This document shows, one piece after another, positions 1 through 52,508 of a DNA stretch of 52,508 nucleotides. Below the pieces are notes generated by a model, which was given only the letters and a program-made list of their open reading frames with translations, was not told the DNA's origin and made no database searches. Origin of the DNA: Deltaproteobacteria bacterium (GTDB lineage: Bacteria > Myxococcota_A > Polyangia > JAAYKL01); contig JAUVDV010000033.1 in assembly GCA_030595125.1 (NCBI GenBank), positions 1-52,508 on the forward strand. The letters are read 5' to 3'. Made by a program: the position numbers and the translations under genes. The stretch's first letter is position 1. Each line of letters opens with the position of its first letter.

Positions 1-678
1 GCGGTAACAATTAACACGGGCGATCCTTGCGATGACAGCGATCCATGCACGACCGGGACTACATGCGATTCCCTGGGGAGTTGTGCGGGGGGCACCTCCG
101 CTGCCATCTGCGGCGACTTCACCTGCGAGTGCGACGAGACCACTTGCAACTGCCCGGATGATTGCGGATCCTTCTGCGGCGACGGTTGCTGCAACGGTAC
201 GGAGAACTCTTCCACATGCCCGGCGGATTGCAGTGGTTGCCCCGTTTCGGTGTGGACCGGGAGCTACACCGTATCGACCGCCGCTCATGTGGCGGCCCTG
301 GTGGGGGTCACAGAGATCACCGGCGATCTCAACGTAACGGGAGACGTCCTTGTCGATCTCACCGGCCTGGAGTGCCTGGAAACGGTGGGCGGCTACGTCA
401 GGATCCGAGACAGCGACTCCTTACTAACCCTTGCCGGCCTGGAGAATCTCGTCAGCATCGGGGAATATATTCGTGTGTCGACCTGCTATTCGCTCACCAC
501 GATCCTCAATCTCGAGAGCCTGGACTACGTCCATCCGACATCGGACCTCTATGTGTACAACAATACGGTGTTGCCCGAATGCGAAGTTATCAATTTTAGG
601 GATCACCTGGCTTCCTTCGGATGGACCGGAGGAGAGTTCCTTTATTCGGGCAACGACCCGTTGGGTATATGTCCATGA
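1..678 (+). CDS. C-terminal part of a Cys-rich secreted protein with a receptor-L-like leucine repeat domain (5' partial)
   Basis: Frame 1 is open from the first base to TGA at 676-678, so the start lies upstream of the window. The first ~80 residues are full of Cys with short Asp/Gly/Thr-rich spacers (C-x-C-D-E and C-G-D-G-C-C patterns), like the repeats of the lipoprotein that begins at 50348. The last ~140 residues form short repeats (ITGDLNVTG, LECLETVGGYV, LENLVSIGEYI) that resemble receptor-L-type leucine repeats, and end in LPECE. The same fold and ending occur in the lipoprotein at 43418-44140. It is probably a surface-exposed protein, with the Cys modules disulfide-bonded outside the cytoplasm. 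The ligand is unknown. The signal peptide cannot be seen because the N-terminus is missing. Confidence 0.75.
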   Translation, partial: AVTINTGDPCDDSDPCTTGTTCDSLGSCAGGTSAAICGDFTCECDETTCNCPDDCGSFCGDGCCNGTENSSTCPADCSGCPVSVWTGSYTVSTAAHVAALVGVTEITGDLNVTGDVLVDLTGLECLETVGGYVRIRDSDSLLTLAGLENLVSIGEYIRVSTCYSLTTILNLESLDYVHPTSDLYVYNNTVLPECEVINFRDHLASFGWTGGEFLYSGNDPLGICP

Positions 679-806
679 CCGTTGCGTTTTCTACCCCTCA
701 AGTGGCTCCAATCAACTTTGCGGCTATGGAAAACAGGAGAGATTCTGTATAATGATGATTGCTTTCTTGATAATGGCTTGATGTCTTATTGGATTTTTTC
801 GTTTGA

Positions 807-2399
807 GTGGGTGCCAATGTGAACCAGGGATCGAGCCAGAGCCCTTCGTCATCTCCGCCGTCTCTCGGACGTGGGAAAATCGGGAGATACGACGTGCTAT
901 TCCCTCTCGCTTCGGGCGGAATGGCGAGCGTCTATGTAGGGAGGCTCTCGGGCATGGCCGGCTTCCAGCGGCTCGTGGCCATCAAGATAATCCACGCCCA
1001 CCTCGCGAGAGAGACTGCTTTTGTCCAGATGTTCCTTGACGAGGCCCGCCTGGCCGCCGGAATTCATCACCCCAATGTGGGCGAGATAATGGAAGTCGGG
1101 GAGGACGATGGTCTCCTGTTCATGGTGGGAGAACTGGTGATGGGGCAGAGCCTGGCCGAGTTGTTCAGGCGGGCGAGCCACATGGGCGTCAAGGTTTCGG
1201 ACGACATCTCCGCGTGGGTAATTTCGAGGGTCTGCCTCGGGCTCCACGCCGCTCACGATCTCCTGGACCACAATGGTAAATCGCTCAAGTTGGTACACCG
1301 CGATGTATCGCCGAAAAACATCCTTATTTCGTACAACGGGACCGTCAAGCTGATCGATTTCGGGGTGGCCCATGCCCAGGGACGCCTGTCTCATACCGAT
1401 GCGGGAACCCTGAAGGGAAAGATCGGGTACATGCCGCCGGAGCAGATAATGGGAGAGAAGGTCGACCGGCGGGGCGATCTTTTTTCTCTGGGGGTAGTGC
1501 TCTACAAGATGGTGACAGGGCGTGCGCCATTCCAGGGAGGCAGTGACGGCGAGAGGATTCACAAGATCCTTCAGGGCAATTTCAAACCTCCCGGAAAAGT
1601 TGCACCAGCGCTGGACGGTGTTCTCGAGGATATCATTCTCCGGGCCATGGCTACCAAACCCGACGAGAGATTTTCCACGGCGGCTCAGATGAATGCCGAT
1701 CTCGAAAGTTTCCTGCGGTCCAGGACGGCGAGCGTCGGCTCGTTGCAGATGGCCGAGTTGATGAACGAACTGTTCGAAGAGGATATCTTCGAGTTCCAAT
1801 ATCGATTGCAGACCGCCCCGAAGGAATCTGCGGATGATGGTAATAAGGACCTCTTGATGCCGGGGCGGGGCGCGAAGGCCGGATCTGGCCAATCGGAGCT
1901 GCCGACGGCTGCCGGGACGCCTGCGGCGATAGAGCACGGAACGATCCGGACGAAGCGTTCGAGCGGGCTGGGGCTGGGCATTGGAATAGCCGGGGCGCTT
2001 CTGGCGGTCGCTGCGATCGTATGGGTTGTCATTCCGAAGATATCGGAACCGGACAAAGTAGTGCCAGCGGTCGTGTCCCCCACGGTCGCAGAACCAGAAC
2101 CGAAGATCGAAGAGAAAATCCCGGTGGTTGAGGAAGTGAAACCGCCCTCCAAGATCACCCTGGACATAGTTCCGAAGAATGCTGTAATCAGCGTGAATGG
2201 GAAGACTGTGGAAAAAGGCACGACCGAACTGAGTTTTCCGGTAGACGGCCAGAGGTACGAGCTGAAGGTGTTTGCAGTGGGATACACAGAAGAGATCGTG
2301 ACCTTTGTTTCCGACAAAGATCAGACCGTAAAGGTTCATCTCAAGCGGGTATGGAAGAAGAAGAAGACATTGAAGCTGAAGGGGAGTCCGTACGGGTGA
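807..2399 (+). CDS. Ser/Thr protein kinase with one TM segment and a C-terminal PEGA-like domain
   Basis: A 530-residue Hanks-type kinase. The catalytic domain (about residues 26-300) has a Gly-rich loop (LASGGMASV), the ATP-binding Lys in VAIK (K60), HRDVSPKN (D166), DFG at 184-186 and a PPEQ segment. A Pro/Glu-rich stretch surrounds one membrane segment (about 387-410). The C-terminus (about 448-515) carries a PEGA-like beta domain, presumably periplasmic, so the protein is built like a transmembrane sensor kinase. The GTG start at 807 has no good ribosome site; a second in-frame GTG lies at 819. The stop overlaps the GTG start of the next gene, so the two are probably translationally coupled. 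The substrate is unknown. HRDxxxxN kinases of this type are abundant in myxobacteria. Confidence 0.9.
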   Translation: MGANVNQGSSQSPSSSPPSLGRGKIGRYDVLFPLASGGMASVYVGRLSGMAGFQRLVAIKIIHAHLARETAFVQMFLDEARLAAGIHHPNVGEIMEVGEDDGLLFMVGELVMGQSLAELFRRASHMGVKVSDDISAWVISRVCLGLHAAHDLLDHNGKSLKLVHRDVSPKNILISYNGTVKLIDFGVAHAQGRLSHTDAGTLKGKIGYMPPEQIMGEKVDRRGDLFSLGVVLYKMVTGRAPFQGGSDGERIHKILQGNFKPPGKVAPALDGVLEDIILRAMATKPDERFSTAAQMNADLESFLRSRTASVGSLQMAELMNELFEEDIFEFQYRLQTAPKESADDGNKDLLMPGRGAKAGSGQSELPTAAGTPAAIEHGTIRTKRSSGLGLGIGIAGALLAVAAIVWVVIPKISEPDKVVPAVVSPTVAEPEPKIEEKIPVVEEVKPPSKITLDIVPKNAVISVNGKTVEKGTTELSFPVDGQRYELKVFAVGYTEEIVTFVSDKDQTVKVHLKRVWKKKKTLKLKGSPYG

Positions 2400-3364
2400 G
2401 ATCTGTAATTTCACTAATGGTGATCGCCTGCCTTCTCGCGGTCTGTGTGGGTAGCGCGAGAGCCGACGATGACAAACAGGGGAACAAAGCGAAGGCGGGC
2501 GAGTATTTTGCCAAGGGCTCGGGCCTGTTCGAGTCCGGAGATTTCGCCAGGGCTGCGGCGTCTTTCCTCCTTGCTTACGAGCTCGCGCCCCATCCAATGG
2601 TCCTTGCCAACATTGCCATGTCTTACGACAAGGCGGGTAACATCGTGAAGGCCATCGAGTATTACGAGAAATACTTCGCCGGTCTCAAGAAAAAGAAGGA
2701 GCGAAAGAAGATCAAGAAACGGCTGAAGGAGCTGTCTTCAATGGTCGGAGAGCTGTCGGTCGAGTGCCCATCGGCGAGCTGTCGCATCGAGATCGACAAG
2801 ATAGATCGCGGCAAAGCGCCGGTGCGCATTGTCGTGGAGATTGGGTTACATCGAGTGGAGGCATTCGATGGCGATGACAAGATCGCAGCCGTCGACGCCA
2901 GGGTCGTGTCGGGCGAGGTCTCCAGGGTTGAGCTGTTCCAGCGGGAGGAACTACCCAAAGAAGAGGTTGCAGTTGAGGAGCCCGTTGAGCAACCTATTGA
3001 GGAAGAGGTTCCTGTAGAACCGCCACCGGTAGCGGAAGAAGAGGGGCCGACGCTCGGGGCAGGATTCTGGATATCGGCCGGAGCGACTGTCGCGGCGGGA
3101 GCGGTCACAGTTGTGTTCGGCGTCAGGGCGGTGAAGGCCAAGGAGGATTTCGATGCAAGCGGCGGCACCGACGAGGATCTCAAGGAACAGGGCGAGCGGG
3201 ATCAACTGATCAGCAACATCATGATCGGCGTAACATCCGGTGCGGCTGCCTGCGCCGTCGCTTTTCTGATATATGACCTCACTTCTGACGACAGTGAGGA
3301 GGAGAAACCGGTGGCCGTGGTTCCCGGGCCCGGGCTTGGTCTCGCCGTTGTCGGACGATTTTAG
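2396..3364 (+). CDS. Secreted or anchored TPR/PEGA-domain protein
   Basis: I chose the GTG at 2396 because it overlaps the kinase stop (GTGA), has GGGGAG upstream, and places a signal peptide (hydrophobic SLMVIACLLAVC, then ARADD) at the N-terminus; an upstream ATG at 2351 would add an acidic leader before it. The 322-residue product has TPR-like helices (about 30-110: AKAGEYFAKGSGLFESGDF, PHPMVLANIAMSYDK), a PEGA-like beta domain, an acidic Pro/Glu linker and one or two membrane segments near the C-terminus. A paralogue with the same order of parts lies at 49201-50331. It is probably a periplasmic partner of the upstream kinase (inference from the overlap and the shared PEGA domain). Its 3' end overlaps that of fabD by 4 bp. 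Confidence 0.8.
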   Translation: MRSVISLMVIACLLAVCVGSARADDDKQGNKAKAGEYFAKGSGLFESGDFARAAASFLLAYELAPHPMVLANIAMSYDKAGNIVKAIEYYEKYFAGLKKKKERKKIKKRLKELSSMVGELSVECPSASCRIEIDKIDRGKAPVRIVVEIGLHRVEAFDGDDKIAAVDARVVSGEVSRVELFQREELPKEEVAVEEPVEQPIEEEVPVEPPPVAEEEGPTLGAGFWISAGATVAAGAVTVVFGVRAVKAKEDFDASGGTDEDLKEQGERDQLISNIMIGVTSGAAACAVAFLIYDLTSDDSEEEKPVAVVPGPGLGLAVVGRF

Positions 3365-4305
3365 TTCCCGTCGAGAGTCGTGACGAGCCGGTCGAGGGAT
3401 CTCAGATCTGAGACGTTGTGAACACGAACATCCGGGTCGGGCAGGTTGAGGCGAATAAGACCGCGCAGCACCTTCCCCGGACCGATCTCTACGAAATCCG
3501 TTATCTCTGCCTGAGCCAGGTGATCCATGACGAGATCCCATCTCACCGGGGTGACCAGCTGACCTGCGATCAGGTTCTTTATATCGTCCGGGTCAGCCGA
3601 TTCGCGCCCGTGTCGGTTGAAAACCATCTTCACGGACGGTACTGAAAGCTCGAGATCGTTTAGCGCCTCCGTGAACCTCGTGACCGCCGGGCGCATGTGC
3701 TCGCAGTGCCATGCTCCGGAGACCCGAAGCGGCGTGACTCTGACATCTTGTTCTCGTTGAATTGCTTGCGTGACCCTGTCGAGGATGGCGGGATCTCCGG
3801 ATATCGCAACCTGGCCTGGAGCGTTGACAGCCGCCGCCGCGACAACGCCTGTTTCGGCAAAGGGCTCCACTATTTTGAAGACTTCCTCCACGCGAAGGCC
3901 GGTCACCGCGATCATCGTGCCCTCTTGGAGTTTCGCCGCCTCGTCCATGGCCTCGCCCCTCACCGCCGCGAGTGATACCGCGTCGCGCGGATCTACCGCC
4001 CCGCACGCTGCCAACGCCGGAATCTCTCCCACCGAGTGCCCCGCGGTGATCAGCGGCTCCACACCCGCGTCGACGATCTTCTTCCACAGACCCAGGCAAA
4101 CCGCGGTCATGGCCGGTTGCAGAAACCTTGTTCGTGCGAGCTTCCTCGCCGGCCCTCGGGCGCACGTGCGCGCGACATCTTCACCGATCGCAAGAGACGC
4201 GCGGTCCACCAGCTCGTCCAGGAATGGATCGCGACCGAACATGTCGCGGCCCATGCCCACATCCTGGGCTCCCTGTCCGGGGAAAAGGAAAGCTATCCGG
4301 GACAT
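3361..4305 (-). CDS. fabD: Malonyl-CoA:ACP transacylase FabD
   Basis: A 314-residue acyltransferase that moves malonyl from CoA to the acyl carrier protein in type II fatty acid synthesis (cytoplasm). The GQGAQ motif lies at 10-14, the nucleophile Ser91 in GHSVGE, the substrate Arg in VRGEAM (R116) and the catalytic His200 in AWHCEHM. Length and motif spacing match the FabD family. The ATG directly abuts the fabG stop (TAA then ATG), so the two are co-transcribed. No acyl carrier protein or ketosynthase gene is adjacent, unlike the usual fab cluster. Confidence 0.95.
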   Translation of the reverse strand: MSRIAFLFPGQGAQDVGMGRDMFGRDPFLDELVDRASLAIGEDVARTCARGPARKLARTRFLQPAMTAVCLGLWKKIVDAGVEPLITAGHSVGEIPALAACGAVDPRDAVSLAAVRGEAMDEAAKLQEGTMIAVTGLRVEEVFKIVEPFAETGVVAAAAVNAPGQVAISGDPAILDRVTQAIQREQDVRVTPLRVSGAWHCEHMRPAVTRFTEALNDLELSVPSVKMVFNRHGRESADPDDIKNLIAGQLVTPVRWDLVMDHLAQAEITDFVEIGPGKVLRGLIRLNLPDPDVRVHNVSDLRSLDRLVTTLDGN

Positions 4306-5064
4306 TTAGCTCACCGCCGATGTGAGCCCGCCGTCCACGACGATTTCCTGGCCCACGATATAGCCGGCATCCGGGGACACCAGGAAGGAAATGACCTTTG
4401 CAACCTCGCAGGGGTCGCCAAACCGCTTGAGGAGGATCCGATCCATTGCGGATCGCTTGACTTGCCTGGGCATCTTCGCGGTCATCTCGGTCTCTATGAA
4501 CCCGGGAAGCACCGCGTTCACGCGAACACCCTTGGGCGCCAGCTCCGCCGCCATGGATCGGGTGAAGGCCACCAGCCCGCCCTTGGACGCGCAGTAGTTC
4601 GACTGACCGGCTATTCCGAAGATCGCCGCGATGGAAGACACGGTGACGATGGCGCCGCTCTTTGCGGTCATCATGGGGCGACACGCGGCCTTCGCAAAAC
4701 GGAACGCTCCGATCAGGTTGGTCTGGATCACGTCGACGAAATCCTCCTCCTTCATCATCATGAGGTATTGATCGCGTGTTATCCCGGCGTTGCACACCAG
4801 GATGTCCAGCTTCCCGTGGCCGGACACGATCTCCTCCACCGTGGAGGTCACCGCTTGCGAATCCCTCGAATCGCAGAGGACCGGCGTGGCGATCCATCCG
4901 TTGGCCGCGCAGCGCTCTTCAAGCTCCGTGGCCGCGCTTCGTCCCTTGACGAAAGTGAACGTGACATTAGCCCCGCAAGCGCAAAGTTCTTCCACCACGG
5001 CGCGCCCGATCCCGCGGGATCCGCCCGTCACGAGCGCCGTTTTTCCATCCAGATTTTTCGACAT
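4306..5064 (-). CDS. fabG: 3-oxoacyl-[ACP] reductase FabG (short-chain dehydrogenase)
   Basis: A 252-residue SDR enzyme that reduces 3-oxoacyl-ACP with NADPH in fatty acid elongation. Visible motifs are the Rossmann TGGSRGIG (13-20), NAG at 92-94, Asn116, Ser144, and the catalytic Tyr157 and Lys161 in SNYCASKGG. The C-terminus ends GGLTSAVS, near the usual FabG ending. It sits 19 bp downstream of the beta-propeller gene and abuts fabD. SDR enzymes are hard to assign by sequence alone, but the neighbouring fabD supports FabG. Confidence 0.92.
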   Translation of the reverse strand: MSKNLDGKTALVTGGSRGIGRAVVEELCACGANVTFTFVKGRSAATELEERCAANGWIATPVLCDSRDSQAVTSTVEEIVSGHGKLDILVCNAGITRDQYLMMMKEEDFVDVIQTNLIGAFRFAKAACRPMMTAKSGAIVTVSSIAAIFGIAGQSNYCASKGGLVAFTRSMAAELAPKGVRVNAVLPGFIETEMTAKMPRQVKRSAMDRILLKRFGDPCEVAKVISFLVSPDAGYIVGQEIVVDGGLTSAVS

Positions 5065-5083
5065 CTCACGCCTTTCGCGCAGC

Positions 5084-6514
5084 TCACCAGATCAACAAGT
5101 GTCCCTCTCCCACCGCCACGATCCTGTCTCCCCGGGACGCCGCAGCCACGATCCAATCGGCCGACAGAACTTCGGTCACAAGCACCCGTCCGGTCTTGCC
5201 GTAGGCGTCGATCTGAATCAATCCGCTTTTCATCGCACAACTCAACACATCGCTCTCGCTCAACCACTCCAACATTCCCTTGCAGCGAGCACCCATACTG
5301 CCGCCGTGTGGTTTCGGATCATCCGCCGAGCGCTTCACCTCGACCGTCATCAACCCGGTTTCTTCATGGGAGATGAAAAGCCGACGCCCCTTTTCATCCA
5401 GGGCGATATCTTCCACGGCGTACGGATCGAGATCGATCTGGGTCAACATTGAGCGCCGGTTGATCTCCCAGACGCGCACCACGGTGCTCGTAGCGTCGTA
5501 CTCAAGCGTTGCAAAACGACTCCCGTCTCCGCTCACTGCCAGGCGATCGATGGGGCCGCGCACTTTTCTCGGTGGAAGCCTCCAGGCGATGGTTCCGTCC
5601 GAAAGGTACCACAGAGTGACCTCTCCCGATTCTCCGGCGACGGCCATGACGTGCCCCGGCGGAATGCTCCGCGCGGTCCTTCCCTTCGACGGTATCGCCA
5701 TGTGTTGCCCGCCGCAAAGGGCGTCGAACCGGTGCATCTCACCGTCGGCCGCAAGTGCCACCACCCACCGCCCATCCGACGAGAACGCGATATGGACCAC
5801 GCCTCCCGAATCGGGCGGGAACAGGGATTGCCAGATAACTTGCGGCTCCGATGATAAGTTGTACATCTCCATGCGGGGCCGCAGCCCTCCGATGGCCATC
5901 GCCAGCAGTTCCCCGTCGGGACTGAGGGCGAGCGCACGCGCCTCCTTGCTCACTCCGGGAAGATCGCATACGGGCCGACCGGGCTTGCCGTCCTTTACGC
6001 AGACCGACGGCGGCGGCGGCTCCACCCACTCCATCAGCTCCCGGGCATCCACGACGGAGGAGACACGGGCGCCCACTATCCTCATCTCGAACCTGGGCGA
6101 GGGATCGAAACGTTGGCCGATGGGCTCGAGGATCCATTTGATCGCAAACCCCCTGTCGAGATCCTCATCCGTCACATTTTCCTTCAACGGGCGCAGCGTG
6201 AGAGCGTCGCCTGTGACAACGAGCGTGAGCCCGGCCACTTTGGGCCACCGGACGCGCTGTGGATTCACCTGAACCGACGGTTCTTGCGACCCAAGGCTGG
6301 AGTCGAGGCAGAACTGGGCCTCCTGGCCATCGCTCACGTACGAAAAACGCCTGCCGGGAAACTCCCCGGGGGCGAGCAGGGCTTCGAGAGCCTCCTCCGT
6401 CACGGTACCGTTTTCACCGACGAGGGACTGCAGATCCGCGAACACCGTGCCGGAAGTCAGCGACAGGGCAAGGATGAACGCCGCCGCGGCGCATTGCATA
6501 CTCCGCGCTCTCAC
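5084..6514 (-). CDS. Secreted WD40-like beta-propeller protein
   Basis: A 476-residue product with a signal peptide (hydrophobic AAAAFILALSLTSGTVFADL). After a ~170-residue N-terminal part come repeats of the form LALSPDGELLAMA, IAFSSDGRWVVALA and LAVSGDGSRFATLEY, typical of a WD40/YVTN-type propeller in the periplasm or outside the cell. The GTG at 6514 overlaps the selD stop by four bases (GTGA), which favours this start; an ATG at 6499 is the alternative. Its position between selD and fabG suggests one transcript, but nothing links its function to either. Ligand or partner unknown. Confidence 0.75.
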   Translation of the reverse strand: MRARSMQCAAAAFILALSLTSGTVFADLQSLVGENGTVTEEALEALLAPGEFPGRRFSYVSDGQEAQFCLDSSLGSQEPSVQVNPQRVRWPKVAGLTLVVTGDALTLRPLKENVTDEDLDRGFAIKWILEPIGQRFDPSPRFEMRIVGARVSSVVDARELMEWVEPPPPSVCVKDGKPGRPVCDLPGVSKEARALALSPDGELLAMAIGGLRPRMEMYNLSSEPQVIWQSLFPPDSGGVVHIAFSSDGRWVVALAADGEMHRFDALCGGQHMAIPSKGRTARSIPPGHVMAVAGESGEVTLWYLSDGTIAWRLPPRKVRGPIDRLAVSGDGSRFATLEYDATSTVVRVWEINRRSMLTQIDLDPYAVEDIALDEKGRRLFISHEETGLMTVEVKRSADDPKPHGGSMGARCKGMLEWLSESDVLSCAMKSGLIQIDAYGKTGRVLVTEVLSADWIVAAASRGDRIVAVGEGHLLIW

Positions 6515-7575
6515 CGATGGGCTCCGGGTGCGTTGAGGATCACCTTCTCGCCGTCATCGACTACTGCCGAACCGACATCCACCGCCGGGATTCCCTTTGC
6601 GCGCAGGCGTGAAACCATCTGGGCCGTCGAGTTCTCATCGAGGGCGATGAGCAGGCCGCCGGAGGTTTGCGGATCGCACACGATGTCCACCATGTGCCGC
6701 TCCACGCCGGACTCCACCACGAGGGACTCTTTCCAGTGCTTCTCGTTGCGGTGCAACCCCTCGGGCAACAAGCCCATTTCGGCGTACGTAACCGCTTGCG
6801 GGAAATAGGGCAGCTTGCCGACGTCAATGTGCACGGACACGCCGCCTCCCTCGATCATCTCGCGGATGTGACCCAGAAGGCCAAAACCCGTCACGTCCGT
6901 GCAGGCGGTGACCGGAAAATCGCGCATGATTTTGGCCGCATACCGGTTGAGAGTGGACATCGACTCGATGACGGATTCTATCGCCGATCGCTCTGCCAGT
7001 TCGGCTTTCACGGCGGTGTTCACGATGCCCGTGCCCAGCGGTTTCGTGAGCACCAGGCGATCCCCGCCCCGGATTCCCCGGTTGGTAAGCACCCTGTTCG
7101 GATGCACGGTGCCGGTGACGGAGAGTCCGTACTTGAGTTCCGGATCGGTGACGCTGTGGCCTCCGACGAGGGTCACCCCGGCCTCCTTCATCTTGTCCAG
7201 CCCGCCCGCGAGGATCTCCTGGAGCACCGAGATGTCCATGGTGTCGATGGGAAAGCCCACGATGTTCATTGCGCAGATGGGAGTGCCGCCCATGGCGTAG
7301 ACGTCGGACAGGGAATTGACGGCTGCAATTTGCCCGAAGGTGAAGGGATCATCGACGATGGGCGTGAAGAAATCGACCGTCTGTACAATGGCCAGCTCGT
7401 CCGTCAGGCGGTACACCCCCGCGTCGTCGGATCTGTCCAGCCCGACGATCAGATTGGGATCGCGGTCGAAGGTCAACCCACAGAGCGCCGCGGCCAGGTC
7501 CCCCGGCCCGAGCTTGGACGCTCACCCGGAGCCGACCACGTTTCTCGTCAGGTGCAGTTCTTCCTTCTTGGTCAT
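6511..7575 (-). CDS. selD: Selenide, water dikinase SelD with an in-frame UGA (selenocysteine) at the catalytic position
   Basis: SelD makes selenophosphate from selenide and ATP, the selenium donor for selenocysteine synthesis. Conventional translation starts only at 7476 (TFDRDPNLIVG) and lacks the catalytic N-terminus. Reading on from an ATG at 7575 (AGGAG upstream) gives the family's expected beginning, LTRNVVGSG-U-ASK, with TGA (7522-7524) exactly where most SelD proteins have Cys (E. coli Cys17), followed three residues on by the essential Lys. The full product is 354 residues, normal for the family. The rest shows DDAGVYRL, GGTPICAMN, GGHS and TGFGLLGH. A hairpin suited to selenocysteine insertion follows the UGA (see 7492-7508). 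First gene of a minus-strand operon; its stop overlaps the propeller gene. Confidence 0.95.
7492..7508 (-). promoter_or_regulatory. Predicted bacterial SECIS hairpin in selD
   Basis: On the mRNA a 7-bp stem (GGCCGGG with CCUGGCC, one G-U pair) closes a GGA triloop. The stem begins 14 nt and the loop 21 nt after the UGA, inside the 16-37 nt range known for bacterial SECIS loops read by SelB. The presence of G residues in the loop also fits. Hand-folded; not energy-tested. Confidence 0.65.
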
Positions 7576-7585
7576 CTCCTAAACA

Positions 7586-7613
7586 GTGAACACCAGCCCG
7601 GACTAAAGTCAAC
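7586..7613. repeat. 28-bp direct repeat, copy 1 (upstream of selD)
   Basis: This stretch matches 9825-9852 at 26 of 28 positions in the same orientation. Copy 1 lies just upstream of the selD start. On the minus strand it begins TTGACTTTAG, so it could contain a -35 element for selD. The two copies bracket the FG-GAP lipoprotein gene. Confidence 0.7.
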
Positions 7614-7679
7614 GAGTTCGTCCATCGTCGTTCACCTGAAAAATCAACCACGTTGTTTTGATATTATTACAATGCGTTA

Positions 7680-9578
7680 ATGAGAATACGGGTTGCATGG
7701 ATTTTGCTGTTCGTTTGCTCGATGGGCTTTGGAGCGGTTGCTTGTTCGAAGAGTCACGGCAACGACGATCCGGACGGCGGAGATACGGACTCTGATACCG
7801 ATTCGGATTCGGACACTGACACGGATGCCGACGAGTGGTGCCCGAAGCTGGAGACCTCCTGCGAGGCGCCGGAGGAACTGGAGATCTGTGATGTTGTCAA
7901 GCTGGGCGCGCCGAGGCTGATCTTCCCGCTGTCGGGAAGGCACATAAGAGACCGGCGGCCACAGATCATATGGGAGGAAGCGCCGGGGGCGACTCAATAC
8001 CGGTTGGAGATAGCGAGGGACCGCGCGTTCACCGACGTTGTATATCGCTCCACCGACTACCAGCCGCTGGGAACGGATCGGTTCGAACATATTGTGAGCT
8101 GCGACCTGGACTGCGGGGTTCACTTCTTTCGGGTGAAATCCGTGACCGCGCCGGAGTGCGAGTGGGGCGCGTCATCTTACACCTGGGAGATGTTTGTGGG
8201 CATGGCCCCCGGCGACCTCGACCGCGACGGCGTACCGGACATCGCTTATTTCACTTTTGTGGAGTCGCAGGGGGAGATGGAGCCGAACCTGTTGCAGGCG
8301 TGGGCGTTCTTCAACCTGGACGAGCAGGAAGACGAGGCGGTGGCGACGAAGGTCGTGGAGTTCGAGATTGATAAGATCGATTACGGGCCCACCCCACACG
8401 CTTTCTACCCCGGCGATACCAACGGCGACGGTTATGCCGACCTTGGCTTTGTATTCGGATATAGAGAAACCGAAGGCGATTGGTCCACGCTAATCACCAA
8501 GGCCTACGTATTCAGCGGACTGACCGCAGATTACTTGGCGGGCGAGGAGGACGCTATCCGCCGTTTGGAGTCCACGGTTGGTGAGCGTTACTTTGAATCC
8601 GGTTGGGGATACGCAGAGGCATATAGGTTTTCGGACGTGAACGGCGATGGCAGGCCAGATCTGGCGTTCACGCGATACGACTACGAACCCGACGAGGTGA
8701 ACGAGGTTTTGGTGCTGTTGAGCGAGGGCGATAGTTCGAGTGTCGAGAATTTCAAGGACAACGCCATCCGTATTGCATGTCCCTCGTGGTGCACCCCTGA
8801 GCATGGGATGCTGCCTCAAATGTTCTATGCCGACGTGAACGGCGACGGCTTCGGCGATTTCTGGCTGCGGGTCGAAGATGCGTCGTCATACTGGCATCAG
8901 CTCTTCGTGTTCGGCGACGCGACTTTTTCCAATATAGACGATCCGGAAACCTCGGGACTTCTGATCTCCCCTTCTGCCTCAAGTGTGATCATCGGAGACT
9001 GGAACTTGGCTCGTAGCATCGAGGCAAGTTTTCCCGTCGGCGATATAGACAACGATGGCTTCATTGAGATTGCGGGTTTCAACTGGGCATTCGATCACAC
9101 TGTGTCCGAACCGGTTTCGACCTGCGGTTTCTCCGTGGTCCGCGACGACTTGGAAACCGGGGTGATCACATACGATAACGCCATCGACTTCACCTTCGTC
9201 AGCGGCTTCCCGGTCTCGGACTACGAGAACACAGAGAAGCTTCAGTCCATCCGCGGCACCGGCGACCTCACCGGCGACGGCATCGACGATTTGTTTTTCG
9301 AAACCGATTTCAACAATTCCGTGGATAGCGGGCGGATCTTTCCAGTCGACGGCCGGGCCGAATGGCCGGAGCTTTTCGATGTGGCGGAAGAAATCCCCAT
9401 TCTTCTCTTTGACGGATTTTATAGAACAATTGCGGATGTTGATGGCGATGGAGTGAATGACATCCTGTACAGTTGCAGCGAAGGCGCAAATATTATTTTA
9501 TCCAGCAACGGAGAAGAAATCAGTTGGGCGCCCAATCCATGGGTGCCTGGTTTTTTTGCGTTTCCGATGATCTACTGA
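7680..9578 (+). CDS. FG-GAP/VCBS-repeat lipoprotein with Asp-Ser/Thr linker
   Basis: A 632-residue surface protein. A signal peptide ends in GAVAC-S, a plausible lipobox with Cys22. A short Asp-Ser/Thr linker (DTDSDTDSDSD) follows, then an FN3-like domain (PLSGRHIRDRRPQIIWEEA and FFRVKSV), then seven calcium-binding-type loops (DLDRDGVPD, DTNGDGYAD, DVNGDGRPD, DVNGDGFGD, DIDNDGFIE, DLTGDGIDD, DVDGDGVND). These are the signature of integrin-like FG-GAP propellers. Seven repeats predict a seven-bladed propeller. It is probably a calcium-stabilised adhesion or recognition protein on the outer membrane. It stands alone between two copies of a 28-bp repeat. Confidence 0.85.
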   Translation: MRIRVAWILLFVCSMGFGAVACSKSHGNDDPDGGDTDSDTDSDSDTDTDADEWCPKLETSCEAPEELEICDVVKLGAPRLIFPLSGRHIRDRRPQIIWEEAPGATQYRLEIARDRAFTDVVYRSTDYQPLGTDRFEHIVSCDLDCGVHFFRVKSVTAPECEWGASSYTWEMFVGMAPGDLDRDGVPDIAYFTFVESQGEMEPNLLQAWAFFNLDEQEDEAVATKVVEFEIDKIDYGPTPHAFYPGDTNGDGYADLGFVFGYRETEGDWSTLITKAYVFSGLTADYLAGEEDAIRRLESTVGERYFESGWGYAEAYRFSDVNGDGRPDLAFTRYDYEPDEVNEVLVLLSEGDSSSVENFKDNAIRIACPSWCTPEHGMLPQMFYADVNGDGFGDFWLRVEDASSYWHQLFVFGDATFSNIDDPETSGLLISPSASSVIIGDWNLARSIEASFPVGDIDNDGFIEIAGFNWAFDHTVSEPVSTCGFSVVRDDLETGVITYDNAIDFTFVSGFPVSDYENTEKLQSIRGTGDLTGDGIDDLFFETDFNNSVDSGRIFPVDGRAEWPELFDVAEEIPILLFDGFYRTIADVDGDGVNDILYSCSEGANIILSSNGEEISWAPNPWVPGFFAFPMIY

Positions 9579-9598
9579 CCAGGAAATGAAACAAACGG

Positions 9599-9617
9599 CA
9601 AGCGGCTCATCCGCTTG
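9599..9617 (+). terminator. Hairpin downstream of the FG-GAP gene, possible terminator without a T tract
   Basis: A perfect 7-bp stem (CAAGCGG / CCGCTTG) with a 5-nt loop sits 20 bp after the stop codon at 9578. No T run follows, so intrinsic termination is doubtful. Confidence 0.3.
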
Positions 9618-9636
9618 GAAGGAAGGGGCGACAACG

Positions 9637-9699
9637 ATGAAAGCCAAAGAAATTAAGGCGATAATCTTTTGGGGTCAAAACCCTCCACTTGACATATAG
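9637..9699 (+). pseudogene. Possible gene start interrupted by the palindromic element
   Basis: A strong ribosome site (AAGGAAGGGG) precedes an ATG at 9637 and eleven codons (MKAKEIKAIIF) before the reading frame runs into the 149-bp element at 9670 and stops at 9697-9699 after 20 residues. It may be the 5' end of a gene cut by insertion, or a chance signal. No downstream remainder was recognised. Confidence 0.3.
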
Positions 9700-9818
9700 C
9701 GACCCTGCTAACCTTTCTGTTTATTGAACTGCAAATGATAACCTGCCTCTTGGGCATGCCAGGTTCGGAGATGCCACCAGCGCATCTTCTATATGTCAAG
9801 TGGAGGGTTTTGACCCCA
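9670..9818. mobile_element. 149-bp MITE-like palindromic element with perfect 29-bp terminal inverted repeats
   Basis: The left arm 9670-9698 is the exact reverse complement of the right arm 9790-9818; they are 91 bp apart. The ends read TGGGGTCAAAACCC. No transposase is encoded. An inner short stem (AACCTG / CAGGTT) lies in the spacer. No clear target-site duplication is visible. It is probably a non-autonomous element mobilised in trans, or a large REP/BIME-type palindrome. Together with flanking sequence it fills the 383-bp gap between 9578 and 9962. Confidence 0.85.
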
Positions 9819-9824
9819 TGTGTT

Positions 9825-9852
9825 GTGAACATCAGCCCGGACCAAAGTCAAC
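9825..9852. repeat. 28-bp direct repeat, copy 2
   Basis: Second copy of the repeat at 7586-7613 (26 of 28 identical), six bases after the MITE-like element. The rest of the gap, 9853-9945, shows nothing else I recognise. Confidence 0.7.
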
Positions 9853-9961
9853 CGAACTACTTCCGCCCTCACTGGACATATTTCACACTCCAAGTTAACC
9901 TTGGCGCTTAGGAGAAATGGGCGGTTTCCCGGGGAGGCGGCTCCCTTGTGAGGAGGTAGAA

Positions 9962-10447
9962 ATGACAAGAAGAAGGCTCATCGTGAGGTTAGTGATTCCG
10001 GGGTTGACTGTCTTGCTGTTGGCCGGTTGCGGCGGCGCCGCCGCGTCGGGATCGGGCGGGGGTTCGTCGGATGGCGACAAGCCCGGCGGAGGCTCGGCCC
10101 CGGTGGACAAGGAGGCGAAACAGGCGCAGGCGTTCTGCGAGCACGCGGTCGCAAAGTCGGTCATTCAGCCTCCGGACGCGCTGTCTCGCAAGCAGATCAT
10201 GGCGTGCCTCACCGCCGTCCGACCCGCGCTCAACAAGGACTGCTCCAAGGGTATCGGACGCGAGGTCGTGCTCAAACTGGTCATCGACAAGTCCGGCGAC
10301 GTGATCGACGCCTTCCCGGTGGGCGACGCGGCGGACTCGCCCCAGGCGGGCTGTGTGGCGGAAATCGTCAAACAAGTGAAGTTCCCCATGTTCAAGGGAT
10401 CCGCCCAGCAGGTGATCGAGAAGTATCCGTTCAAACTGGGCGAGTAA
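9962..10447 (+). CDS. Lipoprotein with AgmX/PglI-type (TonB-like) C-terminal domain
   Basis: A 161-residue product. The ATG at 9962 follows an ideal GAGGAGG ribosome site. The signal peptide ends in the lipobox LLAGC; a Gly/Ser-rich linker comes next, then Cys-containing helices. The C-terminus (REVVLKLVIDKSGDV, CVAEIVKQVKFP) matches the pattern of myxobacterial AgmX/PglI C-terminal domains, relatives of the TonB C-terminal fold. It is presumably anchored in a membrane facing the periplasm. It lies 19 bp before the lptC-like gene, so it may be co-transcribed with the LPS transport genes, but its role is unknown. Confidence 0.75.
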   Translation: MTRRRLIVRLVIPGLTVLLLAGCGGAAASGSGGGSSDGDKPGGGSAPVDKEAKQAQAFCEHAVAKSVIQPPDALSRKQIMACLTAVRPALNKDCSKGIGREVVLKLVIDKSGDVIDAFPVGDAADSPQAGCVAEIVKQVKFPMFKGSAQQVIEKYPFKLGE

Positions 10448-10466
10448 CCATTCGTGATCGGCATCA

Positions 10467-10859
10467 ATGCGGGAAAGACTACAGATAAGGATCGGCATCG
10501 TGACGGCAACCGTCGCCGTATCGATTCTCGCGACCTTCTGCTCACGGAATGTCACGAAGGGTGAATCCCACGGTCCCGGTTTCGAGGCTACGGGCGCCAC
10601 AATGGAGATCCGGGTTCCCACGGGGCAGATAGTCGCGCGCGGCGACCGGATGACAATTGATGAGGACGGGACGGAAATTGTATTCACGGGTAACGCCCGT
10701 GTCGAGATCGATGGTGAGGCGACCTTCGAGGCGACGGCACAGCAACTGAGAGTGGAGGGGAACGGCTCCGTCGTCAGGATGAATGGGAACGTCAAGGCCA
10801 GGTTCGAAGTGCCTTCGACGACCGCGGGGTGGAATGAGACAGCGGCGGATGGAAACTGA
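10467..10859 (+). CDS. LptC-like / OstA-domain periplasmic protein
   Basis: A 130-residue protein with an N-terminal hydrophobic segment (IGIVTATVAVSILATFC) and a beta-rich OstA-like body (VPTGQIVARGDRM, IVFTGNARVEIDGEATFEA). It precedes lptA and lptB. In the Lpt machine LptC anchors the periplasmic bridge to the inner-membrane transporter. The order lptC-lptA-lptB is the usual one, which supports the call. The protein is shorter than E. coli LptC (191 residues), and the family is poorly conserved, so a second LptA-like protein is the alternative. Confidence 0.65.
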   Translation: MRERLQIRIGIVTATVAVSILATFCSRNVTKGESHGPGFEATGATMEIRVPTGQIVARGDRMTIDEDGTEIVFTGNARVEIDGEATFEATAQQLRVEGNGSVVRMNGNVKARFEVPSTTAGWNETAADGN

Positions 10860-11316
10860 TCGTTCATTTTGGATGGGCGCCCTCATGGCCCTGGCGCTGG
10901 TCATGAGCGTGGCCGTCGACGTGTGGGCGGAGGACTCGGTGGAAGTAGAGTCCGATCGCCTCGAAATCGATCACAAGGCCAGGAGCGCCCGGTTCGAGGG
11001 AAACGTCCTCGCAAAATACGGGGATATTGCACTTCGGTGCGATCGGATGACCGCGACGTACAGCGACGACGGCGCCGTGATCTCCCTTCTGGCAAGCGGG
11101 CACGTGCGCGTGTCGCGGGGGGACACCAGCGCGACCGCAGGCAAGGCCAGGCTCGACGCCCGCCTGGGGCTACTGGTGCTCGAGGGCAAACCCGTGGTGA
11201 TCAGAGGTTCCGACAGGCTCGAGGGGAAACGAATATCAATTCATATACAGTCTGGTCGGCTGGAGGTGACCCGGGCGAAGGGCGTGTTCAAGCTCGGGGT
11301 GGGAAACCCCAAGTGA
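10834..11316 (+). CDS. lptA: LPS transport periplasmic protein LptA
   Basis: A signal peptide (MGALMALALVMSVAVDVWAED) is followed by an OstA-type beta-jellyroll: VEVESDRLEIDHKARSARF, EGNVLAKYGD and repeated strands. LptA forms the bridge that carries LPS across the periplasm. I took the ATG at 10834 (GGGTGG upstream); an ATG at 10849 is possible. Both overlap the end of the lptC-like gene by a few codons, and the stop overlaps the GTG of lptB, so coupling is tight. The 160-residue length is normal for LptA. Confidence 0.8.
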   Translation: MRQRRMETDRSFWMGALMALALVMSVAVDVWAEDSVEVESDRLEIDHKARSARFEGNVLAKYGDIALRCDRMTATYSDDGAVISLLASGHVRVSRGDTSATAGKARLDARLGLLVLEGKPVVIRGSDRLEGKRISIHIQSGRLEVTRAKGVFKLGVGNPK

Positions 11317-12026
11317 GCCGGATCCTGGCAGTTCGCGGGCTCACGAAATCTTTCAAGGGCCGCACAGTCGTCGATGATCTGGATCTGGAGATCGGCACAG
11401 GTGAGATCGTCGGTCTCCTGGGACCGAACGGCGCGGGCAAGACCACCACGTTCAAGATGATCCTGGGCCTGGTTCGACAGGATCAAGGGACCGTGTCTTT
11501 TTCAGAACCGCTGGACGGCCTCCCTCTTCATCTGAGGGCGAGAAGGGGGCTGGGGTATTTGCCCCAGGGTCCGTCGGTTTTCAGGGGATTGAGCGTGCGC
11601 GACAACCTGCTCGTGCTCCTGCAGACGCTCAAGAAACCAGACCCCGGTAAAAGAGCGGACGAGATCCTCGGACGGTTTGGGCTGGACCGGCTGGCGGGTC
11701 AGAGGGCGGGCACCCTTTCCGGTGGGGAGCGACGCCGGCTGGAGTTTGCAAGGGCCCTGTGCTCGGACCCGGAGGTCCTCTGCGTGGACGAGCCCTTCGC
11801 CGGGGTCGACCCCATCGCCCTGGCCGGGATATCGGCGGCCATCGAGGATCTGGCGCGCGGAGGAGTCGGGGTCTTGCTGACGGACCACACCGTGCGCGAG
11901 GCGCTGTCCGTCTGCGATCGCATCTACCTTATCGTCGATGGAAAGATCGTGGAAAGCGGATCGCCGGATGATATTCGCAGCAGCGACATCGCCCGACGAC
12001 TCTACCTCGGAGCGGATTTCGATTGA
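11313..12026 (+). CDS. lptB: LPS export ABC transporter ATP-binding protein LptB
   Basis: A 237-residue ABC ATPase that powers LPS extraction from the inner membrane. It has Walker A GPNGAGKTT, Q-loop LPQGPSVF, signature LSGGERRR, Walker B VLCVDEPFAGVDP and the LptB-typical switch LLTDHTVREAL. The GTG at 11313 overlaps the lptA stop; the longer open frame upstream is a shadow of lptA. The permeases LptF/LptG are not in the window. The 3' end overlaps the convergent rhodanese gene by 25 bp. Confidence 0.93.
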   Translation: MSRILAVRGLTKSFKGRTVVDDLDLEIGTGEIVGLLGPNGAGKTTTFKMILGLVRQDQGTVSFSEPLDGLPLHLRARRGLGYLPQGPSVFRGLSVRDNLLVLLQTLKKPDPGKRADEILGRFGLDRLAGQRAGTLSGGERRRLEFARALCSDPEVLCVDEPFAGVDPIALAGISAAIEDLARGGVGVLLTDHTVREALSVCDRIYLIVDGKIVESGSPDDIRSSDIARRLYLGADFD

Positions 12027-12421
12027 ACGCCGGCTCCGACTTCCACGGGAAACCCCGCTTTCTTCCACTCCTTGCAGCCTCCCACTACGAGGATGGTTTC
12101 GATGCCGCGCTCGTTGAGCCGCTTCACGCCGTTGAGCGCGTTCCTGCCGCAGGTGCAGATAAGGGCAACTTCTCCGTCGAGAGCCGCGATGTCCGCCGCC
12201 TTCTCATCGAGCTTTTCCAGTGAGCAGTTCCTTGCCCCCGGCACGTGACCCTTGCGAAACAGTACCGCCGGGCGAACATCGATGACCGTCACCTTGCGGG
12301 AGGGATCGTCCATGGCGGCCTTGAGCTCCTGCACCGAGAACTTGGGTCCGCTGTAACCACATCCCAAAACCGTGAGGAAAACCGCGATCGACAAACAGCC
12401 AATGATTTTTTGAATAAGCAT
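12002..12421 (-). CDS. Rhodanese-domain lipoprotein
   Basis: A 139-residue product with a signal peptide ending in the lipobox VLGC (Cys21), then a single rhodanese domain: VTVIDVRPAVLFRKGHVPGA and the active-site loop ICTCGRNA with catalytic Cys89. Rhodaneses transfer sulfur or bind anions; a periplasmic lipid-anchored form may serve sulfur or redox chemistry. Its ATG directly abuts the end of the ABC permease gene, so it is the last gene of the 12.0-17.4 kb operon. Its role there is unknown. Confidence 0.85.
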   Translation of the reverse strand: MLIQKIIGCLSIAVFLTVLGCGYSGPKFSVQELKAAMDDPSRKVTVIDVRPAVLFRKGHVPGARNCSLEKLDEKAADIAALDGEVALICTCGRNALNGVKRLNERGIETILVVGGCKEWKKAGFPVEVGAGVQSKSAPR

Positions 12422-13750
12422 TTAACTCCTGTCCTGCCTTGCCATTCTGACTATCGCCACCCCGAAGAAGAGCGCTGCGAAGAGGAGGAGGATTCCGATC
12501 TCCGGCAGCACCTCCGCCGTGCCCTTGTTTCTGACCAGAATGTCCAGATAGGCGTCCAGCGCCCAGCCATGGGGGACAAAGAGACTCATATCGCGCATGA
12601 ATTGCGGCATCACGAACTTGGGAACCATGATCCCGCCAACGGCGCTCATGATGATGAGGACTGAAGCCGAGATGGACGCCGCGAGGAACTCCGTTCGGGA
12701 GAAGGAAGCCATGAACAGGCCGAAACCAATGGCCACAAGCGAGATGGCGATAGTGACCAGGGCGAGTCCGGGAATGTTTGAGAGTATCAGATCCGGGCAA
12801 CCGAGCGCGGGGAGCACGAATACGCCCAGCGCAAACATGAACACCGCCTGCACGAGGTTGATGAGCATGAACGGAATTGTTTTCCCAAGAACAAAAGTCA
12901 GGAGCCCCGCCGGAGACACCATTATCCTTGTGTACGCGCCGCTCAATCGTTCTTGCAGGATGTTCAGAGCCAGGATCTGCGCAATCCAGAACAGCGCGAA
13001 GATCGTCCAGCCAGGGACGTTTTGCTGAACCGCATTCGGGGAAGGATCGTCCGCGATCTCCGTCACTCGTTTGCTTTCGACCTGTAGACCGCGCTTCTGG
13101 ATGGCGTATTTCGGCTGCAACTCCAGGGGGAAATCTGTTTCGAATGCGGGCCAGAAGTCGGGGTCATCCACTCCCGAGTCAGGTTCGCTGTGCGGCGCCT
13201 TGAACATATGGCCAAGTTGTTCCAGCGAACCGGCGAGTTCATCGATCACTTCTGACTTGGCGTTCGACTCCGCCATATAGCGCGCCAGTAACGAGTAGTG
13301 AATGAAGCTATTGACGGCCCCGGCAAGAGCGTTTGTGAACTGTCTGGAGAGGATTGGATCGATGATCAGCTCGACGACCGCGTCCTCTTCGTACAGCAAC
13401 GCCTCCTCACTTTTTACGGGGATGATCATTGCAAGCTGGAAGGAGCCGGCGGTAACCTCCTCGATGGCCCGTTCTCGAGTAGGTGGATTTCCGTCCAACA
13501 AGGTTACGGCCCGGAAGTGGCCGTTCGTACCGACGGACTCCACGAGCCTGACGCCGAAGTCACCGGGATCCAGATTGACGATGAGGATGTCGAGTTTTTC
13601 GTCGTTGTCCGTGGACGAAAAAGCTCCCTGGAGCGCGACCGACAGCACCAGGATGAAGATGCTCGGAAGCACGAAGAGCAGGAGGAGGCCGCCGGGATCC
13701 CGGAGGAGAAGGTGGAGTTCCTTGAAGACGATAGCGAACAGCCTGATCAT
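12422..13750 (-). CDS. ABC-2 type transporter permease
   Basis: A 442-residue membrane protein. One TM segment lies near the N-terminus (GLLLLFVLPSIFILVLSVAL), followed by a ~200-residue external domain and five or six TM segments at the C-terminus, the layout of the ABC-2 export family (YhhJ/ABC2_membrane_3 type). It starts 13 bp after the methyltransferase-ABC fusion, which supplies the ATPase. The pair should export a substrate across the inner membrane; the ACP and BtrH-like genes upstream suggest a modified small molecule or lipid-like product (inference). Confidence 0.87.
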   Translation of the reverse strand: MIRLFAIVFKELHLLLRDPGGLLLLFVLPSIFILVLSVALQGAFSSTDNDEKLDILIVNLDPGDFGVRLVESVGTNGHFRAVTLLDGNPPTRERAIEEVTAGSFQLAMIIPVKSEEALLYEEDAVVELIIDPILSRQFTNALAGAVNSFIHYSLLARYMAESNAKSEVIDELAGSLEQLGHMFKAPHSEPDSGVDDPDFWPAFETDFPLELQPKYAIQKRGLQVESKRVTEIADDPSPNAVQQNVPGWTIFALFWIAQILALNILQERLSGAYTRIMVSPAGLLTFVLGKTIPFMLINLVQAVFMFALGVFVLPALGCPDLILSNIPGLALVTIAISLVAIGFGLFMASFSRTEFLAASISASVLIIMSAVGGIMVPKFVMPQFMRDMSLFVPHGWALDAYLDILVRNKGTAEVLPEIGILLLFAALFFGVAIVRMARQDRS

Positions 13751-13763
13751 CGCGTTCGCTTTC

Positions 13764-15572
13764 TCATGGAGCGTCCCTCAGGTTTTTGCCGGTGATGTCG
13801 AGGAAGACGCTTTCCAGGGATGGTTCGCGAACGCTTTGCAGGGAGATTTTCACCCCCCGGCGCATGGCGGTTGCCCTGATAGCGTTCAGGAGTTCGACGG
13901 TGTTCTCGTTCCGGCTCCCGAACACAGAAATTGCGCCGTCGTTCGCGACGACGTCCTTCACCGGTCCAATTGCCATCAACTCCTTTTCAAGTTCCAGGCC
14001 TGTGGGGTCGTCCGTTGTGAAATCCATTCGGGTCAAACCGTAGCTTGCAACTGCGCGCGCCGGAGTGTCCTCCAGCACGATCCGGCCGTGATCCATGATG
14101 GAGATCCGGTCGCACAGTCGCATGGCTTCTTCCATGTAGTGGGTTGTGTACATGACGGTGGCGCCCGTGTCCCTTATCTCCGAGATAGCCTCGAAGATGC
14201 AGTTACGTGATTGCGGATCTATGCCGACCGTGGGCTCGTCCAGGAAGATGATTTTCGGCTTGTGGAGCAGGCCGGCCGCCAGGTTCAGGCGCCGCATCAT
14301 CCCTGTGGAGAAGTTCGAGATGGGTTCGTTGCCACGTTCTTCAAGGCCGACCACTTGCAGGAGGTGTTCGATGCGCTCGTCCAGTTCCGGTTGCCGGACC
14401 CCGTAGAGCTTTCCGAAGAAAGCGAGGTTGCGGCGCGCGCAGAGCCGGGGGTATAGCGCCAACTCCTGGGGAACGTAGCCGATGGCGTACGCGGGATCTT
14501 CATTGCCGCCCAGGCCCGGGAAGGCCAGGGAGCCTGCGTCTGGTTGAACCAGTCCGGCGAGCATGGATATGATCGTGGTTTTTCCCGCTCCGTTTGGTCC
14601 GAGTAACCCGTGGATAGTCCGCTGTTCGATCACCAGATCCACGGCATCCACCGCGACGGTATTACCGTATCGTTTGCAAAGACCGGTGGTGCTGATGGCA
14701 GGAGCCCCCGTGTGCTCATGTGGAGGCTCCCGGTCAAGTTCGAAGACTCGCTGTCGTGCAATGATGCAGTCGCCGATCTCATCGATCTGCGGGTTGGCGA
14801 TACCGTTTTTCTTCAGCAGGTCGCGGACGGCGGCTTGGTCTCGATATGGCAGGCGTTCGGGGACGCTGTCGTAGAGTACGTCGGCCGGCACTCCGTCTTT
14901 TTCTGCGAGTTCAAAGATGTGCTCAATGGTTTGTTGCTCTTCCTTCATCTTTGCGGGCAGAGTCAGGCCCAGCCACGACCAGTAGAAGAACGCGGAGAAG
15001 ATCGAACTTCCCGTCCACTGAGCTACCAGAGGGACGCATCGAAGTGGATGAACCTTGAGCGTCTTGAAGATCTCGAACATGCGACCCATGTGATACCAGC
15101 GCCCGTCGGAAGAGAGGATGCCTATTCGTTGGTAGATCTTCTTCAGGGCGGGGTCGGCCTGGTAGAACGCGAAGATTACGTTTCCCCGCGAGCATGCTAC
15201 GCGCCGGGCTTGCGCGACTGTTTTCGCGATCTTTTCATCATCTGTCAGGTAATCGATTACGCCGGTCGAGACGATAACGGTTCTGTAACTCTCGTCTTCA
15301 AAGGGAAGGGCGGCCGCGTCACAGCGTTGGATCTCCAGGGAGCGACGGGTCTTCGCCAGCGCGATCATTCGGTCGTCGAGGTCGATACCGTCGACACTGA
15401 GCCCCTTTTCCCTGAGGCGTTCGACGATCAATCCCTGGCCGGCGCCCAGAACGAGGACCGGACTGCGTATGCCCTGCGCGAGCTTGTCCGCGATCCGCGT
15501 GCTCATATGGCGGTCTTCGAGGTGCTCCCAGTAGGGCGCCCAGGCGTTCCACCATTTTTGATTCCCGTCCAT
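13764..15572 (-). CDS. Fusion of a SAM-dependent methyltransferase and an ABC transporter ATPase
   Basis: A 602-residue protein with two domains in one open frame. Residues 1 to about 275 form a class I methyltransferase: SAM motif VLVLGAGQG (39-47), acidic residue in GIDLDD, then DAAALPFEDESY. From about 290 to the end is a complete ABC ATPase of the drug-export (CcmA/DrrA) kind: Walker A GPNGAGKTT (324-332), FSTGMMRRL signature, Walker B IIFLDEPTVGIDP, H-loop TTHYMEEA, plus a C-terminal regulatory tail. The stretch around residue 280-290 looks like a linker. It lies 21 bp after the BtrH-like gene and 13 bp before the permease. Such a fusion suggests that methylation and export of one substrate are coupled. 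Confidence 0.9.
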   Translation of the reverse strand: MDGNQKWWNAWAPYWEHLEDRHMSTRIADKLAQGIRSPVLVLGAGQGLIVERLREKGLSVDGIDLDDRMIALAKTRRSLEIQRCDAAALPFEDESYRTVIVSTGVIDYLTDDEKIAKTVAQARRVACSRGNVIFAFYQADPALKKIYQRIGILSSDGRWYHMGRMFEIFKTLKVHPLRCVPLVAQWTGSSIFSAFFYWSWLGLTLPAKMKEEQQTIEHIFELAEKDGVPADVLYDSVPERLPYRDQAAVRDLLKKNGIANPQIDEIGDCIIARQRVFELDREPPHEHTGAPAISTTGLCKRYGNTVAVDAVDLVIEQRTIHGLLGPNGAGKTTIISMLAGLVQPDAGSLAFPGLGGNEDPAYAIGYVPQELALYPRLCARRNLAFFGKLYGVRQPELDERIEHLLQVVGLEERGNEPISNFSTGMMRRLNLAAGLLHKPKIIFLDEPTVGIDPQSRNCIFEAISEIRDTGATVMYTTHYMEEAMRLCDRISIMDHGRIVLEDTPARAVASYGLTRMDFTTDDPTGLELEKELMAIGPVKDVVANDGAISVFGSRNENTVELLNAIRATAMRRGVKISLQSVREPSLESVFLDITGKNLRDAP

Positions 15573-15593
15573 GGGGCTTCCCCCCTCTGGTTG

Positions 15594-16673
15594 TCAGCCC
15601 AGATCAGCGGCGATGTTGCCGAGATCCCTGAAGAACCTGTCTTCCACGTCTGCAGCCTTTTCAAACAGACCGGCGATCTCGTCGAGACCGTCATCGAGCA
15701 TCCCGGCATTCTGCCGGATCCAATCGTTGTATTCTTCATCGCTTGTGGGCAGCTTCTTGCCCAGGCGAATCAGCATCCTGGAGATATCCCGCCAGTTTCG
15801 TCCGTGCTCGATTATCCGGTCGGCCATTTCCACGAGGGCTGTGGATCCCAGCAGTTCGGCGGCCTCCTGGAGAAAGGCGCCGTACATCAGGCGGAACGCG
15901 CCGCCGCCGGTACCCTGGTCTTCGAAACCCACGGCGTTGAAGAGGATACCCTCGCGAAGTATCACGCCGGAGAAGTCTTTTGGCCATTGGCGAATTTTTT
16001 TTGCATAGGTCCGCATCCCCTGGATTCCCACGAAAAACATAAGGTTCCTGATGACCGGCGGGAGGATCATGTTCTTGCAGGTGCGCTTCATTCCCCTGAT
16101 GACGGCGTTCTTCCAGTCTATCTCGCCAGGAATATTCTTCACGTGGAAGAGGGAGTTGTCCTTTGCGAGGGGTGCATGGGTCTCCCAGGCGGCTCTCAGG
16201 TCGTCGATATGAAGGTAGCCGATCTCTTCGAAGTAGGGATCCGAGATCGTATAGCGATCACCTTCCACGCCCACGAGGATGATGAAGTGAAACGGCGCAT
16301 GGACGTGGAGGAAGGAGGGCAGGTACTTCATGTAGAACATGTCGACGCTAAGGGCCACCGGCACATTGGATTCGAGCAGTTCGTGAGCTCTGGCCAATGC
16401 CTTGTCGGTGTTCGAGTACTGTCTGGAGAAGAAGTCGATGCCGCTGAGTTTTGAAACGTTCTTCAGAATTGTGCCGGGTGGTGTGCGGATACCGATGAGT
16501 GGAAATGTACTCGGCCCCTTGGCGAAAAATAGATAGTAAAAGGCAGGCCCGGAGCCGATTCCGAAGATCATCGGTTCCGTTACTTCCAGTCCGGCGTGCC
16601 TGATGAGGTTTCGCACGCTACCCGTTTCGCAGTGGGCGCCAACATCGTGAGTGTAATTACTTATTGTTTTCAT
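15594..16673 (-). CDS. BtrH-like acyltransferase (BtrH N-terminal domain plus C-terminal DUF4872-like region)
   Basis: A 359-residue protein. The N-terminal domain has the BtrH_N pattern: HCETGSVRNLIRHAG with Cys15, VHAPFHFIILVG with His129, and ISDPYFEE with Asp145, a papain-like Cys-His-Asp arrangement. In butirosin biosynthesis BtrH moves an aminoacyl side chain from the carrier protein BtrI to the amine of ribostamycin. The helical C-terminal half fits DUF4872. The ATG at 16673 overlaps the end of the HTH gene by 17 bp; an upstream extension to 16796 is a shadow. A carrier protein gene lies in the same operon, as for BtrH/BtrI. The acyl donor and the acceptor are unknown. Confidence 0.8.
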   Translation of the reverse strand: MKTISNYTHDVGAHCETGSVRNLIRHAGLEVTEPMIFGIGSGPAFYYLFFAKGPSTFPLIGIRTPPGTILKNVSKLSGIDFFSRQYSNTDKALARAHELLESNVPVALSVDMFYMKYLPSFLHVHAPFHFIILVGVEGDRYTISDPYFEEIGYLHIDDLRAAWETHAPLAKDNSLFHVKNIPGEIDWKNAVIRGMKRTCKNMILPPVIRNLMFFVGIQGMRTYAKKIRQWPKDFSGVILREGILFNAVGFEDQGTGGGAFRLMYGAFLQEAAELLGSTALVEMADRIIEHGRNWRDISRMLIRLGKKLPTSDEEYNDWIRQNAGMLDDGLDEIAGLFEKAADVEDRFFRDLGNIAADLG

Positions 16674-17127
16674 TTGCCGTGATCGTTGTTTTTTGCAGCA
16701 GACGGTTGTTGTGCCTCGTATTTTTGACGTTGATATCGTCGGGAACGAGCGTGAAGTTGAAAAAGTCCGCGAGCATAATATCGAACACGCGGGCATATCG
16801 CTGGAGTATTTCGATGCTCACTTTCTTGAACCCATCCGGTGTCAGGTGCTTCTTGACTGTCGAGGCGCTCACACGCACGCGCGAAGCCAGATCCTTCACG
16901 GTGATTTGCTGGTAATCCATAAAGAAGTAGACGGGGCTTATCTCATTGTCCGTCAGCCTGACGAGAAGGCGCCTCACTTCCTTCGCACGCTGTTCGTAGT
17001 AGAGATGGATGTCAGATGCGAACTCCGACTCTGCCAGAGAGGATACGCATTTGCCATTCTCGTCGGCGTCCCACATCAGGAATCTGTGCGGGTGTTTTTG
17101 CTGTTCGGGTGTCTCGGTGATTATCAT
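16657..17127 (-). CDS. HTH (XRE-like) DNA-binding protein
   Basis: A 156-residue protein. Residues ~68-115 form a helix-turn-helix of the Cro/C1 kind: ITVKDLASRVRVSASTVKKH, followed by VSIEILQRYARVFDIMLADFF, the familiar end of XRE domains. The N-terminal ~65 residues are of no known family. It has a GGGGGAT ribosome site and the ATG at 17127. Encoded between the ACP and BtrH-like genes and overlapping the latter, it is probably the local regulator of this operon. No operator was identified with confidence. Confidence 0.7.
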   Translation of the reverse strand: MIITETPEQQKHPHRFLMWDADENGKCVSSLAESEFASDIHLYYEQRAKEVRRLLVRLTDNEISPVYFFMDYQQITVKDLASRVRVSASTVKKHLTPDGFKKVSIEILQRYARVFDIMLADFFNFTLVPDDINVKNTRHNNRLLQKTTITANENNK

Positions 17128-17170
17128 TGATCCCCCTGTGGGTTCTTGCAGCGCGGTGGAACGCGGCCGG

Positions 17171-17434
17171 CTATTCGGATACGAGCTTGCCCTGGATGAA
17201 GCCGGAGAGAGTGCCCAGGTTACTGTAAGACGACTTCGATCTCTCGGACGGAAGGATGTTCACACCGTATTCCTTCTCGATCATGATCTCTATTTCTATC
17301 GCGTCAATCGAGTCGAACTCCAGGCCATCGCCACCGAAGAGCGGGGTCTTTCCGGTGATTTTGCTCGGATCGACTTCCTCCAGTTGGAGGTGCTTGATCA
17401 GTTTGCCCAGTAGTTCCGATTCGTATTCGTTCAT
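17171..17434 (-). CDS. Acyl carrier protein
   Basis: An 87-residue protein with the four-helix ACP pattern and the phosphopantetheine attachment site LEFDSIDAIEI (Ser42). The acidic helix II and MIEKEYGVNI helix III are typical. It is the first gene of the operon with the BtrH-like acyltransferase, and is more likely its dedicated acyl donor carrier than the fatty acid ACP, which usually sits with fabD/fabG (fabD and fabG lie 12 kb away). No phosphopantetheinyl transferase or loading ligase is in the window. Confidence 0.88.
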   Translation of the reverse strand: MNEYESELLGKLIKHLQLEEVDPSKITGKTPLFGGDGLEFDSIDAIEIEIMIEKEYGVNILPSERSKSSYSNLGTLSGFIQGKLVSE

Positions 17435-17554
17435 CTGGCTTACACTTGTTCCTGGCTGTCGATGACAGGCATCTTCGAAACATCCTCCGGGGTCTTGCCG
17501 AAAGTGGTAAATATCAGGCGAGATCTCGCGTGTAAAGAGTCGATGCGCGCCAGT

Positions 17555-17573
17555 CAGGCTGGCGAATTATGCA
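17555..17573 (-). repeat. 19-bp core of the TGCATAATTCGCCAG repeat, inverted copy
   Basis: On the minus strand this 19-mer is identical to 28392-28410 and 43174-43192. Here it lies in the divergent gap between the ACP and sigma-54 activator genes and forms part of a small hairpin (CGCCAG / CTGGCG). Confidence 0.7.
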
Positions 17574-17635
17574 AGTTAGAATATTTTGTTTCGATTTTCC
17601 GTGGAAGTCTTCGATTTGGGTCGTATATTTTGTCA

Positions 17636-19018
17636 ATGAAAGAATGTCCCGACGAGCTGTTCCCGCTGATTTTCGACAGCATCAATGAAGGTGTCTTCAC
17701 GGTTGATGAGAATTTCAAGATCACCTCGTTCAACGCCGCCGCCGAGCGCATCATCGGCATCTCCAAAAACGACGCCATCGGGAAACCGTGCCACGAGGTG
17801 TTGCGGGCGAGTATTTGCCAGAAGAGGTGCGCCCTGAGGTCCACTCTTGAAACAGGTGAGCCGAAGCGCGATGTTCGCGTGGATGTGTTGAACGCCCATA
17901 TGGAGTCGGTGCCCATCACGATCTCAACCGCAGTGCTGAGGGACAGTGACGGCCGTCTGATCGGAGGGGTCGAGATCTTCAAGGACGTTTCCGAGATGGA
18001 AACCCTGCGCAGCGAGCTGGACGGACGTCGGAGCTTTCGGGACATCATCGGACAGAGCGCCCCCATGAGGGAGATCTTCGCGCTGATCCCGCAGGTGGCC
18101 GAGTCCGAGGCGCCGGTACTCGTGAGTGGGCCGAGCGGTACGGGGAAGGAACTCGTCGCGCAGGCGGTTCACGATCTGTCACCGCGAAAGGACAAAGCCT
18201 TTGTTCGCGTGAACAGCGGGGCTCTGCCGGACACCCTGCTCGAGTCGGAGCTCTTCGGGTACGTGAGGGGCGCCTTCACGGGGGCCAACCGCGACAAGCC
18301 CGGCCGATTTCAGCTGGCCCACGGAGGCACTCTCTTCCTCGACGAGATCGGCGACATCTCACCGGCGTCCCAGGTCAAGCTGCTGAGGGCTCTCGAGGAA
18401 GGCGAGATCCAACCCCTGGGAGCCGCGACAACCACCAGGGTGGATGTGCGACTGATCTGCGCGACCAACCAGGACCTGGAGAGCATGGTGGCCGACGGCC
18501 TGTTCCGCGAGGATCTCTATTATCGAATACGGGTCATCCCGATCGATCTGCCAACGCTCAATCAACGCCGGGAAGACATCCCCCTGCTCATTGCACACTT
18601 TGTCAAACTGCATTCGGCCCGCACGGGTCGCCCCGCTCCGAGCATCAGCAGCAAGGCCATGAGGCTGCTCTATGACTACAAATACCCGGGGAACGTGCGC
18701 GAACTGAGGAACATCATCGAGCGCGCTTTCGTCCTTTGCTCGCGAAGCACAATCGAGCCCCACTGCCTTCCCCCGGAGGTCGTTTACCCGTCGGAATCGC
18801 GCGCCCCTCGCGCGCCGGGCGCCGGTTCCCTTCCCTCGGAGAAGAAGATCGCTTTGACCGATGCAACAAGCCCCGCAAATCACCCGGACACCCCGGAGGC
18901 CCGCAAGCTGCGTTCACTCCTGGAGGCCCACGGCTGGAACCGCACCGCCACAGCCAGAGAGCTGGGCATAGGTCGTACAACGCTGTGGCGAAGGATGAAG
19001 GGCTACGGACTGATCTAA
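17636..19018 (+). CDS. Sigma-54-dependent transcriptional activator (PAS-AAA+-Fis)
   Basis: A 460-residue enhancer-binding protein from the ATG at 17636. An upstream TTG/ATG extension to 17462 has no domain and crosses a repeat. An N-terminal PAS domain (about 5-120) carries three closely set Cys (C52, C61, C65 in GKPCHEVLRASICQKRC), a possible redox or metal/Fe-S sensor. The AAA+ domain has Walker A GPSGTGKE (K171), the sigma-54 contact loop GAFTGA (212-217) and Walker B LFLDEIGD. The C-terminus is a Fis-type HTH (GWNRTATARELGIGRTTLWRRM). It is divergent from the ACP operon. In Desulfovibrio a similar activator controls the ORP operon, so the sigma-54 promoter at 24307 is a likely target. 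Confidence 0.92.
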   Translation: MKECPDELFPLIFDSINEGVFTVDENFKITSFNAAAERIIGISKNDAIGKPCHEVLRASICQKRCALRSTLETGEPKRDVRVDVLNAHMESVPITISTAVLRDSDGRLIGGVEIFKDVSEMETLRSELDGRRSFRDIIGQSAPMREIFALIPQVAESEAPVLVSGPSGTGKELVAQAVHDLSPRKDKAFVRVNSGALPDTLLESELFGYVRGAFTGANRDKPGRFQLAHGGTLFLDEIGDISPASQVKLLRALEEGEIQPLGAATTTRVDVRLICATNQDLESMVADGLFREDLYYRIRVIPIDLPTLNQRREDIPLLIAHFVKLHSARTGRPAPSISSKAMRLLYDYKYPGNVRELRNIIERAFVLCSRSTIEPHCLPPEVVYPSESRAPRAPGAGSLPSEKKIALTDATSPANHPDTPEARKLRSLLEAHGWNRTATARELGIGRTTLWRRMKGYGLI

Positions 19019-19026
19019 ACTTTTGG

Positions 19027-19590
19027 CTAGTCGCCCCAGAGGTCCCAGACGTGTTGGTAGCCGTCGTGGTAACAGGCCTCGTTTTCATCGTGCCATTCGA
19101 GCTGGTCGGATATGTTCAGGATCTGGTGACACTCGTCCCTGGCGGTGCAATTAGCTTCGGTGCTGTCGTCGATGGTAACAATGCCGTACTCGGAACACTC
19201 CCAGAGATCGGTGTCCCAGATGCACCGGAAATAGTCCGTCCACAGGCTACCGGTGAGGTGTTCCACGAAAGTGTAGGTAGTGGTATCGCCATCGTTGTCT
19301 GGCTCGTAAACGTACACCCCGTTGTCGGCCCGAAACGCACAGTTGGCGATGCAGGCCTCCTTGTGGCTCACCTTGGCTTCTTCGAGCTCCTCGCCGTTGA
19401 TGGCCAGACCTTCATTATTCTCGAGCAACATGTTCCAATGGCAAAGGGTCACCTCCTCGCACCAGTCCTTGCAAACCTTGGGCGCGGCGGTGTTCACGTC
19501 GTCGATGGCCTCACCGAGCACGGGATCTACGTCGCAGCCCGGCGCCAGGCAGGTTGCAAGCAAGACCAACACCAAAGACAGAACTCTCAT
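19027..19590 (-). CDS. Cys-rich lipoprotein of unknown function
   Basis: A 187-residue product with a signal peptide and the lipobox LAPGC (Cys19). The mature part has about ten Cys with spacings like WCEEVTLCHW and ACIANCAF, probably forming disulfides outside the cytoplasm. It also has an acidic stretch (EPDNDGDTTTY). I do not recognise the family. Its stop lies 9 bp from the end of the convergent sigma-54 activator gene. An 18-bp dyad lies 30 bp upstream of its start (19620-19637). Confidence 0.7.
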   Translation of the reverse strand: MRVLSLVLVLLATCLAPGCDVDPVLGEAIDDVNTAAPKVCKDWCEEVTLCHWNMLLENNEGLAINGEELEEAKVSHKEACIANCAFRADNGVYVYEPDNDGDTTTYTFVEHLTGSLWTDYFRCIWDTDLWECSEYGIVTIDDSTEANCTARDECHQILNISDQLEWHDENEACYHDGYQHVWDLWGD

Positions 19591-19619
19591 GGTATTCTCC
19601 CTTCATGTAGTTGAATAAC

Positions 19620-19637
19620 GATAATGGAGACATTATC
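19620..19637. promoter_or_regulatory. 18-bp dyad upstream of the Cys-rich lipoprotein gene
   Basis: GATAATG and CATTATC are perfect inverted arms around a 4-nt spacer. The AT-rich symmetric form and the position 30 bp upstream of the start at 19590 suggest an operator of a metal- or redox-responsive repressor; this is inference. It could also be a hairpin. Confidence 0.35.
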
Positions 19638-19684
19638 CCAACAGGTATCCACATCTGTCAAACGTCTTGTCGATTTCTTGAACC

Positions 19685-20131
19685 TCAATCATAAGCCAGG
19701 CGCGTCGCCTCATCCACCAACGTCGGTTGAATCATTTCCTGCCATTGTGCGGATTCCCAGGTTTTCAACTCGGTGTGAGTACCATGATATTTTTGAGGAA
19801 TGGGATGCGTCCCTATAACAACCTTCATCCCAAATTTCGTTTCGATGAAATCCCTGAAAAAGGCGATTCGGGGGCACGGCGGATATCCGACGACCAAACC
19901 GGTCGCCAGGTGAACGACCTGGGCTCCGTTGTTCTTCATCTCTTGAGGAGCGTATTCGACGTTGCCCCCCGGGCAGCCGGCACAGGTTGCATACCCGACC
20001 AGCTCCACCTCCTTGTTCTCATAGACACTGAAGGCGCCCTCTCTGTTGTGAAGAGATCTCAGGCACTTGCCCCCTGCGCAGGTGCGGTAGCGGTCGCAAA
20101 TGATAATCCCGATTTTTACTTTTTCATTCAT
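19685..20131 (-). CDS. CGGC-domain protein (putative metal-binding)
   Basis: A 148-residue cytoplasmic protein of the CGGC family. Clustered Cys: C12, C18, C23 (ICDRYRTCAGGKC), C50 and C53 (TCAGCPGGN), C86 (YPPCPR). CGGC domains occur mostly in anaerobes and are thought to bind metal or an Fe-S centre; the biochemical role is unknown. The start ATG overlaps the end of the 90-residue gene upstream, so the two form one transcript divergent from the TonB receptor gene. This arrangement hints at a role in metal handling. Confidence 0.85.
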   Translation of the reverse strand: MNEKVKIGIIICDRYRTCAGGKCLRSLHNREGAFSVYENKEVELVGYATCAGCPGGNVEYAPQEMKNNGAQVVHLATGLVVGYPPCPRIAFFRDFIETKFGMKVVIGTHPIPQKYHGTHTELKTWESAQWQEMIQPTLVDEATRLAYD

Positions 20132-20400
20132 GGCGCTTCCTCCTCAATGACCACCACCTTGCCATTTTCAGTTCGTATGATCTCGACCGTTAGCGGCCCG
20201 GAGCCGTCCAGTTCCGTGCGCCGCGCTCTCAACGCGCGAAAGTCCGTGCCTGTGAGAAAATCAGTCAGCATCTCCAGATCCCGATGAACTTCCGGTCCGT
20301 GACTGTGCTCGTCGGTCGAAGACAGAACCTCCTTCACCAGCCTGTCCCGTTGTCGCCGCGCCTCGGTTTCTATGCAATGACCATCCAGAAAGAGCTTCAT
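20128..20400 (-). CDS. Small protein of unknown function, co-transcribed with the CGGC gene
   Basis: A 90-residue product (MKLFLDGHCIETEARRQRD). The ATG at 20400 has GAGGCGAAG upstream; a start at 20412 is also open. It is highly charged, with a central helix and a C-terminal beta strand (LTVEIIRTENGKVVVIEEE). No signal peptide, no known motif. Its stop overlaps the CGGC start by 4 bp. The 61-bp gap to the TonB receptor gene is AT-rich and must hold both divergent promoters. Confidence 0.65.
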   Translation of the reverse strand: MKLFLDGHCIETEARRQRDRLVKEVLSSTDEHSHGPEVHRDLEMLTDFLTGTDFRALRARRTELDGSGPLTVEIIRTENGKVVVIEEEAP

Positions 20401-20461
20401 GCTTCGCCTCACGACAGTAGCAACGGTTTACAATTACGTAGCATGTATATAACAAGTCTTC

Positions 20462-22531
20462 ATGCTCCCTCGTATTCTATCCCGGATGTTGCCACTTTGC
20501 GCAACACTGGTCTGCCTTTCATCTGCAGCGAGCCAGCCTGGCGAGGAGGATTCCACAAGTCACGACCTCATTGGAGCCTACGAGACAGAGGTACATTCCC
20601 ACCGTCCGCCAATGTCCGCAGGATCTATTTCCATCACCGGAGAGGAGATCGAGAAAGCCCACCCTTCGTCGACTGACGAGACCCTCGAACTCGTACAGGG
20701 AGTCACCGTCGTTCAGCACGGTGCGCAGGGAAAGGGACACCAGCTCTTCCTGCGAGGTTTCGATGCGGCTCACGGAAGCGACGTGGAGGTGCTGCTCGAG
20801 GGCATCTCTCTCAACGAGCCGTCTCATGTTCACGGGCAGGGATATCTGGACCTGTACGGCATCATTCCGGAGGTCATACTGGAGATCGTCGCCGTCAAGG
20901 GTCCGTTCCTTCCATGGCAAGGTAACTTTGCCACCGCCGGATCCATAGGTTTTCATCTCGGGGTCTCGCAGGATCTCCGACCCGGGCTGGTCCGAACCGA
21001 GGTCAGCCATCGGGGGCGGTTGCGCTCGGTGGTGGTCATCGCTCCGGAAGACCAGCCGGAGGAGACCTTCGTCGCCGCAGAGGCCGTCTACGATCGTGGC
21101 TTCGGACCGGACCGCGAGGCCAGGCGCGCCGCCTTCATTGGCAGTCGCCGTCGCGACATGAGCGACGGAACCGAGTTGAACGCGCTCCTCACGGCCCAGA
21201 CCGCCCGCTTCGAGTCTCCCGGCGCCCTGCGGCTCGCAGACGTGGAGGACGGGAAAATTGATTTTCACGGCGCCTACGGTCCTGTTGGAGAGGGTCTTTC
21301 CGATCGGGTGCTCGCGCGGCTCGGCATGAATAGAGATACCGGCGGTACGGATCTGGGTATGTCCGTGTACGGCATGCTCCGTCAGTTTTCTCTTGAGGAG
21401 AACTTCACCGGTGATCTGGTCCACGAGGTCCTCGGCGATCGCAAGTGGCAACAACAGTCCGGCGGCTCGGTCGGGGCGGACATCGAATTGGAGCACAAGC
21501 TCTCGCGGAGATTTACGTCGGCCTTGCTCGCCGGGGCCGGGTGGAGGCTGGACGTTGTACACCAGCGGGAGGTACAGGTCGACGACGCGGGCGCCGCATG
21601 GCAAACGAACCGCGACCTGGACGCCGGGATACAGCACGTTCACCTGTTCACGGGGTACAGGCTCTCGCCCTGGTCCTGGCTGGAGATCTATCCCTCCGTC
21701 AGACTCGACCTGTTTCTGTTCGACGCGCGCGACCAGCTGGAGGAGCGGGCAGCCGACGAGTCCGAGGTGGCGATCTCACCGAGGGTGGCCCTTTCTTTTC
21801 CCGTCCATCGCAAGGTCACACTTTACGCCGACTACGGTCGGGGTTTCAGAGCGCCGGAGGCGAGGGCGATCGTTGCCATCGGGGACACGACAGAAGACGA
21901 AACAGTCGCCACGTACGCCGGGGGATCGCCCAAAATCGCTACCTGTGATGCCGCAGAGTTGGGAGCCGAGATCTCTCCACACGACATTGCTGTTTTTCGG
22001 ATCGCCGGTTTCGCCACCTGGATGGAACGCGAAGTGTTGTTCGATCACGTGAGCAACACGAACCTGGAGATGGATGGAACGAGACGCCTGGGCGTGGAAG
22101 CGTCGACCGCGTTTATGCCGGTCTCGTGGCTGTCGACCCTCGCGGAGCTCACCTGGACCGACGCCCGGTTCAAGAGATCCGGGAACCCGGTACCGAGCGC
22201 ACCCGTCTGGCTCGGCGCTTTGCGGCTCTTTATCGGTGAGGAACGGGGCCCGTACGGCGGGTCAAGGGTCCTGTGGATCGGCGCGCGGCCGCTTGCCCAT
22301 GGAGCCCGCGTTGACGGCTACGCAAGACTGGATCTGAACGCGGGTTGGCGCTTCACGCATTTCGATGTGAGCATCATCGTGGACAACGCCCTGGGATGGA
22401 AGATCATGGAGGGCGCCTATCATTACGCGTCTCGGTTCGACCCCACGCAGGAGCGCAGCGTCATTCCGAGAATTCACTACGTCGCGGGGGAGCCGCTGAC
22501 CGCGAGGATCATGCTCACCGCATATCTTTGA
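20462..22531 (+). CDS. TonB-dependent outer-membrane receptor
   Basis: A 689-residue protein with a signal peptide, then the plug domain: SISITGEEIEKAHPSSTDETL, LVQGVTVVQHGAQGKG, FLRGFDAAHGSDVEVLLEGI and VAVKGPF. A long beta-barrel region follows (YADYGRGFRAPEARA is typical) and ends in ARIMLTAYL with a near-terminal aromatic. Such receptors import metal chelates, cobalamin or other scarce substrates using TonB energy. The His-rich plug (AHGSD, SHVHGQGY) and the His-rich lipoproteins downstream suggest a metal ligand (inference). TonB/ExbB/ExbD are not nearby. First gene of a three-gene set. Confidence 0.9.
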   Translation: MLPRILSRMLPLCATLVCLSSAASQPGEEDSTSHDLIGAYETEVHSHRPPMSAGSISITGEEIEKAHPSSTDETLELVQGVTVVQHGAQGKGHQLFLRGFDAAHGSDVEVLLEGISLNEPSHVHGQGYLDLYGIIPEVILEIVAVKGPFLPWQGNFATAGSIGFHLGVSQDLRPGLVRTEVSHRGRLRSVVVIAPEDQPEETFVAAEAVYDRGFGPDREARRAAFIGSRRRDMSDGTELNALLTAQTARFESPGALRLADVEDGKIDFHGAYGPVGEGLSDRVLARLGMNRDTGGTDLGMSVYGMLRQFSLEENFTGDLVHEVLGDRKWQQQSGGSVGADIELEHKLSRRFTSALLAGAGWRLDVVHQREVQVDDAGAAWQTNRDLDAGIQHVHLFTGYRLSPWSWLEIYPSVRLDLFLFDARDQLEERAADESEVAISPRVALSFPVHRKVTLYADYGRGFRAPEARAIVAIGDTTEDETVATYAGGSPKIATCDAAELGAEISPHDIAVFRIAGFATWMEREVLFDHVSNTNLEMDGTRRLGVEASTAFMPVSWLSTLAELTWTDARFKRSGNPVPSAPVWLGALRLFIGEERGPYGGSRVLWIGARPLAHGARVDGYARLDLNAGWRFTHFDVSIIVDNALGWKIMEGAYHYASRFDPTQERSVIPRIHYVAGEPLTARIMLTAYL

Positions 22532-22548
22532 GATTGGACAATAGAACC

Positions 22549-23340
22549 ATGTGGAAACGATCAATCATCATCACCATCACGCTGCTCGTCGCTGCGCTCA
22601 TTGTCGGGGTGTGCGATCCGGGCGGAGATGAACCGGTCTTGATCTCCCTGCCGGTGGTCGTCGACGGTGATGAGATCGTGACGTGCGTCAACGATGAGGG
22701 GTGGACCGTTGAGGTTTCCACTTTCCGTCTGGCCGTTCGGGATCTGGAATTCACCATCGAGGGGGAGATCCACGCCGGCCTGTCCGGCAGGATCTCGGAA
22801 CTACTGATCCCGACGGCCCTGGCACACCCCGGCCACCTTGCGGGAGGGGATGTTACCGGCGAGCTGACCGGCGACTTCGTGCTCGATCTACATGCAGATG
22901 TTGAACAGAGCCTGGGCCGAGCGGATCTCCTGGTCGGCGAATATCACGGTTTCAATTTGTCTTTCCGCGTCGCGAGTGAATCGGATGGTCTCGACGGCAA
23001 CGATCCGTTGCTCGGCCATACAGCCTTGATAGAAGGTCAGGCCACGCGAGATGACGACACGGTGGATTTCACGGCTGTCCTGGATGTGGAAGACGGAACC
23101 GGGATGGTGGGAGGCACGTTCAACCTCGATGTGACCGAGACTACATCGTCCACGCTCGTCATGCGGATCCACACCATCGATCCGTACGAGAACGACACCC
23201 TGTTCGACGGCCTCGACTTCCTTGCAATCGATGACGACCATGACGGTGTAGCCCTCATCGAGCCCGGTGACGAAGCGCACAACGTCCTGGCCAAGACAAT
23301 TGTTCGACATGATCACTACGGCGTGATCCCACAACCGTAA
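22549..23340 (+). CDS. His-rich lipoprotein or periplasmic protein next to the TonB receptor
   Basis: A 263-residue product; the ATG at 22549 is 17 bp after the receptor stop. An N-terminal hydrophobic segment (IIITITLLVAALIVGVC) ends in a possible lipobox Cys. The mature part is beta-rich and acidic with scattered His (LAHPGHLAGG, VRHDHYGV). I do not recognise the family. The operon position and His content suggest that it binds the substrate of the receptor. Alternative: an outer-leaflet accessory lipoprotein. Confidence 0.65.
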   Translation: MWKRSIIITITLLVAALIVGVCDPGGDEPVLISLPVVVDGDEIVTCVNDEGWTVEVSTFRLAVRDLEFTIEGEIHAGLSGRISELLIPTALAHPGHLAGGDVTGELTGDFVLDLHADVEQSLGRADLLVGEYHGFNLSFRVASESDGLDGNDPLLGHTALIEGQATRDDDTVDFTAVLDVEDGTGMVGGTFNLDVTETTSSTLVMRIHTIDPYENDTLFDGLDFLAIDDDHDGVALIEPGDEAHNVLAKTIVRHDHYGVIPQP

Positions 23341-23359
23341 TATGACAGGAGGAGAAGAA

Positions 23360-24175
23360 ATGAACTTTTCAAAAACGGCAATGACCATTTCACTCGCGGG
23401 GCTCGCCGCGCTGGCGTCGATCGGAATCGGCTGCTCGGATGATGGGAGCGCAACGGGAACCCTCGGCCTGGAATTGTGGGGGGAAGAGTACATCGAGGAC
23501 GGCATCCCGGCGACCGAGTTCGAGGACGGGTACGCCGTTACTTTTGACAAGTTCCTGATCAATCTCGGAGAGATCACTGTTGCGAAGGAGGGATCTTCGC
23601 CTGCCATCGACGAAGCCGAGATGAGAGTCTGGGATCTCACGATGCCGGGCCCGTTCGATCTCGCTTCGGCCGAGGCCTCCACGGGGCATTACGATCACAC
23701 TGCGTACAGCATCACCGGGGCCACAGTTGCGAGTGTATCGGGAAATGCGACAGACGACGATTTGCAGTTGATGATCGATGAAGGTTACTCGGTCTATGTG
23801 GTTGGATCGGCCACTGACGGCGCCGCTACAAAAACCTTCGCCTGGGGGTTCCATACCGAGACCGTCTACGATCCGTGTCACTCGGAGGCGGTCCTCGATG
23901 ATGGGAGCGAGGCAACGGTTCAGATCACCATCCACGGGGATCACCTGTTCTACGACGACGCGGTGAGCACCTCTCCAGGCCTGCTCTTTTCTGAAATCGC
24001 ACTCGCGGACGCGAATGACGACAGCGAGGTGACCGCATCGGAGCTGGTCGATCACGATATCACGACCCTGTCCAACTACGGAGTTGGAAGCCTTGACATC
24101 TTCAACATGTGGGATTTCATCTCCCACATGACCACCACTCTCGGCCACATCGACGGCGAGGGACACTGCGAATAG
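23360..24175 (+). CDS. Acidic, His-containing lipoprotein, third gene of the TonB receptor set
   Basis: A 271-residue lipoprotein. The ATG at 23360 follows an excellent AGGAGGAGAA site; an ATG at 23342 would overlap that site. The signal peptide ends in SIGIGC-S. The body resembles secreted substrate-binding beta domains (FDKFLINLGEITV, VWDLTMPGP). It has His/Asp clusters (GHYDHT, IHGDHLFYDD, HIDGEGHCE) and two Cys (YDPCHSEA and the C-terminal HCE) that could bind metal. No recognised family. It starts 19 bp after the previous gene. Confidence 0.65.
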   Translation: MNFSKTAMTISLAGLAALASIGIGCSDDGSATGTLGLELWGEEYIEDGIPATEFEDGYAVTFDKFLINLGEITVAKEGSSPAIDEAEMRVWDLTMPGPFDLASAEASTGHYDHTAYSITGATVASVSGNATDDDLQLMIDEGYSVYVVGSATDGAATKTFAWGFHTETVYDPCHSEAVLDDGSEATVQITIHGDHLFYDDAVSTSPGLLFSEIALADANDDSEVTASELVDHDITTLSNYGVGSLDIFNMWDFISHMTTTLGHIDGEGHCE

Positions 24176-24182
24176 CTTCTGG

Positions 24183-24231
24183 TGTTTCAATTCAAAGGAA
24201 CGATGTTTCACTTCTGAAACATTATGTTTCA
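24183..24231 (+). promoter_or_regulatory. Enhancer: three TGTTTCA half-sites spaced exactly 21 bp apart
   Basis: TGTTTCA occurs at 24183-24189, 24204-24210 and 24225-24231, each step being two helical turns. The middle copy is part of a perfect dyad TGTTTCA-CTTC-TGAAACA (24204-24221). The array lies about 90-140 bp upstream of the sigma-54 -12 element, the normal distance for an enhancer-binding protein. The activator at 17636-19018 is the candidate binder. Confidence 0.75.
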
Positions 24232-24306
24232 CTTCTCCCGTTTTTCCTGGAACGTTTTTTGTCTGTATTTGGGTTTTGGCCCAAAAATACCATAGGTTAG
24301 CTATTT

Positions 24307-24322
24307 TGGCACCAGCCTTGCT
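24307..24322 (+). promoter_or_regulatory. Sigma-54 (-24/-12) promoter of the ORP-like operon
   Basis: TGGCAC and TTGCT are separated so that the GG and GC dinucleotides are 12 bp apart, a full match to the sigma-54 consensus. Transcription should begin near 24333, leaving a short leader with the CAGGAGG ribosome site before the ATG at 24346. Confidence 0.88.
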
Positions 24323-24345
24323 ATGCATTCCAGACAGGAGGTTTG

Positions 24346-24756
24346 ATGAAGGTTGCTGTTCCACTTTTTGGTACCCGGGTGGCACCCAGATTCGGCTTTG
24401 CCGACCAGTTGCTGCTAGCGGAGATATCAAATGAACGCGTGGATCGAACAACCGTTGTCACCATGGTCGTCGCCGGCTGGCACGATCGCTTGACCGGGCT
24501 TAGAGATCTCGGTGTGGAGTTGATCCTGTGCGGAGGCTTCAACCGTCGATTCGAGCCCCTCGCACAGAGCCTGGGGATAAGCATTGTCGCCGGGCTCGCG
24601 GGAGATGCATCGGATCTGGTGGAGACATACGCACGGGGCGAGGAGCTTCCCATTGCCCGCTGTTGCAGGCGGGGCGCGCCGGGATGGTTTGGCCCCGGAC
24701 GCAGGGGGCGAGGTCGCGGCAAGGGCGGCCCAGACGGCCGAAGAGAAAACAACTAG
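24346..24756 (+). CDS. NifX/dinitrogenase iron-molybdenum cofactor biosynthesis family protein
   Basis: A 136-residue protein with the NifX/NafY-like fold: MKVAVPLFGTRVAPRFGFAD, then VDRLxGL-type helices and LGVELILCGGFNRRFEPL. The C-terminus adds two Cys (ARCCRRG) and a basic Gly/Arg tail. Family members bind Fe-S or molybdenum clusters. It is the first gene after the sigma-54 promoter and heads an operon that resembles the orange-protein (ORP) cluster of Desulfovibrio. No nitrogenase genes are in the window, so a role in nitrogen fixation is unlikely. Confidence 0.85.
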   Translation: MKVAVPLFGTRVAPRFGFADQLLLAEISNERVDRTTVVTMVVAGWHDRLTGLRDLGVELILCGGFNRRFEPLAQSLGISIVAGLAGDASDLVETYARGEELPIARCCRRGAPGWFGPGRRGRGRGKGGPDGRRENN

Positions 24757-24780
24757 TGCCACATGGCCAAGGAGGATGAG

Positions 24781-25017
24781 ATGTCAGGACTTGATAGAAA
24801 AGGACCACAGGGAGACGGCCCCAGAACTGGAAGGGGTCTTGGAAAATGCAACGACGACAAGGACACGGCGCAGAATGAAACCCCCCAGCGCGGAATCGGG
24901 CGCGGAGGAGAACCACGGGGTGGTGGACGAGGACGCGGACAGGGCGGCGGCGGCGGACAGGGTGGCGGCGGCGGACAGGGACAGGGCCGTGGTGGACGCG
25001 GCCGGGGTAATCGTTAG
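24781..25017 (+). CDS. Gly/Arg/Gln-rich DUF5320-like small protein
   Basis: A 78-residue protein beginning MSGLDRKGPQGDGPRTGRG with LGKC, the characteristic beginning of DUF5320-type proteins that accompany NifX/Mrp genes in anaerobes. The C-terminal half is a low-complexity GGGRGRGQGGGGG tail. I took the ATG at 24781 after AAGGAGGATGAG; an ATG at 24763 would lie before this ribosome site. Function unknown. It stands between a NifX-like and an Mrp-like gene. Confidence 0.75.
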   Translation: MSGLDRKGPQGDGPRTGRGLGKCNDDKDTAQNETPQRGIGRGGEPRGGGRGRGQGGGGGQGGGGGQGQGRGGRGRGNR

Positions 25018-25019
25018 CC

Positions 25020-25865
25020 ATGTCTTGCAATGTAAATATGTCGCAAAAGCTGGATCAAGAGGAGGGCGCCGCGCGGACGGCCATGGCGGCCGTGCCCCAC
25101 AAGATCCTGGTCATGAGCGGGAAGGGAGGCGTTGGCAAGACCACCATCTCGGTGAACCTCGCCTACGCATTTGCGGCCATGGGCAAATCGGTGGGGATAG
25201 TGGACGCGGATCTGCACGGACCCAACGTGGCCCTGATGACAGGCACGGAGGGCCATCGGGTCTACGGCTCTGATGACGGCACGCTAGCGCCGGCCAAGGC
25301 CCGAGACGGAGTGCGAGTGCTCTCCATCGCCTCTTTTCTTCCGGATACCGCGGTGCCCGTGGCCTGGAGAGGTCCCAGAAAATCCTCGCTCATCCGGCAA
25401 TTCCTGGGCCAGGGCAACTGGAAGGGCGTCGATGTCTTGATAGTCGATTGCCCGCCCGGAACAGGGGACGAGCCCATGACAGTGGCCCAGCTGATCCCCG
25501 ATTCGGACGGCGTAGTGATAGTCACTTCTCCGCAGGATGTGGCCTTGCTGGACTCTCGCAAGTGTGTCAATTTCGTGAGGGACATGGACCAGCGGGTGCT
25601 GGGCATCGTGGAAAACCTGTCGGGGTTTGTCTGCCCCGAGTGCGGTCACAAGGTGGATCTCTTCAAGACCGGGGGCGGGGAACGCGCAGCAAAAGAGATG
25701 GATGTTCCGTTCCTGGGAAGGATCCCGATCGCCCCCGCCATGGTGTCGGCGGGAGATTCGGGTAATCCGTTGGTGGTCGATCTGCCGGATAATCCCGCGT
25801 CCCTGATGCTCACGGAGATCGCCGTGAACCTTGAACGCGGATGGAACGATAAGGCAAATCAGTAA
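25020..25865 (+). CDS. Mrp/NBP35-family P-loop ATPase (Fe-S carrier type)
   Basis: A 281-residue ATPase with the deviant Walker A GKGGVGKTT (34-42), VDADLHGPN (switch), IVDCPPGTGDEP, and the C-terminal CxxC (GFVCPECGHK) typical of Mrp/NBP35 proteins, which bind and deliver [4Fe-4S] clusters as dimers. It starts 2 bp after the Gly-rich gene. In the Desulfovibrio ORP operons an Mrp-like ATPase (DVU2109) occupies the same role. Confidence 0.93.
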   Translation: MSCNVNMSQKLDQEEGAARTAMAAVPHKILVMSGKGGVGKTTISVNLAYAFAAMGKSVGIVDADLHGPNVALMTGTEGHRVYGSDDGTLAPAKARDGVRVLSIASFLPDTAVPVAWRGPRKSSLIRQFLGQGNWKGVDVLIVDCPPGTGDEPMTVAQLIPDSDGVVIVTSPQDVALLDSRKCVNFVRDMDQRVLGIVENLSGFVCPECGHKVDLFKTGGGERAAKEMDVPFLGRIPIAPAMVSAGDSGNPLVVDLPDNPASLMLTEIAVNLERGWNDKANQ

Positions 25866-25898
25866 ATCTCGATTTTTTTTTGAAAGGAGGCAACAAGA

Positions 25899-26297
25899 GT
25901 GAACGATCAGAAAACCAAAAAGTACATCGCCATAGCCGTTGAGGATGACAAGGGCTTCGACGGGCAAGTGAGCCAACACTTCGGCAGGTGTCCATATTAT
26001 TTCATGGTCAGTGTAGAAGGGGCTACAATTGTTGAGTCCAAGGTGGAACCGAACTCATTCTACGGCAGCCACCAGCCAGGGGTGATGCCGGCCTTCATCA
26101 AAGATCTGGGTGCAAACGTGATCCTGGCGGGAGGTATGGGACCCAGAGCGATCGACCTTTTCATCAACATGGGAATAGAGGTTGCCACCGGGGCCATCGG
26201 AAATGTCAAGAATGTCCTGGACGCCTACCTGCGGGGCGACATCAAGGGAATCGAACCGTGCACTCACGATCACGCTGATAGTTGTGGGGGTCACTGA
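25899..26297 (+). CDS. NifX-family protein with His-rich C-terminus
   Basis: A 132-residue protein; GTG start at 25899 with GAAAGGAGG upstream. The NifX pattern IAIAVEDDKGFDGQVSQHFG and GANVILAGGMGPRAIDLF is clear, and the tail CTHDHADSCGGH could bind metal. Family members carry metal-sulfur clusters. A T run (T9) in the 33-bp gap upstream may weaken transcription. It ends directly at the ATG of the next NifX-like gene. Confidence 0.88.
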   Translation: MNDQKTKKYIAIAVEDDKGFDGQVSQHFGRCPYYFMVSVEGATIVESKVEPNSFYGSHQPGVMPAFIKDLGANVILAGGMGPRAIDLFINMGIEVATGAIGNVKNVLDAYLRGDIKGIEPCTHDHADSCGGH

Positions 26298-26657
26298 ATG
26301 GGCAAGCTAGTAGCAATCACACTGGAACGAACCGGGGATCTCGACACGCCGATCGATCCCCGCTTCGGCCGGGCGGGGGCGTTTCTCATTGTGGACGCCG
26401 AGACAAGGGAGATCGTTTCGACCATCGAGAATACGTCGGTCGAGGCAGCCCACGGCGCGGGGACCGGAGCTGCCGCAACGATGTCCGGCGCCAATGTGAA
26501 TGCGGTGATCTCCGGGCGATTTGGTCCCAAGGCATACGATGCCCTGAACCGCCTCGGAATTCAGATGTGGAACGCACCGCAAGGTCTCACCGCGAGGGAG
26601 GCCCTCGACAAGATGATCGCCGGAGAACTCACGCAAATGCAGATCGTGAAATACTGA
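26298..26657 (+). CDS. NifX/orange-protein-like protein
   Basis: A 119-residue protein of the dinitrogenase cofactor family: LDTPIDPRFGRAGAFLIVD, GAGTGAAATMSGANVNAVI and FGPKAYDALNRLGIQMW. It has no Cys, like the Desulfovibrio orange protein, which holds a Mo-Cu-S cluster non-covalently; I infer it could be the ORP equivalent. Its stop (TGA) overlaps the ATG of the next MinD-like gene, so translation is coupled. Confidence 0.87.
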   Translation: MGKLVAITLERTGDLDTPIDPRFGRAGAFLIVDAETREIVSTIENTSVEAAHGAGTGAAATMSGANVNAVISGRFGPKAYDALNRLGIQMWNAPQGLTAREALDKMIAGELTQMQIVKY

Positions 26658-27526
26658 TGATCATCTCCGTAGCCAGTGGCAAGGGCGGCACCGGCAAGAC
26701 CCTGATCTCCACGAGTCTCGCGAGGCTGTGGGCTGACGGGAATAAAGCGGTCACCTATGTTGATGCGGACGCGGAGGAACCCAACGGACACCTCTTTCTC
26801 AAGCCTGACGTGATCGACGAGAAACGTTTCACGGTAAAAATACCCACCCTCGAAGGACGGACCTGCGCGGCCCACGGAAAGTGCCAGGAAATCTGCGAGT
26901 TCAACGCGATCCTCTCCGCAAAGGGAAGCGTGATCGTTTTCGATGAGTTGTGCCACGGGTGCGGCGCCTGCGTGCTCGCTTGCCCGGAGGGTTTCCTGAA
27001 GGAGACCGAGCGGGAGATCGGAACCATCATGCACGGCGACTCTAATGGGCTGGAATTTTATTCGGCGACCCTGGACGTGGGAGAGGCGCGGGTCACTCCG
27101 TTGATCTCCGGCGTCGTGGAAGCGTCAACCGAAAATGTGGATGGCGATCGCTTGGTGGTTATCGACGCTCCACCGGGAACCTCCTGCTCGGCGATGGCCG
27201 CAGTGGAGGTCGCCGACCTGGTGTTGCTGGTGACGGAACCGACACCATTTGGCGAGCACGATCTCATTCTCGCGTTGGAGATGGGAAAAGCCCTGGGAAG
27301 GAAAATGGCTGCGGTGATCAACAGGTCGGATATTGGTAGTGACGGGACCCGCGCCCTGCTGGAGGCCAGATCGATCCCGGTGCTCGCCGAGATCCCATTC
27401 GACCGCGCGGTCGCCGAGTCATACGCCGTCTCGCGTATGCCCATGGAGGACAGTCCCAAATTTGCGAACTCCATCGTGAAGCTGGCACAGGGCCTGGTCT
27501 CCCTGACCGAAGGAGTATCCCCATGA
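26657..27526 (+). CDS. MinD/ParA-like ATPase with [4Fe-4S] ferredoxin insert (first copy)
   Basis: A 289-residue protein with Walker A SGKGGTGKT at the N-terminus, the switch VDADAEEPNGHLF, then a Cys-rich insert (CAAHGKCQEIC and CHGCGACVLACPEG), and IDAPPGTSC. This is the layout of DVU2103/DVU2104-type ATPases of the ORP complex, in which two paralogues act together. The ATG at 26657 overlaps the previous stop; the longer frame from 26282 is a shadow. The first Cys motif is not a full CxxCxxC, so one Fe-S cluster may be atypical. Confidence 0.9.
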   Translation: MIISVASGKGGTGKTLISTSLARLWADGNKAVTYVDADAEEPNGHLFLKPDVIDEKRFTVKIPTLEGRTCAAHGKCQEICEFNAILSAKGSVIVFDELCHGCGACVLACPEGFLKETEREIGTIMHGDSNGLEFYSATLDVGEARVTPLISGVVEASTENVDGDRLVVIDAPPGTSCSAMAAVEVADLVLLVTEPTPFGEHDLILALEMGKALGRKMAAVINRSDIGSDGTRALLEARSIPVLAEIPFDRAVAESYAVSRMPMEDSPKFANSIVKLAQGLVSLTEGVSP

Positions 27527-28398
27527 AGGAGATAGTAGTGGTGAGCGGCAAGGGCGGCACCGGCAAGACCTCCTTCACCGCTGCCTTTGCGCACCTGGCG
27601 AAGGGGCCTATCGCCCTGGGCGATTGCGACGTGGACGCGGCAAACCTGGCGTTGCTGATGCACGGAGAGGATTTCGTGGAGGAACCGTTCCTTGCGGGTA
27701 AAAGAGCGCGTGTCGATGAGAACAAGTGCACCGGTTGCGGCGAATGCGAGAACGCGTGCCGCTACGAGGCGATTCCGGTGATCGATAATCTTGCAAGCGT
27801 GAACGATCTTCTCTGCGAGGGTTGCCGTGCGTGTAGCGTCGTCTGCCCCGAGGACTGCATCACTTTTATGAACAACAGGGCCGGCACCCTGTTTCACCGG
27901 GAGACATCGACGGGACCCATGGTTCACGGTGCTCTGGGCATTGCGCAGGACAACTCGGGAAAGCTGGTGGCAAAGGTGCGCGCCGATACAAAACTCATCG
28001 CGATGGAGCGCAACATTGATCTGGCGATCTTCGACGGGCCGCCCGGTATTGGATGCCCGGTCCATGCTGCCATGGGCGGGGTCGATCTGGTGGTGGCGGT
28101 CACAGAGCCGTCGTCGTCCGGAGCGCACGATCTGAAGCGAATGCTCGACCTGTGCGATCACTTCAATCTCGAATCGGCGGTAGTGGTTAACAAGTACGAT
28201 CTGAGCGTGGCGGTCACCGAGGAGATCGAGAAGATGGTCAAAAAGCGCGGCTCGCATACGGTGGGAAGAGTCCCGTTTGACGAGGGTGTTCCCAGGGCCC
28301 TCGCCAGGATGGAGGTTCCCCTGGTGATCCCCAAAGTCAAGACTGCCCTCGAAAATACGTGGGGAGATATCGTTCAATTACTGGAACGATCTGCATAA
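27523..28398 (+). CDS. MinD/ParA-like ATPase with two [4Fe-4S] motifs (second copy)
   Basis: A 291-residue paralogue of the preceding protein, overlapping it by ATGA. Walker A SGKGGTGKTS, GDCDVDAANL, then two complete ferredoxin motifs (CTGCGECENACRY and CEGCRACSVVCPED) and DGPPGIGCPVHAAMGG. Last gene of the sigma-54 operon; the two ATPases probably form a heterodimer that loads or moves the cluster-bearing NifX-like proteins (inference from the ORP system). Its stop codon lies within the 19-bp dispersed repeat. Confidence 0.92.
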   Translation: MKEIVVVSGKGGTGKTSFTAAFAHLAKGPIALGDCDVDAANLALLMHGEDFVEEPFLAGKRARVDENKCTGCGECENACRYEAIPVIDNLASVNDLLCEGCRACSVVCPEDCITFMNNRAGTLFHRETSTGPMVHGALGIAQDNSGKLVAKVRADTKLIAMERNIDLAIFDGPPGIGCPVHAAMGGVDLVVAVTEPSSSGAHDLKRMLDLCDHFNLESAVVVNKYDLSVAVTEEIEKMVKKRGSHTVGRVPFDEGVPRALARMEVPLVIPKVKTALENTWGDIVQLLERSA

Positions 28399-28410
28399 TT
28401 CGCCAGCCTG
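28392..28410 (+). repeat. 19-bp core of the TGCATAATTCGCCAG repeat, solo copy
   Basis: Identical to 43174-43192 and the reverse complement of 17555-17573; with flanks the match to 43173-43199 is 26 of 27 bp. It includes the stop codon of the ATPase gene. No right arm follows here. Confidence 0.75.
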
Positions 28411-28495
28411 TCGGTAAGCACTCGTGAATCACTCTGAATTTCCGGGTCGGGCTTGACCTTGGACGAAAAAAATGATTTTGTAACTCGCGTGAAAT

Positions 28496-28509
28496 GTGAT
28501 CTTTATCAT
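28496..28509. promoter_or_regulatory. Possible FNR/CRP-like site upstream of the beta-subunit gene
   Basis: TGAT-CTTT-ATCA is symmetric and close to the FNR half-site pair (TTGAT-N4-ATCAA), 106 bp upstream of the ATG at 28615. Oxygen control of a sodium-pump decarboxylase would be sensible, but one site by eye is weak evidence. Otherwise the 28411-28614 gap is AT-rich with no other clear element. Confidence 0.3.
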
Positions 28510-28614
28510 TTTGCATCTACATAAGTGTTTCAGTAACAAAAACGTGGCAACAGCGAGGATCTTTGTCCATCATTCAGTTCAACTCATTGTAAGAAATAGG
28601 GATTTCGAGGGTTT

Positions 28615-29757
28615 ATGAGCATATACGATATTTTGGATACACTGTGGGGAATCGTCGACACGACGGGAATACCGACGTTTGGTTGGAAATACCTCGTCAT
28701 GTGGGTTGTTGGCGGGGGGTTCATGTACTTGGCGATTGCAAAGAAGTACGAACCCTTGCTGCTTCTTCCCATCGGTTTCGGAATTTTCATCGTCAATTTC
28801 CCGCTGGTTCCACTGATGGGCCATTCCCATGGCCACGACCAACTCCTGCAAATATTCTACCATTACGGATTGGAGTGGGAGGTGATTCCTTGCGTCATCT
28901 TCTTGGGTCTCGGGGCCATGACCGATTTTGGGCCACTCATAGCCAATCCCAAGGCGCTGCTTATTGGAGCCGGCGCACAGCTTGGAGTGTTTATCACCTT
29001 CACCGGCACGGTGATCGCCGGGTTCACGCTCAAGGAGGCGGCCTCGGTCAGTATTATCGGCGGCGCTGACGGGCCGACTACAGTCTATTTGACGCAGCAC
29101 CTGGCCCCGCAGCTACTGGGACCCAATGCGCTGGCGGCCTATTCGTACATGGCCATGGTCCCGCTCTTGCAACCTCCCATCATTCGATTGCTGACCACCA
29201 AAAAAGAACGATTGATAAAGATGCGTCAGCTCAGGCCGGTCTCCCAGACGGAAAAGATCTTTTTCCCAATTGTGGCCGTAACCATCATCGCGTTGCTCGT
29301 GCCTTCAGTTATTCCGCTTCTGGGAATGTTCATGTTCGGCAACCTGATGAAGGAAAGTGGGGTTGTGGAGCGCCTGACCGGGACAGCCGAGGGTGCCCTG
29401 ATGAACATCGTAACTATCTTCCTCGGGCTCTCCGTGGGCGCCACAATGCATGCCGAAAAGTTCCTCACCTGGAAACCGCTGTTGATCTTCGGGTTGGGCC
29501 TTGTCGACTTCGCGGTATGTACAGTCGGCGGCATTTTGACCGCCAAGATCATGAACTTTTTCATCAAGACCAAGATCAATCCCATTATCGGTGCGGCGGG
29601 AGTTTCAGCTGTTCCAATGGCGGCGCGCGTCTGTCAGACGGAGGGTCAAAAATACGACCCCTCCAATAATTTGTTGATGCATGCGTTGGGACCAAATCTG
29701 GCTGGAGTTATCGGCTCGGCCGCCGCCGCCGGAATGTTCATCAGCATGTTTGATTGA
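28615..29757 (+). CDS. Sodium-translocating decarboxylase beta subunit (OadB/GcdB family), first paralogue
   Basis: A 380-residue integral membrane protein with about nine hydrophobic segments. The signature GGADGPTTVYL contains the Asp needed for sodium transport (Asp203 in Klebsiella OadB); [32 protein letters not shown] and NLLMHALGPN are family-conserved. It couples decarboxylation of carboxybiotin to sodium export. It is followed by a gamma-like gene but no alpha (carboxyltransferase/biotin) gene, unlike the set at 38.4-41.7 kb. It may share the alpha subunit with that set. Confidence 0.92.
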   Translation: MSIYDILDTLWGIVDTTGIPTFGWKYLVMWVVGGGFMYLAIAKKYEPLLLLPIGFGIFIVNFPLVPLMGHSHGHDQLLQIFYHYGLEWEVIPCVIFLGLGAMTDFGPLIANPKALLIGAGAQLGVFITFTGTVIAGFTLKEAASVSIIGGADGPTTVYLTQHLAPQLLGPNALAAYSYMAMVPLLQPPIIRLLTTKKERLIKMRQLRPVSQTEKIFFPIVAVTIIALLVPSVIPLLGMFMFGNLMKESGVVERLTGTAEGALMNIVTIFLGLSVGATMHAEKFLTWKPLLIFGLGLVDFAVCTVGGILTAKIMNFFIKTKINPIIGAAGVSAVPMAARVCQTEGQKYDPSNNLLMHALGPNLAGVIGSAAAAGMFISMFD

Positions 29758-29767
29758 GATGGCTATT

Positions 29768-30328
29768 ATGAAGTTAGCAAAAATAATGAAAACAATGTTT
29801 GCCGTGGTTGCGCTTCTGACGGTCTATTCAACGCCTCTTCTGGCAGAGGATTTTCTTGGACTTCCTGTTGTTCCAGGAAGCGAAGTCGTCGACAGGGCAG
29901 AAACTCATTTGGATATGAAAACGGCCATGTCCCATGACGAAGTTGTGGATTTCTATAATGAAGTCCTCAAGGATTTCAAGGACATAAAGGCACTCGATCG
30001 AGACGATAACACACAGATTACAGACCACAGCAATCTGAAGTGGCATTCCATTACGGTTTCCAAGGAGAAACTCGAAGGAAAAACCACTGTTGTCATCAAG
30101 AAAGACAGCTGGAGTTGGATTTTTGGGACTCTGATTTTGCGATACATAGGTGTTTTTGCAGTTATCATGATGCTGTTTATCTGCATGTCTATTACAGGAG
30201 CCGTCATATCCAGATCCATCAATAGACTCGAAGCGAAAAAGGCCGCCGCCGGCTCCGGGACTCAGGAGCAGGAGATGGTTGCTGTCGCTCTGGCTGCGGC
30301 CAAGGATTCAGAGCGTCGTAAGAGTTGA
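29768..30328 (+). CDS. Sodium-pump gamma-like membrane protein
   Basis: A 186-residue protein. A signal peptide or N-terminal TM (MKTMFAVVALLTVYSTPLLA) precedes a ~90-residue periplasmic domain (DFLGLPVVPGSEVVDR). Next comes a strong TM segment (YIGVFAVIMMLFICMSITGAV) and a cytoplasmic tail ending QEMVAVALAAAKDSERR, like the end of OadG gamma chains. It starts 10 bp after the beta-subunit gene (an ATG at 29759 is possible). The N-terminal external domain is unusual for a gamma subunit. The gamma chain holds the alpha and beta subunits together. Confidence 0.7.
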   Translation: MKLAKIMKTMFAVVALLTVYSTPLLAEDFLGLPVVPGSEVVDRAETHLDMKTAMSHDEVVDFYNEVLKDFKDIKALDRDDNTQITDHSNLKWHSITVSKEKLEGKTTVVIKKDSWSWIFGTLILRYIGVFAVIMMLFICMSITGAVISRSINRLEAKKAAAGSGTQEQEMVAVALAAAKDSERRKS

Positions 30329-30415
30329 GAACGCCGTAGTACTCAGTCGGATATTCAGGCCCTTTTTTCACATTGCCCTATTTCCAGTCCAATGCCGTCG
30401 TTCTAGACTCTACCA

Positions 30416-31108
30416 ATGGAAATCGGCGGCCGTGTAGTACCACCATCTCATGAGAGGACCGCTGCTGCGGCCCGCGAGGGCCTGTTCGCCGGGTCGCGGG
30501 TGTTGACCGGCGGCCTGGTGTTGATCGCCGCAGCCGTGATGTTCGGGTCGATGAAGGAGTGGCTGGCAGCAGCGTCCCTGGGACTGGTGCGTGACGGCCT
30601 GTTCGACGCGGTGACGCTACGCACAGATCCGACGGAGGCTCTTTACGGTTGTCTCGCGAGTGGTATCGCCTTCTTGCTGTCCCTGGCTGGAGTCCTGTTC
30701 GCAGTCGCTCTGGCGGGCACCGTTGTTCCCGCCCTCATTGCACGGCGCGGCGTGGGGCGAACAGCAGTTTCCATCCCAAAAGAGAAACCCGCAAGGATCT
30801 CATCGTTTGTTCTGGCCGCAACGGGCGTTGCGGTGTTCACGTTGCTCTCCGTAAAGATAATCGCCGGCCATGGATTTTCTTTCACGGGTACGGGTTCGAC
30901 CACGGCGGATCTCCCGTTTTCCCTGATCGCGGCGGCGGGGGTGGTGATGTGCCTTGTCGGTATGATCGATCTGGCGCTTGGACGAGCGAGGATCTGGAGG
31001 AGCCTGCATTTGACCAGGAGCGAGGCTGTGAGGGAGGATCGAGCATCATCGGGGGATCGGACGGCGAGGTCTCGTGTTCGCGCAAAGATGGGCGAGGGGG
31101 TGGTCTAG
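30416..31108 (+). CDS. FlhB/YscU-like membrane protein lacking the autocleavage domain
   Basis: A 230-residue protein with about four TM segments. The N-terminal ERTAAAAREGLFAGSR resembles the start of FlhB/YscU proteins, and the end SLHLTRSEAVREDRASSG..RSRVRAKM matches the segment that in FlhB joins the membrane part to the cytoplasmic domain. The NPTH-containing cytoplasmic domain, which cleaves itself to switch export specificity, is absent: TAG at 31106 is followed at once by the priA start. No other type III secretion or flagellar gene is in the window. The start codon has no strong ribosome site. Confidence 0.6.
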   Translation: MEIGGRVVPPSHERTAAAAREGLFAGSRVLTGGLVLIAAAVMFGSMKEWLAAASLGLVRDGLFDAVTLRTDPTEALYGCLASGIAFLLSLAGVLFAVALAGTVVPALIARRGVGRTAVSIPKEKPARISSFVLAATGVAVFTLLSVKIIAGHGFSFTGTGSTTADLPFSLIAAAGVVMCLVGMIDLALGRARIWRSLHLTRSEAVREDRASSGDRTARSRVRAKMGEGVV

Positions 31109-33364
31109 GTGAGCACTTCCCGATTGTGGAACGTGGCCGTTCCTGTTCCACTGCGCCGCACCTTCCTGTACGAGGTGCAAAAAGAGACAGGGAATCCCGT
31201 TGCTGGCGCGAGGGTTCTGGTTTCGTTTGGACGAAGGAAGCTGGTGGGATATCTCCTGTCGGAATCGCGCGGCACGCAGGATCCCGGTTTCAAGATAAAG
31301 AAGGTGGAGTCCCTGCTGGATGACGAGCCGGCCTTGCCGCGAGAGTTGTTGGCCTTCCTGGTCGAGGCTGCGGATTATTACATGCATCCCATAGGAGAGG
31401 TGCTGCGGTCAGCGCTACCGCCCGGGATCGATCCGCTAACGAGCGGGGGGGCGGTGCGAGCTCCAAGGGTGAAGGATCGAGTTCACAAAGTTGTGACGGC
31501 CTTGACGGGGGCGCACGGTGCGCTGGAAGAGATGACCCGGCGCGCGCCAAAGCGGGCTGCGGTTCTTGCAATGATCACCGAGTCCGGGCCGATGGCGTTG
31601 CCCCGATTGCGCTCCGTGTATTCGGATGCCTCGAAGCACGTTCGGAGGCTGACTCAGGACGGGATGGTTTCGGTGGAGGAGCGCGAACGGCCACCGGATC
31701 CCTTCTGGTTAACTTCGGTGGATCGCGATACCCCGCCGACTCTCACGGCTCAACAGGACAGCGCGGTCACGTCCATCGTCGCAGCCATAGATTCCGGCGA
31801 ATACCGTGGATTCCTCCTCCAGGGGATCACCGGTTCGGGGAAAACCGAGGTATACCTGCGGGCCATCGAGGAGGCGACAAGTCACGGGCGCGGCGCTCTT
31901 GTCCTGGTGCCGGAGATCACGTTGACGCCACAGCTCGTGAACCGTTATCGGGCGAGGTTCGGCGAGTCCCTCGCGGTGTGGCATTCCGGCCTGACCGACC
32001 GGGAGCGTTTCGATCAGTGGAAGCTCCTTCGCACCGGTGTGGTGAAGGTGGCCGTGGGCGTGAGGTCCGCCGTGTTCGCTCCGGTGGAGGATCTGGGGAT
32101 AGTGGTTGTGGACGAGGAGCACGACGGATCGTTCAAGCAGGAGCGAGGCTTTCCGTACAATGCCCGTGACCTTGCGCTGCTCCGGGCTGCTCGGGCCGGC
32201 GCCGTGGCCATCCTGGGATCTGCGACTCCTTCCATGGAGACATTTCACAACGCCGATATCGGAAAGCTGACCCGGCTCGAACTCACCTCGCGACCTACCG
32301 AGCAGCCCCTGCCCGAAATAGAGATCGTCGACTTGACCACTCATCGGTTCGGGCCTGGTGGTCAGAGCGTGATTTCGGACCCGCTCCACGAGGAACTCAC
32401 CCGGATCCTGGAGAAAAAGGAACAGGCGATACTATTTCTGAACAGGCGCGGCTTCGCGCCCAGCTTGATGTGTTCGAGCTGCGGAAACGCTCTTCGCTGC
32501 GACGACTGTGCGGTCTCCCTCACTTTTCACAGTCGGCCCCCGGGGTTGGTATGTCATTATTGCGGCGCACGACGACCTGTGCCCGAGGTGTGCCCGTCCT
32601 GCGGCGCGTCTGATCTCGATCCACTGGGCATGGGTACTCAGAAGGTGGAGGAGTTGCTCGCGAAGCTGTATCCAAGTGCTCGCGTGGCTCGTCTCGATCG
32701 TGATTCGGCGATGAGTCGTGGGGCACAGCCGGTGCTCGACCTGCTCCGACAAGGGGAGATCGATATCCTGGTGGGCACCCAGATGGTGACCAAGGGGCAC
32801 GATTTTCCAAGAGTCACACTCGTGGGAGTTCTCCTCGGGGACGTCGGGTTGCATATGCCCGACTTCCGCGCTGCCGAGCGCACCTTCGCGCTTCTCACCC
32901 AGGTCGCCGGAAGGGCGGGTCGCTCCTCCCTCGGTGGGAGGGCCCTGATCCAGACGTACAGTCCCGGCCACCCGGCCGTTTCTTTTGCACGCACCCATGA
33001 CTACAAATCCTTCGCCGTATATGAATCGGAGAACAGGAGAGAGCTGGGATATCCGCCTTTCGGGAGGCTCGCGGCGCTCCGGTTAAGTGGTCAAGATGGA
33101 CCCAGGGTGGAGATGGTCGCAAGGGAGATATTCTCCAGCTTGAGGGATGCTTGGAGGAGGATCGATCGCCCGCCGATATCCATGCTGGGGCCCGTGCCCG
33201 CGCCGATCCCGTATCTTCAAAACCGATATCGCTGGAGGATAATGCTCCGTGCCAAGCGTCAGATACAGATCAGGAAGCTACTCAGCGAGGTCGTCTCGCA
33301 GATTGAGGCACCGCCTACCGGGGTCCGAATACGGCTGGATATAGATCCGGTCTCCATGCTGTAA
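31109..33364 (+). CDS. priA: Primosomal replication restart helicase PriA
   Basis: A 751-residue 3'-5' helicase that restarts stalled forks. Walker A GITGSGKTEVY, DEEH box VVDEEHDGSFKQ, and the zinc-binding insert with paired Cys (CSSCGNALRCDDC, CHYCG, CPSCG) are all present. Later motifs include GTQMVTKGHDFPRVTLVG and QVAGRAGR. GTG start at 31109, directly after the FlhB-like stop. Length and motif order are those of a full-length PriA. Confidence 0.96.
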   Translation: MSTSRLWNVAVPVPLRRTFLYEVQKETGNPVAGARVLVSFGRRKLVGYLLSESRGTQDPGFKIKKVESLLDDEPALPRELLAFLVEAADYYMHPIGEVLRSALPPGIDPLTSGGAVRAPRVKDRVHKVVTALTGAHGALEEMTRRAPKRAAVLAMITESGPMALPRLRSVYSDASKHVRRLTQDGMVSVEERERPPDPFWLTSVDRDTPPTLTAQQDSAVTSIVAAIDSGEYRGFLLQGITGSGKTEVYLRAIEEATSHGRGALVLVPEITLTPQLVNRYRARFGESLAVWHSGLTDRERFDQWKLLRTGVVKVAVGVRSAVFAPVEDLGIVVVDEEHDGSFKQERGFPYNARDLALLRAARAGAVAILGSATPSMETFHNADIGKLTRLELTSRPTEQPLPEIEIVDLTTHRFGPGGQSVISDPLHEELTRILEKKEQAILFLNRRGFAPSLMCSSCGNALRCDDCAVSLTFHSRPPGLVCHYCGARRPVPEVCPSCGASDLDPLGMGTQKVEELLAKLYPSARVARLDRDSAMSRGAQPVLDLLRQGEIDILVGTQMVTKGHDFPRVTLVGVLLGDVGLHMPDFRAAERTFALLTQVAGRAGRSSLGGRALIQTYSPGHPAVSFARTHDYKSFAVYESENRRELGYPPFGRLAALRLSGQDGPRVEMVAREIFSSLRDAWRRIDRPPISMLGPVPAPIPYLQNRYRWRIMLRAKRQIQIRKLLSEVVSQIEAPPTGVRIRLDIDPVSML

Positions 33365-33542
33365 AAAACAGCCCTGTGATTTTTAGGATTTCTTTAGGGA
33401 TTATCGAGTAGAATAGAACCATGTAACGGGAGGGAGCCGACCTGAGATCGGACTGAAAGTTCGGTTTCGAGCCATTGAGCCGTCTGGATGTCTCTATATT
33501 GTCGGGATATGATTTTATCCGTTATTGGAAGGAAAAGGACCA

Positions 33543-34427
33543 ATGCTCAAATCAATAAATGCACCGACGATCTCGAGTACGTTAATGACCGTGCTCATCG
33601 CCATGCTCTCCATCGCGATGCTCTCATGCGGTGACGACCGCGATGAGCGGGGCATCGATGATGATGATGACGATGATACCGACACAGGAGGCTACGATAC
33701 GGGTCCGGAGGAGCCGGAAGGCTGCATCTCCATGGACATTGTCTTCGTAATAGACAACTCGGGGAGCATGAACGAGGAGCAGACCAACCTTGCCAACAAC
33801 TTCCCCGTGTTCATCGAGGTGCTCGACGACTACACCAACCCGTCCGGGGAACACATGGAATATCGCGTGGCGGTGACTACCACCGATGCTGACATCCCGA
33901 CTGCGGGGGAGTTTGTGGGTCAGACGGAATGCGGCCTGGGCTCAGATCCGTGGGTCGACGGACCCGCCGACGATGTGGTGACCAAGTTCGCTTGTATGGC
34001 GGCGGTGGGCACGGGCGGATCCGGCCAGGAGAAGCCGTTCGTGACCATCCAGGAGGCTCTGGGCGCCAAGGCCGAGGGCGGGCAGGTGAACAACGGCTTC
34101 TATCGTGAGAACCAGGCGTCGCTCCTTGTGGTGGTCATGATCACCGACGAGGATGACAGATCCGAGGTCCAGGCGGCCGAGGTCAAGGACTTTCTGACGG
34201 CTCTGACCGGCGGACAGAATCGCTACGTGGTAGTGGGTATCGCTGGGCCGCAGATGTGTTCCTCAACGTTCGGAGACGCAGAAGAGGCGATCAAGATCAA
34301 GGAGTTGATCGACCTGGTGGAGGACAACGGGTTCTTCGGCGATATCTGCGAAGGCGACCTTTCGGGGAGTCTCGCTGATGCTCTGGAAGTCATGCAGGCC
34401 ACGTGTGACGACTTCGGCGTGGAGTGA
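33543..34427 (+). CDS. von Willebrand factor A domain lipoprotein with Asp-rich linker
   Basis: A 294-residue protein from the ATG at 33543 (AAGGAAAAGG upstream). Lipobox AMLSC (Cys29), then an Asp-rich linker (GIDDDDDDDTDTGGYDTG) and a vWA domain with the MIDAS motif DNSGS (71-75). The domain continues to MITDEDDRSEV and YVVVGIAG. vWA domains bind proteins through a metal ion, so a surface adhesion or scaffold role is likely. The 178-bp gap upstream (33365-33542) shows weak hairpins near 33440-33475 but nothing I can name. Confidence 0.85.
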   Translation: MLKSINAPTISSTLMTVLIAMLSIAMLSCGDDRDERGIDDDDDDDTDTGGYDTGPEEPEGCISMDIVFVIDNSGSMNEEQTNLANNFPVFIEVLDDYTNPSGEHMEYRVAVTTTDADIPTAGEFVGQTECGLGSDPWVDGPADDVVTKFACMAAVGTGGSGQEKPFVTIQEALGAKAEGGQVNNGFYRENQASLLVVVMITDEDDRSEVQAAEVKDFLTALTGGQNRYVVVGIAGPQMCSSTFGDAEEAIKIKELIDLVEDNGFFGDICEGDLSGSLADALEVMQATCDDFGVE

Positions 34428-34443
34428 TCCCGCAAGCCCGTCA

Positions 34444-34986
34444 TCAAACTTCCGTCCATACCTCGTTCATGGCTTCAAGACAGATGGTGAGAAAATCGTC
34501 CAGCTCCAGGTCGAGTTGGTCCGTGCAGGCGCGGATCTGATCCCTGTTGACCGCTGCGGCAAAACGTTTGTCCTTCATGCGTTTCTTGATGCTCTTGATC
34601 TTCAGGTCGCTCGTGCTGCGCGATGGGCGGATCAACGCGGCTGCAGTAATGAGCCCCGTGGTCGGATCGACCACCCACAAGGCCTTTGCCATCAGAGTCT
34701 CCCGGGGCGCCTTGTTGTTGTGACCGAGCACCGCCTGGATCAGATCGTCCGGAGCGCCGTTGTCCTTCAGTACCTCTGCGGCCACCAGGGCGTGGCGATC
34801 GATATCGTTCGCGCATTCGTCCAGATCGAGATCATGGACCAGGCCCGTGAGCCCCCACAGTTCCTCGTCCTGTCCCAGGCGCCGTGCCAGGGCGCGCATG
34901 CATGCCTCGCAGGCCAGGCAGTGGGCGGTAGTCGCGCTGTCGCCGAGGCGGTCGTGGACGAGTTTCCAGCCTTCTTCTCTGTTCAT
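34444..34986 (-). CDS. HD-domain hydrolase, small
   Basis: A 180-residue protein with an N-terminal His (AHCLACEACM region), the HD pair at H51-D52 (LVHDLDLDE), a downstream His in DIDRHALVAAE, and VLGHNNKAP, forming a metal-dependent phosphohydrolase site of the HD/HDIG type. Substrate unknown; relatives act on nucleotides. Its ATG overlaps the end of the next HD gene (34983-34986), so the two HD genes and probably tRNA-Val upstream form one transcript. Confidence 0.82.
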   Translation of the reverse strand: MNREEGWKLVHDRLGDSATTAHCLACEACMRALARRLGQDEELWGLTGLVHDLDLDECANDIDRHALVAAEVLKDNGAPDDLIQAVLGHNNKAPRETLMAKALWVVDPTTGLITAAALIRPSRSTSDLKIKSIKKRMKDKRFAAAVNRDQIRACTDQLDLELDDFLTICLEAMNEVWTEV

Positions 34987-35927
34987 GGGGACCTCCGTTG
35001 TTGCGAACCGGAGTTTTTCAACAACTCGCGCAGTTCATCGTGATCTTCCACGTAGTCAATATAGTGCTCGAAAGGGGCTCCGGCCTGAAGGGTTCCCTCC
35101 TCCACGGTTGCCTTCAGCGCATTCATCAGCCGTCCGAGTCCGGGTCCCGGAACGATTTCGAATCGCTCCATCAGGGCGGTGCCCAGCCCCGTTGGAAGGG
35201 GAATTGGTTTTTCGTCCTGTTCGCGCAGATCGGCAATTCGGTCGGCCAGCAGGTTGATCTGTCGCAGACCCTTGCGGACCTTCTCGGTGTGCTTGCTGGT
35301 GATGTCCGCGCGCGCGAGATCCAGCAGATCGTCCAGGTTGTCGCCACCATCCCGGGCGAATCGCCTCACGGCCGAGTCGGTCCAGCTCTCCTCGTATCCG
35401 GCAGCGCGCAGGTGAGCGGCGATGAGAAAACGGATGTGCTCGGTGATATCGTCGGGGAAGGGTAAGTATCGGGTGATTCGGTCGAACAACCTCGCGCCCA
35501 CCTCCGGGTGACCGATAAAAGTGACCTGCCCCCCCTGTTCGAAACGACGCGTCGGGACCTTGCCGATATCGTGGAGCAGGGCGGCCCATCGGACTATGAG
35601 GCGTGGAGGAGTTTGCCGTACCACCTGCTTGGTGTGCGCCCAGACGTCCTTGTGACGGATACCCTCGCCGAACCCCACCATGGCGAAGACCTCAGGCAGG
35701 AGCGGCTCCATGACCCCGTCTCTCACCAGAACCTCGAGGCCCAGGTCGGGATGGGGTGCGGTCAGCAGCCTTTCCATCGCCTCCATCACCTGTTCGCCGG
35801 AGATGGGGTCGTCCCAGACCGTGCGCTGTTCCTCCCCCGTTGCGGCTTCGATGGCGGTCAGGAATTTCTCGCCCGCGTCGCCGGGCAACCGCAAATCTTG
35901 TTTTGTGTGATTGTTTTCAGATGCCAT
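34983..35927 (-). CDS. HD-domain protein related to the C-terminal part of CCA-adding enzyme / poly(A) polymerase
   Basis: A 314-residue protein. The HD pair H119-D120 in LLHDIGKVPT is preceded by DVWAHTKQVV (His98) and followed by FIGHPEVGARLF and IAAHLRAAGY, the order seen in bacterial tRNA nucleotidyltransferases. The N-terminal nucleotidyltransferase domain (GxxLD...D) is missing and the protein starts near the linker region (GEQVMEAMERLL). I took the ATG at 35927 because the longer open frame to 36086 runs through the tRNA gene. It may be a phosphohydrolase derived from the CCA enzyme. The tRNA just upstream makes a link to tRNA ends tempting, but this is inference. Confidence 0.75.
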   Translation of the reverse strand: MASENNHTKQDLRLPGDAGEKFLTAIEAATGEEQRTVWDDPISGEQVMEAMERLLTAPHPDLGLEVLVRDGVMEPLLPEVFAMVGFGEGIRHKDVWAHTKQVVRQTPPRLIVRWAALLHDIGKVPTRRFEQGGQVTFIGHPEVGARLFDRITRYLPFPDDITEHIRFLIAAHLRAAGYEESWTDSAVRRFARDGGDNLDDLLDLARADITSKHTEKVRKGLRQINLLADRIADLREQDEKPIPLPTGLGTALMERFEIVPGPGLGRLMNALKATVEEGTLQAGAPFEHYIDYVEDHDELRELLKNSGSQQRRSP

Positions 35928-35937
35928 GGTCCAAGCT

Positions 35938-36013
35938 TGGTGGGCGATCCCAGATTTGAACTGGGGACTTCCGCCGTGTGAAGACGGCACTCTGACCACT
36001 GAGTTAATCGCCC
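35938..36013 (-). tRNA. tRNA-Val (anticodon CAC)
   Basis: A complete cloverleaf on the minus strand: acceptor GGGCGAT / ATCGCCC, D-arm ACTC-AGTGGTCA-GAGT, anticodon stem CCGTC / GGCGG with loop TTCACAC (anticodon CAC at 35978-35980), variable loop AAGTC, T-arm CCCAG-TTCAAAT-CTGGG, discriminator A, and an encoded CCA (35938-35940). It reads GUG codons. The 3' end is 10 bp before the start of the HD-domain gene, so the gene may be read from the tRNA promoter. Confidence 0.97.
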
Positions 36014-36111
36014 GCAAAAGTTTGGAGAGCCAAGTAGCACATGGTTGTGGGAGGATCAAGCGCAGTGCAGTGGCTAGTCGATTCACGCGGCCGTCGGTGT
36101 CAGGCCAAGGT

Positions 36112-36128
36112 GATCACATTTTGTGATC
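36112..36128. promoter_or_regulatory. 17-bp dyad, site 1 (GATCAC-N5-GTGATC)
   Basis: A perfect inverted repeat of the form NNTCAC-N5-GTGANN, extending one more pair on each side beyond the stated bounds. Two further sites of the same form lie at 36225 and 36258, in a 353-bp region (36014-36366) with no convincing gene. All three are upstream of the minus-strand tRNA-Val/HD unit and downstream of the dGTPase gene. Confidence 0.6.
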
Positions 36129-36224
36129 ACCTCCGTGGGCTGTTGAGCACAGAGGCTGCCATTATGGCGCCGTATCCCCTGAAAGCGACTGGCAAGACAT
36201 TGGAATATTACACCTTTTCGAGGT

Positions 36225-36241
36225 GGTCACAAATTGTGACC
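36225..36241. promoter_or_regulatory. 17-bp dyad, site 2 (GGTCAC-N5-GTGACC)
   Basis: A perfect palindrome over 17 bases (GGTCACAA-A-TTGTGACC), same consensus as sites 1 and 3. Its centre is 113 bp from site 1 and 33 bp (about three helical turns) from site 3. Confidence 0.6.
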
Positions 36242-36257
36242 AGTTCACTTTTCTTCG

Positions 36258-36274
36258 ATTCACTTAATGTGAAT
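36258..36274. promoter_or_regulatory. 17-bp dyad, site 3 (ATTCAC-N5-GTGAAT)
   Basis: A perfect inverted repeat of six bases around TTAAT, matching the NNTCAC-N5-GTGANN form of sites 1 and 2. The shared core with different flanking pairs is what one expects of a binding site for a dimeric regulator, not a copied repeat. Confidence 0.6.
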
Positions 36275-36366
36275 GCGAAATGTGCCGATATAAAAAAACC
36301 GTGCAATATGTGCGGCGCTGAGGTTTCCGGCGAGGGTGCGGGCAGTGCGTGACGGTCTGTAGATAC

Positions 36367-37530
36367 TTAGATCAGTTTTTTAGGATGAACTAAATCCTGA
36401 AAAGCTCTGACGGCTTCGTTGTCTGCAAAAGTTGCGATGAAGTCGACGAGAAGTCGGTTCTTTCTTTCGCCCTCGTCGATTTCCAGGTAGACACCCTCGT
36501 GCTCCGCCATGAACATACCGAGGTGACCGACAACGTGCGCTCGCGCATCCACTCCAGGAATGTGGTCCTGGTACTTGTCGGGCTGGTATGCGTATTGATC
36601 GTATAAAGTCGAGAACTCCTGAAAAATTGTACTAATTATTTTCCCTACGTTCTCGATTTCGCGTTGGATCTGCGGGTTGTTGTAGATGTTTTCATCGCTG
36701 TATTGATAAAGCTCTTCCATCAAGCTTCTCCCCGCCTCGCTGAATTTGATTGTTCGATTGTCTTGCGGGTTGGAAGAGCGAACAAGGTCGGTCACGAAGT
36801 AGTTAATGACTTTACTGTTGAAATCCATCGGATCTCGCTCAGGGTTGATGTCGCGACATCCGATCTCGTGCATTGGCTCTCTCGGAAGGGAGGTGGCTTG
36901 GATGATACCGGCGTGGACTGCATCGACCAAGTCACGACCGATAAACGCGATTCTGTCGGAGAGTCGAACGACGCAGGCCTCAAGGGTGCCAGGGAAGACA
37001 TCACTTCTGAAGAGTGAACCTCTTGCCAGAGATTCCTCGTTGGGCACAAGATCCAGTTCGCGTGATTCTCCAGAGTGATGAGCGATTCCGTCGAGAACTG
37101 CGAGCGTAAGGTTCAGCCCGTTCCCCCGCCGTTCAATATAGTCGGCGACGCGGACACCGTGGGTCTCGTGACGGAAGTCCTCACCTGGTCTAAGAGCGCG
37201 AATTGCCTGCTCGCCAGCGTGTCCAAATGGGGCGTGTCCGAGATCGTGGCCTACACCAATTGCCTGTGCGAGTTCGTCGTTCAACCCCAGTTGTTTGCAG
37301 ATGGTTGTTGCTACTGAAGCAACTGCAAGCACGTGTTCAATCCGTGTGCAGACGGTGTCGTCCTCGGCAAGAAAGAACACCTGAGTTTTGTGCCGAAGTC
37401 GTCGAAAGGCAACGGAGTGAATAATGGCTTGGTAGTCCCTGGTGAAGTGGGAACGACCGCCAAGGGTGTCTTCCAGTCGCTCGACCTTTCTAGTGAAACA
37501 ACGCGGATCCAAGTCGGGCAAGTCGGGCAT
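36367..37530 (-). CDS. dGTPase-like dNTP triphosphohydrolase (HD superfamily)
   Basis: A 387-residue protein from the ATG at 37530; a GTG at 37569 would add 13 residues, and neither has a good ribosome site. HD-superfamily dGTPase motifs: AFRRLRHKTQVFF, RIEHVLAVA, GVGHDLGHAPFGHAGE, DGIAHHSG and RLSDRIAFIGRDL. The enzyme splits dNTPs to nucleoside plus triphosphate. The gene is lower in GC than its neighbours and uses more A/T-ending codons, suggesting recent acquisition. Some dGTPases deplete dNTPs as antiphage defence; whether this one does is unknown. Confidence 0.88.
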   Translation of the reverse strand: MPDLPDLDPRCFTRKVERLEDTLGGRSHFTRDYQAIIHSVAFRRLRHKTQVFFLAEDDTVCTRIEHVLAVASVATTICKQLGLNDELAQAIGVGHDLGHAPFGHAGEQAIRALRPGEDFRHETHGVRVADYIERRGNGLNLTLAVLDGIAHHSGESRELDLVPNEESLARGSLFRSDVFPGTLEACVVRLSDRIAFIGRDLVDAVHAGIIQATSLPREPMHEIGCRDINPERDPMDFNSKVINYFVTDLVRSSNPQDNRTIKFSEAGRSLMEELYQYSDENIYNNPQIQREIENVGKIISTIFQEFSTLYDQYAYQPDKYQDHIPGVDARAHVVGHLGMFMAEHEGVYLEIDEGERKNRLLVDFIATFADNEAVRAFQDLVHPKKLI

Positions 37531-37569
37531 GACAGGCTGGATTGCTACCTGAAACGGAGACGACGACAC

Positions 37570-38008
37570 CCGTCGGAAGGGGTGACGCTCTCCGCCATCA
37601 GGTTCTGTAGGAACGATCCCCTTCGTCTTTGCGCTCGGAGGTCTATCTTGTCATTCGTTTTCTCTTTCGCCGGTGGTCGTGTGTCCTGGGATGGTGTGGG
37701 CGACGTGGATGATTTGGCTTTGCTCGTTGACATGCTACTCCCCGCGCAAGAATACTGAACAATAATCCAGTACAAAAAATGTAGCACATGGCAGCCAACG
37801 TGGGCAAGATAAGAACTGAAAAAGGCGCGAGAGTAAGTTTAGGATATGAAGACGAACAATGAAAGGTGACCCGTTTACGCTCCTTCGCTAGTTCGACCAT
37901 CAGCGGCAACTACATCGGCAAATATTTCCGTGCAACCGTGAGCGAAAACCAGCAAACCGCAGATCATGGCAGCAGAGTTTTCGGCGGTACATCCAGCAGC
38001 GTCAATAA
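37570..38008. other. Gene-poor, lower-GC region
   Basis: About 440 bp between the dGTPase gene and acylphosphatase. Short open frames exist on both strands (for instance 37643-37909 minus) but none has a ribosome site, domain or codon bias that supports it. It may hold the dGTPase promoter and remnants of acquired DNA. Confidence 0.5.
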
Positions 38009-38299
38009 TCAATAAATGATCTTGAATGGTTCTGAGGATTCGGTGGGGTCGCGCCAGTCGATGTCGATCGTGTCGACGCGGGAGCTGGGCGGTCCGTTTT
38101 TCAGCCATCGCAGGAGTTCGCGAAGATCCCGATCATCGCCTTGAGCCAGGACTTCGACGGTTCCGTCGGGCAGGTTCCTGACCCAGCCATTCAATCCCAG
38201 AGTTCTTGCCTCTGCCCTGGTGTGGTACCGAAAGGAAACCCCCTGAACCCTGCCGTGCACGATGGCGTGAAACACCTTGTTTGTTGCCTGCTTCGTCAC
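38009..38299 (-). CDS. acyP: Acylphosphatase
   Basis: A 96-residue protein from the GTG at 38299 (CGGAAG upstream); an ATG at 38338 would add 13 residues not found in the family. The motif HGRVQGVSFRYHTRAEA has the catalytic Arg, and GLNGWVRNLPDGTVEV the catalytic Asn. It hydrolyses acyl phosphates such as carbamoyl phosphate or the acyl phosphate of phosphorylated pumps. It is transcribed away from the oad operon. Confidence 0.93.
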   Translation of the reverse strand: MTKQATNKVFHAIVHGRVQGVSFRYHTRAEARTLGLNGWVRNLPDGTVEVLAQGDDRDLRELLRWLKNGPPSSRVDTIDIDWRDPTESSEPFKIIY

Positions 38300-38404
38300 T
38301 ATACTTCCGCCGATTGTTTTCAACCTTGCATTTATCAACCGTGGGTTGGAAATAAACTGGCAAAAATCATATGCAAGTAGGGATTTTTATAAGGTGAAAG
38401 AGCG

Positions 38405-38536
38405 ATGATCGACGAGGGATTGGTGCTCATGGGTGCCGGAATGGGGGTTGTGGTGTTGTTCCTGACGATCATGGTGGTTGTCATGTACGGCGCGGCCGCT
38501 GTTTTTCGGCGGTTCGACAAGGGGACGAAAAGATAG
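38405..38536 (+). CDS. oadG: Sodium-pump decarboxylase gamma subunit OadG (43 residues)
   Basis: A very small gene: MIDEGLVLMGAGMGVVVLF, then a TM stretch ending at VMYGAAAVFRRFDKG and stop TAG at 38534-38536. The pattern E-G-L-x-L-M-G-x-G-M is that of OadG N-termini. A ribosome site (AAGGTGAAAGAG) precedes the ATG. It is followed 24 bp later by the alpha subunit gene, the normal order G-A-B. The gamma subunit is a single-pass membrane protein that joins alpha to beta; the long Pro/His tail of classical OadG is missing. Confidence 0.82.
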   Translation: MIDEGLVLMGAGMGVVVLFLTIMVVVMYGAAAVFRRFDKGTKR

Positions 38537-38560
38537 GAAGCAGACGGGAAAGGAAGATAC

Positions 38561-40366
38561 ATGCTGGGCAAGAAAAAAGTAAAATTCATGTGCACCGCGT
38601 TTCGCGATGGGTTCCAGTCCGTTTATGGCGCCCGTGTTCTCACCGAGGACTTTATTCCTGCAGTGGAGGCTGCGCGTGAAGCCGGGATCACATGGTACGA
38701 AGCGGGCGGCGGCGCGCGCTTCCAATCGCTCTATTTCTACTGCAATCAGGACGCGTTCGAGATGATGGACAAATTCAGGGAGGCCGCAGGTCCCGATGCC
38801 GATCTCCAGACCCTGTCCAGGGGTGTAAACGTGGTGGGGCTCGATTCACAGTCGAGCGACATTATCGATCTCCACGCCAAGCTCTTCAAAAAGCACGGAA
38901 TATCATCCATTCGCAACTTCGATGCGCTCAACGATGTCAACAACCTCATCCACAGCGGAAAGTGCATCGTAGACGCGGGACTCAAGCACCAGGTATGCGT
39001 AACTCTCATGGAGTTGCCACCCGGCTGCGAGGGCGCCCACGATGCAGTGTTCTACGAGAAGACGTTACGGCGGATCCTCGACGCGGGCATCCCGTTCGAT
39101 TCGGTCTGTTTCAAGGACGCGTCGGGTACGGCGGTGCCGTCCAAGGTGCACGAAACTGTCAAGCGCGCGCGCAGGATGCTGCCGGCGGGGACGCTCATTC
39201 ACTTCCACACGCACGAGACCGCAGGCATAAGCGTTCAGGGCTACATGGCTGCGCTGGACGCCGGCGCCGATGCCATAGATCTTTCCCTGGCCCCCGCGTC
39301 TGGCGGGACGTGTCAGCCCGACGTGGCGACCATGTGGCACGCCTTCCGCGGCAGCAAGTACGATCTCGGCGTTGACATCGACAAGGTGATGGAGGCCGAG
39401 AAAGTGTTCAAGGAATGCATGGAAGATTATTTCATGCCCCCCGAGGCATTGAAGGTGGAGCCCATGATCCCGTGGAGTCCCATGCCGGGTGGAGCGCTCA
39501 CCGCCAACACGCAGATGCTTCGCGATAACGACATCATGGAGAAATTCCCGGAGATGATCGCGGCCATGAGTGATGTTGTCAAACGCGGGGGCTTCGGGAC
39601 TTCGGTGACGCCGGTTTCCCAGTTCTATTTCCAGCAGGCGTTCAACAACGTGATGTTCGGGCCGTGGGAAAAGATCGCCGATGGGTACGGCAAGATGGTG
39701 CTCGGCTACTTTGGCAAGACCCCGGTCTCGCCCGATCCCGAGATCGTCGAGATTGCCGAGGAACAACTGAGCATGGAGCCCACTATTCAGACACCCATCG
39801 AGATCAACGACGCAGATCCAAAGAAGGGAATTCCCGCGGCGAAGAAGCAGCTTGAGGACGCGGGTTTGCCGGTCACCGACGAAAATATTTTCATAGTCGC
39901 CACATGTCTTGACAAGGGGATCACTTACCTCAAGGGAGATGCCGTTCTCGGTATTCGCAAGGTAGATTCCAACGCGTCGCTCGGTCAGACATCAGGGGCG
40001 GACGGCTACACAGTGTCGGTGAACGGCACCAAATATACGGTTAATTTCGATGGAGACAGGGCGTCGGTCAACGGTAAAACCTACGAGTTCGAGGTGACCG
40101 CGGGCACCTCGAAGGACGGCCCGGACACGGCGGTAGCCAAATCGTCCGGTGTCAATACGCAGGTGCAGGCGGGCATGCCGGGCTCGGTCGTTCGGATTGA
40201 ACGCAAAGTGGGCGACATTGTCTCCAAGGGCGATGTGCTCCTGGTGCTCGAGGCCATGAAGATGGAGGTTGATGTCAAGGCGCTGGAGGGTGGAAAGGTC
40301 GAGGCGGTTCATGTGGAACAGGGTCAACGGGTGACCGCAGGCCAACTCCTTATGGATCTCGGCTGA
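38561..40366 (+). CDS. oadA: Biotin-dependent carboxyltransferase / decarboxylase alpha subunit (OadA / PycB type)
   Basis: A 601-residue protein. The N-terminal carboxyltransferase barrel has RDGFQS (usually RDAHQS), the metal-binding HFHTHETAG and CFKDASGT with the catalytic Lys region. A linker domain follows, and the C-terminal biotinyl domain has EAMKME with biotinylated Lys567. It moves CO2 from oxaloacetate (or a related acid) to biotin, which the beta subunit then decarboxylates. Operon oadG-oadA-oadB; the start of oadB is 8 bp after its stop. The Gly-Phe in RDGFQS in place of Ala-His is a noticeable variation. Confidence 0.9.
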
Positions 40367-40374
40367 AACAGCGG

Positions 40375-41742
40375 ATGGCGCAAAAAGAAACCAAATACAG
40401 GCCGATCGGCAGGGTCGACAGAATGTGGTGGATCACTTTCGGAATCATCCTCGCCGCGCTCTTCTCCCTGGGCATGGGTGGTTCTCCCCCGACCAAGCCA
40501 TTCGTGGAATCATCAGACGAAGATAGTGAAACCACTTTCGATAAGCTGAGTGAGAACACCGGTCTGAAGAACTTCATCGACGGCTTCGCGGCGCTCTTCG
40601 AGGATGCGGCTTTGGATGAGAAGGTGGAGAAGAGCGGCTCTTTTCTGCCGACCGGTGTGGGACAGATCGTCATGATCCTCATCGGGCTTCTGCTCATCTA
40701 CCTGGCTATCTCCAGGGAATTCGAGCCGCTGCTCCTTTTGCCCATCGGGTTCGGCGGTATACTGGCCAACATCCCGGTGGCAGACATTGCCGGCCCGGAT
40801 GGGTTCCTGGGTATCATCTACAACATGGGTATCTCCAACGGCGTGTTCCCGCTGCTCATCTTCATGGGTGTGGGCGCCATGACCGACTTTGGGCCCCTGC
40901 TGGCGAATCCCAAGACGGCCCTTCTTGGCGCCGCCGCACAGTTCGGGATCTTTGCGACCCTGCTCGGCGCGCTCATGCTCTCGGATCTCACCGGGGGAGC
41001 TGTTTCTTTCAGTCTCAAGGATGCGGCGGCAATTGGGATCATCGGCGGGGCGGACGGGCCCACGGCGATCTTTGTGGCGAGCAGGCTCGCTCCTGATTTA
41101 CTGGGCGCCATCGCGGTGGCGGCGTACTCCTACATGGCTCTGGTGCCCATCATCCAGCCGCCCATCATGAAGCTCTTGACCACGGAGAAGGAGCGCAAGA
41201 TCAAGATGGCGCAGCTTCGGAAGGTGGGCAAGCTCGAGAAGATAGTCTTCCCCCTGATTGTGCTCTTCCTGTGCATATTGTTGATCCCCGACGCGACACC
41301 GCTAATAGGCTGTCTCATGTTCGGCAACCTGGTCAAGGAGTCGGGTGTCGTTGATCGCCTGAGCAAGACCATCCAGAACGAACTCATCAACATCGTCACC
41401 ATCCTTCTGGGGCTGGCGGTGGGATCCAAGCTCATGGCGGACAAGTTTCTGTCGGCGGAGACCCTGGGCATCCTGGCTCTGGGCGCCATTGCGTTCTCCA
41501 TAGGGACCGCCACCGGTGTTCTACTCGCCAAGCTGATGAATCTGATCTCCAAAAAACCCATCAACCCGCTCATCGGCGCCGCCGGAGTCTCGGCCGTTCC
41601 CATGGCAGCGCGGGTGGTCAACAAGGTGGGTCTGGACGCCAACCCAAAGAACTTCCTGCTCATGCACGCCATGGGGCCGAACGTATCGGGAGTTATCGGT
41701 TCGGCCGTGGCTGCGGGTGTCCTCATTGCCCTCGTGGGGTAG
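40375..41742 (+). CDS. oadB: Sodium-translocating decarboxylase beta subunit OadB, second paralogue with N-terminal extension
   Basis: A 455-residue membrane protein. The core matches Oad[11 protein letters not shown] with the sodium-binding Asp, [13 protein letters not shown] and [16 protein letters not shown]. Compared with the copy at 28615 it has about 85 additional N-terminal residues: a TM segment ([18 protein letters not shown]) and an acidic, soluble loop. It completes the G-A-B set, which should pump sodium ions at the expense of oxaloacetate (or malonyl/glutaconyl-type) decarboxylation. Confidence 0.93.
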
Positions 41743-41754
41743 AAAGAGAGCAAG

Positions 41755-42558
41755 ATGGCCTTGCAGCGTATAATCCATTTGAGTGATCTTCATTTGCAAG
41801 GGCGCAAGAAGGAGCGCGATCGGGCGGTTCGAATCGTCGAGAGTATTGCAAAACACTACAAGAAAAGTGTCGTTATCATTACGGGTGACATCACCGACTC
41901 GGCCAAGCGCGAAGAGATGCTCGAGGCGCGAAAGGTAATCGACAAACTAGCTGCGACGAATCCGGTACTGGTTGTGCCGGGCAACCACGACTACGCCTGG
42001 AAGGGCAACGTTCTGCGCAAGGACGGATGGAAGAACTGGGTAAAGATCCTTGGCGAGCCGGTGGGCTGGAGCAAAAAGCAACCCGGCTGGATGGGAGTTG
42101 ATTGCGAGCCAAAAGGCATCGGTGGGCTCGGTGTATGGGAGAGCGGCAAGTGCGTCTACTTCGGTGTCGACTCTGGAGATCCGGAGGACAAGGTAATCTC
42201 GGCGAGGGGTTACATCAGCAAGAAACTGGCCGATGCCCTGCGGTCATCGCTGGAGAAATACAAGGGGAAGACGAGGATAGTTTTTCTGCATCACCACCCG
42301 TTCACACATGGTTTGTTCACCAGGTTGAACGGATCCGGTCGGTTGCTGAAGGCGCTCGACGGAAACTGCGAGCTGACCCTTTTTGGCCACGAACACGAAT
42401 ACGGAATCTGGTGGAACAAGGGCGGAGTGCCACTCATCGTCTCCTCGCACAAGTCCACCGACAGGGTCCTCGGCGGCCAGCTGATGATCACCGTCATCGA
42501 AATTAAAAACGCCGGCACCGCGAATCCGTCCTTCTGGCACAGACTCGAACTTCTGTAG
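41755..42558 (+). CDS. Calcineurin-like metallophosphoesterase
   Basis: A 267-residue protein with the five metallophosphoesterase motifs: LSDLHLQG, ITGDITD, VPGNHDYAW, LHHHPFTH and FGHEHEYG. It binds two metal ions and cleaves phosphoesters; the substrate (for example cyclic nucleotides or UDP-sugar lipids) cannot be told from sequence. It lies 12 bp after oadB. The last 43 bp of the gene and its 3' flank occur again at 43362-43404. Confidence 0.88.
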   Translation: MALQRIIHLSDLHLQGRKKERDRAVRIVESIAKHYKKSVVIITGDITDSAKREEMLEARKVIDKLAATNPVLVVPGNHDYAWKGNVLRKDGWKNWVKILGEPVGWSKKQPGWMGVDCEPKGIGGLGVWESGKCVYFGVDSGDPEDKVISARGYISKKLADALRSSLEKYKGKTRIVFLHHHPFTHGLFTRLNGSGRLLKALDGNCELTLFGHEHEYGIWWNKGGVPLIVSSHKSTDRVLGGQLMITVIEIKNAGTANPSFWHRLELL

Positions 42559-42560
42559 GG
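42518..42560 (+). repeat. 43-bp perfect direct repeat, copy 1 (3' end of the phosphoesterase gene)
   Basis: These 43 bp, ending two bases after the stop codon, are identical to 43362-43404. The distance between copies is 844 bp. Such a copy of a gene's 3' end is what site-specific integration into that gene would leave. Confidence 0.9.
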
Positions 42561-42722
42561 TTAATGTTCTTTTTTTCTCGTTAAAAACAACTTCAAATTT
42601 ATTGTCGCGCGGACCCCTTGAAGAGTGAGGGGATTTCCTCTGACCTGCACGACAAGTGGGCTACAGCGTTTGTGCACCTTGAATAACGCGGAAAAGAGGT
42701 TACATTTATAGTAGGAGGTTTG

Positions 42723-43166
42723 ATGGTTTCACATGGAACCAAAATTGTAGTTGCTCTTGCCGTGATAAATCTGGGTTTGTTGGGTCTTTTCTTTGGATAC
42801 GTTTCTTTGGATAGTCCTTTGTGGGATGACAACATCAACTCTGAACAACTGGGCGAACCCGAAGAAAAAGTTGTTCAACAGCGGGATACCTATGATTGCT
42901 TGAAACAGAGGCGGCACTCGTTACATACGGAATTATTGAAAATGAGGAGCGCAGCTCTTTGCAACTCCATGTGTAATAACAAGGTAAATGAGTACAAACA
43001 AATGCTGGAAGACGTTCAACTCTGGTGCAATCCATCTTGTCAGAATGAACTCAGCGAGTGCAAACGACTGGCAGATGATCTCCGGTCGAAACAATACAGT
43101 GATCCGGGTACAGGCAGCACAATGATGGTTCTCGCGCGGCCTCGTCACCTTTCGTATTATCCGTAG
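42723..43166 (+). CDS. Small membrane-anchored Cys-containing protein of unknown function
   Basis: A 147-residue product. The ATG at 42723 follows TAGGAGG. One N-terminal TM segment (VVALAVINLGLLGLFFGYVS) precedes a charged helical region with Cys pairs (CNSMCNNK, CNPSCQNELSEC) that may form disulfides or a coiled coil. No known family. Codon use is poorer in GC than in the neighbours. It lies between the two copies of a 43-bp repeat, so it may be the cargo of a tiny insertion. The 160-bp stretch before it is AT-rich with no gene. Confidence 0.65.
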   Translation: MVSHGTKIVVALAVINLGLLGLFFGYVSLDSPLWDDNINSEQLGEPEEKVVQQRDTYDCLKQRRHSLHTELLKMRSAALCNSMCNNKVNEYKQMLEDVQLWCNPSCQNELSECKRLADDLRSKQYSDPGTGSTMMVLARPRHLSYYP

Positions 43167-43171
43167 GCTAA

Positions 43172-43347
43172 CCTGCATAATTCGCCAGCCTGCCGGTAAA
43201 ATCGCGTATCCCGCGCCGTCTTTGGCCGTGCTCGACTCTCAGTCGTCGATGCATCGACGGATGCGCCTGCCTCCTTCGATCCTCCGCTCGCCCAAATCCG
43301 GACACGGTCTTCACAATTTTACTTCGGTATTTGGCGCATTAAGCAGG
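43172..43347. mobile_element. 176-bp palindromic element with imperfect terminal inverted repeats
   Basis: The left arm (43172-43202) begins CCTGCATAATTCGCCAG and the right arm (43316-43347) is an imperfect reverse complement ending GCGCATTAAGCAGG; the innermost GTAAAAT/ATTTTAC is exact. A perfect 16-bp palindrome (CGTCGATGCATCGACG) lies in the middle at 43244-43259. The left-arm core (43174-43192) also occurs at 28392 and, inverted, at 17555. No open frame. Probably a non-autonomous element or intergenic repeat family. Confidence 0.7.
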
Positions 43348-43361
43348 CTAAGGCAACTCTG

Positions 43362-43404
43362 CCGCGAATCCGTCCTTCTGGCACAGACTCGAACTTCTGT
43401 AGGG
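43362..43404 (+). repeat. 43-bp perfect direct repeat, copy 2
   Basis: Second copy of the 3' end of the phosphoesterase gene (42518-42560), 14 bp after the palindromic element and 14 bp before the end of the minus-strand lipoprotein gene. Confidence 0.9.
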
Positions 43405-43417
43405 ATTATTATCTTAT

Positions 43418-44140
43418 CTATGGACAGTTTGTCGGAACCGGCGTGCAAGAGTCGTCGAGGTTGTTGTTGACCCAGATATAGGCGGGTCCGGCAGTGATCT
43501 GATCCAGCAGGTCACACGCCTCGCAGTCGGGCAGGGCGGAGTTATCGTAGATATACAAGTACCCCTCCACCGAGGTGAGGACGCCAAGGCCGTCTACGTT
43601 GGTCAGGGCGTCGTTCCAGGAGAGTAGCAAGTACTCGCCCACCGAGGTGATGCTGCTCAGACCGTCCAGGTTGGTCAGGGCGTCGTTCCAGGAGATTGAC
43701 AAGTTCCCGCCCACCGAGGTGAGAGTGCTCAACCCGTCCAGGTTCGTCAGGGCGTCGTTAACCATAATGTGCAGGTAACCGACCACCGAGGTGAGGCAAA
43801 TCAGCTCGCTCAGGTCGGTGCACGAAGGGCAGTTGATAGTAAGGCTTCCCGATATGGATGTGTATCCCGCGAGGGTTGCGACGTCCGTTTGTGTGCCGAT
43901 CTCGAAATCGCCGCTGTACTCTCCCAGGTTGCACTCGACCGGGCCGGTATTCGTATCCGTGTCGGTATCCGTATCGCTATCGGTGTCGCTATCGGTGTCG
44001 CCATCCGCATCCGTATCGATGTCCGAGTCGGTGTCCGAGTCGGTGTCCGTGTCCGGGCCGGCATCTACACCCAGGCTGCCTACTTGATGACAACCAAACG
44101 CCAACACGCCCGCCAACCCGACAACGATGAGGTACCTCAT
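43418..44140 (-). CDS. Lipoprotein with Asp-Thr/Ser linker and receptor-L-like leucine repeats
   Basis: A 240-residue protein; the ATG at 44140 follows AAAGGACGGGG (an upstream GTG-type start at 44161 is less likely). Signal peptide with lipobox LAFGC, then about 40 residues of DTDSDTDSD repeats. A leucine-repeat domain follows: units of ~23 residues such as ALTNLDGLSTLTSVGGNL, ALTNLDGLSSITSVGEYL and ALTNVDGLGVLTSVEGYL. It ends in SALPDCEACDLL, matching the end of the protein at 1-678. Outer-surface recognition protein; ligand unknown. Confidence 0.85.
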   Translation of the reverse strand: MRYLIVVGLAGVLAFGCHQVGSLGVDAGPDTDTDSDTDSDIDTDADGDTDSDTDSDTDTDTDTNTGPVECNLGEYSGDFEIGTQTDVATLAGYTSISGSLTINCPSCTDLSELICLTSVVGYLHIMVNDALTNLDGLSTLTSVGGNLSISWNDALTNLDGLSSITSVGEYLLLSWNDALTNVDGLGVLTSVEGYLYIYDNSALPDCEACDLLDQITAGPAYIWVNNNLDDSCTPVPTNCP

Positions 44141-44223
44141 CCCCGTCCTTTCATCTCGCACGTGGGAGCATTCTATCGACTTTCGGAAGAGGGTACTACC
44201 GAGCTTGCTTCATTTTCTGAACT

Positions 44224-45519
44224 TCAGATAACGGTGATTTCGAACCAGTCGTAGTAGTTGATCGGCACATCGGTGATGGTGTGGTTCTGTTGCACGTCGT
44301 CGAGGAGAGGTGTCGCGGTCGCCGCGTCGTCGTCGGGTTCGTAGGCGTCCGGGTCGTCGTGGTCCTTGCCTCCGGCTTGTAAAGTGTAGGTCCCCGACAC
44401 TCCAGTGTAGTAGATGATGGAATAAGGGCCGTAGCCGTTGGTCATGTAGGATCCCACCTTCACGTACCACGTGCCCGCCGGGAGCTGGCCGGCCCAGTAA
44501 ACGTAATCGTCCGGCTTGGCGGTCTGGGCGCCCCAGAAGAACGGCACATTGGTGATGCCGTCATTGAAGTACACGGTGACGTTCGTTCTGACGGTGTCTG
44601 CATTTGCGGTGGGGTACGTCTCGATGGTCACATCCGTGCCAGTGAAGGCTACTACCTCGATCTGGCTCGTGTGTGCATAGATGTTGTTTGTCGTGTCCAG
44701 TTCGGGTTCCGCCCATGGGCTGACCTCCACGAACACATAGTAGGTTCCCGGAACGTTGGATGAGAACGGCATGATGTCGAAATTCTGCGTGCCGGAGCTG
44801 CTTGCGCTAATCGCCAGGAGTCCGGGAACGGAGATCATCCCAGCGCCCATCAGGAAGAAATCGTCCCCGGGGGTATCGGGGGCGTTGTCGGTGGAGAATA
44901 TCAGAGTGCACCACAGAGGATCGACCGTGCCGTCGAGGGTGCCGATGTTCTGTACGGTTGGCGTGGCGTCAATGGTGTATCCCATCATCACCGTGGTGGG
45001 GATCGTGAGACCCGTGACTATGTAGTCCGGCAACAATGGATCGGTGTCAGTTTCCGTGTCTGTTTCGGTATCGGTGTCAGTGTCGGTACCTGTGTCCGTG
45101 CCGGTGTCAGTGCCCGTATCAGTGCCGGTATCGGTACCCGTATCAGTGCCGGTGTCGGTACCTGTGTCCGTGCCGGTGTCCGTTCCGGTGTCGGTACCCG
45201 TGTCGGTGTCTGTGTCGGTGCTTCCATCCATGCCCGCGTCAGCATCAGTGTCCGTGTCGGTATCCGTGTCGGTATCCGTGTCGGCATCGGTATCGGTATC
45301 CGTGTCGGTATCCGTGTCGGTGTCCGTGTCGGTGTCCGTGTCGGTATCCGTGTCGGTGTCGGCATCGGTGTCGGCATCGGTATCAATATCAGTATCGGTG
45401 TCAGTATCGGTGTCCGTGGATGCATCGAAACTTCCGCTAATAGAATCTCCCTTGCACCCGTGACCGGCAACCGCCGTGAGTAGCACCAGACTCAACAAAA
45501 GATATTTAGTATTGATCAT
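44224..45519 (-). CDS. Lipoprotein with a very long Asp/Thr/Gly linker, CARDB-like and pre-peptidase-like domains
   Basis: A 431-residue protein from the ATG at 45519 (GGTGGG upstream); the open frame upstream is a shadow of mltG. Lipobox AVAGHGC. Residues ~37-160 are an almost unbroken Asp-Thr repeat, changing to a Thr-Asp-Thr-Gly repeat in the second half. A CARDB-like beta domain follows (PDYIVTGLTIPTTVMMGY, VDPLWCTLIFS, TYYVFVEVSPWAEPELDTT). The C-terminal part ends in a pre-peptidase (PPC)-like motif DAYEPDDDAATATPL and YYDWFEITV. Surface protein on a long flexible, highly acidic stalk. Confidence 0.82.
   Translation of the reverse strand: MINTKYLLLSLVLLTAVAGHGCKGDSISGSFDASTDTDTDTDTDIDTDADTDADTDTDTDTDTDTDTDTDTDTDTDTDADTDTDTDTDTDTDADAGMDGSTDTDTDTGTDTGTDTGTDTGTDTGTDTGTDTGTDTGTDTGTDTGTDTDTDTETDTETDTDPLLPDYIVTGLTIPTTVMMGYTIDATPTVQNIGTLDGTVDPLWCTLIFSTDNAPDTPGDDFFLMGAGMISVPGLLAISASSSGTQNFDIMPFSSNVPGTYYVFVEVSPWAEPELDTTNNIYAHTSQIEVVAFTGTDVTIETYPTANADTVRTNVTVYFNDGITNVPFFWGAQTAKPDDYVYWAGQLPAGTWYVKVGSYMTNGYGPYSIIYYTGVSGTYTLQAGGKDHDDPDAYEPDDDAATATPLLDDVQQNHTITDVPINYYDWFEITVI
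45045..45417 (-). repeat. Imperfect hexanucleotide tract coding for the Asp-Thr/Gly-Thr linker
   Basis: About 370 bp of degenerate GTN-TCN hexamer repeats on the plus strand (GAN-ACN on the coding strand). The third positions vary (gac/gat, acc/aca/acg/act), so the protein repeat is kept although the DNA repeat has decayed. Similar shorter tracts are at 43945-44064 and 50461-50640. Confidence 0.8.
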
Positions 45520-45575
45520 CTTGACCCACCTCCATTTGTTGAGATGATCATACCATCTCTGAAAATTGTTTGTTG

Positions 45576-46643
45576 CTATAGACCTTTTCGGTAGAGCTTG
45601 ACGGCCTCTTTGTGCTCCAAAAGGGTTTTCGAGAAACGGTGACGTTCGTCCTTCCCTGCGACGAAATAGAGATATGGAACGCCCGCAGGCTGAAGGGCGG
45701 CTTTCAGCGCAGCGATCCCCGGAGCGCATATGGGCCCCGGGGGCAGTCCGGCGTGGCGGTAGGTGTTGTACTGGTTCTTGGAATCTTCGAGATGCTTCCT
45801 TGTGAGCTTGCCGATGAACCCTGAGCACGATGGCGCGCGCGGCACTACCCCGGGTTCACAGCCGTAGGCCACCGTCGGATCCGCCTGAAGTAAGCGTGAG
45901 GGGAAGTTGGGATCGGTCAGTCGATTGCGATACACGCCGGCGATGATCGGCATTTCATCAGTTATCTTCGCCTCCGCCTGAACTATGGAAGCCGAGGTGA
46001 CCACCTCGAGGAGATCCGTTTCTGCTGGAGCACCCAGGGATTTGAAGCGCGTAGAAAAGTTCTCGTACATCGCGTTAACGATATCCTCGGCCGGTGTTCC
46101 TCGCTCGAAGAAGTAGGTGTCCGGAAAGAGAAAGCCCTCTGCTGACGGTCCGGGGATTCGAAGACGAGTGAGGGTTTTTCCCTTGCCCGCCGCCATGAAA
46201 AAATTCTCCTGAGCTACGATGCCGGCGTCTTCTAGGGTCTTGCCGATCTGGCCGAGTGTGAAGCCTTCGGGGATCGTCACCCGCACGCCCCGGTTCTCCG
46301 GACGTCCCGAGATGACGGAGAGAATCTTCGCGGGAGTCATGTTGTCATCAAGGGCGAACAGGCCGGCCTTCACGCCCGGCAGTCGATCCGTAACCCGTAG
46401 CCAGAGCCTGAACCTGCCGGGGCTCGAGATGATCCCCTTTTCGTCCAGGATGCGGGAGAGTTTGTCGGGACCCACGCCCGGAGGGATATCAACCTTCATT
46501 GTCTGCCCGATGCCCGGGCCGGGTGCGTCGGGGTACCGATAGAAGATATCGTACGCGGTTCCGAGAACGCCCACGACAATCAGAACAGCCCATGCGACAG
46601 GCCGGATCTTCCAGCGACTGGCGGGCCTGCTCTCAGCGGGCAT
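45576..46643 (-). CDS. mltG: Endolytic murein transglycosylase MltG
   Basis: A 355-residue inner-membrane protein with one TM segment (about 14-31) and a periplasmic YceG domain: IPEGFTLGQIGKTLEDAG, EGFLFPDTYFF, ASIVQAEAKITDEMP with the catalytic Glu in QAE (usually EKE), GVYRNRL, LQADPTVAYG, YNTYRHAGLPPGPICAPG and YLYFVAGKD. It cuts nascent peptidoglycan and limits strand length. The start overlaps the end of ruvX by 11 bp; the order tsaD-ruvX-mltG is one operon. Confidence 0.94.
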   Translation of the reverse strand: MPAESRPASRWKIRPVAWAVLIVVGVLGTAYDIFYRYPDAPGPGIGQTMKVDIPPGVGPDKLSRILDEKGIISSPGRFRLWLRVTDRLPGVKAGLFALDDNMTPAKILSVISGRPENRGVRVTIPEGFTLGQIGKTLEDAGIVAQENFFMAAGKGKTLTRLRIPGPSAEGFLFPDTYFFERGTPAEDIVNAMYENFSTRFKSLGAPAETDLLEVVTSASIVQAEAKITDEMPIIAGVYRNRLTDPNFPSRLLQADPTVAYGCEPGVVPRAPSCSGFIGKLTRKHLEDSKNQYNTYRHAGLPPGPICAPGIAALKAALQPAGVPYLYFVAGKDERHRFSKTLLEHKEAVKLYRKGL

Positions 46644-47046
46644 CCAAATATCCTTGCAGGATGAGCGCTGCGGCCATCTTGTCGATCACGGCCTTCCTGT
46701 TTTCCCTCTTCACGTTGGCGGATTTCAGCAGCTTCTCGGCCTGAACCGTGGTGAATCGTTCGTCCCAGAACACCACCTCTATCTCCAGGCTCTGCTCCAG
46801 TTTTTCACCGAGGGCCCGCGCCCTTCGAGCGCTCGAGCCCCTGTCCTGGCCGCTCATGGAGAGCGGGAGCCCCACCACAACGGTCCCCACCCGGTGCTTT
46901 TTACACAGGTCGCCGATCATCCCGACCGTATCACCTTGATCTACGTGCAGAACGGTGAGCGGCTGGGCGGTTATCCCGAGTTCGTCCTCCAGGGCGACAC
47001 CGATCCTTTTGGATCCCACATCCAGCCCCAGGGTTCGCGTTTTCAA
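46633..47046 (-). CDS. ruvX: Putative Holliday junction resolvase RuvX (YqgF)
   Basis: A 137-residue protein with the RNase H-like fold: LGLDVGSKRIGVA (first catalytic Asp), VVVGLPLSMSGQDRGSS, FWDERFTTVQA and KAVIDKMAAALILQGYL (last catalytic Asp). It acts in pre-16S rRNA 5' processing and possibly resolves junctions. The start is a TTG at 47046 that overlaps the tsaD stop (TTGA); the longer open frame upstream is a tsaD shadow. Length is typical (E. coli 138). Confidence 0.93.
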   Translation of the reverse strand: MKTRTLGLDVGSKRIGVALEDELGITAQPLTVLHVDQGDTVGMIGDLCKKHRVGTVVVGLPLSMSGQDRGSSARRARALGEKLEQSLEIEVVFWDERFTTVQAEKLLKSANVKRENRKAVIDKMAAALILQGYLDAR

Positions 47047-48047
47047 AGGGGCCACCCCGCCACGGGTGCCAGGTCGGTTAAGTCGCGTTTCCCCGCTCGC
47101 AAGGCCAGGTAGCCCGCGTATGCGATCATCGATCCGTTGTCGGTGCATCGACTGGGCGGCGGAGCGAAAAGTTCCAGATCGTTGTGTTCGCAGACCTCCC
47201 TCGCATGTTTGCGAAGACCCTTGTTGGCGGCCACCCCTCCCGCAAGCACCACCGTAGAGATCTGTTTCGAGCGCGCCGCCAGAGTGATCTTTCTCACCAG
47301 GATCTCTACTACCGCCTGCTGGAACCCCCGGGCTATCGCCAGCACCTGATCCGGGTCGGGACCGCCAGGTATCTTGGCCACACGCTGGGCCACCGAGGTC
47401 TTTATCCCCGAGAAACTGAACTCGAACGATTTGCGTTGCCGCAGGGATTGCGGGAACTGTTCCTTTTGGCCCTGCGAGTCGGCCATCCGATCGATCAGCG
47501 GCCCTCCCGGGTATCCCAGGCCCAGGAGCCGGGCCACCTTGTCGAACGCCTCGCCGGCGGCGTCGTCCCGGGTCTGGCCCAGGCAAGTGATCTTCATCTC
47601 GTCTTCAACGAGGTATATTCCCGTGTGCCCCCCGGACGCCAGGAGGGCCATGTAGGGGAATTCGGGGAGCGGAGTGTCATCGTCCACGATCCGTGCCGCC
47701 AGCAGGTGCCCCCGCAGGTGGTTGACTCCGACGAACGGCAGATTCCTCGCGGCGGCCAGGGTCTTGGCGAACTGAAGACCCACCACAAGTGATCCCACAA
47801 GGCCCGGACCTCGCGTGACGGCAATCCCCTCGATGTCGTCCAGATCGACGCCGGCATCCACCAGCGCCTTGTCGACCACCGGCATGATGTTCAGCAAGTG
47901 ATTTCTGCTGGCCAGTTCGGGTACCACGCCGCCATAGGGGCTGTGCACGGTCGCCTGGCCGGCGATCACGTCGCTGAGAACGCGACCGTCCTCCACCACC
48001 GAGGCAGCGGTATCGTCACAGGATGATTCTATGCCCAGTATTTTCAC
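47043..48047 (-). CDS. tsaD: tRNA N6-adenosine threonylcarbamoyltransferase TsaD
   Basis: A 334-residue enzyme that adds threonylcarbamoyl to A37 of tRNAs reading ANN codons, with TsaB/TsaE. Motifs: LGIESSCDDTAASVV at the N-terminus, VNHLRGHLLA (metal-binding His pair), LLASGGHTGIYLV, GEAFDKVARLLGLGYPGGP, FSFSGIKT, LAGGVAANKGLR and DNGSMIAYAG. I took the GTG at 48047 because it puts the conserved start within four residues; the open frame up to 48200 is not conserved. First gene of the tsaD-ruvX-mltG operon. Confidence 0.96.
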   Translation of the reverse strand: MKILGIESSCDDTAASVVEDGRVLSDVIAGQATVHSPYGGVVPELASRNHLLNIMPVVDKALVDAGVDLDDIEGIAVTRGPGLVGSLVVGLQFAKTLAAARNLPFVGVNHLRGHLLAARIVDDDTPLPEFPYMALLASGGHTGIYLVEDEMKITCLGQTRDDAAGEAFDKVARLLGLGYPGGPLIDRMADSQGQKEQFPQSLRQRKSFEFSFSGIKTSVAQRVAKIPGGPDPDQVLAIARGFQQAVVEILVRKITLAARSKQISTVVLAGGVAANKGLRKHAREVCEHNDLELFAPPPSRCTDNGSMIAYAGYLALRAGKRDLTDLAPVAGWPL

Positions 48048-48108
48048 AACTACGGTATAGAAGGGTTGGTACCTGCAGACAACCCCGCGACACTGGAGGG
48101 TGTATTCA

Positions 48109-48990
48109 ATGAGCGAAGAAAAAAGTGGCGGCAGGAAAATCAAGTGGCGGACATATGCGTCCCTCGGAATATCCTGGATGTTCCTGATAATGGGGATCAC
48201 GGGTCTTGTCCTCTATGTCGTTCCACAGGGGCGCATCGCATACTGGGTCGACTGGCGTTTTCTGGGGTTGAGCAAGACCGATTGGGGAAACATTCATATC
48301 CTGGCGAGTATACTGTTCATCGCCCTGGGCGGCTGGCACCTCTACTTCAATTGGAAGGCATTTCTGGGGCACATTCGCCGCAAGTTGTCACAGGGGATCC
48401 GCGTCCGTCGGGAGTTGCTCATTACGTCTGTCATCGCGATTCTCGTGACTGTCAGCGCCATATGGCACATACCGCCGCTGGGTTACCTCGTCGATCTCAA
48501 CGAGTTCATAAAGGACTCCTGGATAGAGGAGAAGGATGATGAACCTCCGTTCGGTCACGCAGAGTTGCTTTCCCTGAAGGCCTTCGCCAGGAAGACCAAT
48601 ATCGACTTGGGTCAGGCCATCTCCGAGTTAAAGCGCATTGGCTACAAGGGGATATCGGCCGAGCGTACTCTGGAGGAAATTGCAAAGAGCAACGAGATCT
48701 CCCCGAGAGATATTTTTACATCGATAAAGCAATTTCAACGCGAGACCCAACCGTTTACCGTAATGAACCTGACCGCCGACGAGGTTATCGAGCGGTTCGA
48801 GGGCACCAGCCTGGGCAGAAAATCACTCCTGGAAGCTTGCGAGATGGGCGGAAGTGAGATTGGGCGGTGTCTGAAACGTTTGCGTGTCGGCGGCATCGAA
48901 GGAGATCGGGAGGAGACCCTTCGGGAGGTAGCTTCCCGGGCAGGCGTGAAACCGATAAAGGTGCTTCAGACGATGCTCGTTGACCCCTGA
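48109..48990 (+). CDS. DUF4405-like membrane protein with a cytoplasmic helical C-terminus
   Basis: A 293-residue protein; the ATG at 48109 follows GGAGGG. Three TM segments: SLGISWMFLIMGITGLVLYV, NIHILASILFIALGGWHLYF and LLITSVIAILVTVSAIWHI. The His in NIHIL and WHLYF, and WHIPP, sit in or near the membrane as in cytochrome-b-like DUF4405 proteins and might ligate haem. The C-terminal ~130 residues contain two similar helical modules (DLGQAISELKRIGYKGIS, EIGRCLKRLRVGGIEGD). It may be an electron-transfer membrane subunit. Stands alone, divergent from tsaD. Confidence 0.7.
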   Translation: MSEEKSGGRKIKWRTYASLGISWMFLIMGITGLVLYVVPQGRIAYWVDWRFLGLSKTDWGNIHILASILFIALGGWHLYFNWKAFLGHIRRKLSQGIRVRRELLITSVIAILVTVSAIWHIPPLGYLVDLNEFIKDSWIEEKDDEPPFGHAELLSLKAFARKTNIDLGQAISELKRIGYKGISAERTLEEIAKSNEISPRDIFTSIKQFQRETQPFTVMNLTADEVIERFEGTSLGRKSLLEACEMGGSEIGRCLKRLRVGGIEGDREETLREVASRAGVKPIKVLQTMLVDP

Positions 48991-49025
48991 TCCCACCGCC
49001 GAAGGGACTTCCTGACAACAGGGTG

Positions 49026-49057
49026 TCTGACACATTCTCAAGATCTGACACATTCTC
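49026..49057 (+). repeat. Two 14-bp direct repeats (TCTGACACATTCTC)
   Basis: Copies at 49026-49039 and 49044-49057, 18 bp apart. The first is part of an 11-bp palindrome GTGTCTGACAC. They lie 144-175 bp upstream of the TPR/PEGA gene. The rest of the 48991-49200 gap shows nothing else. Confidence 0.5.
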
Positions 49058-49200
49058 TAAAGATGCGTTGATCGAAATCCGTTTCCTTTGATAAGATCTT
49101 TGTTTCGTGAACATCCGCAGAACGTGCAGCAAATTGCAACTGGCGATGAAAGTGCTCTGTGTTTTCATCCGTTTCGCCAGGTAACCGGGGGTAATTCTCG

Positions 49201-50331
49201 ATGAAAAGAAGTTCCGATACATCAAGGCTGTATGCCGTAATTGGTCTCACCTTGCTCAGCGCGATCGTCACTTTCGCGCACGCATCGAGGGCAGACAACA
49301 GGGATCAGGCGAAGGCCCACTTCAAGGAGGGGATGGCCGCTATCAAAGGGGAGAACTACCCGGCGGCCCTCACCGCATTCGAGAAGTCCTACAAGCTGGC
49401 TCCCAAGGCAGCGCTCCTTTTCAATATCGCCATGTGTGAAAAGGCGCTCTATCGGTATGTCGACTCCATCACCTCGTTCCGCCGTTTCCTGGTTGAGTCC
49501 GGCGACAAGATCAAGCCCGAGCTAGAGGCACAGTCACAGCAGGCGGTACAGGAGATGATGACCCTCATCGGCACCCTCAAGCTCATGGACGCGCCCGATG
49601 ATGCCGAGGTCTTTGTGGATGGAAAATCCATCGGAAAAACCCCGTTCAAAGAGGGGGTACTGCTCGATCCCGGCCAGCATTCGGTTCGGGTTGAGGCAAA
49701 CGGCTTCAAGCCCATGACCACCGACGTTACCGTCGCCTCCGGAGCCGAGATACCGCTTCGGGCCAAGCTGGCAAAGGTGACCGCCTGGATCCGCGTGGAG
49801 TGCTCTACGGAGGGAGCGGCGGTGAAGCTGGACGGAGAGGCTGTCGGAGCCTGCCCGTTCGAGGGCGAGGTGGAACCGGGCATGCATGAGGTCGTGGTCG
49901 CCGGTCCGGACATGGAACGGTTTGACAGGCGGGTTGATGTCAAGCCGGGAGACTCGGTGACCGTTTCGGTAGGCACGGGCGGGGCGCAAGAAGAAGGACC
50001 CGAAATCGACAGTGGTCCGTCGGGTTTGAAGATCGCCGGGATAGTAGCCACTGCACTTGGTGTCGGGGCAGCCGGAATGGGCGTGGCGTTCAACGTCAAG
50101 GGAATCAAGGATCAGGAGAAGGCAAACGAGGCGCCGGCCGATTCAACGGAAAGATCAGAACTCAACGACGATATAAAGATGGATAAGACGATGATGATCG
50201 TCGGCTACGCCGCTGCGGGAGCGCTTGTCGTGACGGGTGTTGTGCTTCTGGTCATCGACTCGAAAAAGGGCGACGAATCGGAGACCGTGGCTGTCAGACC
50301 CGCACTCGGCGGGCTGGCGATAACTTTCTGA
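49201..50331 (+). CDS. TPR/PEGA-domain protein with C-terminal TM segments
   Basis: A 376-residue protein with a signal peptide (LYAVIGLTLLSAIVTFAHASRA). TPR-like helices (DQAKAHFKEGMAAIKGENY, APKAALLFNIAMCEKALYR) are followed by two PEGA domains (LMDAPDDAEVFVDGKSIGKT, GQHSVRVEANGF; then VECSTEGAAVKLDGEAVGA, GMHEVVVAGPD). Two hydrophobic segments lie near the end (IAGIVATALGVGAAGMGVAF and MMIVGYAAAGALVVTGVVLLV). Paralogue of the 2396-3364 protein. Periplasmic, anchored at the C-terminus; probably a scaffold in the envelope. It precedes a Cys-rich lipoprotein gene by 16 bp. Confidence 0.82.
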   Translation: MKRSSDTSRLYAVIGLTLLSAIVTFAHASRADNRDQAKAHFKEGMAAIKGENYPAALTAFEKSYKLAPKAALLFNIAMCEKALYRYVDSITSFRRFLVESGDKIKPELEAQSQQAVQEMMTLIGTLKLMDAPDDAEVFVDGKSIGKTPFKEGVLLDPGQHSVRVEANGFKPMTTDVTVASGAEIPLRAKLAKVTAWIRVECSTEGAAVKLDGEAVGACPFEGEVEPGMHEVVVAGPDMERFDRRVDVKPGDSVTVSVGTGGAQEEGPEIDSGPSGLKIAGIVATALGVGAAGMGVAFNVKGIKDQEKANEAPADSTERSELNDDIKMDKTMMIVGYAAAGALVVTGVVLLVIDSKKGDESETVAVRPALGGLAITF

Positions 50332-50347
50332 GATGGGGAGGACTGCA

Positions 50348-52508
50348 ATGATTATGTGTTTGAGGAATAGCTTTCTTGTCGTTTTCCTCGGGGCAACGGC
50401 TGCGATGGTCGGTTGCTTCGATACCGTATCCATGGGCAAGGGCGCGGCTGACGGCTCGACAACGGATGCCGACACCGATACCGATATCGACACGGATGCC
50501 GACACCGACTCGGATACGGACTCGGACACCGATTCCGACACGGATACGGACACCGATACGGACACCGACACTGACACCGATACTGACACCGATACCGACA
50601 CCGACACTGATACCGATACTGACACTGATACCGATACAGACTGCGCTTCCACCTGCACCGCCACGTGCTATTCGTGCGACGTTCCCGGGTTCTTGGGGAT
50701 ATGCACGGTGGTTCCGGATGACGAGGACTACGACAACGACTGTGGATCGTGCAATGTCTGCGACGGATCAGGTGGGTGCAAACACGTGGGCGCCGATACG
50801 CCCGACCCCAAGGCCATATGTCCGGCGGCTGGGGTGACCGGCGCTTGCGGCGAGGACGGTACCTGCGACGGGACGGGCGGATGCTCGTACAAACTTGCCA
50901 TCAGCGCGATTTGCGACACCACGTGCGCTTCCGCCCAGCTCTCCACCTGGCGGTGCGACATATCTCATAATTGCACAATCGATACGACGTCCGCTTGCCC
51001 CGCGTCCGGCGGGAGCCAGTGTAATACGGTTGGGGACGACTGCGTCTACTCCTGCTCCAGCGATACGGATTGCCCAACAACGCACTTCTGTTGCCTAAGC
51101 ACGGACAGCGCAATCTGCGACACGGGCGCAGCACCTCCGTCGGGGGATCTGGATTCCTGTGTGCTGCGAAGCAACCTGGGCGATCCGTGTACGGTTTCAA
51201 CTGCCAAAGTGTGTCCGTTGGATCAATGCGTCAATGACGTTTGCTGTGACAGTCCGGCTTGTGCTGGCGACTGTTACGCTTGCAATATCCCCGGCGCATT
51301 TCTCGGCTACTGCGCCTACTACAACGACAGTGACGTCGGCGTAACGACAAATGACTCTCCCGTTGGCACGTGTGCTACGGCGTTCTGCCGGGGTTGCGGT
51401 GGCAGCTCTCCCAACTGCGAGAACGTTCCGGTCGGCTACGACTGGAATGACGATTGTGACGAGGACACGGTGGAGCCCTGTGGTTTTAACGGCTATTGCG
51501 ACAACATGGGCGCTTGCGATTTCAAGATCGACAACGGAATTTCCTGCGGTGCGGTCAAGACTTGCTCGGGCGGAATAGAAACCGATTACGTCTGTTCGAC
51601 CCACGTGTGCACCGGTTCCGATACTTCCTGTCCGACCGGGTACGGGTGCGACGGCACATCATGCACAACCGATTGCGGCGGAGTCGATTCGCTCTGCATG
51701 ATGTCCACTCACTATTGCTGCAATTCGACGGATGTAACCGGCGTCAGCTGTACTCTGGGCGATTGTACGTCGTTGATCACGCAGGGGTCCGATTGCACCG
51801 ACATCCACCAGTGCGAAAGCGTCGCGGCCAACTGTGTTGACGGCTATTGCTGTAACGACGCTTGCGGCGGTACTTGCGAGGCATGCAATAGCACTGGAAA
51901 CCTCGGAACCTGTACCAACCTGGACGGCGAGGATCCCCTGAACGAGTGCGATGACAACGGATCCTGTGTTTCGTCCTGCGACGGCTCTGGCGGCTGCGCT
52001 GTCGAAAATGGCTCCGGGGTTGCCGGTGAGTGCCTGTTGCAAGGAGAAATATGTTCGGACGGTTCCCAGTGCCCGGTGCCCCAGTGCATAGACGGAGTAT
52101 GCTGCGCAGACAGCTGCGCCGGGGACTGCATGGCGTGCAGTGCGGTAAAGACCGGCGGTATCGACGGAACGTGCGATACGGTTACCCTCGGAAGTGACCC
52201 GGATACTGAATGTGACGATATCGGCAGCTGTGTGGCAGCGTGCGATGGAGCCGGAAGCTGTCGCGTGAACAACGGAACTGGAACTGCCGTGATCTGCATT
52301 GTTCAGGGTACGGACTGCTCCGCAACCGGTGAGAACGAACAGTGCGCCACCGGCAATTGCATAGACGACTATTGTTGTAACGACGCTTGCGGCGGTGATT
52401 GCGAGGCATGCAATAGCAGTGGAAACCTCGGAACCTGTACCAACCTGGACGGCGAGGATCCCCTGAACGAGTGCGATGATAACGGATCCTGTGTTTCGTC
52501 CTGCGACG
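50348..52508 (+). CDS. Large Cys-rich repeat lipoprotein with Asp-Thr linker (3' partial)
   Basis: Open from the ATG at 50348 (GGGGAGG upstream) to the window end: at least 720 residues. Signal peptide with lipobox AMVGC, then ~60 residues of Asp-Thr repeats, then a long array of Cys-rich modules with patterns such as CDGSGGC, CNDACGGTCEAC and CATGNCIDDYCC. Nearly every tenth residue is Cys, so the extracellular part should be heavily disulfide-bonded. Similar modules occur in myxobacterial surface proteins. Two ~140-bp blocks within it are almost identical (see the repeats at 51845 and 52370). The gene downstream of position 52508 is not visible. Confidence 0.85.
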   Translation, partial: MIMCLRNSFLVVFLGATAAMVGCFDTVSMGKGAADGSTTDADTDTDIDTDADTDSDTDSDTDSDTDTDTDTDTDTDTDTDTDTDTDTDTDTDTDTDTDCASTCTATCYSCDVPGFLGICTVVPDDEDYDNDCGSCNVCDGSGGCKHVGADTPDPKAICPAAGVTGACGEDGTCDGTGGCSYKLAISAICDTTCASAQLSTWRCDISHNCTIDTTSACPASGGSQCNTVGDDCVYSCSSDTDCPTTHFCCLSTDSAICDTGAAPPSGDLDSCVLRSNLGDPCTVSTAKVCPLDQCVNDVCCDSPACAGDCYACNIPGAFLGYCAYYNDSDVGVTTNDSPVGTCATAFCRGCGGSSPNCENVPVGYDWNDDCDEDTVEPCGFNGYCDNMGACDFKIDNGISCGAVKTCSGGIETDYVCSTHVCTGSDTSCPTGYGCDGTSCTTDCGGVDSLCMMSTHYCCNSTDVTGVSCTLGDCTSLITQGSDCTDIHQCESVAANCVDGYCCNDACGGTCEACNSTGNLGTCTNLDGEDPLNECDDNGSCVSSCDGSGGCAVENGSGVAGECLLQGEICSDGSQCPVPQCIDGVCCADSCAGDCMACSAVKTGGIDGTCDTVTLGSDPDTECDDIGSCVAACDGAGSCRVNNGTGTAVICIVQGTDCSATGENEQCATGNCIDDYCCNDACGGDCEACNSSGNLGTCTNLDGEDPLNECDDNGSCVSSCD
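51845..51980 (+). repeat. Internal repeat of the Cys-rich gene, copy 1
   Basis: About 136 bp coding for YCCNDACGGTCEAC and the following residues, nearly identical to the copy that begins at 52370; offset 525 bp (175 codons). Only a handful of bases differ. Confidence 0.85.
52370..52508 (+). repeat. Internal repeat of the Cys-rich gene, copy 2 (reaches the window edge)
   Basis: Second copy of the block at 51845-51980; the differences include ggtact to ggtgat and agcact to agcagt. The repeat probably continues beyond the window. Confidence 0.85.

Follow-up and report, generated by a model that had tools for sequence, protein, structure and literature searches.

Within the window, that is, the whole 52,508-nucleotide stretch of contig JAUVDV010000033.1 that was analysed, six minus-strand ORFs span positions 12002–17434, and the spacings from the acyl carrier protein (ACP) gene to the rhodanese gene are, in order, 43, −17, 21, 13 and 0 bp, which bears out the short gaps and overlaps described in the initial annotation. 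Five of these genes lie head to tail at 12422–17434 and encode an ACP, an HTH protein, a BtrH_N/DUF4872 protein, a methyltransferase (MT) fused to an ABC ATPase, and an ABC-2 permease, and the sixth encodes a rhodanese lipoprotein. The reading frames of all five former genes are intact, dN/dS is 0.08–0.19 across them, and all five are under purifying selection.

The five genes form an accessory cassette (12422–17580, minus strand, 5159 bp), which is present or absent within one genus. In G450, a genome of the same genus, homology on the left side stops at window position 17580 and on the right side restarts at the rhodanese ATG (12421); that is to say, the empty site consists of the sigma-54 regulator gene, 57 bp of unique sequence and then the rhodanese gene, with exactly the five cassette genes missing. 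No convincing repeats were found flanking the borders, only short and weak ones, and the GC content of the cassette (0.566, against 0.58–0.59 in the surroundings) is not diagnostic. The rhodanese gene (12002–12421, minus strand; Pfam rhodanese 51 bits, cut-off 22) had at first been counted as a sixth operon member, but since it stands at the same place in G450 without the cassette, and since, among the loci compared, it was found beside the cassette in no genus other than that of the window, it is a native neighbour and not a member of the unit. The divergent PAS/sigma-54 activator gene on the other side (17636–19018, plus strand) is also native, with a 93% identical copy in cassette-free G450. 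No −24/−12 site was found between the activator and ACP genes, and no sigma-54 promoter match lies upstream of the ACP gene, the matches over the window being no more than expected by chance. LPS transport genes adjoin the cassette region. FabD2 and FabG are encoded at 3361–5064, 7 kb from the cassette, and occur together with it in the family; however, the pair is retained in cassette-free G450 and was not found in the carriers G333, G519 and G379, so it was rejected as a dedicated partner. A defence system was also considered and rejected, as there was no relevant PADLOC match and the ABC and HTH matches were generic.

The ACP (17171–17434, minus strand, 87 aa) is PRK09184-like, with 56.6 bits against NF006617 (cut-off 70). 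The carrier protein with Ser42 that had been read from the sequence is borne out: all 14 homologues keep this phosphopantetheine serine (F-D-S-I-D), while the score against the PP-binding profile PF00550 (18.2 bits) is slightly below the cut-off of 20.8. It is followed by the DarG-like HTH protein (16657–17127, minus strand, 156 aa), which matches HTH_26 with 29 bits (cut-off 22) and resembles flexirubin DarG NF053545 (3.6e-15, 56 bits) and DarG NF053536 (50 bits), both below the respective cut-offs of 170 and 70. In most relatives, the HTH gene immediately precedes the BtrH gene.

The third gene encodes a BtrH/DarH-like acyltransferase of 359 aa with a papain-like fold plus DUF4872 (15594–16673, minus strand), the start being the internal ATG at 16673 and not 16796. 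The BtrH_N and DUF4872 domains expected from the first reading are confirmed by profile (PF14399, 116.2 bits, cut-off 29.7; C-terminal PF16169, 107.7 bits, cut-off 28), and so is the Cys-His-Asp triad, which, numbered from the internal ATG, is Cys15-His129-Asp145; among 114 homologues His and Asp are conserved in 100% and Cys in 96%, the remainder being gaps. Against DarH NF053550 the protein scores 230 bits, short of the equivalog cut-off of 300, and in the tree it belongs to a Myxococcota and Spirochaetota clade that is sister to the DarH-containing clade. The AF2 model (pLDDT 93) matches CtaG, AziU3 and CcbD over the full length with Z of 21.5–24.3 and about 292–314 residues aligned (CtaG 24.3 over 294 residues; AziU3 22.8; CcbD 21.8), and its triad corresponds to the positions of the solved CtaG variants C11A/H128A/D144N. 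These comparisons support a predicted fold like that of carrier-protein-dependent acyl/aminoacyl transferases, in keeping with the acyl transfer from a carrier protein that had been supposed initially.

At the family level (PF14399), the protein also resembles BtrH of butirosin synthesis, which moves an acyl group from a carrier protein to a small acceptor, but there the acceptor is an aminoglycoside. We know of no ABC/MT/DarG module for butirosin BtrH. CtaG of closthioamide (PDB 9qvj), which shares the full-length fold and has Cys-His-Asp at matching positions, has been proposed to transfer a peptidyl group from one carrier protein to another (PMC6772006); it differs in belonging to an NRPS-like pathway and is only 13% identical. 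CcbD/LmbD, the lincosamide condensation enzyme (PDB 7yn1, 9dkr), shares the fold at 16% identity, but has a Cys-His-Glu triad and an amino sugar acceptor; CcbD is reported to work by a carrier-protein-dependent ping-pong mechanism on the catalytic Cys (PMC12945683), and it has also been solved in complex with its own carrier protein domain.

The fourth gene (13764–15572, minus strand) is a single ORF of 602 aa, in which a SAM-dependent MT (about residues 1–275; Methyltransf_25, 49 bits, cut-off 27) is fused to an ABC ATPase (about residues 290–598; ABC_tran, 93 bits, cut-off 25), and its model shows two domains with a low-confidence linker at 278–284. The fusion is kept in six Myxococcota sequences, and no description of such a fusion in this setting was found in the open-access literature. 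The best solved-structure match of the MT domain, MitM, is weak (29 bits). The fifth gene (12422–13750, minus strand) encodes an ABC-2 type permease of 442 aa (ABC2_membrane_3, PF12698, 112 bits, cut-off 31.6), whose best NCBIfam match is of SagH type (63 bits, below the cut-off) and for which no solved relatives were found by sequence. Both the MT–ABC fusion and the permease had been recognized correctly at the outset.

The operon had been called unfamiliar, but ACP, DarG-like HTH protein, BtrH/DarH, ABC ATPase and permease make up the accessory module of dialkylresorcinol (DAR)/flexirubin clusters, which has been described in Azoarcus (PMC3949708) and is named in NCBIfam. The dar (arcuflavin) cluster of Azoarcus sp. 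BH72 likewise includes, at one place, the ACP DarC, the hypothetical DarD adjacent to the BtrH-like DarE, the ABC ATPase DarF and the permease DarI. In Bacteroidota-type loci, which have a DarB family synthase and a DarG above the NCBIfam cut-off, the order is DarA-DarB-DarG-DarH-ABC-permease-KS-ACP, in which the stretch DarG-DarH-ABC-permease parallels the related genes of the window. Unlike these clusters, the window unit has no adjacent DarA/DarB or KS, its MT is fused to the ABC ATPase, and it is an accessory cassette. The module itself is known; what is new is its occurrence as a cassette on its own and the conservation of the MT–ABC fusion.

The cassette is patchily distributed, being found in 8 of the 318 genomes of the class. 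The ACP-HTH-BtrH-(MT–)ABC-permease unit recurs across several Myxococcota genera, with BtrH 50–61% and the MT–ABC fusion 42–46% identical, and the genes for the carrier protein, the BtrH-type transferase, the MT and the dedicated ABC exporter travel together in these loci; the rhodanese gene was not found with the unit outside the window's genus. Relatives lie within type II synthase-like clusters: in L038 the order is KS-ACP-AcpS-acyltransferase-B12 radical SAM-ACP-HTH-BtrH-LolA-MMPL, and Spirochaete L191 has two HTH-BtrH pairs, a KS pair, ABC and permease genes, and a stand-alone MT 37% identical to the fused one. In the window, no synthase gene lies inside the cassette and no type II KS/CLF, KR or DH genes of the aryl polyene type lie next to it; the earlier remark on the absence of core synthesis genes nearby was correct, and DarB is also missing genome-wide. 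The best match to DarB (StlD/DarB ketosynthase) in the window genome has 34 bits (cut-off 450), with only FabH-level matches, no match in the other carriers that were searched attains the cut-off, and DarA was not found among the neighbours of the unit in L032–L040. A DarB-like cluster occurs alongside the unit in G447, G448 and G114 and was found in two of the 318 class genomes, both carriers, with a third, weak match of 111 bits in G121; as neither the window genome nor most carriers have it, it was rejected as a general partner, and no partner synthase for the cassette was found. The B12 radical SAM plus KS-KS locus G000:C26 is a first candidate for genes gained or lost along with the cassette.

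The cassette probably carries out the last steps in making and exporting a small molecule derived from a fatty acid or polyketide. What was observed or computed are the genes present and their joint conservation, the predicted fold with its triad, the fusion, the empty site and the purifying selection; the individual reactions, the sequence of methylation and acylation, and the exported cargo are inferred. The holo form of the ACP (at Ser42) would take an acyl chain from synthases whose genes lie at other places in the genome. The BtrH/DarH-like enzyme would load the chain onto Cys15, with His129 and Asp145 as activating residues, and hand it in ping-pong fashion, as reported for its fold relative CcbD, to a small acceptor through a hydroxyl or an amino group of the latter. 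The MT domain, tethered to the ABC ATPase, may methylate the acceptor or product, which the ATPase and permease would then export. An amine acceptor had been proposed, but none of the tests made here separates amine from hydroxyl, and the final products of the nearest relatives, flexirubin and arcuflavin, carry an ester. This proposal is supported by the recurrence of the unit in Myxococcota, by the relatives in type II synthase-like clusters, by the full-length CtaG/AziU3/CcbD match and the triad shared with CtaG, and by the dN/dS values together with the clean G450 site. Against it stand the lack of a synthase in the cassette and of the DarB-like cluster in the window genome, the non-dedicated FabD2/FabG, the weak MitM match and the undemonstrated role of DarH itself; in the flexirubin paper a ligase-like enzyme, FlxW, was suggested for ester formation.

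It is very improbable that the cassette belongs to a true DAR/flexirubin-type pigment pathway with DarA/DarB and polyene genes elsewhere: DAR clusters do share the module and the Azoarcus dar loci are split (PMC3949708), but the DarB search largely refutes this, as far as a genome that is 95% complete allows, and both BtrH and DarG score below the DAR equivalog cut-offs, with BtrH in the sister clade outside DarH. Peptide processing for ABC export by a C39-like peptidase, as in bacteriocin exporters, is suggested by the related papain-like fold and the adjoining exporter gene. The model does match C39 and PCAT1 peptidase domains with Z of 10–13.6, yet the best (13.6) covers the N-terminal half only, far below the CtaG and CcbD matches that include DUF4872; moreover, peptidase C39 PF03412 gives 12.6 bits (cut-off 22), and the co-conserved partner is an ACP and not a precursor peptide, which makes such processing highly unlikely.

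Acylation of an envelope lipid or glycan that is flipped outward, giving a structural lipid rather than a diffusible metabolite, is not very likely. The LolA and MMPL exporters and PlsC-type acyltransferase in relatives L038 and L180, the report of flexirubin from the outer membrane and the LPS transport genes next to the cassette are in its favour, but the DrrB/SagH-like ABC-2 permease is not lipid-specific and the cassette has no glycosyltransferase. The patchy distribution, the presence or absence inside one genus and the DrrAB/SagH type of the transporter would also suit self-protection or detoxification, in which an own or foreign toxic compound is acylated, methylated and expelled. However, detoxification normally uses CoA donors, so a dedicated ACP would be unusual there, and the relatives sit in synthase clusters; this role is unlikely.

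Within the preferred reading of acyl transfer and export, it is possible, though tentative, that Myxococcota export acylated small molecules of a class not yet described, and that these are completed by a self-contained, transferable cassette which different hosts would plug into different chain-building systems. As the MT is physically part of the exporter ATPase, tailoring and export would then be coupled, and the fusion would be an example of tailoring tethered to export. In flexirubin-type clusters the ACP-DarG-DarH-ABC module is one part of a pathway, but it also exists independently: a sister lineage, found in Myxococcota and Spirochaetota, uses it where no resorcinol is made. Within one genus the cassette is gained or lost as a clean block of 5 kb, and this natural presence/absence pair offers a direct route to the product. 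The role of DarH-type enzymes, which is still unproven, would also become testable in a small system.

The six minus-strand ORFs that the initial annotation described as an operon at 12002–17434 are present at that position. Pfam matches were obtained for a rhodanese, an ABC-2 permease and a Cro-type HTH protein, one ORF encodes a methyltransferase (MT) followed by an ABC ATPase (MT::ABC), and the BtrH_N and DUF4872 profiles, whose search had been suggested, both matched. The acyl carrier protein (ACP) lies slightly under the PP-binding cut-off, and its Ser42 is invariant in an alignment of 14 homologues. With its start at 16673 (MKTISN..), the BtrH gene shares 17 bp with the HTH gene; the remaining intergenic gaps in the run are 43, 21, 13 and 0 bp. 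In the two-domain model of MT::ABC, the linker (278–284) is of low confidence, and the arrangement of the domains is not reliable because the alignment had 7 sequences and the pTM is 0.61.

A BtrH search of the same-genus genome G450 gave no match, and its contig was traced through the sigma-54 regulator, 92–93% identical to that of the window. There, 57 bp unique to G450 separate the regulator from the rhodanese gene (89% identical), after which comes LptB (92%); homology to the window ends at 17580 and restarts exactly at the rhodanese ATG, 12421, which comes immediately after the permease stop. Therefore, a block of five genes, 5159 bp, is either present or absent as a whole. That is to say, the rhodanese, kept in G450 without the five genes, drops out as the sixth operon member, and together with the sigma-54 regulator it is a native neighbour of the cassette. 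In addition, LPS transport genes at 10467–12026 on the plus strand (two LptA/LptC-like and an LptB-like ATPase) converge on the rhodanese gene and overlap it by 25 bp.

The five-gene unit is real and maintained. The dN/dS is 0.08–0.19 in all five genes against the close relative L032 (BtrH 95% identical), and the order ACP-HTH-BtrH-(MT::)ABC-permease recurs in the Myxococcota loci L033, L034, L035, L037 and L086 (BtrH 50–61% identical to the window's), with the ABC lacking the MT in L037; thus the expectation that the genes travel together holds for these five and not for the rhodanese. Carriers are patchy, at 8 of the 318 genomes of the class.

The closest NCBIfam models are DarH for the BtrH protein (230 bits, cut-off 300), flexirubin DarG for the HTH protein (56 bits, cut-off 170) and an ACP family for the ACP (57 bits, cut-off 70). 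The Chlorobiota/Bacteroidota-type locus L041, with a StlD/DarB-family ketosynthase (KS), DarG and FlxY all above their cut-offs, shares the DarG-DarH-ABC-permease order, and the arcuflavin dar cluster of Azoarcus carries an ACP, a BtrH-like peptidase, an ABC ATPase and a permease alongside DarA/DarB (PMC3949708). The operon first called unfamiliar is therefore largely a described gene set, the dialkylresorcinol (DAR) module, and what stays unfamiliar is the MT::ABC fusion and the free-standing form. A DAR cluster proper is very unlikely: in an ML tree of 114 homologues, the window belongs to a 13-member clade drawn from Myxococcota and Spirochaetota (support 100/98), whose sister clade contains the DarH proteins from Bacteroidota, Desulfobulbaceae, Gammaproteobacteria and other Myxococcota; the best DarB match in the 95% complete window genome reaches 34 bits against a cut-off of 450; and DarA/DarB adjoin BtrH at none of the examined members of the window clade. 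The deep root of this tree is untrustworthy because of some long branches outside the window region. The cassette is related to the acyl-transfer/export module of DAR clusters, but stands alone as an accessory unit and carries an MT::ABC fusion.

As for possible suppliers of the chain, at least seven KS loci occur in the window genome. The housekeeping FabH-FabD-ACP-FabF set lies at C30. One KS locus (C26; L142:8107–14366) consists of a B12 radical SAM gene, distantly related to the radical SAMs in BtrH clusters, and, after it, two double-KS ORFs of 822 and 767 aa; the other genomes of the family have ORFs of a similar kind. At a distance of 7 kb from the cassette, a second FabD (FabD2) and a FabG form part of a three-gene minus-strand unit with a secreted WD40-like beta-propeller protein (3361–6514), whose order is kept in G448, G447 and G450. 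In the family, FabD2 is found in 5/5 cassette carriers plus G450 and in 0/8 others (per-genome counts, kinship ignored). A dedicated partnership with the cassette is nevertheless disfavoured, since G450 has FabD2 without the cassette and distant carriers lack it. The SelD (selenide, water dikinase) gene follows at about 6514–7580 (minus); it is probably itself a selenoprotein, judging from the in-frame TGA at 7522–7524 (..VGSGUASKLG..), downstream of which the ORF list starts it. Predicted lipoproteins at 7680, 43418 and 50333 have long acidic Asp/Thr/Ser-rich repeats (DTDSDTDT) close to the N-terminus.

In the spirochaete locus L038 (BtrH 50% identical), a KS, an ACP, an AcpS-type PPTase, an acyltransferase and a B12 radical SAM are followed by ACP-HTH-BtrH, LolA and an MMPL exporter. 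Its ACP, AcpS, KS and acyltransferase have homologues in a cluster that lies apart from the unit in the Myxococcota carriers G447, G448 and G114 (L144, L145, L146: ACP-AcpS-KS-DarB-like KS-acyltransferase-oxidoreductase), and 54–65% identical DarB-like proteins also occur in G011, G031 and Spirochaetes. As a general partner of the unit, this cluster is rejected, being missing from the window genome. Spirochaete L191 combines two HTH-BtrH pairs, a KS pair, an ABC, a permease, a B12 radical SAM and a stand-alone MT 37% identical to the window's domain. This favours a genuine place for the MT in the pathway, with its fusion to the ATPase being the form seen in Myxococcota. Tandem BtrH/DarH paralogues are seen in L191 and in the Prevotellaceae loci L069, L071, L074 and L079. 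What looks like an undescribed biosynthetic cluster is conserved in L182–L187 (Spirochaetota G637, G690, G695, G720, G732), with enoyl-CoA hydratases, a thioesterase, a 3-hydroxyacyl-CoA dehydrogenase, B12 radical SAM proteins, a trypsin/PDZ (HtrA-like) protease, HTH-BtrH-ACP, an O-methyltransferase-like protein and, in part of them, a DarB-like KS.

Modelled with AlphaFold2 (pLDDT 93), the BtrH protein matches CtaG over its full length (Z 24.3, 294 residues), as it does AziU3 and CcbD; C39-type peptidases match the N-terminal half only (Z 13.6 or less). Cys15, His129 and Asp145 are the counterparts of the CtaG residues in the PDB-titled variants C11A, H128A and D144N. CcbD reportedly takes the acyl group from its carrier onto a Cys and then hands it to the acceptor (PMC12945683). 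By analogy with CcbD, the window enzyme would transfer an ACP-bound acyl group to a small acceptor, through either an amine or a hydroxyl of the latter; flexirubin and arcuflavin both bear an ester. This mechanism class is considered reasonably probable for the cassette.
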